Below, piece after piece: positions 1 to 64,000 of a stretch of DNA of 64,000 nt (positions are counted from its first letter, which is position 1; every line of letters begins with the position of its first letter). The notes beneath the pieces are model-generated. The model was not told where the DNA came from. It searched no databases and saw nothing but the letters and a program-made list of their open reading frames with translations. Source of the DNA: Gammaproteobacteria bacterium (lineage in GTDB: Bacteria > Pseudomonadota > Gammaproteobacteria > Steroidobacterales > Steroidobacteraceae); assembly GCA_025359565.1 (NCBI GenBank), contig JANYFY010000019.1, forward strand, positions 1 to 64,000, written 5' to 3'. The position numbers were made by a program, and so were the translations under genes.

Positions 1-2
1 CC

Positions 3-626
3 GCGAGCGATATTGCGTTGGCGCTAAATCGCGCCACGGATGAATTTGGTTGGCCCGCCTTGACGCTCGATCAGGTACGAAATTCCATTGGTCGCGGCGC
101 GCCTTTGCTCGTCGATCGTACCGCAACACTGCAAGGTCGCAACTTTGATGCGGCAATTCATAGCGCAATCACTGAGCGGTTTTTCCATCATTATGCAAGT
201 CTCGAGGAATCCGGGGAATGTACCGCCAAACCTTACCCTGGAGCTGCCGAAGTGCTAAAGAAATTGCACGGTATTGGTCTACGAATTGCCGTGGTCACCA
301 ATAAACAACAGCGTTTTGCCGCCGCGCTAGTAAAGTTGAAGGGCTTGAGCGCTTGGATTGACGAGGTTGTGGGTGGCGATAGCTGCGCACGACGCAAACC
401 CGATCCGCTCCCGCTAGTGTTCGCTTGCCAACTGCTGGGTGTTCAACCGCGAGAATCAATTATGGTGGGTGACTCGGTCAACGACGTTCAAGCGGCGCGT
501 GCCGCCGGCATTCCGATCATCTGTGTACCCCACGGATATAACGAGGGTCAGGATCCTAGAACACTACAATGCGACGTATTAATTGAGCAACTAACTGAAC
601 TACCGCGTTTGTTATCCGTCGCATAA
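3..626 (+). CDS. gph: Phosphoglycolate phosphatase, 5' end outside window (partial)
   Basis: HAD-superfamily phosphatase that hydrolyses 2-phosphoglycolate, a product of DNA 3'-end repair and of Rubisco oxygenation where Rubisco exists. The frame is open to the window edge. The first visible residues (SDIALALNRATDE) match the stretch that follows the DxDGTL nucleophile motif in Gph, so the catalytic Asp lies upstream of base 1. Visible motifs are the motif II Thr in VVTNKQ, the motif III Lys in RRKPDP and motif IV GDSVNDVQAA. About 207 residues are seen of a usual 220-230, so little is missing. A TTG at base 18 is in frame but would remove the nucleophile, so it is not the true start. The gene converges on slt with 31 bases between them. 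Other HAD phosphatases of this subfamily remain possible. Confidence 0.88.
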   Translation, partial: ASDIALALNRATDEFGWPALTLDQVRNSIGRGAPLLVDRTATLQGRNFDAAIHSAITERFFHHYASLEESGECTAKPYPGAAEVLKKLHGIGLRIAVVTNKQQRFAAALVKLKGLSAWIDEVVGGDSCARRKPDPLPLVFACQLLGVQPRESIMVGDSVNDVQAARAAGIPIICVPHGYNEGQDPRTLQCDVLIEQLTELPRLLSVA

Positions 627-657
627 TTGGCTCCTCGTTTACAAGGGAATTCCAGGG

Positions 658-2640
658 TTAGTCGGGACCGACTGGCGGCAACCATTCGCTAATACGGGGC
701 AAAACGGCCTCGCGAACCGCTGAAAATGCCACGATGTGCTCAAGAATATGCTGTACGTAACTGCGGGTCTCACTATAAGGAATATTTTCGATCCATATAT
801 CCGCATCCATTTTGTGATGGGGTAGCCAGCGCGCAACCGCTGCGGGACCCGCATTGTAGGCCGCAAGTCCTAAGGCTAAATGCTCATGATGGCGATCCAG
901 CAGTTCACGCAAATAAGCCGCCCCTAATTTTAAGTTGCTATCAGGATCCGTCAAAGCATCGTTACTGGGAACAGCCAGATGCCAGCGTCGCGCGACGTTT
1001 TTGGCAGTGCCAGGCAATATTTGCATGAGCCCGCGCGCGTTCGCGCGTGACACGACGTCTTTACGAAACAGACTCTCCTGTCGCATAACGGCATATATCC
1101 AATCGCCCGACAGACCCGTCAATTGGCTCGCTTCTAGAACCGCCGTTGCATAGGGTCGCGGATAACGTAAGCGCACGTCATCCCATTCACCGGCTTGGGC
1201 GAGGGTCGCGATACCCTCGGCATACCATCCCCAGTTCATCGCAATCTTTGCGGCTTGGACCTTTACCTCGGCGGTAGCGCCGGTAAGCGCCACCGCCCAT
1301 TCAAGCGCCGCTTCATCTATTAGGTCGCAATCAAAAAGTGCGTGCGCGCGCAATAGACCGGGAGCGGCCAGCAATGTGGCTTGTCGCACTAAATCATTCG
1401 GTGAAGGACGTAGATTTATTTGGTAGCGTTGGTGAAGCTGATCGGCGGCGAGATAGCCATAGTAATCACGTAAGTTCGCAAGCTCGCTAAATAACACCTT
1501 TGCCGCCTCGGGACTAGTGACCGCTATAGCGCGTGCGCGCCAATAACGCCAACGCGCAAGTCCCGCCTTCGCCTCGGGCATGGCATCGATCCAGGCACGC
1601 GCCTGAACGAAATCGCCCGCCCATAGTGCAGCGCGTACGCGCGACTCCTGCACTGGGTCGTCGACCGCTTCTGGCGGAATCAACGCGAAGCTCGCCACTG
1701 AGTCAGGATGACGAATTGACGCCTCCCCAAGCGCCAAGGCGCGCTGTAATCGCCCGGCTAAACCCCCGGTCATGTCAGGCCGAGCGTGTAACTGCGGCAG
1801 TAGCCCCGCAGCACCTTCAGCATCGATATGCGATAGCCGGGTAAATCCCGCCTCCAACGCAGCCGGCTCAACAAGCTCACTATGAGAAATAATTTGCACC
1901 AAGGTCGCTTTGGGACTCTCCAGTAAATTCACCCATAGCAGTAGGGGTGCGGCTTGGGCGGTGGGAACGTCGAGTAAAAATTCCCTGGCTAAACGCGGAT
2001 TGTTAGCAACGAGCGCCGCACGAGTCCTACTCTCGGCCAAACCAGAATTCAAGTGGCCTTGCTCTCGCGCCCAGGCAAAGGGCAACGCGCACTCCTCCGG
2101 CCATCGTTGTGGCTGAATCCAACGTTCAATGATCGAGGCGGGCAAGGTCGCGGTATCACCCGTGGCTAACCGACCTTTGAGTCGCGCACAGACTAAGCGT
2201 GGATCCGTTACGTCCGTGCTACGAGCTAAAAACCAATCCCAACGACCCCGTTCCGCAAGACTCAGGAGCCATTCATGTTGTAGTGGGCGTGCAAGTGGCT
2301 GATCTACATGCACGACCAGAAAATGATCGACCGTCGCGTCGAGTTCTACACTGGGTTTAACTTGCAGGTCACGACGCAGGCGCGCCGCCACCAAATAATC
2401 ATACAAAACATAGGATTTGAGCGTTGGAGAATCCGCCAGCCCCGGAAGGCCCGCAGATGCCGGCGAACGCGCTAATTCGTGATGAATGTGCTGCCACGCT
2501 GCCAGAAATTCTCGCACCTCGAGGGGATCGTTACGTATGCTAGGTCCCGCGGCAAATGCCGGTGCCTGTATGACGAACGCCGCTATGCAAACCAAAATGA
2601 GCGAATAGACCGCCGCACGGCCAATAAAAGGTCTGAGCAT
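658..2640 (-). CDS. slt: Soluble lytic murein transglycosylase (Slt70 type)
   Basis: Periplasmic enzyme of 660 residues that cleaves the MurNAc-GlcNAc bond of peptidoglycan with formation of 1,6-anhydro-MurNAc. An N-terminal signal peptide (hydrophobic core about residues 9-28, likely cleavage after AFA) is followed by a long alpha-helical superhelix region to about residue 480. A C-terminal SLT catalytic domain follows, with the catalytic Glu in MRQES near residue 520, then ARGLMQI and GLAAYNAG. Length and order match Slt70. The start ATG at 2640 precedes a clean signal peptide. It is read divergently from rdgC with about 60 bases between the starts, which must hold both promoters. The next gene on its 3' side is convergent gph. 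Confidence 0.93.
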   Translation of the reverse strand: MLRPFIGRAAVYSLILVCIAAFVIQAPAFAAGPSIRNDPLEVREFLAAWQHIHHELARSPASAGLPGLADSPTLKSYVLYDYLVAARLRRDLQVKPSVELDATVDHFLVVHVDQPLARPLQHEWLLSLAERGRWDWFLARSTDVTDPRLVCARLKGRLATGDTATLPASIIERWIQPQRWPEECALPFAWAREQGHLNSGLAESRTRAALVANNPRLAREFLLDVPTAQAAPLLLWVNLLESPKATLVQIISHSELVEPAALEAGFTRLSHIDAEGAAGLLPQLHARPDMTGGLAGRLQRALALGEASIRHPDSVASFALIPPEAVDDPVQESRVRAALWAGDFVQARAWIDAMPEAKAGLARWRYWRARAIAVTSPEAAKVLFSELANLRDYYGYLAADQLHQRYQINLRPSPNDLVRQATLLAAPGLLRAHALFDCDLIDEAALEWAVALTGATAEVKVQAAKIAMNWGWYAEGIATLAQAGEWDDVRLRYPRPYATAVLEASQLTGLSGDWIYAVMRQESLFRKDVVSRANARGLMQILPGTAKNVARRWHLAVPSNDALTDPDSNLKLGAAYLRELLDRHHEHLALGLAAYNAGPAAVARWLPHHKMDADIWIENIPYSETRSYVQHILEHIVAFSAVREAVLPRISEWLPPVGPD

Positions 2641-2702
2641 GGGGGCTATATTAGCGGCTGAGCGACCAATATACTCCGCAGTTCTTTTTTCCAGGGTAAG
2701 TT

Positions 2703-3641
2703 ATGTGGTTTAAGAATTTAATTTTTTATCGATTACCCACCGATTGGGCCCTCCGGCCAACGGAATTCGAGGCTCAACTCGCGGAACGCAGGCTACAACC
2801 CTGCGGACCGTTCGACCTTACCAGTCGCGGTTGGATGCCGGTCACTCAGGGGGGACGATTGCTGCACACGGTGAATCAGCAACATATGATCGCGCTGGGT
2901 GAGAACCAGAAATTGCTGCCCGGATCAATTATTCGCCAAGTTGCCCAGGAACGCGCTGAAGTGCAAGCTCAAGACCAAGGTTTTCCGGTAGGTCGAAAAC
3001 AGATGCGGGACTTACGTCTTAAGGTGGCTGACGAGCTGCGTGCCAAAGCGCTTACGCGGCGACGGGTCACACGTGCCTGGATCGATCAATTAGCCGGATG
3101 GTTGGTAATAGACGCCGCCACGATTCCACGCGCCGAAGCGGTGATCGATACGTTGCGAGTGACTCTCGGCAGTTTTGCGCCCGTTTTAATAGAAACCGAG
3201 CGATCGCCTCATTCACTGATGGCCTCTTGGCTCCTGCGAGGGAGAACGGATTCGCGTTTCACTATTGATGATGATCTTGAATTACAAAGCGCTGATAAGT
3301 CTAAAACAGTTATACGCTACACGCGCCACCCGCTGAATGGACCCGAAATTCAAGCGCATCTTAAAGGCGGCAAATATCCCACTCGACTGGGACTGACTTG
3401 GAGTGACCGTGTATCTTTTGCTCTTACCGATAAGATGATTATTAAGAAATTGGAGTTTCTGGAAGTGGCAGAACCCAATAGCGCCGAAGAACTCGAGCCC
3501 GCGGAAAAATTCGATGTTGATTTTATAATAATGACAGCAGAACTTGCGAATCTATTGAAAGATTTGGCCCATGCACTTTCTCCTGCGAGTCACGCGCTCC
3601 CAACTACTCGCGCGTCTTCTGTAAAGCTGGCTGCAGCGTGA
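2703..3641 (+). CDS. rdgC: Recombination-associated protein RdgC
   Basis: Nucleoid-associated, ring-forming DNA-binding protein that modulates RecA activity. The N-terminus MWFKNLIFYRL and the following W-rich segment with LTSRGWMPV are characteristic of RdgC. The length of 312 residues is close to the usual 300-305. Around residue 100 a basic stretch (KQMRDLRLKVADELRAKAL) matches the family core, and the mid-protein GWLVIDAAT and C-terminal KKLEFL segments are also typical. An AGGG lies about 6 bases before the ATG. The next gene, murJ, starts 25 bases after the stop on the same strand, so the two may share a transcript, although no functional link is known. Confidence 0.94.
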   Translation: MWFKNLIFYRLPTDWALRPTEFEAQLAERRLQPCGPFDLTSRGWMPVTQGGRLLHTVNQQHMIALGENQKLLPGSIIRQVAQERAEVQAQDQGFPVGRKQMRDLRLKVADELRAKALTRRRVTRAWIDQLAGWLVIDAATIPRAEAVIDTLRVTLGSFAPVLIETERSPHSLMASWLLRGRTDSRFTIDDDLELQSADKSKTVIRYTRHPLNGPEIQAHLKGGKYPTRLGLTWSDRVSFALTDKMIIKKLEFLEVAEPNSAEELEPAEKFDVDFIIMTAELANLLKDLAHALSPASHALPTTRASSVKLAAA

Positions 3642-3666
3642 GCAGCCATAAGCGGCGTTAAGCCAA

Positions 3667-5250
3667 ATGGCTACTGAACGACTCAATACCAAGGCCGCTG
3701 GCATAGTCGGTCTCGCCGTCATGTGCAGTCGTTTGCTCGGATTGATACGTGAACAACTATTTGCAGCCCTATTCGGAGGCGGTGCGGCGATGGACGCCTT
3801 CATTGCCGCTTTTAGGATTCCAAACCTATTACGCGACCTATTCGCGGAGGGTGCCTTATCAACCGCATTTGTTACCACTTTTAGTAAAACGAGCGCACGC
3901 GAAGGTGAGGCGGCGGCATGGACTCTAGCTAATAAAATTGCGACATTAACGTCGGTAATACTTGGAATCTTATGCATCGCGGGAATGGTTTTCGCAAGAG
4001 AGCTAGTGGCCACCTTAGCGCCGGGTTTTCCAGCGGCAAAAGCCGCTCTTACCGTGCAGCTCACGCGCATCATGTTTCCGTTTATTTTATTGGTATCGCT
4101 CGCGGCACTGGTCATGGGGATGCTCAATGCCAGAAATGTATTTGGTATGCCCGCTATGGCATCGAGCTTCTTCAATATCGGATCTATTGTTGGCGGTGTG
4201 ACCTTGGGTTACTGGATCGACCCGCATTTTGGACCACGCGCACTGATTGGTTTGGCATTCGCGACTGTGTTCGGCGGCGCATTACAACTGGCGGTGCAGC
4301 TCCCGTCTGTGGCACGCCTTGGCTATCGTTTTCGACCCGATTTTCATTGGCGAGATCCTGGCGTTAAAGCCATATTGTTGCTTATGGGACCCGCTGTCAT
4401 TGCCGCGAGCACCACGCAAGTTAACGTTCTGATTAACTCGATTTTTGCATCTACGCTGGGTGATGGACCTATTTTCTGGCTCGCGATTGCGTTTCGACTG
4501 ATGCAATTACCATTGGGATTATTTGGCGTAGCGTTAGGTACAGTAACCTTACCGCTGCTAGCGCGTTTGAGTGCAAGCTTGCAGATGGACGCATTTCGTA
4601 CCGAGCTTGCGTACGCCATACGACTGGGTTTTTTACTCACCATTCCCTCCACTGTTGGGCTCATGCTGCTCGCCGAGCCCATTATTTCGGTGCTTTATCA
4701 ACACGGTAAATTTAATGCGTACCAAGCCGCACAGGCCGCTGCTGCCTTACGTTTTTATGCCATTGGTCTAGCCGGCTACGCGGCACTCAAAGTTTTGGTA
4801 AACGCTTTCTACGCCGTCGATAAACGCAAGACCCCAATGCTTGTCAGCTTCATCGCAGTGGCACTTAATCTGCTATTGAACTGGATATTCACGTTTCAGT
4901 TAGGCTGGGGCCATCGCGGATTGGCGTTTTCCACCGGCTGTATTGCAACGGTCAATTTTCTAATGCTTTATTTGCTAATGCGTAAGCACTTAGGAGGCCT
5001 CGAATCACGACGTATGCTAGTAATGGTGGGAAAAGTTACTGTTGCGGCATTGAGTTTAGCAGCGATTTGCGCCGTATCCTCGCATTGGTTGCTCGCCGAC
5101 TGGCGGACTCAAGGATTTCTAATTAAACTCGGGATATTACTCGGCACTATCGCTATCGGCGGCTTATGCTTTGCGGCGAGTGCCTCAGCCCTGCACATCG
5201 AAGAAATGCACGCAGTTGTCAACAGCATAAGGCGCAAGATCCGCCGCTAG
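3667..5250 (+). CDS. murJ: Lipid II flippase MurJ (MviN)
   Basis: Inner-membrane MOP-superfamily transporter of 527 residues that moves lipid II to the periplasmic face for peptidoglycan synthesis. The N-terminus carries the family signature: GLAVMCSRLLGLIREQL followed by FGGGAAMDAFIAAFRIPNLLRDLFAEGALSTAF, with its conserved Arg and Asp residues. About 14 hydrophobic segments can be counted along the protein. The start at 3667 follows rdgC by 25 bases. Its stop shares four bases (CTAG, 5247-5250) with the stop of the convergent methyltransferase gene, which leaves no room for a terminator. It is complete and ordinary. Confidence 0.96.
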   Translation: MATERLNTKAAGIVGLAVMCSRLLGLIREQLFAALFGGGAAMDAFIAAFRIPNLLRDLFAEGALSTAFVTTFSKTSAREGEAAAWTLANKIATLTSVILGILCIAGMVFARELVATLAPGFPAAKAALTVQLTRIMFPFILLVSLAALVMGMLNARNVFGMPAMASSFFNIGSIVGGVTLGYWIDPHFGPRALIGLAFATVFGGALQLAVQLPSVARLGYRFRPDFHWRDPGVKAILLLMGPAVIAASTTQVNVLINSIFASTLGDGPIFWLAIAFRLMQLPLGLFGVALGTVTLPLLARLSASLQMDAFRTELAYAIRLGFLLTIPSTVGLMLLAEPIISVLYQHGKFNAYQAAQAAAALRFYAIGLAGYAALKVLVNAFYAVDKRKTPMLVSFIAVALNLLLNWIFTFQLGWGHRGLAFSTGCIATVNFLMLYLLMRKHLGGLESRRMLVMVGKVTVAALSLAAICAVSSHWLLADWRTQGFLIKLGILLGTIAIGGLCFAASASALHIEEMHAVVNSIRRKIRR

Positions 5251-6029
5251 TCGGTTTTACGCGTCCCTTTTTTGCGAGCCAACACCGCATGAGTCCGGAT
5301 GTGAATGTCGTTACGCATTTTGTCGCGATGTGCTCTAAGTTTACCTAATAATTTCTTACCCGAACTTTCATGTTTATCTTCCAATGCGGAACCATGCCGA
5401 TAGATCCAAACTCGCGCCGGTGGCAAGTTCAACCAGACGGGAGGCGAAGCTTCTGCGGATATACCCTGTGATAAAAAATGTCGCGAACCTAAAGGAATTG
5501 GCGAATTCATTCCGTAGGTAAATTGCACGAAGCAGCCGTCGGCTCTCATTAGCTCGAATGCTTGATCAATCAAATTGAGCCGCTGACGAGGCGAGCGATT
5601 AAGCAGCGGGAGGCTTGAGACCACCGCCGCCGCCTCAACGTCCAACACACCCGCAAGAGTGTGCGACAAATCATACGCATCCCCCTGCACCACTTGGCAA
5701 CGCGGAAATCGACGCTGTAGCAACCGGCAAAACGCCACGTCATACTCTACAAGTATCAATCGGTCCGGCGCCACACCGCGTTGCAACAGCGCCTGCGTTA
5801 CAGGTCCTGTGCCAGGCCCTAACTCGACAATAGGGCCTGCAATTAAAGGATCTACATACCGCGCCATCATGCGCGCCAGAAAACGTCCCGAAGGAGATAC
5901 CGCACCCGTGCGCAACGGATTTTCAAACCAAGTTTTAAAGAATCGTGCCTCATCCGGCAGCAGTTCATCTATGTAAGGTCGCTTAAGCAGCCGATTGCCG
6001 TTAGCGGTTGGTTTGTGTTTTACACTCAC
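5247..6029 (-). CDS. PmtA-type phospholipid N-methyltransferase
   Basis: Class I SAM-dependent methyltransferase of 260 residues resembling bacterial phosphatidylethanolamine N-methyltransferases (PmtA), which make phosphatidylcholine. Visible features are an N-terminal segment EARFFKTWFENPLRTGAVSP, the SAM motif I VELGPGTGPVTQALL, a motif II acidic residue in LVEYD, GDAYDL, and the C-terminal PPARVWIYRHGS typical of the family. The open frame extends to 6107, but a GTG at 6029 overlaps the rlmB stop as GTGA and removes an N-terminal stretch that does not look conserved, so I start there. It is probably translationally coupled to rlmB. A related rRNA-dimethyltransferase-like activity cannot be excluded. 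PssA is encoded later in the window and would feed the same lipid pathway. Confidence 0.78.
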   Translation of the reverse strand: MSVKHKPTANGNRLLKRPYIDELLPDEARFFKTWFENPLRTGAVSPSGRFLARMMARYVDPLIAGPIVELGPGTGPVTQALLQRGVAPDRLILVEYDVAFCRLLQRRFPRCQVVQGDAYDLSHTLAGVLDVEAAAVVSSLPLLNRSPRQRLNLIDQAFELMRADGCFVQFTYGMNSPIPLGSRHFLSQGISAEASPPVWLNLPPARVWIYRHGSALEDKHESSGKKLLGKLRAHRDKMRNDIHIRTHAVLARKKGTRKTD

Positions 6030-6787
6030 AACGAGTGGCCTCGCTGCCTTCGTGCCTCGAACAGTGCCACTCCCGTCGCCACCGACACATTCAGCGATGT
6101 AGTCCAACCTGCCATCGGAATTCGCACTATGAAATCACATCGCTCGCGCGTCAAGCGCCGCATTCCGTCGCCCTCCGCACCCAATACCAATGCCAAAGGT
6201 CTTTTGAGATCTGTCGCATGTAGAGTTTGCTCGGTTTCCCCCGCTAAGCCTACCACCCAAATACCGCGAGTTTTTAAACCCTCCAAAGTGCGCGCTAAAT
6301 TGGTCACACTCGCCACAGGGACCAGCTCAGCTGCACCCGCCGCAACTTTACGCACCACGGCATCGACAGCAGCAGCTCGATCTTTTGGAATAACGACCGC
6401 GTGGACACCCGCCGCCTCCGCAGTCCTTAAACACGCCCCCAAATTGTGCGGATCGGTAACGCCATCAAGCACCAACAACAAAGGATCACCTTCTATGCGT
6501 TCAAGCGCTGCCATTAGATCATTTTCATCCCATGTGGCGAGCGGGCGAAACGCCGCTACTGCACCTTGATGCGCCGCCGAACCCGCAAGTTTTCCCAGCG
6601 CTTCAACACTGACAAACTGGGGACGAACTCCCGCTTCTTCCGCCCGCGACTTCAAGTCGCGCATACGCTCATCATTACGCGGCTCGGCCAGCCATAACTC
6701 CAATAAGCGCTCTGGAGCGCGGTCAACCACCGCACTAATAGCATGCCAGCCATAAACCAAGGTACGCTTACGACCTGGCACGTCCAC
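6026..6787 (-). CDS. rlmB: 23S rRNA (guanosine-2'-O-)-methyltransferase RlmB
   Basis: SPOUT-family enzyme that 2'-O-methylates G2251 in the P loop of 23S rRNA. The N-terminal substrate-binding domain begins VYGWHAISAVV. The C-terminal trefoil-knot domain shows LDGVTDPHNLGACLRTAEAAG, VLGAEGDGMRRL and IPMAGWTTSLNVSVATG. The frame is open to 6994, inside rnr. I chose the GTG at 6787 because an AAAGG lies about 11 bases upstream and the product of 253 residues fits the family (243-255). This gives a 20-base overlap with the rnr stop. Another GTG at 6781 is possible. The rnr-rlmB pair is conserved in many proteobacteria. Confidence 0.93.
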   Translation of the reverse strand: MDVPGRKRTLVYGWHAISAVVDRAPERLLELWLAEPRNDERMRDLKSRAEEAGVRPQFVSVEALGKLAGSAAHQGAVAAFRPLATWDENDLMAALERIEGDPLLLVLDGVTDPHNLGACLRTAEAAGVHAVVIPKDRAAAVDAVVRKVAAGAAELVPVASVTNLARTLEGLKTRGIWVVGLAGETEQTLHATDLKRPLALVLGAEGDGMRRLTRERCDFIVRIPMAGWTTSLNVSVATGVALFEARRQRGHSL

Positions 6788-9119
6788 GCTCAGCTTTGCC
6801 TTTCGACCGTGCTGGACGAGCGGAAGAGCCGCGACGCGGTGCCCGCACCGTCCCATGAGTAGCAGAGGATTCGGCATCAAGAAGCTCAAAATCAATCTGG
6901 CGCTGTGCCAAGTCAACACGACTGAGGCGTACCCGCACCCCATCACCCATTTGCCAACGTCGACCAGTGCGTTGACCGACCAGACCCATTCCACCCGACT
7001 CTAATTCCCAGTAATCCCCTGGAATTGCCGAGATATGCACCAAGCCGTCAATGGGCATTTCCTTTAATTGTACAAACAAGCCAAATTCCAGCGCGCTAGA
7101 AATAGTCGCATCAAAACTTTCCCCTACTCGCGGCAACAAATACAAACATTTCAGATAACTCATGACATCGCGGGCTGCATCATCTGCACGCCGCTCGCGT
7201 TGCGAGCTTTCTTGACCCAACGCTTGCAATTCGGTCGTGCTGTAGCGATGGCCCGATGTTGATTGAGCCAACACCGCAGCTTTCAGAGCACGATGCACCA
7301 ATAAATCTGGATAGCGCCGAATCGGCGAGGTAAAGTGAGCGTACTCTTCAAGCGCTAATCCAAAATGACCTATATTGGTTTGTTGGTACACAGCCTGCGC
7401 CAGCGAACGAATAACCAGACTCTCTAATAAAAGGCCGTCCGGCCGCGCACTTAAGCGTTCGACTAACTGGCGGAATTCACGCGGCGTTGGCTTCTCAGAA
7501 AATATCGCCCCTACTTGCAAGGCACTCATCACTTTCTGTAATTCGGTCACCCGTTTATCTTCGGGTTGGCCATGGACTCGGTACAGGCTTCCCGCCTTCG
7601 CCAACCGCAACGCCACCGCTGCTTCGACATTCGCCGCAATCATACATTCCTCGATTAGGCGATGCGCATCGTTGCGAGTAACGGTATAAAAGCCCTCAAT
7701 AGTGCCATTTTCGCCGATTCGTGCCTTATTCTCCCCGCCCCTGAAATCTAACGCGCCCCGCGCGTCGCGTGCGATTTTGAGTGCCTTATAAACCGCATAT
7801 AACATTTGCAGCGAATTGCGCACAGCCGGGGTCAACACAGGTACTGCAGCAGCATCATCTGGCTGCTCTAAATAGGCCCACGCCTGATTGTAAGTTAAGC
7901 GCGCATGCGAGCAAATCACCGCTTCATAGAAACGCGATCGACTCAACTTACCCGCCTTGCTAACCCGCATATCGCATACAAAGGCCAGACGATCAACCCG
8001 TGGCATGAGCGAGCATAAATTATTCGACAGCTGTTCGGGCAACATCGGTAACACTCGATCCGGAAAGTACACCGAAGTCGCACGTGCCCTTGCTTCCATA
8101 TCTAAAGGACTGGCATAGCGAACATAGTGACTGACATCGGCAATGGCTACGACCAACCGCCAGCCACCCCCGCGTTGCGCTTCTGCATAGACCGCGTCAT
8201 CAAAATCCTTAGCATCCTCGCCGTCAATGGTCACTAAGGGTAAATCGCGTAAGTCCTCACGATACGCATAGTCGCTATTACTCACGCTATTGCCGTACTG
8301 TTTAGCTTGGGCAATCACCTCGGGCGGAAACGCCTCTGGCAAATCGTGACGCAAAATTGCAAAGCGCGCCGCAAGATCGGAAGCGCGCATCTGCTTTAGT
8401 ACCTCGATTATTCGGCCCTGCGCAGGCTTTTCACCGGAAGGGCGCTTGAGAATTTCAACCACCACCGAATCACCCGATTCCGCACCGTGACGATCACGCG
8501 ACGCCACCTCCACTGAGTACCAATGACCTGGATCTTCAGGCTCCACTCGGCCACTTCTAGCTCCTTGCCATACGCCGCCGATCCTTGCGGGTGAACTCTC
8601 AATACGTCGCAGCAATCGGCTTAGGCGTCTCCCCCGGTCATTAACACCCACGGCCCGCACTTCCACCCGATCATTATGCATAAGCGTCGCCGCATCAGCG
8701 CGAGCAAGTAGCAGAGGTGTTGAACCATCATCAGGCATCACCAACACTTCACCGCTGGCACGACCCCGCACGCGGCCAGCGATGCGCTCAGCAATCCCTG
8801 CAACAGCAAAACCTTTAGCCCCTTCAATTGCCTGGCCCTCTCTGACCATAGCAGCCAATCGTTTACGTAAGGCATCTCGCTGCGCGTCGGTTCCCAACCC
8901 TAGGCGCTTGGCGAGTCGGGCAGCCGTGAGAGGTTCAGGAGCGTCCGCTAAATGCGTTAATAAAAGCTCACGGCTCGCAATGGGGTCCGAGTAACGCGCC
9001 TTCTCACGCTCCAAATTCGGATCCTCACCACGCCAATCCTTGCTGGCGCCGCCGCCGCCTGTTGTGCGGGGGCCCCCACGGCCCCGCGCATTATTCTTAC
9101 CCTGGGGCGCACGGGTCAT
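6768..9119 (-). CDS. rnr: Ribonuclease R
   Basis: Processive 3'-to-5' exoribonuclease of 783 residues that degrades structured RNA. Domains in order are an N-terminal winged-helix segment (about residues 45-100), cold-shock domains, the RNB catalytic domain with the metal-binding Asp cluster in DGEDAKDFDDAVYAE near residue 300, and an S1 domain starting near residue 660 (GESFDATISSALEFGLFVQL). A basic tail rich in Arg, Ser and Lys ends the protein. The extreme N-terminus is Gly/Arg-rich and low in complexity. It is followed by rlmB with a short overlap. The upstream 128 bases lie between rnr and tRNA-Leu, which reads the other way. Confidence 0.95.
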   Translation of the reverse strand: MTRAPQGKNNARGRGGPRTTGGGGASKDWRGEDPNLEREKARYSDPIASRELLLTHLADAPEPLTAARLAKRLGLGTDAQRDALRKRLAAMVREGQAIEGAKGFAVAGIAERIAGRVRGRASGEVLVMPDDGSTPLLLARADAATLMHNDRVEVRAVGVNDRGRRLSRLLRRIESSPARIGGVWQGARSGRVEPEDPGHWYSVEVASRDRHGAESGDSVVVEILKRPSGEKPAQGRIIEVLKQMRASDLAARFAILRHDLPEAFPPEVIAQAKQYGNSVSNSDYAYREDLRDLPLVTIDGEDAKDFDDAVYAEAQRGGGWRLVVAIADVSHYVRYASPLDMEARARATSVYFPDRVLPMLPEQLSNNLCSLMPRVDRLAFVCDMRVSKAGKLSRSRFYEAVICSHARLTYNQAWAYLEQPDDAAAVPVLTPAVRNSLQMLYAVYKALKIARDARGALDFRGGENKARIGENGTIEGFYTVTRNDAHRLIEECMIAANVEAAVALRLAKAGSLYRVHGQPEDKRVTELQKVMSALQVGAIFSEKPTPREFRQLVERLSARPDGLLLESLVIRSLAQAVYQQTNIGHFGLALEEYAHFTSPIRRYPDLLVHRALKAAVLAQSTSGHRYSTTELQALGQESSQRERRADDAARDVMSYLKCLYLLPRVGESFDATISSALEFGLFVQLKEMPIDGLVHISAIPGDYWELESGGMGLVGQRTGRRWQMGDGVRVRLSRVDLAQRQIDFELLDAESSATHGTVRAPRRGSSARPARSKGKAERGRARS

Positions 9120-9187
9120 TGGGGTGAACTACCGCGCATGATTGCGGTTTTAATGAATACTTTTTGCAATTGAACTAAGAGCATTAA

Positions 9188-9216
9188 TTGACAAGCCTTT
9201 GTTGTGTGCGTACATT
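9188..9216 (+). promoter_or_regulatory. Sigma70-type promoter of tRNA-Leu
   Basis: TTGACA at 9188-9193 is a perfect -35 consensus. It is followed after exactly 17 bases by TACATT at 9211-9216. The tRNA gene begins 31 bases after the -10 end, and the stretch just after the -10 (CTGCGCC) is G+C-rich, like the discriminators of stable RNA promoters under stringent control. Confidence 0.75.
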
Positions 9217-9247
9217 TCTGCGCCTTAACGGTTGAACGGTCCATCTT

Positions 9248-9332
9248 GCCCAGGTGGCGGAACTGGTAGACGCGCTGGTTTCAGGTACCAGTGGAGCAAT
9301 TCGTGGAGGTTCGAGTCCTCTCCTGGGCACCA
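9248..9332 (+). tRNA. tRNA-Leu (anticodon CAG)
   Basis: An 85-base class II tRNA with an encoded CCA end. The acceptor stem GCCCAGG pairs with CCTGGGC. The D loop contains GGTAGA, the anticodon stem CTGGT/ACCAG encloses loop TTCAGGT with CAG at 9282-9284, and a variable arm and the T arm with GGTTCGAGTCC follow. It decodes CUG. It lies in the same tRNA-Leu/rnr/rlmB neighbourhood seen in other proteobacteria. No T-rich intrinsic terminator follows; a weak inverted repeat GTCATT...AATGAC lies at 9336-9367. Confidence 0.97.
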
Positions 9333-9573
9333 TAAGTCATTTAGTTTCAATATACTAGGGGAATGACGCCACGACCTCCAACAGAGCGACTGAGGATTCT
9401 GGTTTAGGGCAGATCATTCCCAACCACGTCTGTGACTGCAGTAATAGCCACTCGGCAAACTCTCAGGCCAATTTGGGCACAAGCCACTAACTCACTCCTT
9501 GCCATAGCGAATACAATACGGCGTCTAACGCCCCACTATTGACGGGCCCTATTTGGAAGCCTTTAAAGGAATT
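9333..9573 (+). other. Gene-free leader upstream of the oxidoreductase operon
   Basis: No open frame of note is present in these 241 bases. A TACAAT at 9512-9517 could be a -10 element for the downstream operon, but no convincing -35 sits at the right distance. A short CTCTCAGG sequence recalls the glycine riboswitch core, but the partner helix is missing. The region must contain the tRNA-Leu 3' end and the promoter of the following operon. Confidence 0.5.
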
Positions 9574-11367
9574 ATGGAACCGACCGACACTTCAAAATCT
9601 GACTATTTTCACAAAGTAGTGGACTGTCAGTGGGCCTGTCCAGCGCACACGGATGTCCCTGAATACATTCGCCTTATCGCACAGGGTGAGTTCACTGACG
9701 CCTACATGGTCAATCGCGCGTCCAATGTGTTTCCGGGAATATTAGGCAGAGTCTGTGACAGACCCTGCGAACCTGCCTGTCGACGCGGTCGCATTGCGGA
9801 CAAGCCGGTTGCCATTTGCCGACTGAAACGCGTCGCTGCTGATCAGCGCGACGACATTAGCGCACTACTGCCCAAAACGCCCGATCAGAAAAACGGTAAA
9901 CGGATCGCCTGCATCGGTGCAGGACCCGCTTCGTTGACGGTCGCCAATGATTTACTGCCCCTAGGATACGAAGTCACCATTTTTGAACAGTTTGCTGTGC
10001 CTGGCGGATTGATGCGAACAAACATTCCCGCTTTTCGCCTACCCGCAAGCGTGCTAGATGAAGAGATCGCCTACATTGTCAATATGGGCGCGGACCTGCG
10101 CCTAAATTCACCCATCCACAGCCTAAAAAAATTATTACAAGACTCGCTATTCGACGCGGTATTTGTGGGTTCCGGCGCGCCGAAAGGCAAAGAACTCGAT
10201 CTACCTGGTCGCCACGATACCAATCGTGTGCACATCGGCATTAGTTGGCTTGAATCCGTCGCGTTTGATCACATCAAAGAAATTGGCGAGCGGGTACTAA
10301 TTATTGGCGTTGGGAATACTGCGATGGATTGTTGTCGCAGTTCGCTGCGCTTAGGTGCTAAACAAGTCAAGGTCATGGCACGTAAGCCCAGGCAGTACTT
10401 TAAAGCCTCTCAGTGGGAGCTTGAAGATGCCGAACATGAAAATATAGAAATTGTCGTGAATCACGCACCGAAATCTTTCGTAAGCGAAGCGGGTCGGCTC
10501 ACTGGAATGCTGTTTGAGAAATTAGAATACGATATTGAGAATGGTGAAATAACTAAGACACGAAATTTAGGCGAGGTCTTTATACCTTGCGATGATGTCA
10601 TTCTCGCCATTGGCCAAGAAAATGCTTTCCCTTGGATCGAAAAAGACATCGGCATTGAGTTCGATCCATGGAGTGTCCCTAAAGTCGGGAGTCAGAATTT
10701 TCAGTCAACATTGAAACAAGTATTCTTCGGCGGCGATGCTGCCTTCGGCCCTAAGAATATCATCTGGTCCGTAGAACATGGACATCAAGCGGCCATTTCG
10801 ATGCACAAGTTTTGCCAGAATGAATCCATCGACGATCGGCTACCGCGTGGCGTGACTCTCTCCAGTCGCAAAATGGGTATGCATGAGTGGGCTTTCAAGA
10901 ATGAGTATAACGGGGCGGAACGACGACTCGTTCCGCACGTGGGGCTTGTCGAGCGCTTTAAGAAAATAAATGTTGAAGTGGAATTAGGTTTCACCGCGGA
11001 ACAAGCTGCCCTCGAAGTACAGCGATGTTTGAATTGTGATATGCAGACGGTCTTTGCAGCCCCACTATGTATCGAATGTGATGCGTGCATTGATATTTGC
11101 CCGGTAGATTGTCTTACGATTACCCACAATGGTACAGAAGCCGATTTACGCACTCGACTTAAGGCCCCCGCTAAAAATGTCGCTCAAGCCTTATACGTAT
11201 CGACTGGCCTACCGCACACTGGCCGTGTCATGGTAAAAGACGAAGACGTCTGCGTGCATTGCGGGTTGTGCGCGGAGCGCTGCCCCACCGCTGCTTGGGA
11301 TATGCAAAAATCTAACATCTCGATTCCGCATGCAATTAATCAAAAGGCTGTCGCATGCCAAATTTAA
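9574..11367 (+). CDS. GltD/NfnB-like FAD oxidoreductase fused to a 2x[4Fe-4S] ferredoxin domain
   Basis: A 597-residue flavoprotein related to the glutamate synthase small subunit and to NfnB. The N-terminal Fe-S region has Cys in CQWACP, CDRPCEPACRRG and ICRLKR. The FAD Rossmann motif is CIGAGPASLTVANDL, and the pyridine-nucleotide motif is LIIGVGNTAMDCCRSSLRLG. The C-terminal 90 residues form a ferredoxin with CIECDACIDICP and CVHCGLCAERCP, each fit to bind a [4Fe-4S] cluster. It overlaps the alpha-subunit gene by 13 bases, so it most likely passes electrons between the 2-oxoacid oxidoreductase and NAD(P)(H). That role is inferred. I chose ATG 9574 over TTG 9553 because homologues start shortly before DYFHKVVDCQ; an AAGGA lies 3 bases upstream, which is close. 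Confidence 0.85.
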   Translation: MEPTDTSKSDYFHKVVDCQWACPAHTDVPEYIRLIAQGEFTDAYMVNRASNVFPGILGRVCDRPCEPACRRGRIADKPVAICRLKRVAADQRDDISALLPKTPDQKNGKRIACIGAGPASLTVANDLLPLGYEVTIFEQFAVPGGLMRTNIPAFRLPASVLDEEIAYIVNMGADLRLNSPIHSLKKLLQDSLFDAVFVGSGAPKGKELDLPGRHDTNRVHIGISWLESVAFDHIKEIGERVLIIGVGNTAMDCCRSSLRLGAKQVKVMARKPRQYFKASQWELEDAEHENIEIVVNHAPKSFVSEAGRLTGMLFEKLEYDIENGEITKTRNLGEVFIPCDDVILAIGQENAFPWIEKDIGIEFDPWSVPKVGSQNFQSTLKQVFFGGDAAFGPKNIIWSVEHGHQAAISMHKFCQNESIDDRLPRGVTLSSRKMGMHEWAFKNEYNGAERRLVPHVGLVERFKKINVEVELGFTAEQAALEVQRCLNCDMQTVFAAPLCIECDACIDICPVDCLTITHNGTEADLRTRLKAPAKNVAQALYVSTGLPHTGRVMVKDEDVCVHCGLCAERCPTAAWDMQKSNISIPHAINQKAVACQI

Positions 11368-13193
11368 GCGCCCAGGCGAATCATGTAAACGATTTTGTCA
11401 TAAAATTTTCCAACGTTAACGGCACGGGCTCGGCGAGCTCTAATTCACTAATCATGAAAGCGATTTTTCGCATGGGTGTGCCGGTGACGGGGAAAAACTA
11501 TTTCCCCTCTAATATTCAAGGCTTACCAACCTGGTACGAAATTCGTATCACTCGCGACGGCTATGCGGCACGCGCTAGCCGCATCGATATTATGGTCGCC
11601 ATGAATGCGGAAACTTATGCGAAGGATGTGCGCGAGTTAAGTTCCGGTGGGTTCTTGATTTATGACTCTACTTGGCCGCGCAGCTCGCTACTCCAGCGTG
11701 GCGATATCACGGTGATCGGCGTGCCATTGGCTCAACTCGTGAATGAAAATTTCGATGGCATTCGCAATCGCATCCTGCTCAAAAATGTGGCCTATGCCGG
11801 CCTGCTGGCGGCCTTGATTGATGTCGATTTAGACGTCATAAGCGGATTGCTGCGCGAAAGTTACGCAAAAAAACCCAAGCTACTCGATTCAAACACCAGG
11901 GCGCTGCGTTTAGGCTACGATTACGTCAAGCAGCACTTGAATTCTCCGCTATCTCTTAGGGTCGAACCGATGGACAAGACCCGCGGCTCGATTATGATTG
12001 ACGGCAACACCGCCGCAGGTTTGGGCTGTGTGTTTGCGGGTGCTACGGTGGGTGCCTGGTATCCTATTACCCCCTCAACGTCTTTAATGGACGCTTTCAA
12101 AGGCTTCTGTGATCGTTATCGTGTCGATTCGCAGACTGGGGAACGTAATTTTGCTATTTTACAAGCCGAGGATGAATTAGCAGCGATAGGTATGGTGCTA
12201 GGCGCGGCCTGGAACGGCGCGCGCGCGTTCACTCCGACGAGTGGTCCCGGCATTTCCCTAATGAACGAATTTGTTGGGTTGGCGTACTACGCAGAAGTCC
12301 CTTGCGTCATATTCGACGTACAACGGGTCGGACCTTCCACTGGCATGCCAACGCGCACCCAGCAATCCGACATTATGCTCTGCGCCTACGCCTCGCACGG
12401 CGATACACGGCATGTACTCTTATTCCCAGCGAACCCGGAAGAATGTTTTTATCTATCGGTACAAGCTTTTGATATCGCAGAAAAATTGCAAACACCCGTT
12501 TTCGTGCTATCGGATCTTGATATCGGTATGAACGATTGGATGTGTCCGGATTTAAAATGGGATGACGCTTATAGACCCGACCGCGGCAAGATTCTTTCGA
12601 GCGACGAAATCGACAAACTTGAGAAATTTTATCGCTATGTGGATCGCGATGACGATGCTATTACGTATCGCACCTTACCCGGAGTAAATCCAAAAGGCGC
12701 CTACTTCACACGTGGCTCCGGCCACAATCAATATGGCGTCTATACAGAAGACTCGTCCGAATACCAAGGGGTGCTGGATCGCCTTAAACGCAAGTTTAGC
12801 AACGCGCCCCGCTATTTACCCAAGCCGATCATTCTGGGCAGGGGCAGTAACGAGGTGGGCATTGTCAGTGTGGGGAGTTGCGATGGTGCCATCCGCGAAG
12901 CGCTGGATATCTTAGGCAAACAGAAAATCGAAGTGGACTATTTACGCGTACGGGCGTTCCCTTTCAATCACGAGGTTGAACATTTCCTGAAAACTCACTC
13001 CACCATTTTCGTGGTCGAACAGAATCGCGATGCTCAGCTTAAAATGTTACTCACCCTGGAGACCGCCGTGGAGAAATCTAAGTTATTTTCGATACTCAGT
13101 TACAGTGGTTTCCCAATGTCGGCCGAACCTGTGGTGAACGGCATTCGCGAAAAACTTGCCGAAGCTCCCAGGCTCAGCGTCGTGAAATCTTAA
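11355..13193 (+). CDS. korA: 2-oxoacid:acceptor oxidoreductase, fused gamma-alpha subunit
   Basis: A 612-residue subunit of a thiamine-diphosphate 2-oxoacid oxidoreductase, probably acting on 2-oxoglutarate. The first 190 residues are the gamma domain (NGTGSASSNSLIMKAIF, PVTGKNYFPSNIQGLPTWYE). From about residue 215 the alpha domain follows with DGNTAAGLGCVFAGATVGAWYPITPSTS, then ALGAAWNGARAFTPTSGPG and RVGPSTGMPTRTQQSD. This is the gamma-alpha fusion seen in two-subunit KGOR enzymes. The ATG overlaps the flavoprotein gene by 13 bases and the beta gene follows after 11 bases, so all three form one operon. Substrate choice between 2-oxoglutarate and other 2-oxoacids cannot be read from the sequence. 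Confidence 0.88.
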   Translation: MPNLSAQANHVNDFVIKFSNVNGTGSASSNSLIMKAIFRMGVPVTGKNYFPSNIQGLPTWYEIRITRDGYAARASRIDIMVAMNAETYAKDVRELSSGGFLIYDSTWPRSSLLQRGDITVIGVPLAQLVNENFDGIRNRILLKNVAYAGLLAALIDVDLDVISGLLRESYAKKPKLLDSNTRALRLGYDYVKQHLNSPLSLRVEPMDKTRGSIMIDGNTAAGLGCVFAGATVGAWYPITPSTSLMDAFKGFCDRYRVDSQTGERNFAILQAEDELAAIGMVLGAAWNGARAFTPTSGPGISLMNEFVGLAYYAEVPCVIFDVQRVGPSTGMPTRTQQSDIMLCAYASHGDTRHVLLFPANPEECFYLSVQAFDIAEKLQTPVFVLSDLDIGMNDWMCPDLKWDDAYRPDRGKILSSDEIDKLEKFYRYVDRDDDAITYRTLPGVNPKGAYFTRGSGHNQYGVYTEDSSEYQGVLDRLKRKFSNAPRYLPKPIILGRGSNEVGIVSVGSCDGAIREALDILGKQKIEVDYLRVRAFPFNHEVEHFLKTHSTIFVVEQNRDAQLKMLLTLETAVEKSKLFSILSYSGFPMSAEPVVNGIREKLAEAPRLSVVKS

Positions 13194-13204
13194 GGCCCAT
13201 CTGC

Positions 13205-14263
13205 ATGTCGTACATCAACAAACCCAGAGTTGCTCACCCTTCGTTGCCCACTAATTCCCTAGGAATGACACGCCGGCAATACGAAGGCAGTATGTCTACC
13301 CTGTGTGCCGGCTGCGGTCATGACTCAATCACCGCGGCGGTTACCGAGGCCTGCTGGGAGCTTTCGATGCGCCCGGAGCGATTAGTTAAATTATCGGGCA
13401 TCGGATGTTCGTCGAAAACGACGGCCTATTTTGTCAGCGGAGCGCATGGGTTTAACGCAGTTCACGGCCGCATGCCCTCAATCGCCAGCGGCGCCAATGC
13501 AGCCAATCGTGAGTTGACTTATATTGGGGTATCCGGCGATGGCGACTCGCTATCCATAGGCATCGGCCAACTTGTTCACGTGATTCGTCGCAATGTGAAC
13601 ATGCTATACCTCATCGAAAACAATGGCGTGTATGGACTGACCAAGGGGCAATTTTCAGCCTCAGCGGATATCGGCACCAAGGCCAAGCGCGGCGAAGTCA
13701 ATGCAACGGCACCCATTGATCCTGTGCTGTTAGCCTTAAGCTTAGGCGCGACATTCGTCGCACGTAGTTTCTCAGGGGATAAGGCACAGCTGGTCCCGTT
13801 GATCCAAGCGGGTTTGCGGCACAATGGTTTCGCGCTCATCGACATACTCTCACCCTGCGTGACGTTCAATGACCACGAAGGATCAACCAAAAGCTACACT
13901 TTTGCGCGCGAGAATTATCATGCGGTGGTTGAGGCAGATTTTGTACCCCCGGCCGAAGAAATAGCAGTGGAGTACGCGGCCGGTGAGGCCGTGCCGGTTA
14001 AATTACACGATGGTAGCCAGGTAGTTTTAAGAAAATTAGACCCAAGCTACGATGCTACTGACCGTAGTGCAGCCTACGCTTATATAGAAGCAAAACTTAA
14101 AAAACACGAATACGTGACCGGGCTCATTCACATCGACGAAAATAGCAGCACTGAGTTCCACACCCTGAATCACAGCGCAACGCTGCCTCTGAATAGCATT
14201 CCTTATGAGAAGCTATCCCCCGGAAGCGCCGCGCTTAACAAATTGATGAATCGCTATCGATAA
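13205..14263 (+). CDS. korB: 2-oxoacid:acceptor oxidoreductase, beta subunit (thiamine diphosphate binding)
   Basis: A 352-residue beta subunit that binds thiamine diphosphate and one [4Fe-4S] cluster. Cluster ligands are visible as CAGCGH near residue 36, GIGCSS near residue 67 and SPCVTFND near residue 219. The diphosphate/metal motif is GVSGDGDSLSIG followed by IENNGVYGLTKGQ. The C-terminal third (from about residue 260) is not a separate ferredoxin, so the ferredoxin function is presumably supplied by the fused first gene of the operon. With the alpha subunit it should convert 2-oxoacid plus CoA to acyl-CoA and CO2, or the reverse, using low-potential electrons. It is the last gene of the operon and converges on purA. 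Confidence 0.88.
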   Translation: MSYINKPRVAHPSLPTNSLGMTRRQYEGSMSTLCAGCGHDSITAAVTEACWELSMRPERLVKLSGIGCSSKTTAYFVSGAHGFNAVHGRMPSIASGANAANRELTYIGVSGDGDSLSIGIGQLVHVIRRNVNMLYLIENNGVYGLTKGQFSASADIGTKAKRGEVNATAPIDPVLLALSLGATFVARSFSGDKAQLVPLIQAGLRHNGFALIDILSPCVTFNDHEGSTKSYTFARENYHAVVEADFVPPAEEIAVEYAAGEAVPVKLHDGSQVVLRKLDPSYDATDRSAAYAYIEAKLKKHEYVTGLIHIDENSSTEFHTLNHSATLPLNSIPYEKLSPGSAALNKLMNRYR

Positions 14264-14455
14264 CCTCAGCCTCCAGGGGACCCACTGGAGCTCGTTTGCT
14301 GTTTTCGCCCGAGCCGTGCATCACCAACACCAGCCGCGCTCCCTGCGCCAATCCCCGCGGCAAGTAGCTCAAGCTACGTCCGCTTCAGCCTACCTACCTC
14401 AATGGATCCCTTAAGGCCCAGTGCGTAGATGAGCACGGGACCATGGGACTTATTC
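14264..14455. other. Convergent intergenic region with a possible terminator hairpin
   Basis: These 192 bases separate the stops of the beta-subunit gene and purA. A perfect inverted repeat CTCCAG/CTGGAG spans 14271-14290 just after the first stop, but no run of T follows on either strand. A near-palindrome GTAGCTCAAGCTAC lies at about 14364-14377. No coding frame is convincing. Confidence 0.45.
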
Positions 14456-15757
<1,302 letters not shown>

Positions 15758-15970
15758 TTATCCATTGCGAGCCACCCACAACAAGGCGATTCCCGCCAGC
15801 ATGCTGATCAATCCGCCCCAGCGCAAATGGGTCGGATCGGTTTGTGCTAATTTAGCCATGACCCTTTGTGCAGCCAATGGATTTAAAAACGGCAGCACAC
15901 CTTCTAACACTAAGTAGATTGCAAACGCGCCGCCGAAATAGCGCAGGAGTTCATCCCAACCGATGTTCAT
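15758..15970 (-). CDS. Small DUF2065 (YjeT-like) inner-membrane protein
   Basis: A 70-residue protein with two hydrophobic segments, about residues 10-28 and 50-66, separated by a short polar turn. Sequence and position (between hflC and purA) match the DUF2065/YjeT family, whose function is not established. The ATG at 15970 is preferred over GTG 15976 because AAGG lies 6 bases before it. It belongs to the hfq-hflX-hflK-hflC-purA transcription unit, and its position next to the HflKC protease regulators is conserved in other proteobacteria. Confidence 0.85.
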   Translation of the reverse strand: MNIGWDELLRYFGGAFAIYLVLEGVLPFLNPLAAQRVMAKLAQTDPTHLRWGGLISMLAGIALLWVARNG

Positions 15971-15985
15971 TGCCACCCTTGGTCG

Positions 15986-16858
15986 CTAGTGTGGTGCTAG
16001 CGATTTGCCAAAATACTTAAAATAAGCACTATCGGGGGCAATTACAAGCACATCGCCACTCGTACCTATCGAATCCCGATAGGATTGCATACTGCGGTAG
16101 AAACTATAAAACTCGCCGTTCTTTGAATAAGACTTCGCATATACCTCACTCGCGGAAGCATCACCCTGACCGCGTATTTGCCCCGCCTGGCGAGCGGCAT
16201 CCGCAAGAATTTCAGTTTGCTGTTTATTAGCTTGCGCCCGAGTACGCTCAGAATTCTCAACGCCTTCTGCGCGCAGCTTAGCGGCCTGCGCTTTGAACGT
16301 TGCACGCATACGTTCGTACACCGAATCTCGCACTTGTTGCGGCAAATCGATTTTTGTTATCCGCACGTCGACAAGCTCGACGCCCAACTGCTCGGCAGCC
16401 GGTCGAGCATTTTTCATCATGGCATCGGTAAACTCAGTGCGTTCGGCGGTAATAACTTGTTGCAACGTACGCTGCGTGACCACGCTTTTGATGCTGTCCT
16501 TGATAGTCTCACCTAAGCGCGCATTGGCAGCCTCTTCGGTGCCACCGGTTGACTCGTAATATCTACGTAAATTTTGGATACGCCATTTCACGTAAAAATC
16601 AACATTAAGCTGTTCTTGTTCGCGGGTCAGGAAGCGCTCCGCCGGATACAGTTGCGTAATGATGCGCTTATCAAACAGACTAACCTCATTCACCAGCGGA
16701 ATACGAAAATGGAGTCCTGGAAGATAAGATGAATCGACGATTTGGCCACCGGTAGATTTGATGGCCAGCTGACCTTCGCTCACCGTAAAAACAGTCGCGC
16801 GTATCGACAAAATCAATACCACAGCGACTAGTAATCCAATCAACGCTTTATTTTGCAT
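15986..16858 (-). CDS. hflC: FtsH protease modulator HflC
   Basis: A 290-residue SPFH/band-7 protein that forms a large periplasm-facing assembly with HflK around the membrane protease FtsH. One N-terminal transmembrane segment (about residues 5-22, GLLVAVVLILSI) is followed by the band-7 domain (SEGQLAIKSTGGQI, LPGLHFRIPLVNEV) and a long helical region rich in Ala, Arg and Gln (KAQAAKLRAEGVENSERTRA). The length fits HflC. The ATG shares its A with the hflK stop (TGATG), suggesting coupled translation and a 1:1 product ratio. Confidence 0.95.
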   Translation of the reverse strand: MQNKALIGLLVAVVLILSIRATVFTVSEGQLAIKSTGGQIVDSSYLPGLHFRIPLVNEVSLFDKRIITQLYPAERFLTREQEQLNVDFYVKWRIQNLRRYYESTGGTEEAANARLGETIKDSIKSVVTQRTLQQVITAERTEFTDAMMKNARPAAEQLGVELVDVRITKIDLPQQVRDSVYERMRATFKAQAAKLRAEGVENSERTRAQANKQQTEILADAARQAGQIRGQGDASASEVYAKSYSKNGEFYSFYRSMQSYRDSIGTSGDVLVIAPDSAYFKYFGKSLAPH

Positions 16859-17937
16859 CAGCGTACGCCTCGCGCCCGCGCAGGATCTTCGGCTAGCGGC
16901 ACGGATGCATCCGGCAAACGCGCCGGGGCTACGGTCATGGTGTCATTCGGTAAGGTCACCGTCTGTGCCGCGCCTAAAATCAATTTATCCAATGGCAAAT
17001 ACATCATGTTGCCGCTCTTAGTATCCACAATTACTTTACGTGAATTTTTGTACACGTTCTCCATAGTATCGAGATACATGCGTTCGCGAGTAACCACCGG
17101 AGAATGTTCATACTGGGTCAGCACCTGATCGAAGCGTGCTGTTTGGCCCTGCGCTAACGCTAGCACTTGCAGCCTATAGGCTTCAGCATCCAGCACTTCC
17201 TTAGCCGCTGCACCGCGCGCTCGTGGCAAGACGTCATTACGATACCCTTCGGCGTCTTTCTGAATGCGTTGACCATCTCTGTCGGCCTTGAGTACATCCC
17301 GTTGCGCGTCCTGAACTGCTTCGGGCACCATTACATCGGTCAACTTAACGCTTAAAATATGCACTCCCAAATCGTAGCTGTTTAATGTTTGCTGCAACAA
17401 AATCTGCGCACGTTCATTGATCGAAGGGTCTTTCGCCAAAGCTCTATCGAGCGACGCTTGGCCCACCGCTTCACGCATGGCACTTTCACTGACCTGAGCC
17501 AAGGTCTCCTCAACGTCGCGCACTCTAAACAATAATTTCAAAGGATCAGGTTGGGTATATTGAACCGCCGATTTAACCTCGACCAAGTTTGTATCTGCCG
17601 TCAACATGCTAGTGTCATCAGTCACACTATATAAACGCGAGACGTTGACTACGATATCGCGCTCGATCGGCCACGGAAGGTGCCAGTTGTAACCTGGACC
17701 TGTGGTCTGAACATACTGACCAAAACGTAATATCACCGCTTTTTCCTGAGCATCCACCCGATAAATACCACTTGCTAGCCACAGCAAGGCAAGCACAATC
17801 AACCCTATACTTAGGCCACGATGAACGCTCGCAGGACTTGCAACCGCGCTACCCGAACCGCCACTACGACCGAATAAAGTTGCTACGCGCCGCTGAATAT
17901 TGCGCAAAATCTCGTCTAAATCACTCTGCTTCGCCAT
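16858..17937 (-). CDS. hflK: FtsH protease modulator HflK
   Basis: A 359-residue SPFH/band-7 partner of HflC. A cytoplasmic Gly/Ser/Arg-rich N-terminus (GRSGGSGSAVA) precedes one transmembrane segment at about residues 48-65. The band-7 domain begins VDAQEKAVILRFGQYVQT and contains GPGYNWHLPWPIE. The C-terminal part is helical and ends in a Pro/Arg-rich tail. It starts 10 bases after the hflX stop and overlaps hflC by one base, in the conserved hfq-hflX-hflK-hflC order. Confidence 0.95.
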   Translation of the reverse strand: MAKQSDLDEILRNIQRRVATLFGRSGGSGSAVASPASVHRGLSIGLIVLALLWLASGIYRVDAQEKAVILRFGQYVQTTGPGYNWHLPWPIERDIVVNVSRLYSVTDDTSMLTADTNLVEVKSAVQYTQPDPLKLLFRVRDVEETLAQVSESAMREAVGQASLDRALAKDPSINERAQILLQQTLNSYDLGVHILSVKLTDVMVPEAVQDAQRDVLKADRDGQRIQKDAEGYRNDVLPRARGAAAKEVLDAEAYRLQVLALAQGQTARFDQVLTQYEHSPVVTRERMYLDTMENVYKNSRKVIVDTKSGNMMYLPLDKLILGAAQTVTLPNDTMTVAPARLPDASVPLAEDPARARGVR

Positions 17938-17947
17938 TCTTTAATGC

Positions 17948-19243
17948 CTAATGTAAGTTAACGTTGCCGCCATTATCTACCAAGTCGACACCCTTGCGTC
18001 CCAACACTTTCGCAATCTCGGATAAATCCAGTTCCACCGCAATTTCCCAGCTTCCATCCTCACATTGCTTTTCACCACGCACCGCATTGCGCTGGTATAG
18101 CTCTGAACGCAGACTAGCCGCCGCCAACGGTAAGTGAAGCGTACGTTTTACTTGATGAGGCCTTACACCGCGACTTAGCGCTGCGCGCACCAAATCCAAA
18201 CCCGCACCACTCACCGCGGATCCCCAAACCTGGGACGGCATGCCATCCTGCCCTACGAGTACCCGCGCCGACTCCTCAATCAGGTCGATCTTATTAAAGA
18301 CTAACAGCTCACGTACGTGCCCCGCACCAATGTCAGATAACACCTTGCGCACCTGGTGAATTCGTTCATCGCGCTTCGGATCACTCGCGTCAACAACGTG
18401 CAACAATAAATCAGCATCCCGCGCCTCTTGTAGGGTCGAGCGAAAAGCGGCGATCAATTCATGCGGTAATTCGCGCACGAATCCCACCGTATCGGCCAGC
18501 ACGACCTCGCCAATACCCGCGATTTCAATCCGTCGCACAGTGGGATCGAGGGTCGCGAACAATTGATCGGCCACAAAAGTAGTGGCGCCGGTCAGCGCGT
18601 TAAATAGCGTGGACTTACCGGCATTGGTATAGCCCACGAGGGCGACGGTCGGAACCGGTACCTCGCGCCTTACATGACGACCGGTATCTCGCTGTTGTGC
18701 TAATTTCTCAAGTCTAGTTTGCAAATGTCGTATGCGCTTGGCAATTAGTCTTCGGTCAGTTTCAAGCTGGGTTTCGCCGGGCCCGCGTAAACCAATGCCG
18801 CCCTTCTGCCGTTCCAAGTGGGTCCAACCTCGAACCAGCCGAGTGGACAAGTGGGAAAGCTGGGCAAGTTCGACCTGTAACTTCCCTTCAAAGCTTCGAG
18901 CGCGCTGAGCAAATATGTCTAAAATCAGACCGTTACGATCTAATACTCGACGACATGTGAGCTGCTCAAGATTGCGTTCCTGGCTGGGGCTAAGGGTTTG
19001 ATCGACCAACACCACGTCAGCATCGTGCTCCTCGGCCACGGCTTTAATCTCCTCAGCCTTCCCCGATCCCACAAAATATCGAGGATCTGGCCTAGAACGG
19101 TTGGCAATAATCACTCCGACGGTCTGCGTGCCCGCCGACGCTGCTAGCGCTTTGAACTCCGCGGTATCATGCGGATCGACATTATGACCTATGCCGACAC
19201 CCACTAAAATAGCGCGTTCGCCACCGCGAGGTCGCTCAAACAA
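17948..19243 (-). CDS. hflX: Ribosome-associated GTPase HflX
   Basis: A 431-residue GTPase that binds the 50S subunit and rescues or splits stalled ribosomes. An N-terminal HflX domain (VGSGKAEEIK, LVDQTLSPSQERNLE, LDRNGLILDIFAQRA) is followed by a helical linker with the Gly-rich GGIGLRGPGETQLETDRR. The G domain has G1 GYTNAGKST, G3 DTVGF and G4 NKID. The short C-terminal domain ends the protein. It lies 15 bases after hfq and 10 bases before hflK on the same strand. Confidence 0.96.
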   Translation of the reverse strand: MFERPRGGERAILVGVGIGHNVDPHDTAEFKALAASAGTQTVGVIIANRSRPDPRYFVGSGKAEEIKAVAEEHDADVVLVDQTLSPSQERNLEQLTCRRVLDRNGLILDIFAQRARSFEGKLQVELAQLSHLSTRLVRGWTHLERQKGGIGLRGPGETQLETDRRLIAKRIRHLQTRLEKLAQQRDTGRHVRREVPVPTVALVGYTNAGKSTLFNALTGATTFVADQLFATLDPTVRRIEIAGIGEVVLADTVGFVRELPHELIAAFRSTLQEARDADLLLHVVDASDPKRDERIHQVRKVLSDIGAGHVRELLVFNKIDLIEESARVLVGQDGMPSQVWGSAVSGAGLDLVRAALSRGVRPHQVKRTLHLPLAAASLRSELYQRNAVRGEKQCEDGSWEIAVELDLSEIAKVLGRKGVDLVDNGGNVNLH

Positions 19244-19258
19244 CGGTAAATCGTCCGG

Positions 19259-19516
19259 TCACTCGACGATCGCCGGTTCCGTCACTTCGCCATCCTCACC
19301 CGTGGTCATGCGCACATTACGTGCTGGAACCACCGTGGAAATAGCATGTTTGTAGACCATTTGACTGACGCTATTGCGCAACAAAATTACAAATTGATCA
19401 AACGAATCGATCTGCCCCTGTAATTTGATGCCATTCACCAGGTAGATAGAAACCGGTACGCGTTCTTTCCGTAGTGCATTTAAAAAGGGGTCTTGTAGAG
19501 TTTGGCCACGGGCCAT
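19259..19516 (-). CDS. hfq: RNA chaperone Hfq
   Basis: An 85-residue Sm-like protein that forms a hexamer and helps small RNAs pair with mRNAs. The Sm1 motif ([19 protein letters not shown]) and the Sm2 motif [10 protein letters not shown] are intact, including the Gln and Lys of the uridine-binding proximal face. The C-terminal tail is short. AAGGAG lies 8 bases before the ATG, which is the strongest ribosome-binding site of this cluster. It stands between miaA and hflX, as in Escherichia coli. Confidence 0.98.
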
Positions 19517-19550
19517 AGGATGAGCTCCTTATTATTGGTTTCAATTACCT

Positions 19551-20504
19551 TCAGAATCCTAGCACAGCCAGAGTATCACGGGCAGAATCTACAACCTCAG
19601 GATGGCTGCAACTAAATCGACGTGCTTGCGGTCGCTGCCGGATCCAGGTCATCTGACGTTTTGCGAGCTGCCGAGTCGCAATTACCGCACGCTCAATCGC
19701 TTGCTCCAATTTAAATTCTCCGGCTAAAAATTGCCACAATTGCCTATATCCGACCGCACGCATGGCCGAATGTTCCGCACTCAGATCGCCACGAGCAAAT
19801 AACCCCCGCATTTCGTCGAGAAATCCAGCCGCCATCATGCCTCGAAAACGCTTTTCCAGCCCCACGTTGAATTCCTGCCTCTGCGTGGGCGCCAACACCC
19901 ACTCAGTGACCTCCACATCCGCTAATACACTAACGCGCTTTTGTTGCAGACTGGTGATGGTCGCGCCGCTGACGCGAAATACCTCCAAAGCCCGTTGAAT
20001 CCGTTGTGCGTCGTTGGCGTGAATTCGTGCCGCGGCGAGCGGATCAACAGATTCCAATTGATGATGCATCGCAGGCCAGCCGTGCGCCACGGCCTGTGCA
20101 TCGATCGCTGCGCGCACTACGAAGTTTGCCTCAGGTAAGTCGGCAATACCCGCTGTAAGCGCGTGGAAATACAACATGGTGCCACCGACTAACAATGGCT
20201 GGTGGCCGCGCGCCCAAATGCCTTCCATCACCGTTCTAGCATCCATAACAAACTCGCCCGCCGAATATTGAGTAGTCGCTTCGCGGATATCAATGAGATG
20301 ATGTTTTATACGCGCGCGAGTAGCGAAGTCCGGCTTAGCGGTCCCGATATCCATACCGCGATACACCAGCGCCGAATCGACGCTGACAATCTCCAAGGGA
20401 AAATGCTCCGCCAGGCGGACCGCGAGGTCAGATTTACCCGAGCCTGTCGGTCCCATTAACAAGAGTGCCCGGCGCTTCATCGTGGTCGTGGCCTGTGCCT
20501 GCAT
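19551..20504 (-). CDS. miaA: tRNA dimethylallyltransferase MiaA
   Basis: Transfers a dimethylallyl group to A37 of tRNAs that read codons starting with U. Visible motifs are the P-loop GPTGSGKSDLA, the DSALVYRGMDIGTAKP segment with the catalytic Asp, LVGGTMLYFHAL and RQLAKRQMTWIR. The frame is open to 20579, but an ATG at 20504 overlaps the mutL stop as TGATG and gives 317 residues, the normal size. An alternative ATG lies at 20480, closer to the P-loop. The mutL-miaA-hfq order is conserved and coupling with mutL is likely. Confidence 0.95.
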   Translation of the reverse strand: MQAQATTTMKRRALLLMGPTGSGKSDLAVRLAEHFPLEIVSVDSALVYRGMDIGTAKPDFATRARIKHHLIDIREATTQYSAGEFVMDARTVMEGIWARGHQPLLVGGTMLYFHALTAGIADLPEANFVVRAAIDAQAVAHGWPAMHHQLESVDPLAAARIHANDAQRIQRALEVFRVSGATITSLQQKRVSVLADVEVTEWVLAPTQRQEFNVGLEKRFRGMMAAGFLDEMRGLFARGDLSAEHSAMRAVGYRQLWQFLAGEFKLEQAIERAVIATRQLAKRQMTWIRQRPQARRFSCSHPEVVDSARDTLAVLGF

Positions 20505-22249
20505 CACCGCCCGCGCAGAAACAATCGATCCAAGTCTGATATCGACAAACGCACCCAGGTGGGCCGACCGTGATTGCACTGATCGGCGCGCTCGGTCCCC
20601 TCCATTTCCCGAAGGAGCGCATTCATTTCAGGTAGGCTCAAATTCCTTTGTGCGCGCACAGCTGCGTGGCAGGCCATAGTACCGAGCAAATGATTAATCG
20701 ATTCCTCCACCCGCCGCGAATGTCCTTGCTCCAGCAAATCGGACAATACGTCGCGCACCAATCCCGCCGGATCGCGCCCTATCAACAAACTGGGGATCGA
20801 TCTTAACGCCAGTTGACCTGGAGCCAGCCGCTCCACCCCAAACCCCAGAGCGGCAAATTCTTGAGCGTGAGCGTCTGCGATATCAGCTTGCGCTTGACTC
20901 ACCTGAATGATTTCCGGAACTAGCAATAGTTGCTGCGCCGTCTGTCCGGCCAACAATTTTTTCATCCGCTCGTACATAATTCGCTCGTGCGCTGCATGCA
21001 TATCAACCAGCACCACCCCATCGACGGTTTGCGTCAGAATGTAAATACCGTGTAGTTGCGCGATGGCGTGCCCCAGCGGCGGGACGCCGCCAGGCGCGGG
21101 TTGCACATACTCCCGATAATTATCAACACTTCCCGGCGCTCTGTGCACTTGCGGTAGTACAAAACGTGCCTGAGTCTGATCCCGAACCTGGTTAAAACGA
21201 GCGCTTCCGGTCAACCAATCGACTGAGCCGCTACCCGCTGAATGGGCGGTGGGGTGTGTCTTGGCCAGCGCGCCCTCTAAGGTACGAAACACAAATTCGC
21301 GAACCCGTCCTGGATCGCGAAATCGTACTTCCAGTTTTTGCGGATGCGCGTTGACATCGACCATCGCTGGATCCAAATTTAAATACAGTAAATAGGCTGG
21401 AAAGCGCCCGTGAAACAATACATCGTGATAAGCCTGCCGCGCGGCACTCGCGAGTAATTTGTCGCGCACGAAGCGACCGTTCAGAAACAGAAACTGCAAA
21501 TCCGACTGACTGCGCGAAAAAGTCGGAAGTGCCAACCATCCCGCCAAACGCATATTCTCAAGGTCATACTCAAGTTCGATGATATGTGCAGTGAAATCTT
21601 CACCGCATATTTTGGCCACCCGTGCTAACCGCTCCGCCGGTTGCAAAGCGGGTGGCAGATGCCAAATGCTCCTACCATTGTGAAGCAATGAAAATCCAAC
21701 CTCGAATCGCGACAGACTTAAGCGCTCCAGCATTCTCACCACATGCTGATATTCAGTAGCCTCGCTGCGCAAAAATTTACGTCGTGCCGGAACATTGAAA
21801 AACAAGTCTCTCACCTCGACGCGTGTACCCGGAGGATGCGCGGCGGGCTGTGGTATCGCAAGCTGGCCATCGTGGGACTGAGCGACCCACGCATGCTCAG
21901 CATGAGACGGACGTGAGGTCAGGATGAGTTTTGAGACCGAGGCAATACTGGGAAGCGCCTCGCCGCGAAACCCCAAGGTCGTAACATTCTCAAGATCATC
22001 GAGTGAGGCAATCTTGCTCGTGGCGTGCCGCGTCAGGGCAAGCACAATCTCCTCCGCTACGACGCCGATCCCGTCATCGCTAACTCGTATGAATTCGTGG
22101 CCGCCGCGGGTAATCTCTACCTCGATCCGTGTGGCACCCGCATCCAGCGAATTCTCAACCAGTTCTTTGATGACTGACGCGGGTCGCTCAATCACCTCGC
22201 CAGCGGCGATTTGATTAATGAGCGCGTCGGGCAAGACGTGAATCGACAA
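20504..22249 (-). CDS. mutL: DNA mismatch repair protein MutL (endonuclease type)
   Basis: A 581-residue MutL. The GHKL ATPase domain shows IAAGEVIERPASVIKELVEN, DDGIG, TLGFRGEALPSIASV and RDLFFNVPARRKFL. After a Pro/Gly-containing linker (about residues 330-400) the C-terminal dimerisation domain has DMHAAHERIMYE, which fits the metal-binding endonuclease motif DQHA(x2)E(x4)E apart from Met in place of Gln. The later ACHAAVRA and CNHGRPT elements belong to the same site. This type of MutL nicks DNA itself and is usual in bacteria without MutH. It lies 5 bases after amiC. Confidence 0.96.
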   Translation of the reverse strand: MSIHVLPDALINQIAAGEVIERPASVIKELVENSLDAGATRIEVEITRGGHEFIRVSDDGIGVVAEEIVLALTRHATSKIASLDDLENVTTLGFRGEALPSIASVSKLILTSRPSHAEHAWVAQSHDGQLAIPQPAAHPPGTRVEVRDLFFNVPARRKFLRSEATEYQHVVRMLERLSLSRFEVGFSLLHNGRSIWHLPPALQPAERLARVAKICGEDFTAHIIELEYDLENMRLAGWLALPTFSRSQSDLQFLFLNGRFVRDKLLASAARQAYHDVLFHGRFPAYLLYLNLDPAMVDVNAHPQKLEVRFRDPGRVREFVFRTLEGALAKTHPTAHSAGSGSVDWLTGSARFNQVRDQTQARFVLPQVHRAPGSVDNYREYVQPAPGGVPPLGHAIAQLHGIYILTQTVDGVVLVDMHAAHERIMYERMKKLLAGQTAQQLLLVPEIIQVSQAQADIADAHAQEFAALGFGVERLAPGQLALRSIPSLLIGRDPAGLVRDVLSDLLEQGHSRRVEESINHLLGTMACHAAVRAQRNLSLPEMNALLREMEGTERADQCNHGRPTWVRLSISDLDRLFLRGR

Positions 22250-22254
22250 AGCGT

Positions 22255-23460
22255 CTATCCGCCGGTTTCGCTAGCCACCACCGGCACCGCGCGCGGCTCG
22301 CCCGCGGCCAATTGCGCAATGCGCGTGCCCGCGGGCGGATTGGCATAAAAATAATCTCGTACACCCTGGTAGATCGCGGTCGCGAGCTTGGCCTGATGCG
22401 TTTTGCCGCGTAATCGGCGCTCCTCAGACGGATTGGATATATAGGCAGTTTCCACCAGCATGGACGGAATATCCGGTGATTTCAGCACCATAAAGCGCGC
22501 GTGCTGCACCTCATGTTTACGCACTTCGGCAACATGATTGAGTTGCTGCAATACTCGATCGGCGGCAACTTGGCTTGCGCTTAAACTAGCGGACTGCGAT
22601 AAATCCAGCAACACAGAAGCCAATACATCGTCCTTATCATCTAAGGACACCCCACCAATGAGATCAGAGGCATTTTCGCGCTCGGCCAGCCAACGTGAAG
22701 CTTCATCGCTGGCACCACGTTGTGACAAAATATAGACCGAGGAGCCATCGATGCGTCGATCACGAATTGAATCCGCGTGAATGGATACGAAAAGATCCGC
22801 CTGCCTCGCGCGCGCACGCCGCATCCGATCGCGCAAAGGCACAAAGTAGTCGCCGTCACGAGTGAGAATCGCGCGCATACCCGGTTCGGAATTAATCCGC
22901 TGCGCAAGCTCATAGGCAATCGCTAACACCACGTCTTTTTCGCGCGTGCCGCCCTGACCAATGGCCCCCGGATCTTCACCCCCATGGCCTGCATCAATCG
23001 CAATAATAAGACTTCGCGCATCTTTCGGCGCATGCTCCGCCTTAACTGGTTTTGCAACGTCGCTGGTGCCCGCCAAGTCAATCACCAAGCGATAGCCATA
23101 CTGCTTATTGGGTTGCGCTAAAAAACTCTTGGCCTGAATGGGGCGCGCCAAATCCAACACAATTCGCAACTCGCCCCCGGGACGCTTCGCGATGCGCACT
23201 TGCTTGACCACCCCCGCACCCTGCGGCACGCCTCGATGGAGTCCCTTTATTTGCGCGCCAACGACATCTAATACTACGCGGTCAGGATCTTTAAGCACCA
23301 GTAAACTGTGTTGCACGCTGCCGGTCAGATCAAGTACCAAGCGGGTGCTTTCAGGGCCCGCCCACAAACGCATATCCCGCACCTGGGTAGCCTGCGAGGA
23401 CAGGCTTGCACAAAGCGCGAGTAACGGCGCCAGGTTTTGAATCAGTTTAAAGGACTTCAT
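22255..23460 (-). CDS. amiC: N-acetylmuramoyl-L-alanine amidase with AMIN domain (AmiC/AmiB type)
   Basis: Periplasmic zinc amidase that removes stem peptides from septal peptidoglycan during cell separation. A signal peptide (cleavage near SSQA, residue 24) is followed by an AMIN targeting domain (about residues 27-130) and an Amidase_3 domain (about 150-380). Zinc ligands are the His in DAGHGGEDPGA, the Glu in REKDVV and the His in SIHADS; the catalytic Glu is in MLVETAYISNP. There is no C-terminal LysM domain. The tsaE-ami-mutL order is conserved. I use amiC for the family type; orthology to one of the three E. coli amidases is not resolved. Confidence 0.92.
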   Translation of the reverse strand: MKSFKLIQNLAPLLALCASLSSQATQVRDMRLWAGPESTRLVLDLTGSVQHSLLVLKDPDRVVLDVVGAQIKGLHRGVPQGAGVVKQVRIAKRPGGELRIVLDLARPIQAKSFLAQPNKQYGYRLVIDLAGTSDVAKPVKAEHAPKDARSLIIAIDAGHGGEDPGAIGQGGTREKDVVLAIAYELAQRINSEPGMRAILTRDGDYFVPLRDRMRRARARQADLFVSIHADSIRDRRIDGSSVYILSQRGASDEASRWLAERENASDLIGGVSLDDKDDVLASVLLDLSQSASLSASQVAADRVLQQLNHVAEVRKHEVQHARFMVLKSPDIPSMLVETAYISNPSEERRLRGKTHQAKLATAIYQGVRDYFYANPPAGTRIAQLAAGEPRAVPVVASETGG

Positions 23461-23494
23461 AAGGGATTAAGTTAACGCCTATGCCAGAGATTTT

Positions 23495-24001
23495 TCAAGT
23501 TAAATTAGATAGATAGCAATTTAAGCTCTTGTCATGTGCTAGGTTTTCAAGCCATTGCCGACCGAGCGCAGTCTTACCGCTCAGACAAGCCCGTCGACCA
23601 TTGCCTTCGTAAGTTAAGCGGAGCTGCACATCCGCGGGCGGCACGCCAGCGCCGCCCCGCTCCGGCCATTCGATCAATATCAAATGCCCGGGCTGCCCAA
23701 AATCACGCAGACCTAAGTCATCGACCTCGGCAGGAGTCGCCATCCGATATAAATCCACGTGTACAAAGTGCACAGCATCTTGCGTGTACACTTCTACCAA
23801 ACTATAGGTAGGACTACGAATGGTCCCGCGTACCCCTGCAGCGCGCAACAGTGCCCGAACGATGGCGGTTTTACCGGCCCCCAACTCGCCGACCATATAA
23901 AGCACCGCGACCGCCATAAGAGGCGGCAAAGTCCGAGCGAGCGAGGCGCCCAGCGCCTCTGTGGCTGCCGAATCCTTCAATTTAAGTTCCATTCTGACCA
24001 T
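23495..24001 (-). CDS. tsaE: tRNA threonylcarbamoyladenosine biosynthesis ATPase TsaE
   Basis: P-loop ATPase of 168 residues that works with TsaB and TsaD to form t6A37 in tRNAs. The Walker A motif GELGAGKTAIVRALL, SPTYSLVEVY, HVDLYRM and LIEWPERG are all present. The frame is open to 24139, but that would overlap queG. I chose ATG 24001, which has CAGG about 6 bases upstream; an ATG at 23992 is the alternative. It is read divergently from queG with 43 bases between the starts. It is the first gene of the tsaE-amiC-mutL cluster. Confidence 0.93.
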   Translation of the reverse strand: MVRMELKLKDSAATEALGASLARTLPPLMAVAVLYMVGELGAGKTAIVRALLRAAGVRGTIRSPTYSLVEVYTQDAVHFVHVDLYRMATPAEVDDLGLRDFGQPGHLILIEWPERGGAGVPPADVQLRLTYEGNGRRACLSGKTALGRQWLENLAHDKSLNCYLSNLT

Positions 24002-24044
24002 TGTAGCCTGGCCTTTGTAGTGCGGGGCCGAGTAGCCTTGTCGC

Positions 24045-25115
24045 ATGACTACTGCTCTGCCACCCGCAATCGATACAACGTGGCTGCTTGCACAACTTAA
24101 AATTTGGAGCAAGGCATTGGGCTTCACGGGGCTGGGCATTGCGGCTATCGATCTGGCGAACGATGAAGCGCATTTTAACGACTGGCTGCACGCGGGATTT
24201 AACGGTCAGATGGAGTATATGGCGCGCCATGGCAGCAAACGCACGCGTCCCGCGGAGTTAGTGCCCGGTACGGTGAGCTGTATTAGTGTACGCATGGACT
24301 ATTGGCCGGCCGATGCCGCGAATGCCGCAGACACGTTATTCGACGCAAATGCGGGCTACATCTCACGCTACGCGCTGGGGCGCGACTACCACAAGGTCAT
24401 ACGCGGACGGCTGCAAAAACTCTGCGATCACATTCAACATGCGGTCGGTCCCTTTGGATTCCGCGTCTTTACCGACAGTGCTCCGGTGCTCGAAAAAGCA
24501 CTCGCGCGCAACGCCGGTCTAGGCTGGATCGGCAAGCATACCAACCTAATTGATCGTGACGCCGGTTCGTATTTTTTCATAGGTGAAATCTACTTAGACC
24601 TCGATCTACCTCGCGATACACCCAGTAGTGCGCATTGTGGAAGCTGCAGTGCGTGTATTCCCGCCTGCCCCACCGGCGCCATTGTGGCGCCCTATCATCT
24701 TGATGCCAGGCGCTGCATTTCATACCTGACAATTGAACTCAAGGGTGCAATTCCCGTCGAGTTCCGTCGCGCCATTGGCAATCGGATATACGGGTGCGAT
24801 GACTGCCAATTAGCCTGCCCCTGGAATAAGTTTGCCAAGCCCACGGGGGTCGGCGACTTCGCGGTGCGCCACGGTCTAGATCATTCGCAACTCATCGATC
24901 TATTCGCCTGGAACGAAGCCACTTTTAAGGCTAAAACCGAAGGCAGTCCCATCATGCGGATCGGTTATATCCGTTGGTTGCGTAATGTCGCCATCGCGCT
25001 AGGTAACGCGCCCACCTCGCCGAAAATAATTAACGCGTTACTAGCACGCGCGGATGATTCGGAAGAGTTAGTGCGCGAGCATGTGCGATGGGCGCTTGAA
25101 CAACACGGGGCTTAG
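24045..25115 (+). CDS. queG: Epoxyqueuosine reductase QueG
   Basis: Cobalamin- and Fe-S-dependent enzyme of 356 residues that reduces epoxyqueuosine to queuosine at tRNA position 34. Two cluster motifs are visible: CGSCSACIPACPTGAI near residue 198 and CDDCQLACPWN near residue 250. The N-terminal half carries the conserved RYALGRDYHKVIR and FTDSAPVLEKALARNAGLGWIGKH segments. A HEAT-like C-terminal segment ends the protein. It is divergent from tsaE, a common arrangement, and its stop overlaps that of the convergent kinase gene by four bases (TTAG). Confidence 0.96.
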   Translation: MTTALPPAIDTTWLLAQLKIWSKALGFTGLGIAAIDLANDEAHFNDWLHAGFNGQMEYMARHGSKRTRPAELVPGTVSCISVRMDYWPADAANAADTLFDANAGYISRYALGRDYHKVIRGRLQKLCDHIQHAVGPFGFRVFTDSAPVLEKALARNAGLGWIGKHTNLIDRDAGSYFFIGEIYLDLDLPRDTPSSAHCGSCSACIPACPTGAIVAPYHLDARRCISYLTIELKGAIPVEFRRAIGNRIYGCDDCQLACPWNKFAKPTGVGDFAVRHGLDHSQLIDLFAWNEATFKAKTEGSPIMRIGYIRWLRNVAIALGNAPTSPKIINALLARADDSEELVREHVRWALEQHGA

Positions 25116-25768
25116 AAAAAACTACTACCGGTCGGGTTAAAGAAATGTCTTCCGCGCCGCGCCTTACTAATTTCAGCCAACAACATTTGATAATCGGCTT
25201 CGCTATTGACAAGATCAATAGAGGCGGAATTAACAATCAGCAGCGGTGCGTCAGTGTAACGGTGAAAGTACTGCGAATAAGCTTGGTTAAGTTTTTCCAG
25301 ATACCCGCGTTCTATCTGCTGCTCATAGCGAATACCACGCTTGGCAATGCGCTCCGACAACACGTCAACCGGTGCTTGAAGGTAGACCACCAAGTCAGGC
25401 TTGGGCGTATTTACCACCACTCGCTCGTACACTCGCTCGTATAGGCCGAACTCGGCATCATCCAGAGTCACGCGGGCGAACAATCGATCTTTTTCCAATA
25501 AATAATCTGCTACTCGGACCGGTCCGAATAAATCCTGCTGGCGCACGTCTTCCATTTGCCGTGCGCGTTGGAATAAAAAAAATAACTGGGTCTGGAAGGC
25601 CGCGGCGCGCTGGTTGCGATAGAAGCGTTCCAGGAATGGGTTTTGCTCTGCCTGTTCGACCACTAGTTGTGCGTCAATCGATTGTGCCAAACGGCGCGCA
25701 AGGCTGGTCTTACCCACCCCGATGGGGCCTTCAATCACCACGAAACGATGCGGAAAAACACTCGTCAT
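25112..25768 (-). CDS. Deoxynucleoside kinase (dGK/dCK family)
   Basis: A 218-residue P-loop kinase of the deoxynucleoside kinase family, which phosphorylates deoxynucleosides in salvage. Motifs are the Walker A IEGPIGVGKTSLARRLA, EQNPFLERFY, the ADYLLEKDRLFA segment matching the E/DR substrate site, and the LID region SERIAKRGIRYEQQI. Base specificity (dG, dA or dC) cannot be told. It follows folK by 9 bases on the same strand. In many relatives panB/panC occupy or follow this place; here they are absent from the window. Its stop overlaps queG by four bases. Confidence 0.88.
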   Translation of the reverse strand: MTSVFPHRFVVIEGPIGVGKTSLARRLAQSIDAQLVVEQAEQNPFLERFYRNQRAAAFQTQLFFLFQRARQMEDVRQQDLFGPVRVADYLLEKDRLFARVTLDDAEFGLYERVYERVVVNTPKPDLVVYLQAPVDVLSERIAKRGIRYEQQIERGYLEKLNQAYSQYFHRYTDAPLLIVNSASIDLVNSEADYQMLLAEISKARRGRHFFNPTGSSFF

Positions 25769-25777
25769 TTTTACTCT

Positions 25778-26272
25778 TTAAAACTCCAGAACAGATATCC
25801 CAGAAGAACTCACTTTACTTTTAAGATCCAGAACTCGACCTTGGTGCGGAATCTGCAGCTCGGGGGCGATATCTGCCAGAGGATATAACACGAAATTGCG
25901 CGCAGAGACGCCGGGATGGGGCAGTGACAACCCTGGCTCATTGATGCTAGGACCTTCATACCATAGCAAATCTAAGTCAATGAGCCGCGCGCCCCATCGT
26001 TGCACGCGAATGCGACCCATTTCGAGCTCTAACCTAAGCAAAGCATTCAGCAATTCACGCGCGCTTAAGCCCGTTACCACAGCGACCGCCGCATTCACAT
26101 AATCGGGTTGGTCTTGCGGTCCGAGAGGTTTAGTAAGGTACAGAGGCGACCGCAACTCGAGTCGCACCTGGGGGATCTGGGCAATGCGCAGCATCGCTTC
26201 TCTGACCCGCAGCGCGGGATCATTTAAATTACTTCCGATTGCGATGTACGCGGGCGTCCAAACCTTATGCAC
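25778..26272 (-). CDS. folK: 2-amino-4-hydroxy-6-hydroxymethyldihydropteridine pyrophosphokinase
   Basis: HPPK of 164 residues, which transfers pyrophosphate from ATP to hydroxymethyl-dihydropterin in folate synthesis. Visible motifs are YIAIGSNLNDP near the N-terminus, LYLTKPLGPQDQPDYVNAAV, and the signature RWGARLIDLDLLWY with two metal-binding Asp residues, followed by LPHPGVSARNFVLYPLADI. The frame is open to 26473, inside pcnB. The GTG at 26272 overlaps the pcnB stop by 8 bases and gives the normal length. A GGAG-type sequence lies upstream. The pcnB-folK order is conserved. Confidence 0.94.
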   Translation of the reverse strand: MHKVWTPAYIAIGSNLNDPALRVREAMLRIAQIPQVRLELRSPLYLTKPLGPQDQPDYVNAAVAVVTGLSARELLNALLRLELEMGRIRVQRWGARLIDLDLLWYEGPSINEPGLSLPHPGVSARNFVLYPLADIAPELQIPHQGRVLDLKSKVSSSGISVLEF

Positions 26273-27680
26273 CCGACTGACGCCCCGCTCCGCCGCGGCG
26301 GCGGCGGCGTTTGCGCTTCGGCGCGCCGCTTGCGCCTTCCGGCGCCAGCTCAGCCGGCCGAGCTTGTACGCACGCAACCCGTTCCTCTTGGGGCATAATC
26401 TGAATATCAGTCCACCACTGCGCGAGCGCAGGTTCCGCAACACCCACTTGCGCACGCAATAGGAGAAAATCATAGGCTGCCCGAAAGCGTGGATGTTGCA
26501 GTAAGCTTAAAGCTTTAACACCACTGCGACGATTAAAGCGGGGTTGCAACATCAACAGCTCGCGCATCGGAATCGAAAATCGACGCGGAATTGCTACGCG
26601 TAATTGTTGGGCTTTTAACACCGTGTCACAGGCTTGCATAAGCTGAGTCACATCGGGTGCGGGGCCCACTTTTTGTTCATTCATTTCACGCAGCACCGCG
26701 CCAAATAACAGTACCGCAAATAAAAACGTGGGCGTTACAGGCTTATCCGCGGCTATCCGTGCGTCGGTATTCTGCAAACCGAGGTCCAGCATCTCGTGCG
26801 CATACGCATAGGGGGGCAGTGAAAATGCCGCGGCTGAGCGCGGAAACATCGGGGCAAAAAGTTGGTATCGTTGCAATAAACGATACGACTTTGCACCATA
26901 TCCCGACAAAAAGAGTTTCAGTGATTCATCGAACAGCCGCGCAGGCGGAACCCCCTCTAGCAAATTCGCGAGCTTAATTATGGGCCGTTCAGTATTTGAT
27001 TCGATCGTGAAATCAAGTTTCGCCGCGAATCTTACCGCCCTTAGCATCCGCACCGGATCCTCGCGGTAGCGAGTCTCCGGATCACCTATCAATTTCAAGC
27101 GGCGCGCACGCACATCGCTTACACCCTCCACAAAGTCCCAGATCGAAAAGTCTTCAATATTGTAGTAAAGACCATTGGCCGCGAAGTCGCGCCGCCAAAC
27201 ATCTTCTTCAATAGTGCCGTAAATATTATCCCTAAGGATACGACCGGTGACGTCCACCGCACGGTGCGCCGAGTCATCCGCTGGATAAACCGAATTATCG
27301 GGTGCTTCAGCTTCAAGATCCGATTCAGGCCCATCCGCGTCCTCACGTTCCGGCGCTGCGGCCGCCCGAAAAGTGGCCACTTCGATGATGTCACTGCCGT
27401 AATGCACATGCGCTAGCCGAAAGCGACGGCCAATCAGCCGACAATTTCGAAACAATCGTCGCACTTCTTCGGGCAAAGCATTAGTCGCCACGTCGAAGTC
27501 CTTAGGGGTGACTCCCAGCATCAAATCGCGGACTGCGCCTCCCACTAAAAAGCCCTGATATCCCGCTTCTTTGAGACGATATAGGACTTTTAGCGCATTG
27601 GGCGAAATCGCGGCACGAGAAATTGAATGCTCAGATCGAGGATAAATAACCGGCGAGGATGGCATCGAAGGTAGGTTCAA
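26265..27680 (-). CDS. pcnB: Poly(A) polymerase I
   Basis: Class II nucleotidyltransferase of 471 residues that adds poly(A) tails to RNA and promotes decay. The N-terminal catalytic domain has FLVGGAVRDLMLG and the metal-binding KDFDVATNALPEEV, then RRFRLAHVHYG and RRDFAANGLYYNIED. The RNA-binding neck domain has DPVRMLRAVRFAAKLDF. The basic C-terminal tail ends in a run of Lys/Arg (KRKRRRRRGG), as in PcnB rather than in CCA-adding enzymes. It overlaps folK by 8 bases. The divergent tRNA-Glu promoter lies in the next 65 bases. Confidence 0.95.
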   Translation of the reverse strand: MNLPSMPSSPVIYPRSEHSISRAAISPNALKVLYRLKEAGYQGFLVGGAVRDLMLGVTPKDFDVATNALPEEVRRLFRNCRLIGRRFRLAHVHYGSDIIEVATFRAAAAPEREDADGPESDLEAEAPDNSVYPADDSAHRAVDVTGRILRDNIYGTIEEDVWRRDFAANGLYYNIEDFSIWDFVEGVSDVRARRLKLIGDPETRYREDPVRMLRAVRFAAKLDFTIESNTERPIIKLANLLEGVPPARLFDESLKLFLSGYGAKSYRLLQRYQLFAPMFPRSAAAFSLPPYAYAHEMLDLGLQNTDARIAADKPVTPTFLFAVLLFGAVLREMNEQKVGPAPDVTQLMQACDTVLKAQQLRVAIPRRFSIPMRELLMLQPRFNRRSGVKALSLLQHPRFRAAYDFLLLRAQVGVAEPALAQWWTDIQIMPQEERVACVQARPAELAPEGASGAPKRKRRRRRGGAGRQSGA

Positions 27681-27696
27681 AAATTTAAGGTTCCAC

Positions 27697-27724
27697 TTGA
27701 GTCCAGAAAATTGCTCCGTATACT
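27697..27724 (+). promoter_or_regulatory. Promoter of tRNA-Glu
   Basis: TTGAGT at 27697-27702 and TATACT at 27719-27724 are separated by 16 bases. The tRNA begins 20 bases after the -10. The stretch after the -10 (ACCAGCCCGC) is G+C-rich, as in stable RNA promoters. Confidence 0.65.
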
Positions 27725-27744
27725 ACCAGCCCGCTGAAACTTAA

Positions 27745-27820
27745 GCTCCCTTCGTCTAGTGGCCTAGGACATCGCCCTCTCACGGCGAGTACACGAGTTC
27801 GAATCTCGTAGGGAGCACCA
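27745..27820 (+). tRNA. tRNA-Glu (anticodon CTC)
   Basis: A 76-base tRNA with encoded CCA. The acceptor stem GCTCCCT pairs with AGGGAGC. The D arm contains the typical Glu sequence GTCTAGTGGCCTAGGAC. The anticodon stem TCGCC/GGCGA encloses CTCTCAC with anticodon CTC at 27779-27781, and the T arm has GTTCGAATC. CTC reads only GAG, so a TTC isoacceptor must exist elsewhere to read GAA. Confidence 0.96.
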
Positions 27821-28101
27821 GCTAACCAGTTGATTTAGCACAAAAGCCTGTGAATACAGGCACTTGGCATTTTCCACTTGCTACCACGGGAACCACATAT
27901 GCTACGACGCCGAGTGTGTAGCTTCAGAGGCAACGTGACAATAAGCTAACGGCAAGGTGCAAGACCTCGACCTGCAATGGAGCAGCTTGCCGAGCAACGC
28001 CATATCGAACACCACGACGATGCGCCTTAAGCACGGCAACAACGCTGGTACGCAAACGCACGCGCGAGTGCCGATAGGGCCGACTCATTAGAGAAAGCCA
28101 T
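27821..28101. other. 281-base region without a gene, between tRNA-Glu and a SnoaL-like gene
   Basis: No frame with a plausible protein was found. A perfect hairpin GCCTGT-GAAT-ACAGGC lies at 27846-27861, with a weak T-rich stretch some ten bases later, and may end the tRNA-Glu transcript. I saw no copy of the tRNA 3' end, so there is no evidence of an attachment site. The stretch may be decayed sequence. Confidence 0.5.
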
Positions 28102-28470
28102 TCAAGGGCCCATCGAGTAGAAAAATTCCTCCCTTGTTATCTTGCCGTTTTTTACCGTGTAAAGCGCCGCTTCGTTCATGTTAATTTTTTGGCCAGTGGC
28201 TTTGACCGTGACTTCATATTGAAAACCCACAATAAACCGATCGTCGTGCGGCCAAGGGCCGGTTACGGACACCGAATGTACTTCGTGGTTGGCACGCCAC
28301 CACGCACCCTTCGCCTCGATCGCCGGCAGCCCAACCGCTTCGCGTTGCATTCCCGGAGGTGCGCCTGCTTCAACGCTCACAGCATCAGCCGCGTAAAGGA
28401 TCTTGGCTTCTTGATTCTTTCCTTGTTTGCATAGCTCGACCAATTTGTTAGCAATTTCTAGCGTATTCAT
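28102..28470 (-). CDS. SnoaL-like (NTF2-fold) protein of unknown function
   Basis: A 122-residue protein with the pattern of the SnoaL-like/NTF2 superfamily: an N-terminal helix pair (NTLEIANKLVELCKQGKNQEA), the LYAADAVSVEAG segment, and C-terminal strands ending GKITREEFFYSM. Members include small enzymes and binding proteins, so no reaction can be assigned. The frame is open to 28536, but ATG 28470 has a strong AAGGAG six bases upstream and is clearly the start. It stands alone, convergent with tRNA-Glu and divergent from the FimV-like gene, with 223 bases between the two starts. Confidence 0.8.
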   Translation of the reverse strand: MNTLEIANKLVELCKQGKNQEAKILYAADAVSVEAGAPPGMQREAVGLPAIEAKGAWWRANHEVHSVSVTGPWPHDDRFIVGFQYEVTVKATGQKINMNEAALYTVKNGKITREEFFYSMGP

Positions 28471-28693
28471 TAGATCTCCTTGCGGTTTTAAATTCATCCC
28501 AGTGACGTGCGGTATAGCGCTAACAGGCGGCTCCATGCCCCGCGCTCAGCAGCCTAACCCTATGATTCAGCGAACAAAGCGCCTTAGAAAGCATGTTTTT
28601 ACGTGAACCACGTCGAGAATTGGCTGTAGCGTGCTTTGCGCTGGATATATTGTCGCATAGCATTACTTTACTTTAAAGCTATTGGAGTTGGTG

Positions 28694-30457
28694 ATGCGGC
28701 GCATTCCCCGTCTGACGATACTAATGCTCGCAACCGGCGTATCGCCAATTGCAGATGCTGTGGGTCTGGGTGATATCCATATTGATTCCGCGCTCAACGA
28801 GCCGCTCACAGCGCAAATCGACATCTTCGGCGCTAATCAAGATGATTTGGCCACCATGGCTGCGAAGGTCGCCAATCGTGATGTGTTCGAGCAGCATGGC
28901 GATGCGCGACCCACGTTCTTGTCATCAACCCAATTCCGTGTAGGGGTTAACGCACAAGGACGGCCAGTCCTCAACGTTCACTCGACCGAGGCTTTCAATG
29001 AACCGGTCGTGACTCTGTTCGTTGACTTCCGTTGGAATAACACCCACTTAGTCAAAGAATATTCTTTGTTGCTCGATCCCGCTGTCTATCTCGCTGAGCC
29101 AAGCGCGCCGCCGCATGACCCTAACGTAGTAACAGAAGCCTCGACGGACTATACGCCGCTCGCTACCGGGCCTTCACCCAGCACTGTGCCATCTTCGAAT
29201 CCCGTGGCTCACACAATTTTGGCGCATGGTTCGCTACGCTCCATTGCGCGACGCGCAGGTGCCCATACCAAATCTCAAATATCCAAGATGATGGTTGCTC
29301 TGTATGCAGCTAACCCACTGGCGTTTGACGGAAACATGTACAAGATCCACAGAGAAGCACTATTGACTGTGCCCACGCTCTCAGAGGTGGCGACTATCAA
29401 GCTAGGGTTTGCTAGGCGTCAAATTCGCGCTGATCGACGCGCTTGGTTGCAAGAGAAATCAACTTCCGCAATTGTTGCGAATGCGCCGCAGTCCGATTCG
29501 ACCAGTGTTCTTAAAAATCGGGTGCAATCTTTGGAACGGGGACTCAAGGATTTACACCAACAACTAGCCAGCGACGACCAGCAAATCAGCGCGCTGTCGA
29601 GACTTGCGACTTTGCGAGCAACCGTCAGACCAGCGTCTGCACCTCTACCAGCCCCATCGGCACCCCCTGCCCCGGCCGCGATTTCAAAGGTGCAAGCCGC
29701 CGTTGTTCCCACGCCGTTTAACGACAGTAACAAAATTATGGGTTGGGTGTTTGCTGGTTTTGCTTTTCTATTCACCACTTTTTTTTGGTATCGAAAACGC
29801 CTGCCAAACAGCGGATTGAATCAACGAGAGCAGGCGATCGGAATTACAGAAACAATTCCCACGGTGGCGATGCTCAGCGCACAAATACCGATAATTGCGC
29901 CGCCTGTGCAGAGTGTTGTTGCACCTCACGTCACACCCACTGCCATGAAAGAAACTCTAGAGAACTCTACTCGCGACCAACCCATGCTAGATACGGCTAC
30001 TTACAACATGGTGGGAATAGAAGAAATGGACATCGACACGGCCCTCTTAAAAAACGAATTGAACACCGTCATCATGGAAAACAAGTCGCAAGATTTAGAC
30101 CCCGCGCTCTCTGGGAATAATACTGCTAGTCACCATTATGTGGATATGCCCAGTAATTTGCATGATCGGGTAATACTCACCGAACGCCGTTCCGACATTG
30201 TCGATATACTCAAATCGGCGATTGAGCGCGACCCTAAACGGCAGGATTTACAACTAAAACTTTTAGAGACCTACTACTCCTTGGTCACCGCTAATCACCG
30301 CGCATTTATGGAAGTCGCCAGGACACTGGCTCGCGATAGAGAGTTAATTAAAGTTGCGGACTGGGAAAAAATATTGATGATGGGCCGGGAAATTGCCTCA
30401 GACGATGTTTTATTCGAGCACGAAACCGTCTCGAGCAATCTAGTAAATTGCGCCTGA
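28694..30457 (+). CDS. Short FimV-like inner-membrane protein
   Basis: A 587-residue protein with a signal peptide followed by the FimV N-terminal domain: GLGDIHIDSALNEPLTAQIDI, the STEAFNEPVVTLFVDFRW segment typical of FimV, and a LysM-like stretch near residues 175-230. A helical, Gln-rich coiled-coil stretch and a Pro/Ala-rich linker precede one transmembrane segment (GWVFAGFAFLFTTFFWY, about residue 350). The cytoplasmic part has an acidic segment and a short TPR-like helix pair (DLQLKLLETYYSLV). FimV proteins of 700-1000 residues carry a longer acidic TPR tail and a conserved C-terminal domain, which I do not see. FimV helps assemble type IV pili and polar structures. ATG 28694 has GGAG six bases upstream. 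Confidence 0.78.
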   Translation: MRRIPRLTILMLATGVSPIADAVGLGDIHIDSALNEPLTAQIDIFGANQDDLATMAAKVANRDVFEQHGDARPTFLSSTQFRVGVNAQGRPVLNVHSTEAFNEPVVTLFVDFRWNNTHLVKEYSLLLDPAVYLAEPSAPPHDPNVVTEASTDYTPLATGPSPSTVPSSNPVAHTILAHGSLRSIARRAGAHTKSQISKMMVALYAANPLAFDGNMYKIHREALLTVPTLSEVATIKLGFARRQIRADRRAWLQEKSTSAIVANAPQSDSTSVLKNRVQSLERGLKDLHQQLASDDQQISALSRLATLRATVRPASAPLPAPSAPPAPAAISKVQAAVVPTPFNDSNKIMGWVFAGFAFLFTTFFWYRKRLPNSGLNQREQAIGITETIPTVAMLSAQIPIIAPPVQSVVAPHVTPTAMKETLENSTRDQPMLDTATYNMVGIEEMDIDTALLKNELNTVIMENKSQDLDPALSGNNTASHHYVDMPSNLHDRVILTERRSDIVDILKSAIERDPKRQDLQLKLLETYYSLVTANHRAFMEVARTLARDRELIKVADWEKILMMGREIASDDVLFEHETVSSNLVNCA

Positions 30458-30468
30458 GATAGAGCGTT

Positions 30469-30537
30469 GGGTCAACCGACTCACCTGTGACCCGTTGGTT
30501 CATGCATAGAGGCAATGAACGCAATATCAACCAACGG
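30469..30537 (+). promoter_or_regulatory. Interlocking inverted repeats in the leader of the DUF4382 lipoprotein gene
   Basis: GGGTCA at 30469-30474 pairs with TGACCC at 30488-30493. CCGTTGGTT at 30492-30500 pairs with AACCAACGG at 30529-30537. The second stem ends on the first bases of the CGGAG ribosome-binding site (30535-30539), so folding of the leader could limit initiation at 30549. There is no T run, so this does not look like a simple terminator. Confidence 0.5.
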
Positions 30538-30548
30538 AGTCATCATTC

Positions 30549-32495
30549 ATGATTTATTTAACATCTCGCGTAGCGCTAATCGGCGCAGTTGTCGCACTCA
30601 TCAGTGCTTGCGGCGGAGGGTCTAGCGCTCCTAGCGCTGCCACGGCCGCTATTCCACCCGTGCAAACGGGTAGTGTCGCCATGATAGTCAGCGATGCCTC
30701 CGCCGAGGACTGGGCAACCATCGGCGTAAAAGTGCTATCGATCGCCTTAGTACCCCAAACAGGTGGAAGTAATGTCACGGTTTATACGGCACCCGTCGTA
30801 GCACCGGTCATCAACCTAGCGCAACTTGATCAGCTGGGCGAATTACTCGGAAATAGCATCGTTCCCGCTGGCAGTTACACCGGAGCAATTGTGTCAATAG
30901 GTGGTAATTCCGGCGACGTCCAATTAATCGTCGCAGCCAACCCCGAAGCTGGTTTTGCGGCGGCGGCCGGTTCGACGATACCGGCCAATCAAATTCAGAT
31001 TCAACACACGCAAGGTACAACACCCAATCTGACTGTTCCAGTGTCGATCAATTTTGACTCACCGCTGGTTGTTTCGGCTACTCAGAACAATCAATTGGAT
31101 GTCGAGTTCGATCTGGGGCATCCGGCTTTTATTATGGGTCACACCCCTCCAGGATCCGCTACGCTCTGGGCGGTGAATTTCAGTGGTCCCGTACATCGGC
31201 ACTTGCTGCGCGATATTTCGCGTCTGGTCTTACGTCACATGTATGGTGTTGTGGGTTCGATAGCGACCGATAATACATCGATTACCATTAACAAAGAGTT
31301 CCCGACAGTGCCTGTGGTAAACCCCGAAACAGCAGTCGCGTCTACGCAGACTTTGCAGATCCTAGCCGATGCCAGCAACGGTACCTTGTTCTACGATTTA
31401 GATGCCAAGAAAAATAGTGTTATCAAGGATTTTTCGTCCTTTGCATCATTAGTGGGTAAAAATGTGCGTGTAGCGACGCGCTACCAACAAAATGGTACGT
31501 TGGTTGCCACTCGTATATGGCTCAGCAGCCAATTTTACAATGTATGGTTAAGCCCAGAGGGGCACGTATTACACACCGATCCCATCCATAGCATTATTAC
31601 CGTAGCAAATGAATCAGGCCAAGCGGTTGCCCTCACAGTCGATTCAAATACCCAGTTCTATTTTCGGCAACCCCAAAATAGCCTCGCCGATGCGACACCT
31701 ATCGGAACGGGGCCGTCATTTCTTACCAACCATAGTCTGGTCCGCGGGTTTAAGGTGCATACCAGCGTCGTCGATCCATTAGCCACTCCGTTGGTAGCAC
31801 AGAGCATCGATATCGAAACCGCTACCTACGCGGGTGGCATCTTGGCAACTAACACTACTGGGTTTACATACTCGGCTAATTTCGCGAACGTCGCGGATAA
31901 CTACGTATACACGTTGAACTATATCAACAGTACAACTGCCAATGGCACCGATGGTACGGGGAGTCCGATTTTAGGGTACAAGTGGTGGAATTTTGCCTAC
32001 CCTACATTACTCATGAATGGCTCGAATTCCATTAGCGCATTTATTTCCGCAACCGCTGGCAGTGTTAATTTTGGCGGAACGGTCGGCGCGCTTACTGCGC
32101 GCGGGGTTAGCAACGTCATATGGAACGATCCCGCTAACTTAAATGGTTGGTCAGTCAATGCTACAGCCTTAACACCGTCAACATTACCCCTAGGTTTGGT
32201 AGCCACCGGCTTAAACAACAACGCCTTCACGATGACAATTGCTGGCGGAACGAGTGCTGCCAGTATACTTGTGAGTAGTACCGTTGGGGCCGCAACACTG
32301 GTCTTTCAGGTAGATCGCAATAATGGCGTAGTCACGACAAGTCCGGTTGACATTACAACCAGTACGGGCCTTAGCATCCTGGCTAATGGCTTGGCAATTG
32401 GAGCACCGGTCAAAATTTACGGGATACCGCAGGCCGATGCCACACTTAAATCCTACGTATTAATTTATTTCACGGGTGATCTCCCCACGCAATAA
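30549..32495 (+). CDS. DUF4382-domain lipoprotein
   Basis: A 648-residue exported protein. The N-terminus is a lipoprotein signal with lipobox LISAC (Cys about residue 21) followed by GGGSSAPS, so it is probably lipid-anchored on the cell surface or outer membrane. Residues 40-200 fit DUF4382: TGSVAMIVSDASAEDWATIGVKV and the NLAQLDQLGELLGN...PAGSYTGAIVSIGG pattern. The remaining 450 residues are Thr/Ser/Asn-rich with many short beta-prone segments and few charges. The function is unknown. ATG 30549 is preceded by GGAG at 30536-30539. A strong terminator follows 20 bases after the stop, so the gene seems to be a separate unit. Confidence 0.8.
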   Translation: MIYLTSRVALIGAVVALISACGGGSSAPSAATAAIPPVQTGSVAMIVSDASAEDWATIGVKVLSIALVPQTGGSNVTVYTAPVVAPVINLAQLDQLGELLGNSIVPAGSYTGAIVSIGGNSGDVQLIVAANPEAGFAAAAGSTIPANQIQIQHTQGTTPNLTVPVSINFDSPLVVSATQNNQLDVEFDLGHPAFIMGHTPPGSATLWAVNFSGPVHRHLLRDISRLVLRHMYGVVGSIATDNTSITINKEFPTVPVVNPETAVASTQTLQILADASNGTLFYDLDAKKNSVIKDFSSFASLVGKNVRVATRYQQNGTLVATRIWLSSQFYNVWLSPEGHVLHTDPIHSIITVANESGQAVALTVDSNTQFYFRQPQNSLADATPIGTGPSFLTNHSLVRGFKVHTSVVDPLATPLVAQSIDIETATYAGGILATNTTGFTYSANFANVADNYVYTLNYINSTTANGTDGTGSPILGYKWWNFAYPTLLMNGSNSISAFISATAGSVNFGGTVGALTARGVSNVIWNDPANLNGWSVNATALTPSTLPLGLVATGLNNNAFTMTIAGGTSAASILVSSTVGAATLVFQVDRNNGVVTTSPVDITTSTGLSILANGLAIGAPVKIYGIPQADATLKSYVLIYFTGDLPTQ

Positions 32496-32514
32496 AATCT
32501 AATTTGCCCAAGCT

Positions 32515-32550
32515 GCGCCGTGTGGATTGCTTCCCACGGCGCCTTTTTTT
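32515..32550 (+). terminator. Strong intrinsic terminator after the DUF4382 gene
   Basis: GCGCCGTG at 32515-32522 pairs perfectly with CACGGCGC at 32535-32542. Seven T follow at 32544-32550. It ends only 24 bases before the start of the next gene, so it must either separate the two units or act as an attenuator for the glycosyltransferase gene. Confidence 0.88.
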
Positions 32551-32574
32551 AAAAAGGGTAAACTTAGCGCATCC

Positions 32575-33720
32575 ATGAGCCTAGCATCCCCCCCCCGCGC
32601 CTCACCCTCTGCTGCCTACTCCCCTGCGGTTGCCATCATTTTGGTCAACTACCGGGATGCCCATGACACGATTGAGTGTCTCGATAGTTTGCTTGCGCTC
32701 GACTATCCTACGTTTGAAGTGTTTGTGATAGATAATGATTCTCGCGACGAATCGCTGCAAGCGATCGCTCATTGGTGTGACCGACCGCGGCGCGTCGCGA
32801 GTTGGAAAAACCTGGTGGGAGTGTACAGTCATACCCGCGACGGTAAGTGCAAGCCGGTCGCCTATCGCTTCGTTGAACCCTGTACCGCGGGACTTCCTGC
32901 TCCGCCCTCCGAATGCAAGGTCTCGCTAGTCGCTTCCAATACTAACTCAGGCTTCGCGGGGGGTTGTAACGTCGGTATTCGTAGCGCGGGGCAGCGCTTT
33001 GATTATTTTTGGCTGTTAAATACCGATACGGTAGTGGATCACAAAGCTTTGCGCGCATTAGTTGACCGCGCAACCGTGAATTCCAAAATCGGCATGGTTG
33101 GTGCTACGATCTGGTACTACAACCAACCGGAAACCGCCCAAGCTCTCGGCGGAGCGAGCGTGTCGGCCCAAGGATTAGTGTTTAAGAATATTGGCGATCG
33201 TGAGCGTTTTCCTGCGGGCTTGCCCGACATCACCGACGTAGAAGCAAAACTCGGATTAGTATTGGGTGCCTCAATCTTGGTATCCAACGCGTACTTTAAG
33301 AACGTCGGCCCGATTCAAGAGGACTATTTTTTATATTTTGAAGAATATGATTGGGCACTCCGTGCCCGCGGCGCATGGTCTTTGGGCTGGGCCCGCGGCG
33401 CGATGGTGTATCACAAAGGCGGAGGCAGTAGTACTCGCACCTCACTCCATACATTCGCGATGGCCTTACGGTACCGTAATTTGGTGCGATTTACCGCCCG
33501 GTTTTTACCCGAACGGCTACCCGAAGTTCGCCGGCAATTGTGGCATCACTTTGCGCGCTACTTAGCGCAAGGCCGATGGCGCGGAATTTGGGTAGTAGGC
33601 GGAGCGCTACGTCACTTCTCCGCACTCGCCGCATCGGCACGGCCTGGCGATGTTCCTACGAGCACGCCGCTCGATGCGCACGGTAATCCGAGACCGGTCG
33701 CGATTGAAGTCGGCTTATAA
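32575..33720 (+). CDS. Family 2 glycosyltransferase (rhamnosyltransferase-like)
   Basis: A 381-residue GT-A fold enzyme of the inverting GT2 family, likely to add a sugar to LPS or another surface glycan. Motifs are VAIILVNYRDAHDTIECLDSLL, the nucleotide-binding VFVIDNDSRDES, the DxD-like LLNTDTVVD, and the acceptor/base region QEDYFLYFEEYDWALRARG followed by YHKGGGSS. Between the first motifs lies an extra stretch (about residues 70-110) with several Cys. The ATG at 32575 follows a terminator and precedes a run of nine C (32588-32596) in codons 5-8. Its stop overlaps the convergent acyltransferase gene by six bases. The donor sugar cannot be told. Confidence 0.87.
   Translation: MSLASPPRASPSAAYSPAVAIILVNYRDAHDTIECLDSLLALDYPTFEVFVIDNDSRDESLQAIAHWCDRPRRVASWKNLVGVYSHTRDGKCKPVAYRFVEPCTAGLPAPPSECKVSLVASNTNSGFAGGCNVGIRSAGQRFDYFWLLNTDTVVDHKALRALVDRATVNSKIGMVGATIWYYNQPETAQALGGASVSAQGLVFKNIGDRERFPAGLPDITDVEAKLGLVLGASILVSNAYFKNVGPIQEDYFLYFEEYDWALRARGAWSLGWARGAMVYHKGGGSSTRTSLHTFAMALRYRNLVRFTARFLPERLPEVRRQLWHHFARYLAQGRWRGIWVVGGALRHFSALAASARPGDVPTSTPLDAHGNPRPVAIEVGL
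32588..32596 (+). repeat. C9 homopolymer at codons 5-8 of the glycosyltransferase gene
   Basis: Nine consecutive C lie 13 bases after the A of the ATG. Gain or loss of one C would shift the frame and abolish the enzyme. C/G runs of this length in surface-glycan genes are known switches in several pathogens. Confidence 0.85.
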
Positions 33721-34455
33721 GGCGTTCCTCGCCGTCTCAAACAAAGCTTTAAGTTTCTGCTCCATCGTCAGCTGCATGGCGGCCAGCGCGGCGGCGTCTA
33801 AGCCCTTCGGAATATAAACCGGCTCGCCAATTGCGATCACAATTCGAGCAAACGGTGTCGGAATGACGAATTGATCCCATTTGATTTTCCAGACGCGCGA
33901 CGCGGCATAAGCTAGGGGAATAATTGGCCGTTGGGAAAGCTGCGCCAATAGCACGGCACCCGGTTTGAATTTCCACGCGGGGCCGCGTGGACCGTCCGGA
34001 GTCATTGCCGGGGATACGCCATCGTGAACCAGCGCTTGATAATAGTCGCGCAATGCGCGAGCCCCGGTGTGTGTAGAGGAGCCTCGAATAACGACTGCAC
34101 CCAAGCGTTTAATTATCATTGCGCCAAGCTCTCCGTCCACCGATGGACTGATCAAAAAACCGAGTTTGACTCCGTTACCGCGTTCCTTGAGCAGATACTG
34201 GATGCAGAACAATTGGTGTTGATGCCAATAGACGGGAATAAAAGATGAGTACTTAGCCATTGCAGCAGGAATATGCTCAATACCCAAGATTCGGACGATT
34301 CGACACCAACGCAACACCATTCCTATCAGCGCCAGAATGAAGGGCGCTGCGATGCGATACACCCACCGGCGGCCTGGCGTGAGACGACGACTAGAACGAG
34401 TCTGCTGATCGTAGATAGTGTTGCGCAGTCCACCCTCGGGATCGTTGTTGGGCAT
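33715..34455 (-). CDS. DUF374 family acyltransferase-like protein
   Basis: A 246-residue protein of the DUF374 branch of the lysophospholipid acyltransferase (LPLAT) superfamily. It has a hydrophobic N-terminal helix (about residues 33-50) and motifs including YWHQHQLF, LISPSVDGELGAMIIKRLG, VIRGSSTHTGARALRDY, the DGPRGPAWKFKPGAVLLAQ stretch and PLAYAASRVWKIKWDQFVIP. The HQHQ element takes the place of the catalytic HxxxxD region. In proteobacteria such genes lie next to LPS core or Kdo genes, and an acyl transfer in lipid A or glycolipid synthesis is inferred. Its ATG directly follows the TAA of the glycosyltransferase gene with no gap, so the two are coupled. Confidence 0.82.
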   Translation of the reverse strand: MPNNDPEGGLRNTIYDQQTRSSRRLTPGRRWVYRIAAPFILALIGMVLRWCRIVRILGIEHIPAAMAKYSSFIPVYWHQHQLFCIQYLLKERGNGVKLGFLISPSVDGELGAMIIKRLGAVVIRGSSTHTGARALRDYYQALVHDGVSPAMTPDGPRGPAWKFKPGAVLLAQLSQRPIIPLAYAASRVWKIKWDQFVIPTPFARIVIAIGEPVYIPKGLDAAALAAMQLTMEQKLKALFETARNAL

Positions 34456-35481
34456 TTACGTGGCGGCGCCGTAAAGCAGATGATTGAGCGCACGACCCAC
34501 ACGATATTGGAAATCTTTTTTATTTTGCACAAACCAAGTTCGCGAGTTATCAGCGTATTGCCTTATCTCCGCGTGACTCATTTTCAGCGCAATCTCCACC
34601 GCACTTACCAGCGACGTTGTGTCGAATTCATAGGTAGTCGCCAGATGTTGAGTGCCGCTAGGTTGCGATTTAATTAACAAGCCCGTATCCAACGTCACAA
34701 GTTCATTCATCGGCGGAGCATCCGTGGCTAATACGACGGCACCGACGCTTAGTGCCTCCGGGATGTAGTGTCCCCACCCTTCTGTTTCAGACAGACATAC
34801 ATGAAACATATGTTTATTCTGTTGATTCTTTAATTCATCATCATCCATGTATCGAGATTCATAGCAGATATTTGCAGCGTTTACGATCTCAAACGCCGAT
34901 TTTCGACTATGCAATACCGTCAACAAGGGCCACATGGGATGTTTAGCCCAGTGTTTGACCAACCGTCCACTCCCTTTCATACGACTCTTGCCCGCCAGGT
35001 GAAAAAACCCAGGTTGTCGCTCAACTTGAGGATCATAGCGATCCTCACAATCGAATCCGACAAATTCAGTTCGGCAGGGCAGCTGCGCAAAGACCTCGAA
35101 TGAGTGGCGCGTCTTGGTCCAAACGCTATCAACTTTGGGCAGTAAACGCAGGTCCGCCTGATCGAACCATTCAGGATTGGGAACCACCACATTATATCGG
35201 GCCAAATGAAAATGTTCTGGCCACAGGTGTTCAAGCATTATATTGACATCGTAAGGTTGGAATTTGTCGCTACGTTGGGAGCTACCACGGACTCGCGCTA
35301 GCCAGTGATGTGCCGCTGCCAGGCCTCGACGTATTCCGGGGCGGCGTCTGCGCCTAGCACGCATATCCAGGGCCGTGATACTTACCTCGCAGCCCAGTTT
35401 TTCTAAAACGCCCTTCACGAGCACCACATCGCGCGAATTTCCCACCCCATTTTCAAAAGCCACTAAGTTGACGCGGGTCAT
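34456..35481 (-). CDS. Glycosyltransferase, GT1/GT4-like
   Basis: A 341-residue GT-B-type glycosyltransferase. The N-terminus VNLVAFENGVGNSRDVVLVKGVL is a Rossmann half. The C-terminal half has the donor-binding pattern HVCLSETEGWGHYIPEALSVGAVVLATDAPPMNEL, equivalent to the EGFGLxxLEAMxxGxPV site of retaining family 4 enzymes. A basic patch (RARRRRRPGIRRG, about residue 42) may contact the membrane. It lies between a heptosyltransferase gene (6-base gap) and the DUF374 gene, so it probably builds the LPS core or a related glycan. The donor and acceptor are unknown. Confidence 0.8.
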   Translation of the reverse strand: MTRVNLVAFENGVGNSRDVVLVKGVLEKLGCEVSITALDMRARRRRRPGIRRGLAAAHHWLARVRGSSQRSDKFQPYDVNIMLEHLWPEHFHLARYNVVVPNPEWFDQADLRLLPKVDSVWTKTRHSFEVFAQLPCRTEFVGFDCEDRYDPQVERQPGFFHLAGKSRMKGSGRLVKHWAKHPMWPLLTVLHSRKSAFEIVNAANICYESRYMDDDELKNQQNKHMFHVCLSETEGWGHYIPEALSVGAVVLATDAPPMNELVTLDTGLLIKSQPSGTQHLATTYEFDTTSLVSAVEIALKMSHAEIRQYADNSRTWFVQNKKDFQYRVGRALNHLLYGAAT

Positions 35482-35487
35482 CTTATT

Positions 35488-36462
35488 TCAAAAATGGGTG
35501 TTTGATGCAAAGGCCGCTGCCGTAATCTGCTCGAGCGTCGGCCATGTATTTAAATCACTAAATAAATGCACCTTGCTTCCTAAGGGATACCAATACTTGC
35601 TCGAATACGGTCCGTAAATACTCACTAAATTAGCCCCTACTGCGGCGGCAAGATGTCCAGGACCGGTATCATTGGCAATCACCACTCGGGCATGTTTCAG
35701 CAATGCGGCGTACACGCCTAAATCGATGTCATTCAAAGCGAAAGCCTGCGGCAAGGTCGCACGCGCGATATCCTCCTCCTTGGGTCCTGGGCAAATGGCC
35801 ACCGGAACACCACGCGCCACCAATACCTTAGCCAGAGCACCAAAGTTTGGCCAGACTTTGCGGTGCTCGCGATCATCCGCGCCTGAAAAAGGGCAAAGGA
35901 GCGCATATTGTCCTACGTTGAGTCCAATCGACTGCAGTAGTGCCAGAGCACGAGTCTGTTGTGCGGCGCTCGGCAAAAAGCTCACTTCAGTGGGGTACTG
36001 CGACTGGGAAACCACCGGTACGCCAGCACGCGCTGGTGGGCGCAGCAAACAACCCGCTAAATGCCAATACGCATGCGATGCGTGCGTAAATTTCGGCATA
36101 GCATAAGCCGCGTTCAACAATATTCTTCGCCCATCATACGCATATCCAGCCGGCCGTAGACCTGCAAATCGAGCTTCAAGCGCTGAGGATAGTGACTTAG
36201 TCATTAACAACGCGCGAGGTGCCGCAACTCCTAATTGAGCGCGCAATTCGCGCAACGAGTGAGTTGCGGCGCGAAAGCCTGCGGGGCGTACCCGTACCGG
36301 CCAACCGGTGCCCGCCAGTAAGTGAGGTGCCCACGCTTGACCGACCAGGTGTAGCTCGTATCCCGCGTGCTCAAGCCTTCTGAGGGTCGGCACCGACAGT
36401 ACAACCTCACCAACCCAGTTGCAGAGTCGAATAACGAGCGGTCCGCTCGCCTGAATATCCAT
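35488..36462 (-). CDS. LPS heptosyltransferase family protein (GT9)
   Basis: A 324-residue GT9 enzyme like WaaF/WaaC/RfaQ, which adds heptose to the LPS inner core from the cytoplasmic face. Visible features are LVIRLCNWVGEVVLSVPTLRRL at the N-terminus, the LCPFSGADDREHRKVWPNFGALAKVL segment (the family ADP-heptose site), and VVIANDTGPGHLAAAVGANLVSIYGP with the conserved DTGPxHxAAA motif. The frame is open to 36495, but ATG 36462 is the better start because the 36495 start would overlap the divergent gene at 36488. Which heptose it adds is not clear. It heads a three-gene unit with the following glycosyltransferase and DUF374 genes. Confidence 0.86.
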   Translation of the reverse strand: MDIQASGPLVIRLCNWVGEVVLSVPTLRRLEHAGYELHLVGQAWAPHLLAGTGWPVRVRPAGFRAATHSLRELRAQLGVAAPRALLMTKSLSSALEARFAGLRPAGYAYDGRRILLNAAYAMPKFTHASHAYWHLAGCLLRPPARAGVPVVSQSQYPTEVSFLPSAAQQTRALALLQSIGLNVGQYALLCPFSGADDREHRKVWPNFGALAKVLVARGVPVAICPGPKEEDIARATLPQAFALNDIDLGVYAALLKHARVVIANDTGPGHLAAAVGANLVSIYGPYSSKYWYPLGSKVHLFSDLNTWPTLEQITAAAFASNTHF

Positions 36463-36487
36463 GCGACTATAGTAATATAAGAACCCT

Positions 36488-37144
36488 ATGACCACACCCG
36501 CGGATCAACGACTGCTCGAACTGCTGGACAAATGGCTCAACAGTCTTGAGCTACATCTTAAATACTCTTCGTTGGATGAAGATAGTTACTGGAAAATTCA
36601 GCCCTGGCTTGAGCACCAACGACCCAGCCGCTGGATTATCGACCTTGCCAAACAAAAAGCATTGACCTTGCAAGTCCAGGTTAAAGAACGCATTAAAATG
36701 GGCGATGCAAAGTTCTCTGAAAACCTCGAACTAATGACTTTTCTAGCGAATTTGGTGGGGTCCCAACATATTGAGCGTTTCATCCCGCTCGCCGAACCAG
36801 GTAACGAACAGCCGCTTGCGCTGGCATCGCCACCAAAAACTGACCACGTAGAATTGCCCCTGAGCAGTGCGGTAACAGGCACTCGGGAAATGCCGAAATT
36901 TGTGGCTAAGGCTAAGCCAGCCCTTAAGCCTGTCGCCAAACTGGCGGTTAAACCCGCGGAAAGTACCAAGGCGGCCTCGCACGATCAGGTCATTACTGAT
37001 GCGGCACGTCTCGTGCAATGGGGACGCAAGTGGTTTGAACTAGCCGAAGTTATCTCACGCATGGCTGACCGTCCGACGCTGCCGGAAATTCGACTTATTC
37101 TAAAGGAAAATAAAGCAGCAATTGAAAAATTAGCGCGTACGTGA
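36488..37144 (+). CDS. Uncharacterised protein with two helical domains and a Lys/Ala/Pro linker
   Basis: I do not recognise this 218-residue protein. It has no signal peptide or membrane segment. Residues 1-100 are charged and helix-prone (RLLELLDKWLNSLELHLKYSS, WLEHQRPSRWIIDLAKQKAL). Residues 105-165 are a low-complexity linker with repeated Lys-Pro and Ala-Lys pairs. Residues 165-218 form a second helical unit (DAARLVQWGRKWFELAEVISRMADRPTLPEIR). The amphipathic first domain and basic linker suggest a cytoplasmic protein-protein or nucleic-acid contact, but that is inference. It is divergent from the heptosyltransferase gene with 25 bases between starts, and its 3' end overlaps lptG by 15 bases. 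Confidence 0.72.
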   Translation: MTTPADQRLLELLDKWLNSLELHLKYSSLDEDSYWKIQPWLEHQRPSRWIIDLAKQKALTLQVQVKERIKMGDAKFSENLELMTFLANLVGSQHIERFIPLAEPGNEQPLALASPPKTDHVELPLSSAVTGTREMPKFVAKAKPALKPVAKLAVKPAESTKAASHDQVITDAARLVQWGRKWFELAEVISRMADRPTLPEIRLILKENKAAIEKLART

Positions 37145-38200
37145 AATAGCCACGAAAGTACCGAACGCTATGGCTGCCGTAGGCAACCAGCCTACCAGCG
37201 CAGGATTTAATCCAAATAATTGCCCGCCATTTTCGATAGTGCGTGTAATTAAAAAAAACAAGACCCCTAGTAACACTCCAATAACGGTTCGGGTACCTGC
37301 GCCAGTGGTACGCAGAGATCCAAACACGAAGGGCAACGCCATCAAAGTAACAATCACCACTGCAAACAAGCGCGCAATGCGCGACCAGAAGTCAATTTCG
37401 AACGCCGCGGTTTCGAGGCTATTGCGGCGCAGATGGTCGATGTACGAATACAAACCCCGCAGCGTTAAAAGATCGGGATCAGTGGCCGCAAGGCCTAAAA
37501 ATTCCGGGTTTATGGTCGAACTCATGTTCGCATCAACGCTATGCTCAGCGGTGATATGGTTAGCATCCACAAAGTTCGAAGTTGCCACATTGTGTAACCG
37601 CCAATGGCCGGGTTCAGCCACCGAAATATGTTCCGCGCGTTTAATCGAGACCAAACGATTACTGGCATCAAATTCAAACAGCGAAACGCCGCCAAAAGTC
37701 TGATCCATGTCCCCAGTTTGCACTCGTAATATTCGATTGCCATCCTTGACCCATGCGCCACTCGCACCTGCAAAACTGACATCGGCTAACTTGCTTGAGG
37801 TCTTTTCACGCTTCGCAAATTGCCCGAGTGCAGGCGCTATAAATTCCCCCATTCCAAACATGATTAACGACAAAGTCAGGCCAGCCAACCCTACCGGCCA
37901 GGCAGTGCGCCATACCGATACGCCCGACGCGCGAGTCACCACCAGCTCGCTACCCGCTGCCAGATTTCCCAGACCCATCAAAGCACCAATCAGAGCCCCA
38001 ATAGGTAACAACTCAAAAGCCTGCTGAGGAACGTTTAGCAGGGTGTAGAGAAAAGCGTCACCCGCCGAATAAGTTCCCACCCCGATATCACCTTGTTGGC
38101 TAATAAAGGTGAACAAGGCCCCCAACGTCAACAAAATGCCCATTGCCATTGTTGCGTAAACAAGGACCGTTCGGTACAAATAGCGATCCAAGATGTTCAC
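37130..38200 (-). CDS. lptG: LPS export ABC transporter permease LptG
   Basis: A 356-residue inner-membrane permease that works with LptF and LptB to extract LPS from the inner membrane. An N-terminal pair of transmembrane helices (YLYRTVLVYATMAMGILLTLGALF) is followed by a periplasmic beta-jellyroll region and four C-terminal helices ending PTAAIAFGTFVAISR. GSELVVTRASGVSVWR matches the coupling-helix region. The frame is open to 38305, but a GTG at 38200 overlaps the lptF stop as GTGA and gives the right N-terminus (NILDRYLYRTV). A run of eight T (sense strand) lies in the C-terminal helix region. Confidence 0.95.
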   Translation of the reverse strand: MNILDRYLYRTVLVYATMAMGILLTLGALFTFISQQGDIGVGTYSAGDAFLYTLLNVPQQAFELLPIGALIGALMGLGNLAAGSELVVTRASGVSVWRTAWPVGLAGLTLSLIMFGMGEFIAPALGQFAKREKTSSKLADVSFAGASGAWVKDGNRILRVQTGDMDQTFGGVSLFEFDASNRLVSIKRAEHISVAEPGHWRLHNVATSNFVDANHITAEHSVDANMSSTINPEFLGLAATDPDLLTLRGLYSYIDHLRRNSLETAAFEIDFWSRIARLFAVVIVTLMALPFVFGSLRTTGAGTRTVIGVLLGVLFFLITRTIENGGQLFGLNPALVGWLPTAAIAFGTFVAISRTR

Positions 38201-39258
38201 GGGTTTCTCGCCTGGCGAATTAATAGAAACAGGCCCAAACCAATCGCGAGAAGGTGGATCCACCAAACACCCAGTTGAGGCGTTAAAGTCCCTTTCTCTA
38301 ACCATGCCTTAGCTGCCGACAACAAGTTCGCGTATACGAAGTACACCAAAATGGCGAGGCCCAGACGTGCGTATCGGCCCTGGCGCGGACGTAATCGGCT
38401 TAGCGGCACGGCAATAAAGGTCAATACTAAAGCCATCAGGGGTGTCGAGATCCGCGACTGCAACTGAGCGATGTCAGCAGGCCGCTGCGATCCTAATAGC
38501 TTAAGCGTGGGCTTAGTATCTGGATCATCCAGCGCTTTGGATGCCGTGGGTGCAGGGATTGGAATACCGTGTTCTCTAAACTCTATGATTCGAAAGTCAC
38601 GGCGTCCGGGTACGCCTTCGTAGCGACGGCCATTAAACAAAGTCACCAGGTGAGTGCCCGCAAACCCTTTTGAATAGGTGGCGGTAGCGGCAAGTGCCAC
38701 TTCGGTCCGCCCTTCTGCCTCGCGCTGCACAAATACATTGTGTAACACACCTTTAGCGTCAACTCGTTCGGCATAAAAAACCGCATCACCGCCACTAAAC
38801 GAGCGAAATCGACCCGCGTCTAACTGGCCAAATTGAGCCTCTTTGAGAGCTGATTGACGTAACAACTGGGCTTGCTGGTCAGCGCGTGGAACCTGGAAAA
38901 ACGCAAGCCACCCCAGTCCAATAGCAATCACGATCGCAAAAGCTAGCAAGGGAGCCAGTAGTCGATTGGGAGAAAATCCGCAGGCTTGGAGGACTGCCAT
39001 TTCGCTATCGTGGTACATACGCCCGAGCGTTAGCACTACTGACAATAATAGTCCGACCGGCACAATAACTGACAGATTCATCACCGCACCCAACGCGATC
39101 AAATCCAAGACCACGTGGCGGCCATACTGATTTTCCGCCGCTTGCCCTAGCACGCGGGACAGTTGGTTTGATAACAATATCGCCACCAATACCCCAGTGA
39201 CTGCCACCCAGGTCTGCATCACTTCCCGCAGCACACATCGTTGTATGGTCCATTTCAT
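38197..39258 (-). CDS. lptF: LPS export ABC transporter permease LptF
   Basis: A 353-residue partner of LptG in the LptB2FG extractor. It has an N-terminal membrane helix (QTWVAVTGVLVAILLSNQL), helices up to about residue 125, a periplasmic jellyroll region, and C-terminal helices (PLMALVLTFIAVPLSRLRPRQGRYARLGLAILVYF, given here in outline). The MYHDSEMAVLQACGFSPNRLL stretch is the cytoplasmic coupling region. It overlaps lptG by four bases and is divergent from pepA with 87 bases between the starts, the arrangement usual in Beta- and Gammaproteobacteria. Confidence 0.95.
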   Translation of the reverse strand: MKWTIQRCVLREVMQTWVAVTGVLVAILLSNQLSRVLGQAAENQYGRHVVLDLIALGAVMNLSVIVPVGLLLSVVLTLGRMYHDSEMAVLQACGFSPNRLLAPLLAFAIVIAIGLGWLAFFQVPRADQQAQLLRQSALKEAQFGQLDAGRFRSFSGGDAVFYAERVDAKGVLHNVFVQREAEGRTEVALAATATYSKGFAGTHLVTLFNGRRYEGVPGRRDFRIIEFREHGIPIPAPTASKALDDPDTKPTLKLLGSQRPADIAQLQSRISTPLMALVLTFIAVPLSRLRPRQGRYARLGLAILVYFVYANLLSAAKAWLEKGTLTPQLGVWWIHLLAIGLGLFLLIRQARNP

Positions 39259-39345
39259 CGCGTTCTGCTTAGAGCCTTAAGATTTATCGAGTAAACTGTC
39301 GAATTGATTGCCGGTAACCTACGCCCAACTCGGAGCATTGCAGAT

Positions 39346-40842
39346 ATGGAATTCAAGTCAATTGTGGATGTCAAGGTAAGTCGCGCTACGGGTTGTGCCG
39401 TTGTGGGCATTTATGAAGGTGGTGACCTCGGATTCGCCGCTAAATATATCAACACCTATACTCAAGGGCTCCTTACTCGATTACAAAAAAGTGGTGATTG
39501 TCCCGGCAAACTAGGCACCTCTCTTATGCTACCAGACCCGGAGGGCGTGAGTGCTGCTCGCGTTCTTTTGATTGGACTGGGCACGCGTTTAAATTTTGGA
39601 CGAAAACAATACCGTAAGGCTGTGCAGGCCGCGGCTCAGGCACTCGGTAAATCGGGTGCAAGCGACGCCATTAACTATTTGGGACTCGAGGAAATTGCGG
39701 AACTCGACTGGCAATATCGAGCTCGCATCGTCGCCGAAGTGTTCGCTGCGCATGCTTACAAAATTCCTCATCTTAAAACGGCTAAGAAAATACCAAAACC
39801 CGCGCTCACTCAATTAAGCGTTGCGGCAGTAGACCGCCAGGCTGCCACCGATGCTAACGTAGGCCTTAAAATTGGCACTGCTGTGAGTAGCGGCATGCAT
39901 CTGTCACGCGATCTTGCCAATTTACCGCCGAATATCTGCACGCCTATGTATCTTTCGGCGAGAGCTAAGCAGCTCGCTCGAGAGTGGTCCAGTATTCGTA
40001 CCAAAATTATCGATGAGCGCGGCCTCAAAGCGTTAAAAATGGGTTCGTTTCTAGCGGTTTCACAGGGCTCTGATCAACCTCCTCGCTTAATCGTATGCGA
40101 ATATCGCGGAGCCAAACGCGGTAAAGCCCCCATTTGTCTCATCGGCAAGGGAATTACCTTCGATTCAGGAGGCATATCACTGAAAGACCCTTCCGCCATG
40201 GACGAAATGAAATTTGATATGAGCGGCGCTGCCACGGTGCTAGGGGCTTTACGCGCAGTCGCCGAATTAAAACTCGCCATCAACGTAGTGGTCATTATTG
40301 CGGCGTGCGAGAACATGCCAAACGGACGAGCCGTAAAGCCTGCCGACATCGTCACTAGTATGTCGGGACAGACCATTGAGGTCCTGAATACGGATGCCGA
40401 GGGTCGGTTGGTCCTATGCGATGCCATCACCTACAGCCGCCGCTACAAACCCGCAGCCATTGTGGATGTGGCAACCTTAACCGGTGCGTGCGTAATTGCC
40501 CTTGGTAATCACTTTAGTGGACTTATGAGTAATGACGATGCATTGGCGGAAGAACTTCGCAAAGCGGGCTTACGCGCGGACGACCGAGCTTGGCCTCTGC
40601 CGATTGGAGAAGAATATGTGGATCAACTAAAAAGTAATTTTGCTGATTTAGCCAACATTGGGGGTCGCGAGGGAGGTGCTTGCACGGCCGCCGCTTTCCT
40701 ATCTAAATTTGCAAAAGACTTAACTTGGGCTCATCTGGATATCGCGGGCACTGCGTGGCTCGGTGGCTCCCAAAAAGGCAGTACAGGTCGACCGGTGCCA
40801 TTGCTCGTAGATTTTTTGCTAAATCGCGGATCTCATGGATAA
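39346..40842 (+). CDS. pepA: Leucyl aminopeptidase PepA
   Basis: A 498-residue M17 metallopeptidase. Metal and active-site motifs are visible: [16 protein letters not shown] with the first Lys and Asp, [19 protein letters not shown], and the signature [14 protein letters not shown]. The N-terminal regulatory domain (about residues 1-165) is present, so a second role as the XerB/CarP-like DNA-binding factor is possible. The frame is open to 39304; the ATG at 39346 ([11 protein letters not shown]) fits the family and has GGAG about 10 bases upstream. It overlaps valS by 8 bases. In most relatives holC lies between pepA and valS; here it does not. Confidence 0.95.
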
Positions 40843-43603
40843 AGCCTATTCGCCCGCCGAGATTGAATCACGCATATATGCACGCTGGGAGTCTCTAGGG
40901 TGTTTTGCACCGAGCGGATTTGGGCCCGCGTACTGCATCGTCATTCCACCGCCAAACGTCACCGGCACTTTGCATATGGGTCACGCGTTCCAAGACACTA
41001 TAATGGACGCCTTAATTCGCTATCGCCGCATGCAGGGGTGCGACACGCTTTGGCAACCGGGTACCGACCATGCGGGTATTGCCACGCAAATGGTGGTTGA
41101 ACGGCAATTAAACGCTCAGAAGTTAAATCGGATCGATCTAGGACGCGAAGCATTTATCGAGCGGGTGTGGCAATGGAAACACCAGTCCAGCGATATCATC
41201 TCCAACCAATTACGTCGTTTGGGTGCGTCCGTGGATTGGAGTCGTGATAAGTTCACGATGGATCCGGCACTTTCGCAAGCGGTGACTGAAGCATTCGTGC
41301 GTTTATATCAGGACGGGCTTATCTATCGCGGTAAACGCTTGGTGAATTGGGATCCCGTGCTCAAGACGGCCTTGTCGGATCTCGAAGTGGCTGCGGTCGA
41401 AGAAATGGGAAGCCTTTGGCATTTGCGCTATCCGTTAAGCGACGGATCGGGATACTTAACTGTCGCGACCACGCGTCCAGAAACTCTCTTTGGAGATATG
41501 GCCGTTGCTGTTCACCCGCTCGATGATCGTTATCGACATCTGGTCGGTCGCAATGTGCGTTTACCCCTTACAGATCGAGAAATTCCTATCATTGCCGACG
41601 ACTATGTCGATCCGAAGTTCGGCAGTGGCTGCGTAAAAATTACACCCGCGCATGACTTTAGCGACTATGAAGTCGGCATGCGCCACTCCCTCGCCTTACT
41701 CAATATTATGACTCCTGCCGCATCCCTTAACGATGAGGTGCCGATCACGTATCGAGGTCTCGATCGTATGGCTGCGCGTGAGCGCGTGGTAGCAGAGCTT
41801 CAAGCTCAAGAATTGATGGAAGGTATTGAGCCGCACAAGCTCACCGTCCCACGCGGCGATCGTAGTCACGCAATTCTAGAACCCTTACTGACTGACCAAT
41901 GGTTTGTGAAAATACAACCGTTGGCGGATCCTGCGATAAAAGCAGTTGAGAATGGCGCTATTCGTTTTGTACCAGAGAATTGGTCAGCGGTATTCTACGA
42001 TTGGATGCATAAGATTCAAGACTGGTGTATCAGCCGGCAATTGTGGTGGGGTCATCGCATACCGGCTTGGTACGATAGTGAAGGCCGATGGTACGTCGCT
42101 AGAACTGAAGCCGAAGTGCGCAGCGTACATGGCATTGCAAACAGCGTAACTCTGTCGCAGGACCAGGATGTCCTTGATACCTGGTTCTCATCAGCCCTTT
42201 GGCCCTTCTCCACACAAGGCTGGCCCGCAAACACGCATGAGTTAAGAACGTACTACCCCACTTCAGTATTAGTCACCGGATTCGATATTATATTTTTCTG
42301 GGTTGCGCGGATGATTATGTTTGGTTTGAAATTTACTGACAAAGTGCCTTTTCGCGAGGTCTATGTGCACGGCTTGATCAGGGATCACGACGGGCAAAAA
42401 ATGTCCAAATCTAAGGGCAATGTTATTGATCCGCTTGATATTGTCGACGGGATATCACTCGACGCGCTAATCGCCAAGCGTACCAGCGGTCTCATGCAAC
42501 CACACATGAAGCCTGCCATTGAAAAAGTAACACGTAAACAATTTCCGCAAGGCATTCCCGCTTTCGGCACTGATGCGCTGCGCTTAAGTTTTGCGTCGCT
42601 TGCCACTCAAAGCCGCGACTTACGTTTTGACATGGCGCGCGTCGACGGTAATCGAAATTTCTGTAATAAGCTGTGGAACGCAGCGCGATTCGTACTGATG
42701 AATGTTGAAGGCCAAGACATTAGCGCGGACGGTGCCCAGTTCAGCTTGGCTGATCGCTGGATTCAGACACGCTTATCGAGAACTTTGGTACGCGTAGAGA
42801 AAGGATTTGCAGAATATCGCCTGGATCTGGTGGCCAGTGCATTGTACGATTTTATTTGGCACGAATACTGCGACTGGTATCTCGAACTCGCTAAAGTTGT
42901 ACTGCAAGCGGAGTTCAGCAGCGAGCAGGCCAAACGCGGTACTCGGCGAGTGCTGATCCAGTGTCTTGAGACTTTGCTGCGCGCTTTACATCCACTCGCA
43001 CCGTTTATCAGCGAAGAGATTTGGCAACGCGTACGCACCAGTGCGCAGGTGACGGGTGAAACTATCATGCGCGCCAGTTTTCCGACGGCAGCTGATATAC
43101 ACGCCGATCCCAGTGCCGAGACAGAGATGCGCTGGGTCATGGATTTCATTCTAGGTTTACGCCAAATTCGTGGAGAAATGGACATTGCGCCCAGTCGCAA
43201 AATCGATATTATGTTGGCTAACGCCAGTCCCGCCGATATCGTGTATCACGAGCAAAATTCAGGCTATCTAATCCGTCTCGCCGGAATTGGTTCTACGCAA
43301 TGTTTGAAAGTTGGCGCAATCGCTCCGATCTCGGCGATCGCATTGCTGGGAAAACTGGAAATCTTAGTACCCATGGCAGGGCTCATTGACCCGGCTGCGG
43401 AACTCGATCGTCTGTCCAAACGACAACGGAAAACAGCACTGGATTTCAGTAAACTAACGGTCAAAGTAAGTAGTATCGATTTCGCTAAGAACGCACCCGC
43501 GGAAGTAATCGCCAAAAATCACCAGCGACTCAGTGAACTTAAGATGGAGATTGAACAGCTGGGTGCGCAAATCGCTCGCGTGAACGCATTACGCAAGCCA
43601 TGA
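40835..43603 (+). CDS. valS: Valyl-tRNA synthetase
   Basis: Class I aminoacyl-tRNA synthetase of 922 residues. The HIGH motif is within [15 protein letters not shown] near residue 45 and the KMSKS motif is [11 protein letters not shown] near residue 520. The editing (CP1) domain lies between and includes [19 protein letters not shown]. The C-terminal coiled-coil tail ([23 protein letters not shown]) that clamps tRNA-Val is present. The start at 40835 overlaps the pepA stop by 8 bases, and its TGA overlaps the moxR ATG, so pepA-valS-moxR may be transcribed together. Confidence 0.97.
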
Positions 43604-44496
43604 AACCCGGAGCTCTTATCGACTCCATTCTGACACAGCTTAACCAGATACTCCTGGGCAAGGATTACCAGATTCGCCTGTGCTTGACCTGCGTGCTGGC
43701 GCGCGGTCATTTACTCATTGAAGATATACCGGGCGTCGGAAAAACTACCCTTGCGCACGGATTGGCCCAGACCCTGGGCCTGTCTTTCCAACGCATCCAA
43801 TTTACCAGTGATCTTCTTCCCGCAGATGTGTTGGGCATGTCCATTTTCGAGCGTGACACCGGTCAGTTTCGCTTGCAGCGTGGTCCCATATTCTCGCAAT
43901 TGGTACTCGCCGACGAAATTAACCGGGCATCCCCCAAGGCACAGAGCGCATTGCTGGAAGCCATGGAAGAACACCAAGTGACGCTGGACGGGCAAACCAT
44001 GCAACTACCAGAGCCTTTCTGCGTCATTGCCACTCAAAACCCACAAGATCAAGTCGGTACGTTTCCGCTTCCGGAATCGCAACTGGACCGCTTTCTGATG
44101 CGCGTGGAACTAGGATATCCCACGCCCGGCGAAGAACGCGAGCTGCTGTGCGGCATGGATCGACGCGACTTGATGGCAACGTTTAGCAACAAGATCAGCG
44201 CTGAGGATTTAATAACGCTACAAACCAAAGTCCAGGAAATTCATGTGGCCGGTGCGCTACTCGACTATGTGCAAGCACTCATTGCCCGCAGCCGTCAGGT
44301 CAATCACGGACTGTCTCCTCGAGCCGCTATCGGACTGGTTCGTGCCGCACGTGCCTATGCGCTAATCGAAGGACGAGACGCAGTAATGCCTGAGCATGTG
44401 CAAGCTGTGCTTGCTTCCGTAGCAGATCATCGCCTACACCCCGACAAAAATGGCCTTACCGCGGCGCGCTTGATTGAGACCGTCCCGATCCCTTGA
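43600..44496 (+). CDS. MoxR-family AAA+ ATPase
   Basis: A 298-residue AAA+ ATPase with Walker [13 protein letters not shown], Walker [25 protein letters not shown], sensor 1 IATQNP and an arginine-finger/sensor 2 region ([16 protein letters not shown]). MoxR proteins act as chaperone-like partners of the DUF58 and transglutaminase proteins encoded next to them. Its ATG overlaps the valS stop as ATGA, and the next gene starts inside its own stop (TTGA). A regulatory or maturation role is inferred from the context. Confidence 0.9.
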
Positions 44497-45434
44497 ACCG
44501 CGTCAGCGATACTATCACCGCTGGAATAGGCGCTTGGATTCGAGCTTGGTCTAAGCGGCATGGCGTCGATTCTTTGCCAATCAGCATCCATCGCCGCCGT
44601 ATCTATATCTTACCCACTCGCAGAGGGCTGATGTTCGCGATCCTTCTGGTCGCCATGATCGCCGCCAGTTTGAATTACAACAATAATCTCGCCTTGGCCT
44701 TCGCATTTTTGTTGTCAAGCGTGGCGCTGGTGGCTATGCATCATTGTCATCGTAATTTATTGGGGATCCAGGTCAATCTAAACCCCGAAGTGGAAACTTT
44801 CGCAAATAGCCAAGCGCGATTCGATTTCGTCTTATCCAATTCATCGCCAGTAGACCGACACGATATTGAAATACACTGCGAATCGAGCACTTGTCTTGTT
44901 TCCCCGTTGAATGCCGGAGTGCAACAACTCGTGGCGCTTGAAATACCCGTAGCACAGCGTGGCGTGCGAATAATCAAAGACTTCCAGTTGCGAACTCGCT
45001 ATCCGTTCGGTTGGTTTAGGGCGTGGACTTACATCAATACGCCTCTGACAGCCTATGTCGCGCCCCAGCCGCTCGGATCCCGAACACCGCCCCCCATTGC
45101 ATCAGGTGATGATGATTTTGCGGATCTGCGTCCTTATCAGCCTGGAATGCCGGTCAAACATATGGCCTGGAAAGTACTCGCGCGCGGTGGTGAGGCTGCG
45201 GTGCGTCGCTACACGGGGGACAGTCTAATTTCTGAATGGTTGGAATGGGATGCACTACCTGGATTGAGCGCCGAGGCTCGACTTTCACAATTGTGTCGCT
45301 GGGTGGTGCTGCATGATTCCAATCGGCCCTACGGATTGCGACTTCCCCATCTGGAAATCGCCCCCGCTGCCCACCGCCAGCACTATCGGAACTGTTTACG
45401 CGCGCTTGCCCTCTTTAAAGTCTCGAGCCTGTGA
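44493..45434 (+). CDS. DUF58 domain membrane protein
   Basis: A 313-residue protein with two transmembrane segments near residues 45-90 (GLMFAILLVAMIAASL, LALAFAFLLSSVALVAM) and a DUF58 domain signature FADLRPYQPGMPVKHMAWKVLARGGEAAVRRY. DUF58 proteins sit between MoxR and TgpA/DUF3488 proteins in a widespread gene set of unknown exact task, probably in envelope stress or exported-protein maturation. The start is a TTG at 44493 that overlaps the moxR stop as TTGA; no better start lies nearby. The next gene overlaps its stop as GTGA. Confidence 0.88.
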   Translation: MNRVSDTITAGIGAWIRAWSKRHGVDSLPISIHRRRIYILPTRRGLMFAILLVAMIAASLNYNNNLALAFAFLLSSVALVAMHHCHRNLLGIQVNLNPEVETFANSQARFDFVLSNSSPVDRHDIEIHCESSTCLVSPLNAGVQQLVALEIPVAQRGVRIIKDFQLRTRYPFGWFRAWTYINTPLTAYVAPQPLGSRTPPPIASGDDDFADLRPYQPGMPVKHMAWKVLARGGEAAVRRYTGDSLISEWLEWDALPGLSAEARLSQLCRWVVLHDSNRPYGLRLPHLEIAPAAHRQHYRNCLRALALFKVSSL

Positions 45435-47410
45435 AACTCAATTCGGTTGGTTTCGAGCAAATTAAGTGGATTTCCCTAGCCCTAGTGCTCGCGCTGTTAC
45501 CCCATGTCACCGATCTGCCTGGGTGGGTGCTCCTCATCGTGGGAGGGACGCTAAGTACGCGGCTATACCTCAGCGTTCGCGGTCTACCGCCGCCGCCTAC
45601 TGTAATACGTACCCTACTCGCCGTTTTTGCAATGAGTTTGTTATTCATCACCTATCGCACCTTTAACGGATTACACGCAGGTAGCGCATTGCTGTGCCTG
45701 GTCGCTGGTTTTAAGGTCTTAGAATCACGACAGCAACGTGATCTGGCGGTCATCACACTAATAATATATTTTCTCAGTCTCGCCGCACTTCTCGCAAATG
45801 CGTCCTTTTGGTTGTTCGCTTATTTAATTAGTGTATGTGTATTTACGTGCGCTACATTGCTGCGATCAACCACCACTTACTCGCCTCGCTGGCCAAAAAC
45901 CCTTCGCTATGTCGGACGAGTCTTCTTGCAAGCATTACCGCTGACCTTATGTTTATGGCTTTTATTTCCGCGCTTTGCAGGACCACTATGGCAGATGACG
46001 GCGGAGGATCACCACGCGCTTACGGGCCTCAGCGACAAAATGAGTCCGGGTGACATCAGTGAATTGACGCAATCCGAGGAAGTCGCCTTTCGAGTTCATT
46101 TTTTCGCTGGCACTCCCGCACCAGCGCAGCGCTATTGGCGAGGCCCTGTACTTTCTGATTTCGACGGGCGCACTTGGAGCCAGTCCATACCCACTCATAA
46201 GCTCGTTGCATTTCAACCTCGCGGCACACCCTACCAATACAAGATATCGGTAGAGCCGCACCCACATCAATGGATATATACCCTCGATTGGCCCGCTCGG
46301 TGGAATCTGTCGGAAGCCTTTTTAACTAACGATTACGTATTGATGCAAAACGAATCGGTCTCCGTTCCTTTAAACGTATTGGTTACCTCTTATTCTAGTG
46401 TGCCACCCAGCATCGCTGATTCTGTCATGCTGCAGCGCGATCTGAGGCTTCCTTTTAACCAGAACCCCCGCACCGCCTTGTTCGCTCAACGTTTAAGACT
46501 ATCCGCCGGCACTGATTTAGCTTACGTGCGCGCGGTGCTTAATCAATTTACCCGTGAGAAATTTTTTTATACGCTCAATCCACCGAAGCTCGATCAAAAT
46601 TCGGTAGATGAATTCTTATTTAGCACCAAGCGTGGTTTTTGTGGCCATTACGCCTCCGCGTTCGCCGTGCTCATGCGAGCAGCGGGCATTCCTGCCCGGG
46701 TTGTAACGGGCTATCAAGGTGGCGTCTACAATCGCTTTGCCGATTACTGGATGATTAAACAAAGCGACGCGCATGCATGGACCGAAATATGGCTGGCGGG
46801 CACAGGATGGCAACGAGTCGACCCCACCTCTTTTATCGCGCCGGAGCGCATTGAACATGTGATTGTCGATCGGCTCACTGAATTCTCTTTCGTCAGCCGC
46901 TGGAACCATCCACTTTCTTGGTTCGCCGACACGCGGCTGCGGTTTGACGCGCTTAAGCAGTTTTGGCGCAATCAAATATTGAACTTCAATCAACAATCGC
47001 AGAACAAATTATTAGAATTTTTCCTCATTCGCGAACCGGACACACAAAAATTAGTCTGGTTACTAAGTGCCGGATTAGCTCTAAGTCTTGGTTGGTTGAC
47101 GTGGACCATTGGCGGCGAGCTTCACGTCCGTCGCGCTCCACTTATCCGCGCGTATCAACAATTATGCGCAAAATTTGCAACCATCGGAATCTCTCGCCGA
47201 ACCCACGAAGGCGCTGAAGATTATGCTCAGCGTATTGCTGATCTACGCCCGGATCTTGCCGCCCTAGCCACCACATTGTTCCGCGACTACAATAAGCTGC
47301 GGTACGGTTACCGCAGCGGCGGCGGCGGCGGCAGCGCCAGCAGCGACCGGAGCTATAGCCTATTAGTAACCCAATTCATCAAGACCGTGCGGGCCTTGGA
47401 AATTCGCTAA
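45431..47410 (+). CDS. tgpA: Transglutaminase-like membrane protein (TgpA/DUF3488)
   Basis: A 659-residue protein with six or so N-terminal transmembrane helices (about residues 10-180), a periplasmic transglutaminase-like domain and a C-terminal transmembrane helix (about residue 553) followed by a DUF4129 tail. The catalytic triad is visible: Cys in [19 protein letters not shown], His in [10 protein letters not shown] and Asp in RVDPTSF. The TgpA family is essential in Pseudomonas aeruginosa, but its substrate is unknown. A Gly5 linker encoded by five GGC repeats lies near the end. The GTG start overlaps the DUF58 stop. The stop shares four bases with convergent prfC. Confidence 0.9.
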
Positions 47411-48978
47411 GCTGCTAAATTTTCTCGGGTTTTCATAAAATTAATCTCTGGCCAACGTTCTTCGGTCAACCCAAGATTAACCCGCGTAGGCGCTAGATAA
47501 ACGAGCTCTCCGGCATGATCCCAAGCTAAGTTGTCGTGAGCTTTTCGCCGAAACTCTGCCAACCGTTTTTCATCCGCAAGTTTTACCCAGCGTGCGATAA
47601 CCACATTGATCGGCTCAAATACGCATTGCACGCTGTATTCATCTTGCAAACGAAAGGCGACAACTTCAAATTGTAGTTGACCGATTGCACCTAAGATTAA
47701 ATCATTATTGCGCAACGGTTTAAATAATTGAGTTGCACCTTCTTCGCATAATTGCGATAAGCCTTTTTGCAAAGCTTTCATACGCAAGGGATCTTTTAAT
47801 ACGGCGCGTCGAAACAATTCCGGAGCAAAATTAGGGACCCCAGTAAAGGTAAGTTCTTCGCCTTCGGTGAAGGTATCTCCGATGTTGATGGTGCCGTGAT
47901 TATGCAAACCAATAATATCGCCGGCGAAGGCTTCTTCCGCCTGGCTACGATCTGCCGCCAAAAAAGTTAACGCATCGGCGACACGAATTTCTTTGCCTAA
48001 GCGGGTATGGTATAGACGCATACCGCGCATGTAACGCCCCGAGCACAGACGCATGAACGCGATCCGATCGCGGTGACCTGGGTCCATGTTAGCTTGGATC
48101 TTAAACACAAAGCCGGTCATTTTTGTTTCATCCGCGCTTACCAGGCGTTGCAAGGTAGCGCGTGGCTGGGGTGCAGGAGCATGAAGTGCAAATGCATTGA
48201 GTAATTCCCTGACACCAAAGTTATTGACTGCCGATCCAAAAAATACCGGCGTTTGTTTGGCGGCCAGATAGCGTTCTGGGTCGAAACTCGGGCTCGCGCC
48301 GCGCACCAGGTCGACTTCTTCTAAGAACCGAGCGTAGCGATCGCCCAAATACTCGCGAGCTTCGTCACTATCGATTCCCTCAACCGTCTCATGGATCCCG
48401 GCTCGGCCTTTCTCCACTGGAACGTATACATAAATCCGATCCTCCAGCAGGTGGTACACGCCCAGTAAATCACGACCCATCCCAATCGGCCAGGTGATCG
48501 GTGTACACTGAATTTTTAATACGTTCTCGATCTCATCGAGTAGCTCAATTGGGGACCTGCCATCACGATCGAGTTTGTTAACAAAGGTAATAATGGGGGT
48601 GTCACGTAGACGGCAAACGTCCATTAATTTAATGGTGCGTTCTTCGACACCCTTGGCGCAATCGATCACCATGAGCGCTGAATCAACGGCTGTCAAAGTA
48701 CGGTAAGTATCCTCGGAAAAATCCTCGTGACCGGGCGTATCCAACAAATTGATCACGCAATCGGCATAGGGAAATTGCATTACCGACGAAGTAATTGAGA
48801 TTCCACGCTGCTGTTCAAGGCGCATCCAATCGGAAGTCGCATGACGAGTAGCCTTACGCCCCTTGACGGTACCCGCCATCTGGATAGCACCGCCAAACAG
48901 CAATAACTTTTCAGTGAGCGTGGTTTTACCAGCATCCGGGTGGGAAATGATCGCAAACGTGCGTCTATTGCTCGCCAT
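47407..48978 (-). CDS. prfC: Peptide chain release factor 3
   Basis: Translational GTPase of 523 residues that recycles RF1/RF2 after peptide release. G1 is [16 protein letters not shown]2 lies near [15 protein letters not shown]3 is DTPGHEDF and G4 is NKLD. The RF3-specific [20 protein letters not shown] and GALGQLQFEV-like segment ([15 protein letters not shown]) are present. Length and domains are normal. It is read towards tgpA with a four-base stop overlap (CTAA, 47407-47410). rimI lies upstream with a 9-base gap on the same strand. Confidence 0.97.
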
Positions 48979-48987
48979 AGTAAATTC

Positions 48988-49461
48988 CTATAAAACTCGA
49001 CGCAGGACAATGGCATCCTCACGGCCGACGGTCGCTTGGTAATAGCCACGTCTGACGCCAATCTGTGCAAATCCCATCGAGTGATAGAGCCTTACCGCTA
49101 TCGCATTAGTGGGCCGTACCTCCAGAAAAATTTCACGCACCCCAGCGCTACGAGCACACTCCAACATATACAACATTAATTTACGGCCCAGGCCACGACA
49201 GCGATATTCGTCACTTACGCAGACGTTCAATAGATGAGCTTCACCCGCCCCCGTCGACATGACGGTGTAACCTGCCACTAAGCCCCCCACGTCCAGCACT
49301 CGGCAGATATAACCCACTCGTAAACAATCGCGAAAAATTCCATCACTCCATGGAAATGGGTAAGCATTGTGTTCTATTGACACTACCATCGGCAAATCGA
49401 ATTCACGCATGGTGCGAACTTCAACTGCTGGCAGATACACTTTTTGCTCAACGCTAGCCAC
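48988..49461 (-). CDS. rimI: Ribosomal protein alanine N-acetyltransferase RimI
   Basis: GNAT-family acetyltransferase of 157 residues that acetylates the N-terminus of ribosomal protein S18. The GNAT core is visible as LLNVCVSDEYRCRGLGRKLMLYML (the acetyl-CoA loop is CRGLGRKL), then FLEVRPTNAIAVRLYHSMGFAQIGVRRGYY. NAYPFPWSDGIFRDCL matches RimI rather than other GNATs. The start is a GTG at 49461, which overlaps the upstream glycosylase gene by 8 bases. RimI is often encoded next to tsaB; tsaB is not in this window. Confidence 0.92.
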   Translation of the reverse strand: MASVEQKVYLPAVEVRTMREFDLPMVVSIEHNAYPFPWSDGIFRDCLRVGYICRVLDVGGLVAGYTVMSTGAGEAHLLNVCVSDEYRCRGLGRKLMLYMLECARSAGVREIFLEVRPTNAIAVRLYHSMGFAQIGVRRGYYQATVGREDAIVLRRVL

Positions 49462-50095
49462 CTACAAACACCTCACGCGCGAATTTCAAATCTTCCCACG
49501 CTTTGCGCTTGTCAGCGGGAATTCGCAGCAAATGAGCCGGGTGATAGGTTGCAATCAAGGGTATTCTCATTTTACCAAAGACGTGTACTTGCTGTCTCAA
49601 CTCATCGAGCGTTTTTTCAGAGTGCAACAATCCTTGAGCAGCGGGCTCACCCATCACCAGCATGATTTTAGGCGCGAGCAATTGCACTTGGCGATCGAGG
49701 AAGGGAAAGCACTCAACCAGCGCGGGAATTGTGGGAGTGGTTAAAGTTGCTCGGCATTTTTGTACATGAGTCATGTAAACCTGATTGCGACTTAGCCCGA
49801 TCGCGCCCAACATGGCGTTGAGTAAAATGCCCGCATCGCCTACAAAAGGCTCACCCTGACGATCCTCTACAAGGTCCGGCAGATCGCCTATCAGCAGCCA
49901 CTGAGCCTGCAAATTTGTCTGGCTAAAAACTGTCTGAGTTCGCGTCGTGCACGCTGAACATCGCACACAATTTAACGCATCAATGCGAAGTGCGGACCAG
50001 TCTAGCGATGCACGCCTATCTAATTGGTCGGGTAAAACCCGTACACGCCGAGCCCAAGTCTCAAGCCCTAAGGCGTTAAGATACGCACTACGCAC
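49454..50095 (-). CDS. Family 4-like uracil-DNA glycosylase
   Basis: A 213-residue Fe-S uracil-DNA glycosylase-like protein. Four Cys that should bind a [4Fe-4S] cluster are present: CVRCSAC near residue 42 gives the first pair, and KCRAT with VECFPF gives the second. Motif A is GDLPDLVEDRQGEPFVGDAG, where the family norm is GEAPG at the start, so the usual Glu is Asp and the usual Gly is Asp. Motif B is YHPAHLLR. The frame is open to 50158; the GTG at 50095 overlaps the pssA stop by 8 bases and gives a normal N-terminus. It forms a pssA-udg-rimI-prfC unit. Whether it is an active glycosylase is uncertain. Confidence 0.82.
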   Translation of the reverse strand: MRSAYLNALGLETWARRVRVLPDQLDRRASLDWSALRIDALNCVRCSACTTRTQTVFSQTNLQAQWLLIGDLPDLVEDRQGEPFVGDAGILLNAMLGAIGLSRNQVYMTHVQKCRATLTTPTIPALVECFPFLDRQVQLLAPKIMLVMGEPAAQGLLHSEKTLDELRQQVHVFGKMRIPLIATYHPAHLLRIPADKRKAWEDLKFAREVFVGG

Positions 50096-50858
50096 GCGCG
50101 CGCCGACGTACTTTGCGGTACAACCATACGAGCGGTGCCGAGAGCGCATATCCGCCAAAGAACACTAATAAAGTCACCGGTGGATACAAGGATAAAAGCA
50201 CGAACGCTAAGGGAACTAACAAAATATGAGTGAAGCGTACCCGCGCACCGGCGTCGACCTGTTTGAAACTATTAAACGCAAAGCGACTGATCATCAACCC
50301 AGCGGCGAAAGCCGTGACCAGGAAAGCCAGTATCAAACCTGGCAAGCCGATGTTAGTCTGACTACTGGCAAGCCAGACAAAGGCAGCCACGATGGCAGCC
50401 GCTGAGGGACTTGGTAACCCTTCAAAATAATGCTTATCTTGACCTGTACTGCGCGAATTAAAACGCGCGAGTCGCAACGCTGCGGCAGCTGCGTAAAAAA
50501 AACACACAAGCCAACCCAGTCGACGCCACAACGGGCCATATTCGGCGATCCGCACGACTCCCCATTGATAGGTGACAATCGCGGGAGCTAGCCCAAATGA
50601 GACCATATCCGAGAGACTGTCGTATTCTTTACCAAAAGCGCTTTCTGTATGGGTCCAGCGGGCGACGCGCCCATCAAGCCCATCAAATACCATCGCGACG
50701 AATACGGCGATGGCCGCATTTTCAAATTTGCCATCAATAGCGGCAACAATCGCGTAGAACCCGGCAAATAATGCCGTAGTTGTCAGCAGATTCGGCAGCC
50801 AATACACGCCCCGTTTTTGCGGCCGTAGGGCATCGTCTTCGATTTCTGGATCATTCAT
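50088..50858 (-). CDS. pssA: CDP-diacylglycerol-serine O-phosphatidyltransferase
   Basis: Inner-membrane CDP-alcohol phosphatidyltransferase of 256 residues that makes phosphatidylserine, the precursor of phosphatidylethanolamine. The catalytic motif DGLDGRVARWTHTESAFGKEYDSLSD fits D-G-x2-D-G-x2-A-R-x8-G-x3-D-x3-D with one residue more in the spacing. At least six hydrophobic segments follow, and the C-terminus ends in a basic stretch (RKVRRRARA). It belongs to the type II membrane-bound family. The ATG at 50858 is divergent from proS with 42 bases between the starts. Confidence 0.93.
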   Translation of the reverse strand: MNDPEIEDDALRPQKRGVYWLPNLLTTTALFAGFYAIVAAIDGKFENAAIAVFVAMVFDGLDGRVARWTHTESAFGKEYDSLSDMVSFGLAPAIVTYQWGVVRIAEYGPLWRRLGWLVCFFYAAAAALRLARFNSRSTGQDKHYFEGLPSPSAAAIVAAFVWLASSQTNIGLPGLILAFLVTAFAAGLMISRFAFNSFKQVDAGARVRFTHILLVPLAFVLLSLYPPVTLLVFFGGYALSAPLVWLYRKVRRRARA

Positions 50859-50900
50859 GTGATCGCATAATACCAGGGGCCTTAAGGTAAGATATAAAGC

Positions 50901-52619
50901 ATGCGCTTATCTCAATACCCTCTCACAACACTTAAAGAAGTCCCGGCCGATGCAGAAGTGATCAGCCACCAGCTGATGCTCCGTACCGGCATGATCCGAA
51001 GGCTAGCGGCAGGGCTGTACACTTGGCTACCGTTCGGGCTTAAAACCCTACGGAAAGTTGAACGTATTGTGCGTGAAGAGATGGATCGGAGCGGTGCCTT
51101 GGAGGTCGTTATGCCGACCGTCCAGCCAGGTGAGTTATGGAAAGAGTCAGGGCGCTGGAGCGAATATGGCCCGGAATTGCTGCGTTTTAAAGATCGACAT
51201 GAACGCGAGTTCACCTACGGACCTACCCACGAAGAAGTGATCACGGACATAGCGCGCCGCGAGCTCCATAGTTATAAGCAATTGCCTGTGAATTTTTATC
51301 AAATTCAATTAAAATTCCGCGATGAGATTCGTCCGCGCTTTGGCGTAATGCGGGCACGCGAGTTCATCATGAAGGACGCCTACTCTTTCCATATTAGCGA
51401 AGCGAGCCTGAACGACGGGTATCGGACCATGTCGGAGGCTTATGTACGGATTTTTACACGTCTAGGGCTTAAGTTTCGTGCGGTACAAGCGGATGGAGGG
51501 AGCATAGGCGGTAGTTCATCGCAAGAGTTCCACGTACTCGCCGAGTCGGGCGAAGATGCCATTGTGTTTTCGGATGCGGATGACTATGCCGCTAATCTGG
51601 AAATGGCAGTAACCTTGCCGGTTCTTGCGCCCAAGGGAGGCACGACCCAATCGCTGTCTAAAGTAGCCACCCCAAATGCGCGCAGCATCGCTGATATATG
51701 CACCCAACTTTCCATCAAACCTGCTGCATGCATTAAAACCTTGTTGGTAGATGCGGCGGACGGCGGGGTCATAGCATTGGTGGTGCGCGGCGACCATGAA
51801 TTAAATGCTGTTAAAGCTCAAAAACTGCCGGGAGTTGCTCGTCCGCTGCGCATGTCTAGTCCCCAGCGAATACGCGAGTCCCTCGCCTTAGAAACCGGAT
51901 TTATTGGTCCGATAGGTCTTAAAATTCCTTTATATGCTGATCATGCCGCGGCTCATTTAACGGATTTTGTGTGCGGTGCCAATGAAAAGGATGCTCATTA
52001 CATCGGGGCCAATTGGGGTCGCGATTTACCTGAGCCTACCTCCGTCGATATGCGCAATGTAATTGTCGGAGATCCAAGTCCGAGTGGTCAGGGGACGCTG
52101 CAAATTGCTCGAGGTATTGAGGTCGGCCACATATTTAAACTGGGACAAAAATACAGCGCTTCGCTCAAAGCGGTAGTTCAAGATGAGCATAGTAAATCGG
52201 CCACATTGTGGATGGGTTGCTATGGAATCGGTATCACCCGAGTCGTGGCCGCGGCGATTGAGCAAAATCACGATGCCAATGGCATTTGTTGGCCGGAGGC
52301 ACTGGCTCCGTTTACCCTGGTATTAGTTCCTCTCGGCTATCAAAAATCAGCTCAAGTCCGCCAGGCGGCTGAGCGCCTGTATGCAGAATTCATTGGCATG
52401 GGCATTGATGTACTGCTGGACGATCGCGACGTTCGCCCGGGCGTGAAGTTTGCTGATTCCGAATTGCTCGGCATACCGCATCGTATTGTCATTGGCGATC
52501 GGGGACTCGATGTCGGCACTCTTGAGTATCGGCATCGCCGTGCAACGACTTCGATTGATCTTGCCTTGAGCGAAGCGGTGGCATTTATCTGTGACAAGGC
52601 GCAAAGCGCAAAGGCTTAG
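50901..52619 (+). CDS. proS: Prolyl-tRNA synthetase (bacterial type)
   Basis: Class II synthetase of 572 residues with the bacterial-type architecture. Motif 1 is in the N-terminal [21 protein letters not shown] stretch, motif 2 is [33 protein letters not shown] (given in outline), and motif 3 is [19 protein letters not shown]. The YbaK-like editing insertion (about residues 225-380) that removes mischarged Ala is present between motifs 2 and 3. AAGGTAAG lies upstream of the ATG at 50901. The small transglycosylase gene starts 3 bases after the stop. Confidence 0.97.
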
Positions 52620-52622
52620 TGC

Positions 52623-54533
<1,911 letters not shown>

Positions 54534-54537
<4 letters not shown>

Positions 54538-55094
54538 GTTCTTGGCACCAATGCGGCTGCAGCGAGCCGGCCATAGGTAATAACGTAATCCATTCCGCTG
54601 ACTATGACAGTCACAAAAACTGCGGCGCCTAGCGCCAATGAAAATATATGCGGAAGGGCAAAAAGTTGCTGGCCAACAACCGAGACGATAAACAGCAACT
54701 GTACCATCGTATTTAATTTGCTAATCAGCGTAGGGCGTAATTTTAAAGGACCGCACCAATAGCGATAGGCGACTGCACCGATCACGATGACCAAGTCGCG
54801 CGTCACCGCCACCCCCATCAACCACACTGGCACGATTTTTAAGATGGCCAGAGTCACTAGTAACGTAACCAAGAGTAATTTATCGGCGACAGGATCCAGC
54901 AACGCGCCTAGATCCGACTGCCACCCAAAGCGTTTGGCCAACAATCCATCTGCGCCATCAGAAACGGCAGCCGCCACAAACAAGCACAATGTGGTCATAA
55001 GCGCGTGGTGCAATAGGGCCCAGGCAATAGGGACCACCAGCAAAATCCTGATGGTACTGATGAGATTTGGAAGATGACGCAGTACGCCACGCAC
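54534..55094 (-). CDS. CDP-alcohol phosphatidyltransferase (PgsA-like)
   Basis: An inner-membrane CDP-alcohol phosphatidyltransferase of 186 residues with about five hydrophobic segments. The catalytic motif is SDGADGLLAKRFGWQSDLGALLDPVADK, which has the expected D-G-x2-D-G, G and D-x3-D residues. LPNLISTIRILLVVPI at the N-terminus is like phosphatidylglycerophosphate synthase. Since the usual pgsA is near uvrC, this could be the main enzyme or a paralogue. It lies 2 bases after the DUF2066 gene and overlaps hda. The acceptor (glycerol 3-phosphate or another alcohol) is not certain. Confidence 0.85.
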
Positions 55095-55096
55095 AA

Positions 55097-56119
55097 CTAA
55101 CGACGCAATTGATAACGCTGCATTCCATTTTCGCCCGGCGCAGATACTTGCAGACGTCCGCTCAACACCAAAGCGTGTTGCACTGCCTCCGATCCGCCCC
55201 GTGAGGTCAGCCGAAACTTGACCGTATCACCACTTAAGGATTGTATGCTGACATGGGAAATAAAGGTCAATGATTCAAGGTAGGTTTGTAGATCAGCAAA
55301 TACCCGTAAATCGGTCACTCCGCTAACCTCGATATCAATAGGCACGATATTACCGTTGGCTGCGAACGTACCCGCATAAGTATCCGCCGCGCGGTTTACG
55401 CCCTCGGTCGCCCCAGTACTTTCACTGTTATGATCTTGAAACCCGTGGATCCAACGCACTGACGCACTTGCCCCTAAATTGGTCGCACGCCCTACTAACA
55501 CCGCATCGCCATTTATGCGTCGTCCCAACTCCGCCAAAGCACTTGTACTCATGCGATTAACCGCAGCAAAATCCAAATGATTATTGCTTAAATCAGTGGC
55601 GCTTGGCCAAGTAAGGCGTATGCCACGCGCGGCGGCCGCCTCGTCAATGAGATCTTTTAAGACGGACTTATCGTCTATAGTCACTACCGTACCCGGTGCG
55701 GGAGTGGATGCAATGAGCCATACCACCGTATTCGGCCGTTCCCGACCCCAGAGCGGCTGACCATTTTGCGCAAGCCAACGCTCAAGGGACGCCCCATCAA
55801 AAGATACGCTCAGCTGGTTATCCGGCAATGCACGGAAGGCTTGCACGTAGCGTCGAGTGTTGTCGAGCAACGGGGCGAAAGCAGGGTCTTGGGCAGCGGA
55901 CCTTCGTCCGGTTACTCTGACCAGAACGGTTTTAAGGGCCGTTTGAAAGGCAGCCGCTTGTCCGGCTTCGGAGTGATCGGCTGTTCGTACCGACGCCCGA
56001 TATAGATCTAAACCCGCAGCAATGCCTAGGGTAGAGAAAATTAAAGCCGCTCCAAGGAGGGCAAAAAATGCAAAAATTTGCTGCAATAGCAACGAAAATC
56101 TGTTTGGATAATGGGTCAT
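55097..56119 (-). CDS. DUF2066 domain exported protein
   Basis: A 340-residue protein with an N-terminal hydrophobic segment ([19 protein letters not shown]), probably a signal peptide, and a DUF2066 domain ([31 protein letters not shown]). Its position beside purM and hda is conserved in Gammaproteobacteria, but its function is unknown. The C-terminal half is beta-strand-rich. The frame opens at 56182; I use ATG 56119 because it keeps the charged-then-hydrophobic start, although no clear ribosome-binding site stands before it. It is divergent from purM with 93 bases between starts. Confidence 0.8.
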
Positions 56120-56212
56120 GCTGGTATCGCGGGAAAGCCTCCGGTCGCCTTTAAGGTAAAATACCACAGCTTGCTGGCTCATCGTGCCAGCTTACCCATG
56201 AGAAAAAACTGC

Positions 56213-57244
56213 ATGACTGACAAAGCATCGATTACCTACCTTGCCGCGGGTGTCGATATGGATGCTGGCGATGAACTCGTTGAACGCATAAAACCGCATG
56301 TAAAACGCTCACTGCGGCGCGAAGTGCTGGGTGGCATTGGGGGCTTTGGCGCCTTGGTCGAGGTTCCCCTGGACCGCTACCGCAAGCCAGTCCTGGTCTC
56401 GGGAACCGACGGGGTGGGCACCAAGTTGCGCTTGGCAATCGACTTCGGGCGGCATGATACGGTGGGCATTGATTTGGTAGCCATGTGCGTCAACGACGTA
56501 GTGGTCCAAGGTGCTGAGCCCCTGTATTTTCTAGACTACTACGCCACCGGTAAACTACAGGTTGCCGTTGCCGAACGGGTTATCGCCGGTATTGCGGCAG
56601 GCTGCGTCGAAGCGGGATGTGCTCTGGTCGGCGGCGAAACGGCCGAGATGCCCGGTATGTACCATGGCGAGGATTATGACCTGGCTGGTTTTTGTGTGGG
56701 AATTGTCGAAAAAGACGCCATATTAGACGGCGCCGCCACGCGCGCCGGCGATATAGTTCTGGGCCTTCCCTCGTCCGGCCCGCACTCCAACGGTTTTTCA
56801 TTGATCCGCAAAATTGTGCAAGTTGCAGGTGCCAACTTCAATGTGCCGTTAGAAGGCGCACAGATAATCGATTTGTTAATGGCTCCCACCCGGATTTATG
56901 TCAAACCTTTATTGGCCCTCATCCGCGAAGTGCCGGTACATGGCATATCGCACATCACCGGCGGTGGATTAGTTGGGAATATTCCGCGGGTCATTCCGCC
57001 AGGATTAGAAGTCATCCTCGATGCCAAAGCGTGGCCTCGACAACCCATTTTTGATTGGTTGCAAAAAAATGGACGGGTGACCGATGCGGAAATGCATCGA
57101 GTTTTTAACTGCGGTATCGGTATGACTTTGCAAGTGGCTAGTGGCGATGCAATGCGCGCAATTGCAACGCTGCGCGCCGCCGGCCAAGAAGCCCTCGTTA
57201 TTGGCCATGTGCAGAGTGGCACTCGCGATGTGGTCATCGCGTGA
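56213..57244 (+). CDS. purM: Phosphoribosylformylglycinamidine cyclo-ligase
   Basis: AIR synthetase of 343 residues in the fifth step of purine synthesis. The start [23 protein letters not shown] matches the family. [54 protein letters not shown] and [18 protein letters not shown] are all conserved. The frame opens at 56111, but ATG 56213 gives the normal length; GAGAAA lies about 10 bases before it. purN begins inside its stop (GTGA), as in other proteobacteria. Confidence 0.97.
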
Positions 57245-57885
57245 AGCGCAAGATCGCGATCCTCATTTCCGGTCGAGGCAGCAACATGCGTGCTCTGATC
57301 GAACGATCCCGTGAATCTGACAGTCTGTTTGAAGTGGTCCTGGTGGCATCCGATAAAGCCGACGCCCTAGGCTTAACGCTTGCTTGCAAACTGAAAATTC
57401 CGACTCGCGTACTCCCTGCTAGTCACTACCCGGAGCGCATTGCTTACGATAGCGCCTTAAGCGCGCTCATCCAAGAATATTCTCCTGATTTGATAGTATT
57501 AGCTGGATTTATGCGAATTCTATCAGCTGATTTCGTACGCGCTTATGAGGGTCGTATTTTGAATATTCACCCATCGTTATTGCCTAAATTCCCCGGACTT
57601 CACACCTATCGCCGAGTTCTCGCGGCACAAGAAAAGGAGCACGGTGCAACGGTACATTTCGTGACCGCCGAGTTGGACAGAGGAGCACCTATTGTACAAA
57701 GTCGAATCCCAGTGAATGCCGATGATGACGAACTCAGTTTAGCCGCACGGGTTCAAGCGACCGAACATCGCCTGTATCCGCTCGCCGTGCAGTGGTACGC
57801 TCAAGGTCGACTAAAATATATCAACCAGCAAGCATGGCTTGATGGCAGGGTCCTAGGAGCACCGATACAATGCGCGCAGGAGTGA
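57241..57885 (+). CDS. purN: Phosphoribosylglycinamide formyltransferase
   Basis: GAR transformylase of 214 residues that transfers a formyl group from 10-formyl-tetrahydrofolate to GAR. Visible motifs are [33 protein letters not shown], the catalytic [20 protein letters not shown] (Asn and His) and HGATVHFV followed by the conserved Asp in [10 protein letters not shown]. The GTG start overlaps the purM stop. The DUF3108 gene starts within its last 16 bases or just after it. Purine supply thus comes from purMN here and purA elsewhere in the window. Confidence 0.97.
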
Positions 57886-58559
57886 TCATGGGCCTATTCG
57901 GCATCGTCACCGCCCACGCGGGCCAGAGCGCTGCACTGGAGCCCTTTAAGGCTCATTATCGCGCCGAATGGAAAAACATCAACGTGGGCACCAGCGACCT
58001 TGAACTACGACGCGACGGAACGCATTATATTTACACTTGGAAAATATCAGCACGCGGCATATTTAGACTGGTTTACGGCAACGATGTGATTCAAACCAGT
58101 AGGTTTTCTGCAGATTCGGAGCATGTCGTGGCCGAGAAGTATCATGCTGAAGATGGCGCCTCGAGGGCTGACTTGGCTTTCGACTGGCCGCAACAAATTG
58201 CACGGGGTCAATCAGAATCAAAGCCCATCGAAATCAAACTTAAAAATGGCACCCAAGACGTGATGTCGATCCAGGCCGAAGTGATGTTAGGTTTGCGCAA
58301 CGGAAATTTACCAAAGACATTCCCGATTATCGACAAAGACGAACTCAAAGAATTTATCTACACCCAGGAAGGTCATGCAGAAATCCATACCGAACTAGGC
58401 AAACTCGATACTTTGGTGGTGGCTAGTCAACGCGAAGGTGGCGATCGAGTGCTACGGATGTGGTTTGCACCGTCGCTCGGGTTTGTGCCCGTGCAGGCTG
58501 AACGCACCCGCAACGGCTCTCTTGAATTCGCAATGCGGATCAGGTCCCTAAGTCACTAA
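57870..58559 (+). CDS. DUF3108 domain exported protein
   Basis: A 229-residue protein of the DUF3108 family ([21 protein letters not shown] at the mature N-terminus, [19 protein letters not shown] near the end). Function is unknown; the fold should be a beta-barrel-like periplasmic domain. The ATG at 57870 gives a short signal peptide (cleavage after AHA) and has AGGAG 10 bases upstream, but it overlaps purN. A second ATG at 57888 also has AGGAG, five bases upstream, and would lack a basic signal start, so I prefer 57870. Its stop overlaps convergent dcd by four bases (CTAA). Confidence 0.83.
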
Positions 58560-59122
58560 GTCTTAGGTAGGGTCACGCCGCGTTGCCCTTGGTACTTGCC
58601 GCCTCGATCCTTGTAGGAGGTTTCGCAGACCTCGTCCGACTCAAAGAACAGCATTTGTGCTACGCCCTCGTTGGCATAGATTTTAGCGGGCAACGGAGTT
58701 GTATTGGAGAATTCCAGCGTTACATGTCCCTCCCACTCAGGCTCCAGCGGCGTGACGTTTACTATTATTCCACAGCGAGCATAAGTCGACTTACCAAGAC
58801 ATATGGTCAGTACACTCCGGGGTATTCGGAAAAATTCCACGGTGCGAGCCAAAGCAAATGAATTCGGCGGAATAATACAAACAGGTCCTTTGAAGTCGAC
58901 AAAGGATTTTTCGTCAAAATTCTTAGGGTCGACGATAGTGGAATTGATGTTGGTAAAAATCTTGAATTCTTCCGCACAACGCACGTCGTAGCCGTAACTG
59001 GAAGTGCCGTAGGAAACAATTTTCTGTCCCGCTGCAACTCGCACCTGTTCGCCTGAATAAGGTTCAATCATTGCCTGGCTTTGCGCCATACGCCGAATCC
59101 AGCGATCACTCTTAATAGTCAT
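58556..59122 (-). CDS. dcd: dCTP deaminase
   Basis: A 188-residue homotrimeric enzyme that deaminates dCTP to dUTP, the main source of dUMP for thymidylate. Visible are [48 protein letters not shown] (given in outline) with the catalytic Glu in TLEFSN, and [12 protein letters not shown]. The frame is open to 59137, inside apbC. ATG 59122 starts one base after the apbC TAA and gives a length seen in other proteobacteria. It follows apbC on the same strand, a common arrangement. Confidence 0.97.
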
Positions 59123-59123
59123 T

Positions 59124-60221
59124 TTAGGTCGATTCAACGGTGATTTTGGGAAACATTCGACTGTAGTCCTTGTTTAAAATTGACAAACGGGCGGCAGTAC
59201 GGCGAGCCATTTGCAGGTAAGCCCTGGCACGAGTGCTGTTGGGTTCAGCTACTACCGTTGGCGATCCCCCGTCGGCGTCTTCACGAATACGGATATCTAA
59301 GGGTAATTCGCCTAATAAATGCACACCGTATTGGGCAGCCATGCGCGCTCCTCCCCCGCTACCGAAAATATGCTCAGAATGACCGCACTTGCTACAGACA
59401 TGAACGCTCATATTCTCCACCACGCCAAGCACGCGCACTTCGACTTTTTCAAACATTTTGAGACCCTTTCGAGCGTCGAGCAGCGCAATATCCTGAGGTG
59501 TGGTAACGATGACAGCGCCGCTCACCGGAACTCTTTGCGCCAGGGTGAGCTGAATATCGCCAGTACCCGGTGGCATGTCGACCACCAAATAATCTAGTTC
59601 ACCCCAGCGGGTATCCCCAAGAAGCTGGGTTAATGCTTGAGTCACCATAGGGCCTCGCCATGCCATCGGTTGCTCAGCATCGACCATGAAGCCGATCGAC
59701 ATCACCTCGACTCCATAGGCCATCAAGGGGTTTATATGTTTGCCGTCAATGCTCACGGGCTTCTGACCGCTCAACCCCATCATCAAAGGTTGACTCGGAC
59801 CATAAATATCAGCGTCTAGTAAACCCACTTTGGCACCCTGCCGAGCCCAGGCCAGCGCGAGATTAGCGGCGGTGGTGGACTTGCCAACGCCGCCTTTGCC
59901 GGAGGCGACCGCCACTACATTTTTTACTCCCGCGAGGGGTTTTAGCGTGCGCTGAACCGCATGTGCCGTGATTTCCGCCCTCAGATTCAGTTCCAAAGTT
60001 AAATTTCCTAACAAGGGCTGTAAATGCGTTCGTAGCGCAGTTTGCAGCTCATCCCCATAATCCGCGCACGGGAATCCAAACTGTAACTCTATACGTACCT
60101 GATTGGGACGTAGCTCCAGGGACCGAATTGCCTTAGCTTCCGCCAGTGTACAACCCAGATAAGGATCGACAAAAACCTTGAGTTTTTCGTGTAATTCGCT
60201 ATCGGAGGTCAGTTCGTTCAT
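59124..60221 (-). CDS. apbC: Iron-sulfur cluster carrier protein ApbC/Mrp
   Basis: P-loop ATPase of 365 residues that carries Fe-S clusters to apoproteins. An N-terminal MIP18/DUF59-like segment (about residues 1-85) precedes the deviant Walker [51 protein letters not shown] and the cluster-bridging CSKCGH pair are conserved. The frame is open to 60269; ATG 60221 fits the family length. It is divergent from the HEAT-kinase gene with 59 bases between starts. Confidence 0.95.
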
Positions 60222-60280
60222 AGGGCTGCAATTGTACCGTAGACCGACTAATTTCGCGTGGTATGGCATAATTGCGAAGA

Positions 60281-62668
60281 ATGAGTTTTTTCACTAATTA
60301 TCGTGCTGATAGGCTAATCGCCGAGATTAAGTCCGAGGCAAACCCAACCAGTCCCACGGCGCAAAAAGCTGTGGCGAAATTGGTAGCACTTGGGCCGAAC
60401 GCGATAAATCCGATAGTGACAGCGCTTACCGCCGCTGAGAAACGCGAAACAATGGTGCTTGTCGAGGCGCTGTCGAGCTTGATCGACTCGAAATCGCTCC
60501 CGCAGGTGCTAAACGCGATGGCAGAAAGCAATGGACGCGCCGTTTCTGGAATTGCCTGGGCATTATCCTCCAGTCGCAATTATTCCACTGGCGCGTTACT
60601 TGAGGCTTTAACCAAGCCCGAAATGCCGCGTCAAGCGATTCTAGACGTCATAACAGCCCAAAAATCTCGATTTTCGATGCGGGAGTTGCTGAATGCGGCG
60701 TATTTGCAAGAAGCCAATGAACGAGCGGGTCTATTTAAAATTATCGCAGAAGTTGCTGACGAATCCTCAATCGACGATCTACTGACGCGAATTGAGGGCA
60801 AGGATCCCATTGCAAGAGTTCATATCATCAGTGTTCTCGCCCGTTTTAATACCCCCAAAGTACAAACGGCGATTCAGGCGCAGGTCAAAGATAGCCACAA
60901 GTCCGTTCGATCCGCAGCGTTATCAGCGTTATCACGAATGAGCGGGCCCTTCGACGTGGCCTTGTTGTGCACGCTGTTGCGCGATCCCGAAATTGAAGTG
61001 CAGAACAAAGCCGTCGACCTGATCATCCATGCCGATCACCCCGACACGGTCAAGTATTTAGTCGACATTCTCAAGGATGAGAACGAATTCGCCAGACGCG
61101 CTGCAGTGGAAGTGCTAAACGCGGTCGGTACTGCACAATCTGTTAAGTATTTGCTTGCGATCCTTGCCGATACTGATTGGTGGGTGCGTACGCGCGCTGC
61201 CGATGCCTTAGGCAAAATAGGCGGTCCACGCGTAGTTGATGCGGTATTAGTACTTATTAAGGACGAAAACCAAGATATCCGTCGAGCAGCCATTGAGATA
61301 CTGAATCAAACCAAAGACGAACGCGCCGTGGTCCAGTTAATTGAAGCGACGCGCGATAAGGATTGGTGGGTTAGCGAACGCGCGGTCGACGCTTTAGCTG
61401 AAATCGGCAGCGTCAAAGCCCTACCTCGTTTCATTGAAATGCTGGGTTTGCGTGAGGCTAAATCCTTGCCCACTGTGATTCGAGCTATAGGTAAGGTCGG
61501 CGATCCAAAAAACATCGAATCCTTAATGCCGCTGCTAGAGCGCCCCGAAAACGAGATTAAGCTCGAAACTATTGCTGCACTCGCCAAACTTAGCGATGAG
61601 CGGCGTGCCGATACTGTCCGACTAAAGCTGCGCTCCTTGCCAACGACCGGTGAAGCGGCGTTAGGTCAAGCGGTGGCAAGCGCTATTCGGCTGCTCGATG
61701 GCAAGTTTTCCACGCAACAAGTTACGATGGGCAGCCAGGTCCCGAAACCACCGGATCCCTCTCACACGCTGCTGGTTGACAACAAAGAGATTGCTGAGGT
61801 TATCAAACAACAAGAAGTATTAGCAGCGCGCCTCGACATCAGCACACTTCAACCTGGAGATATTATCGAAGGTCGCTACAAATATATCGAGAAGATCGGT
61901 AAGGGTGCCTTCGGTACAGTCCTACTGATGGAAGATACCGTAGTCGAAGAGCGCTTAATCTTAAAGTTTTTAAATCCCAACGTCTCCTCCGACGAAGAAA
62001 TGATGAAACGCTTCGTACATGAGTTACGTTACAGTCGCAAAATAACGCATAAAAATGTCATTAGAATTTACGATTTTCTTTACATCCGTGGCAATTACGC
62101 GATATCAATGGAATATTTTCCCTCGCACACTTTGGGCGGTGAAATTGTTAGTGAGAAACCGGTCGAACTTAAACGCGCGATAAAATTTGGTATTGACATT
62201 GCTACCGGCATGACGGTAGCGCACCAGGCCGGTATCGTGCACCGTGACTTAAAGCCTGCTAATATTTTGATCGACAACACTAGTCTGCTTAAGATTGTGG
62301 ACTTCGGGGTAGCCGCCGCGCAAAGCCAGGGAGACACCCAGCTTACAAAAACAGGCTATGTGATCGGTTCACCGAAGTACATGGCGCCCGAGCAAATTTT
62401 GGGCAAAAAAGTCGATGAACGTGCGGACATTTATAGCGTGGGAGTGATTCTTTATGAGTTACTGTGCGGTGTCCCACCTTATACGCGCGGCGACCATATG
62501 TCCGTGATGTACCAGCATGTTCAAGGTAAGGCGCGTCCGCCTATCGAAATTAACAAAACACTCCCTCAAGAGTTAAATAATTTGGTCGTACAGTGTATGT
62601 CGTTAGATAAGACCAAGAGGCCGCAATCGATGGACGAATTACGACTCTCGCTCGAAAAATTTATTTAG
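60281..62668 (+). CDS. HEAT-repeat protein fused to a Ser/Thr protein kinase
   Basis: A 795-residue fusion. Residues of about 20-470 are HEAT-like helical repeats: units such as RRAAVEVLNAVGTAQSV, VRTRAADALGKIGG and SERAVDALAEIGS recur. A PknB-type kinase domain spans about 530-795 and is intact: P-loop GKGAFGTV at 540-547, catalytic Lys562, HRDLKPAN from 654, DFG from 674, SPKYMAPEQI and DIYSVGVILYELLCG. No membrane segment is seen, so it should be cytoplasmic. It is followed by two PilT-like genes, which suggests that its HEAT arm or kinase acts on pilus retraction, but this is inferred. ATG 60281 is preferred over the TTG at 60272. Confidence 0.9.
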   Translation: MSFFTNYRADRLIAEIKSEANPTSPTAQKAVAKLVALGPNAINPIVTALTAAEKRETMVLVEALSSLIDSKSLPQVLNAMAESNGRAVSGIAWALSSSRNYSTGALLEALTKPEMPRQAILDVITAQKSRFSMRELLNAAYLQEANERAGLFKIIAEVADESSIDDLLTRIEGKDPIARVHIISVLARFNTPKVQTAIQAQVKDSHKSVRSAALSALSRMSGPFDVALLCTLLRDPEIEVQNKAVDLIIHADHPDTVKYLVDILKDENEFARRAAVEVLNAVGTAQSVKYLLAILADTDWWVRTRAADALGKIGGPRVVDAVLVLIKDENQDIRRAAIEILNQTKDERAVVQLIEATRDKDWWVSERAVDALAEIGSVKALPRFIEMLGLREAKSLPTVIRAIGKVGDPKNIESLMPLLERPENEIKLETIAALAKLSDERRADTVRLKLRSLPTTGEAALGQAVASAIRLLDGKFSTQQVTMGSQVPKPPDPSHTLLVDNKEIAEVIKQQEVLAARLDISTLQPGDIIEGRYKYIEKIGKGAFGTVLLMEDTVVEERLILKFLNPNVSSDEEMMKRFVHELRYSRKITHKNVIRIYDFLYIRGNYAISMEYFPSHTLGGEIVSEKPVELKRAIKFGIDIATGMTVAHQAGIVHRDLKPANILIDNTSLLKIVDFGVAAAQSQGDTQLTKTGYVIGSPKYMAPEQILGKKVDERADIYSVGVILYELLCGVPPYTRGDHMSVMYQHVQGKARPPIEINKTLPQELNNLVVQCMSLDKTKRPQSMDELRLSLEKFI

Positions 62669-62706
62669 CGGCAATTTATTGAGCTTCAGGAAGGCTTGTT
62701 AGCACC

Positions 62707-63798
62707 ATGGCAAGAATCGATGCTTTTCTAAAACTAGGACTCGCACAAGGATGTTCGGACTTACATCTGGCCGTGGGTGTTCCTCCTATGCTACGCATGC
62801 ACGGCGATCTGGTACCGATTAAATTCCGTGAATTAGGGGATGCGGAGCTTGACGGTTACATTTCTGAAGTACTGACGCAATCGCAACTAAAAATATTACG
62901 CGACGGTCATGACTTAGATTTCTCGTATGTTTCTACCGAGGGGGGCCGCTTTCGCGTCAACGTGTTTCGCAAGGAGACCGGCATTGGCGCCGCTTTTCGA
63001 TCAATTCCCATGCAAATGCCTAGTATTGATCAATTGGGATTACCGTCTATTGTGCGTAAATTATGCGATTACCATCAAGGCATGATTTTAGTCACTGGCT
63101 CAACGGGCACTGGCAAGTCAACCACGCTAGCTTCAATGATTGACTACTTGAATACCACCCGGGCGCTTAATATCATTAGCTTAGAGGACCCCATCGAATT
63201 CGTGCACCGCAGTAAATCTAGTCAAGTCATCCAACGCGAACTGGGTACTCATCTACCTTCCTTTGCTGAAGGCGTGCGCGCGGCCATGCGCGAAGATCCG
63301 GATGTAATTTTGGTTGGGGAGTTGCGCGATGCCGAAACAATTTCCATGGCCATGACTGCCGCCGAAACTGGTCACTTGGTGTTGGGAACATTACACACCA
63401 CTTCAGCCACCAAGACTATTGATCGGGTAATTGACGCACTACCTACCGAGGAGCGAGAGCAAACCAAAAGTTTTCTTGCGCAAAGTTTGATCGCCGTCAT
63501 TACCCAGGTTTTGGTCAAGAGTCCCGACCAACGAGCACGCCGTGCTATTTGTGAGGTCATGGTACTTACTAAGGCCATCGGCAAACTCATCATGACTGAT
63601 CAAACGCATCAAATTCCGAGCCAGCTGCAAATGGGTAAAGAATACGGCATGCAGTTATTGGACCAAGCGCTCCTCGCGGCCATCAATGCCAAAGAAGTCG
63701 ACCCCGAGCATGCCTATTCGTATGCCTCTGACAAACGCCAATTCCAGCGCTTTGTTTCAGAGATCGATATCCCGCCGACGCCTAGTAATGGGACTTAA
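62707..63798 (+). CDS. PilT/PilU-family type IV pilus retraction ATPase
   Basis: A 363-residue secretion-superfamily ATPase. It has an N-terminal PAS-like domain (about residues 1-100, starting QGCSDLHLAVGVPPMLR), Walker A GSTGTGKST at about residue 131, an acidic box near LEDPIEFVHR, Walker B in DPDVILVGELRD and the His box LGTLHTTSATKTIDRVID. These make it a retraction (PilT-type) rather than an assembly (PilB) motor. It may be the main PilT or a paralogue; the DHLDL-like spacing does not decide. It lies 38 bases after the HEAT-kinase gene and 6 bases before a second PilT-like gene. Confidence 0.9.
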   Translation: MARIDAFLKLGLAQGCSDLHLAVGVPPMLRMHGDLVPIKFRELGDAELDGYISEVLTQSQLKILRDGHDLDFSYVSTEGGRFRVNVFRKETGIGAAFRSIPMQMPSIDQLGLPSIVRKLCDYHQGMILVTGSTGTGKSTTLASMIDYLNTTRALNIISLEDPIEFVHRSKSSQVIQRELGTHLPSFAEGVRAAMREDPDVILVGELRDAETISMAMTAAETGHLVLGTLHTTSATKTIDRVIDALPTEEREQTKSFLAQSLIAVITQVLVKSPDQRARRAICEVMVLTKAIGKLIMTDQTHQIPSQLQMGKEYGMQLLDQALLAAINAKEVDPEHAYSYASDKRQFQRFVSEIDIPPTPSNGT

Positions 63799-63804
63799 AT
63801 TTTA

Positions 63805-64000
63805 ATGGCGGTCATCGACAGCTATCTCACCCAAGTTTTGGAACGCAGTGGCTCTGACTTGCATTTTTTAGCGGGTGACCCTGCGCGTGTCAGGCGCTAT
63901 GGGGAACTTCAGACGCTCAATCAAGAGCCATTAGAGGCGGAAATGGTCAAGACGAGCTTGTACGAAATCATGCCTAAACTAGCGATTCAAAGATTCGAAG
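63805..64000 (+). CDS. Second PilT/PilU-family ATPase, cut by window end (partial)
   Basis: Only the first 65 codons are visible, read from ATG 63805, with the frame open to the window end. The N-terminus (SYLTQVLERSGSDLHFLAGDPARVRRYGEL) matches the N-terminal domain of PilT/PilU ATPases and is similar to the gene before it (GCSDLHLAVGVPPMLRMHGDL). The tandem pair recalls pilT-pilU. Catalytic motifs lie outside the window. Confidence 0.75.
   Translation, partial: MAVIDSYLTQVLERSGSDLHFLAGDPARVRRYGELQTLNQEPLEAEMVKTSLYEIMPKLAIQRFE

Follow-up and report, generated by a model that had tools for sequence, protein, structure and literature searches.

The 64,000-nucleotide stretch of DNA analyzed here (the window) carries a conserved module of 3 genes, designated F, A, and B, encoding a flavoprotein with a fused ferredoxin domain and the 2 subunits of a 2-oxoacid oxidoreductase (OFOR). 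We consider it likely that the product of this operon is a 2-oxoacid oxidoreductase that has 3 subunits, is linked to NAD(P), and belongs to the KorABC type, with 2-oxoglutarate as the most likely substrate and with F wired to A and B. The trio is widespread across many phyla, with a distribution that is patchy but cohesive.

Gene order and domain composition of the operon

The genes follow one another in the order F, A, B in the 5' to 3' direction, with the following features (window coordinates):

9574 to 11367, forward strand: F, FAD/NAD(P) oxidoreductase with a fused 2[4Fe-4S] ferredoxin domain (597 aa, 66.1 kDa)
9622 to 9849, forward strand: Fer4_20, N-terminal cluster domain of F, truncated (match from profile position 31, without positions 1-30)
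9901 to 10782, forward strand: Pyr_redox_2, FAD and NAD(P) binding domains of F (domain match)
11026 to 11037, forward strand: CxxC (C485, C488) ahead of the ferredoxin domain of F, invariant in the alignment
11068 to 11295, forward strand: C-terminal dicluster ferredoxin domain of F (Fer4_7), with C499/502/505/509 and C560/563/566/570
11355 to 13193, forward strand: A, fused gamma-alpha subunit of a 2-oxoacid:acceptor oxidoreductase (612 aa, 67.8 kDa; TIGR03710; best solved relative 6n2n)
11421 to 11921, forward strand: POR (gamma) domain of A (residues 23-189)
12030 to 12518, forward strand: POR_N domain of A (residues 226-388)
12060 to 12074, forward strand: YPITP in POR_N of A, with one Ile-to-Leu change in 85 rows
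12324 to 12326, forward strand: Arg324 of A, putative substrate-carboxylate residue (role by mapping on StOFOR, PMC5020499)
13205 to 14263, forward strand: B, beta subunit with a TPP domain and one [4Fe-4S] site (352 aa, 37.8 kDa)

F and A overlap by 13 bases (11355-11367) and A and B are separated by 11 bases (13194-13204), in agreement with a preliminary description of this DNA, which had read the genes as one operon. The start of F is placed at ATG 9574: conservation of Met1 reaches at least 90% across 30 aligned rows, and the codon is preceded, 3 nt upstream, by the purine-rich AAAGGA, so that a longer reading frame from TTG 9553 is unneeded. To the left of the trio lie a tRNA-Leu(CAG) and 2 opposite-strand ORFs read by eye from their translations as rnr and rlmB; the ORFs to the right were read in the same way as purA, hflC, hflK, hflX, hfq, and miaA. 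Among the ORFs listed for positions 6000-20000, no further member of the operon is apparent, nor is there another same-strand gene in it for a second flavoprotein subunit of the Nfn type.

Clustering of the flanking ORFs from 80 loci revealed lineage synteny only; a substrate gene conserved next to the trio was not among them. At 0.497-0.523, the GC content of the trio is a little under that of its neighbors, and the mean difference between trio and flanks over 83 loci is -0.003; with values so close, horizontal insertion at the tRNA-Leu(CAG) is unsupported. Upstream of the trio, Rfam searches at gathering scores yielded tRNA only and no riboswitch, and promoter and terminator scans gave counts at chance level. 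In genome G006, an open frame of 1235 aa had hinted at a natural F-A fusion. At this locus, however, 20 bases separate the match to F (3338-5098) from that to A (5119-6906); because the length of an open frame does not in itself establish a fusion, we do not claim one.

The matches of F to Fer4_20, Pyr_redox_2, and Fer4_7 bear out its earlier assignment as a GltD/NfnB-like protein with an FAD domain. Both of the C-terminal [4Fe-4S] motifs previously attributed to it are present as CxxCxxCxxxC, with all ligand cysteines invariant in the 87 aligned rows. The family alignments of F, A, and B comprised 87, 85, and 82 rows, respectively, after removal of incomplete matches and those below 45%, with near-duplicates retained. 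A total of 19 cysteines of F are invariant: C18, C22, C61, C65, C69, and C82 within Fer4_20, followed by C253, C254, C485, C488, C499, C502, C505, C509, C513, C560, C563, C566, and C570. In GltD-type proteins, Fer4_20 opens with a CxxC that falls in the part missing from F, and one guess is that C485 and C488 might take its place. Neither the truncated N-terminal cluster domain nor this additional CxxC had been mentioned in the preliminary description. The best NCBIfam match of F, NF009410/PRK12771, is near end-to-end and scores 381.5 bits, under the cut-off of 516. Relatives among solved structures, by sequence and by fold, are NfnABC, StnABC, NfnI, GltD, and DPD; the best Foldseek matches, Nfn/Stn/GltD/DPD, were obtained with an AlphaFold2 model of modest confidence (28 rows; mean pLDDT 66, pTM 0.52, with the cluster domains largely below 50).

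The assignments of A and B also stand. A carries POR and POR_N domains, displays a weak PFOR_II match, and passes TIGR03710 (OAFO_sf) with 569.2 bits against a cut-off of 482.75, in a fused gamma-alpha architecture. B has a TPP_enzyme_C domain (81.3 bits) and matches TIGR02177 (PorB_KorB) over residues 33-226 with 215.6 bits, below the cut-off of 261.9. The cluster cysteines of B, C34, C37, C68, and C218, are invariant in 82/82 rows. The PadG model gave 50.1 bits with the trio, against a cut-off of 700, and the IOR models likewise scored far below theirs. Solved relatives of A and B are 6n2n, the OGOR of Magnetococcus, and the Sulfolobus enzymes 5b46/5b48.

Distribution of the trio and of the classical OGDH

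As had been considered possible, the three-gene set occurs in other genomes. A GTDB scan with F yielded at least 593 confirmed relatives, the best 80 of which were examined as loci and, by record title, belong to Gamma- and Alphaproteobacteria, Acidobacteria, Gemmatimonadetes, Actinobacteria, Myxococcales, Bacteroidetes, Ignavibacteriae, and others. In 67 of these best 80, the sequence continues for at least 3.2 kb past F (by this criterion, the other 13 leave too little room for the following genes), and 64 of the 67 encode F, A, and B in this order on one strand. In the 3 exceptions (L058, L060, and L061), A is found elsewhere in the genome with 60-63% identity, in 2 of them in pieces. The order was also present in all 20 further loci, of which the class search supplied 18 and the sample of relatives the other 2 (G048 and G050); in one of the 20 (L122), F is cut by the contig end.

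Within the sample of 60 genomes of relatives, orthologues of F (E < 1e-100) and A (E < 1e-248) occur in an identical set of 44, being adjacent in 43 and on separate contigs in the remaining one (G039); G037 and G052 have distant OFORs only. At the level of the class, A was detected in 22/276 genomes, each at least 90% complete, with 49-100% identity and E values of 1e-190 or better; the next-best match (E 1e-72, 31% identity) is cleanly separated from these. The distribution is patchy even inside the genus. The same F-A-B order is found on plasmid 2 of Aromatoleum aromaticum EbN1, with 53.6-57.9% identity and with the genes annotated as FAD-dependent oxidoreductase, 2-oxoacid:acceptor oxidoreductase alpha, and 2-oxoacid:ferredoxin oxidoreductase beta, and a Variovorax megaplasmid carries the trio as well.

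Loss of the classical odhA-sucB genes, which the preliminary description had proposed to look for as a check, is not seen in the source organism, the genome of which retains adjacent copies of sucA (1210.6 bits) and sucB (548.7 bits). In the class sample, sucA (counted at E 1e-50 or better) is present in 214/276 genomes and in 21/22 carriers of the trio, the exception being G215. Absence of sucA is thus rarer in carriers (1/22) than in non-carriers (61/254; Fisher p 0.034). With sucA retained in most carriers, and even slightly enriched, OGDH loss is ruled out as a general correlate of the trio, which does not generally replace OGDH.

A minority of genomes displays a different pattern. A sucA match is found in 56/60 relatives, and all 4 without it (G008, G041, G048, and G050) carry F and A, a coincidence with a chance probability of p 0.28. 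G008 was taken off this list, being 81% complete and still having an over-cut-off SucB. G041, G048, and G050, together with G215 from the class sample, lack both sucA and an over-cut-off sucB, and each has SucC and 2 Iso_dh-family genes; their completeness is 98%, 92%, 99% (about 10 contigs), and 97% (one contig), respectively. That these near-complete carriers are without OGDH but have SucC and Iso_dh suggests 2-oxoglutarate as a substrate and makes the trio the evident candidate to catalyze the 2-oxoglutarate step in them, with the qualifications that G041 has a second, distant OFOR and that the E2 matches of G215 are fragments only, so that pyruvate may be the substrate in the latter. As judged from gene content, the trio would work beside an intact OGDH in the source organism and seems to stand in for it in a few relatives; the complete sucA and sucB of the former, the retention of sucA by carriers across the class, the p value of 0.28 in the sample of relatives, and the flanks without a conserved substrate gene count against our explanation of the trio.

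Substrate and predicted electron route

In the mechanism that we propose, A and B would bind TPP and CoA, and the 2-oxoacid, most likely 2-oxoglutarate and possibly pyruvate and 2-oxobutyrate too, would be oxidatively decarboxylated to acyl-CoA and CO2. Electrons would exit singly via the lone [4Fe-4S] cluster of B to the C-terminal ferredoxin domain of F, which would replace a free ferredoxin or delta subunit, and may then pass by way of its N-terminal cluster and its FAD to NAD(P)+. The domain anatomy is most naturally read as such a self-contained route from 2-oxoacid to NAD(P), as envisaged in the preliminary description, whereas the reverse, CO2-fixing direction offered there is unsupported: a partial look at the neighboring genes revealed no reductive-TCA gene, and carboxylation driven by NAD(P)H is thermodynamically uphill. 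NADP is favored over NAD by analogy with the Azoarcus evansii enzyme discussed below and with GltD.

The pocket residues, mapped by eye on pairwise alignments with the Sulfolobus enzymes, are the same as in StOFOR1 at Ser52, Thr239, Arg324, and Thr329 of A and Lys71 and Leu145 of B; the sole difference is at Asp468, which corresponds to Ser455 of A (Ser in 83/85 rows and Thr in 2/85). Of the shared residues, Ser52, Thr329, Lys71, and Leu145 surround the variable portion of the substrate. According to PMC5020499, the Thr and Arg at the positions of Thr239 and Arg324 bind the substrate carboxylate in StOFOR, 2-oxoglutarate activity of StOFOR1 is abolished by both K49I (the Lys matching Lys71 of B) and D468A, and the 2-oxoglutarate-specific KorA of Hydrogenobacter has Leu at the Asp468 position. 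The Ser at this position counts against 2-oxoglutarate, given the effect of D468A; with the pocket otherwise shared and Leu in KorA, the pocket is compatible with 2-oxoglutarate and does not by itself settle the substrate.

Accordingly, another main substrate (pyruvate, 2-oxobutyrate, or a branched-chain or aromatic 2-oxoacid), placing the trio in amino-acid catabolism or redox overflow instead of a TCA step, is a reading that we regard as unlikely and nonetheless take seriously. StOFOR1, with its nearly identical pocket, has a broad substrate range (PMC5020499), the OGDH of the source organism is intact, an opposite-strand ORF near the trio of some relatives was read by eye as ilvA (lineage synteny), and the E2 fragments of G215 point the same way; this is countered by the conservation of the pocket Lys71 of B, by the SucC and Iso_dh genes kept in OGDH-less carriers, and by the low scores of the PadG and IOR models.

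We find it improbable that F and A-B are co-transcribed without forming a common complex, in which case F would act as a freely diffusing ferredoxin-NAD(P) reductase that brings along a carrier domain of its own. The gene order is near-universal, the co-occurrence of F and A is perfect, and their distance matrices correlate (r 0.90, without species-tree control), all of which argues for the predicted F-A-B assembly; in favor of separate proteins, F lies apart from A-B in 3 loci and from A in G039. Less credible still is that F runs mainly in reverse, from NAD(P)H to its ferredoxin domain and on to another acceptor or to reductive carboxylation by A-B, a reading to which the Nfn/Stn transhydrogenases among the fold relatives and the citation of the A. 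evansii enzyme, in another paper, as a means to restore reduced ferredoxin during the reduction of aromatic rings lend some weight, and which is opposed by the lack of a second Nfn subunit in the operon, the presence of sucA and sucB, and the uphill energetics.

If the wiring of F to A-B is as we read it, these bacteria could carry out one and the same oxidation either by a lipoate/NAD+ route or by an Fe-S/NAD(P)+ route, the first of which may have been lost in some of them. More speculatively, and to our minds doubtful, the trio may represent a widespread and little-studied NAD(P)-wired OFOR, present in lineages presumed to live with oxygen (e.g., Maricaulis), that lets some streamlined bacteria drop the lipoate-dependent OGDH and run the oxidative TCA cycle via the trio, with C485/C488 rebuilding the N-terminal cluster site to give an uninterrupted cluster wire. 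The genes also call for caution in annotation, in that 'korAB' should not be taken as a mark of reductive CO2 fixation or anaerobiosis.

Comparison with known systems

The gamma-alpha fusion, the single-cluster beta subunit, and the catalytic residues are common to the trio and to the two-subunit enzymes StOFOR1/2 of Sulfolobus tokodaii, Magnetococcus OGOR (6n2n), and Hydrogenobacter KorAB. By contrast, these two-subunit OFORs use a free ferredoxin, and no flavoprotein partner of theirs is described in the available part of PMC5020499. F, for its part, has Fer4_20 and the FAD/NAD(P) fold in common with NfnB, StnB, GltD, and domain I of DPD, but lacks the start of Fer4_20 and is not accompanied in the operon by a bifurcating second subunit.

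Flavoproteins also accompany OFORs elsewhere. On a plasmid of Phenylobacterium zucineum, a GltD-like flavoprotein with a C-terminal ferredoxin domain precedes nifJ; its partner is a single-chain PFOR and it passes PRK12771 (742 bits), whereas F does not. In this plasmid, a GltD-ferredoxin fusion has thus been combined with an OFOR for a second time and independently. Phenylglyoxylate:NAD+ oxidoreductase (PadEFGHI) reportedly is an OFOR with its own flavoprotein subunit leading to NAD+; it resembles the enzyme predicted here in having a flavoprotein of its own and differs in consisting of 5 separate subunits, and the PadG model is not matched at its cut-off here.

The open-licence full-text literature, a scope in which subscription papers are mostly not included, yielded no paper on the F-A-B trio as such. 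The NAD(P)-linked OFOR design itself is not new, an NADP-linked 2-oxoglutarate oxidoreductase of Azoarcus (Aromatoleum) evansii being already in print. This 2-oxoglutarate:NADP+ oxidoreductase, KorABC, was described by Ebenau-Jehle, Boll, and Fuchs in 2003 and reportedly has 3 subunits of about 66-67, 34, and 67 kDa, contains FAD, TPP, and Fe-S, and uses NADP+. Its reported make-up is the same as that found here, namely a fused alpha-gamma subunit, a beta subunit, and an FAD/NADP subunit, with corresponding masses of 67.8, 37.8, and 66.1 kDa in the trio. Together, the reported sizes and the trio of the congener A. aromaticum make it likely that the trio is of the KorABC type, here far outside the anaerobic degraders of aromatic compounds and with no known tie to anaerobic ring reduction. 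The trio is thus real but mostly ordinary, close to an enzyme already described from aromatic-degrading bacteria; because its presence in many phyla is patchy yet cohesive, it lends itself well to testing ideas on the shift of OFORs from ferredoxin to NAD(P).

A trio-carrying genome possibly lacking 2-oxoacid dehydrogenase complexes

The trio (flavoprotein-ferredoxin fusion, fused gamma-alpha subunit and beta subunit) is present in the single-contig, 1.2-Mb genome G215 (locus L116). A search of this genome found no sucA and only fragments among the lipoyl E2 matches, and G215 may be without any 2-oxoacid dehydrogenase complex.

Other genes of the window

30549-32495, +: ORF of 648 aa, unmatched in Pfam at E 1e-10 and flanked by a FimV_N protein and a glycosyltransferase
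60272-62668, +: ORF of 798 aa in which a protein kinase domain (182 bits) comes after HEAT repeats (156.5 bits to HEAT_2)
62707-63798: T2SSE-type ATPase gene, next after the HEAT/kinase ORF

Plasmid-borne loci

On the Aromatoleum aromaticum EbN1 plasmid (L099), the stretch directly before the trio (2089-4853) holds a gene for a CBS-domain protein and 2 for acyl-CoA dehydrogenases, neighbors which possibly hint at the substrate. On the conjugative plasmid of Phenylobacterium zucineum (NC_011143; L101), nifJ, encoding a single-chain PFOR, is immediately preceded by a gene for a PRK12771 flavoprotein-ferredoxin, possibly representing a further NAD(P)-linked pairing with a 2-oxoacid oxidoreductase.
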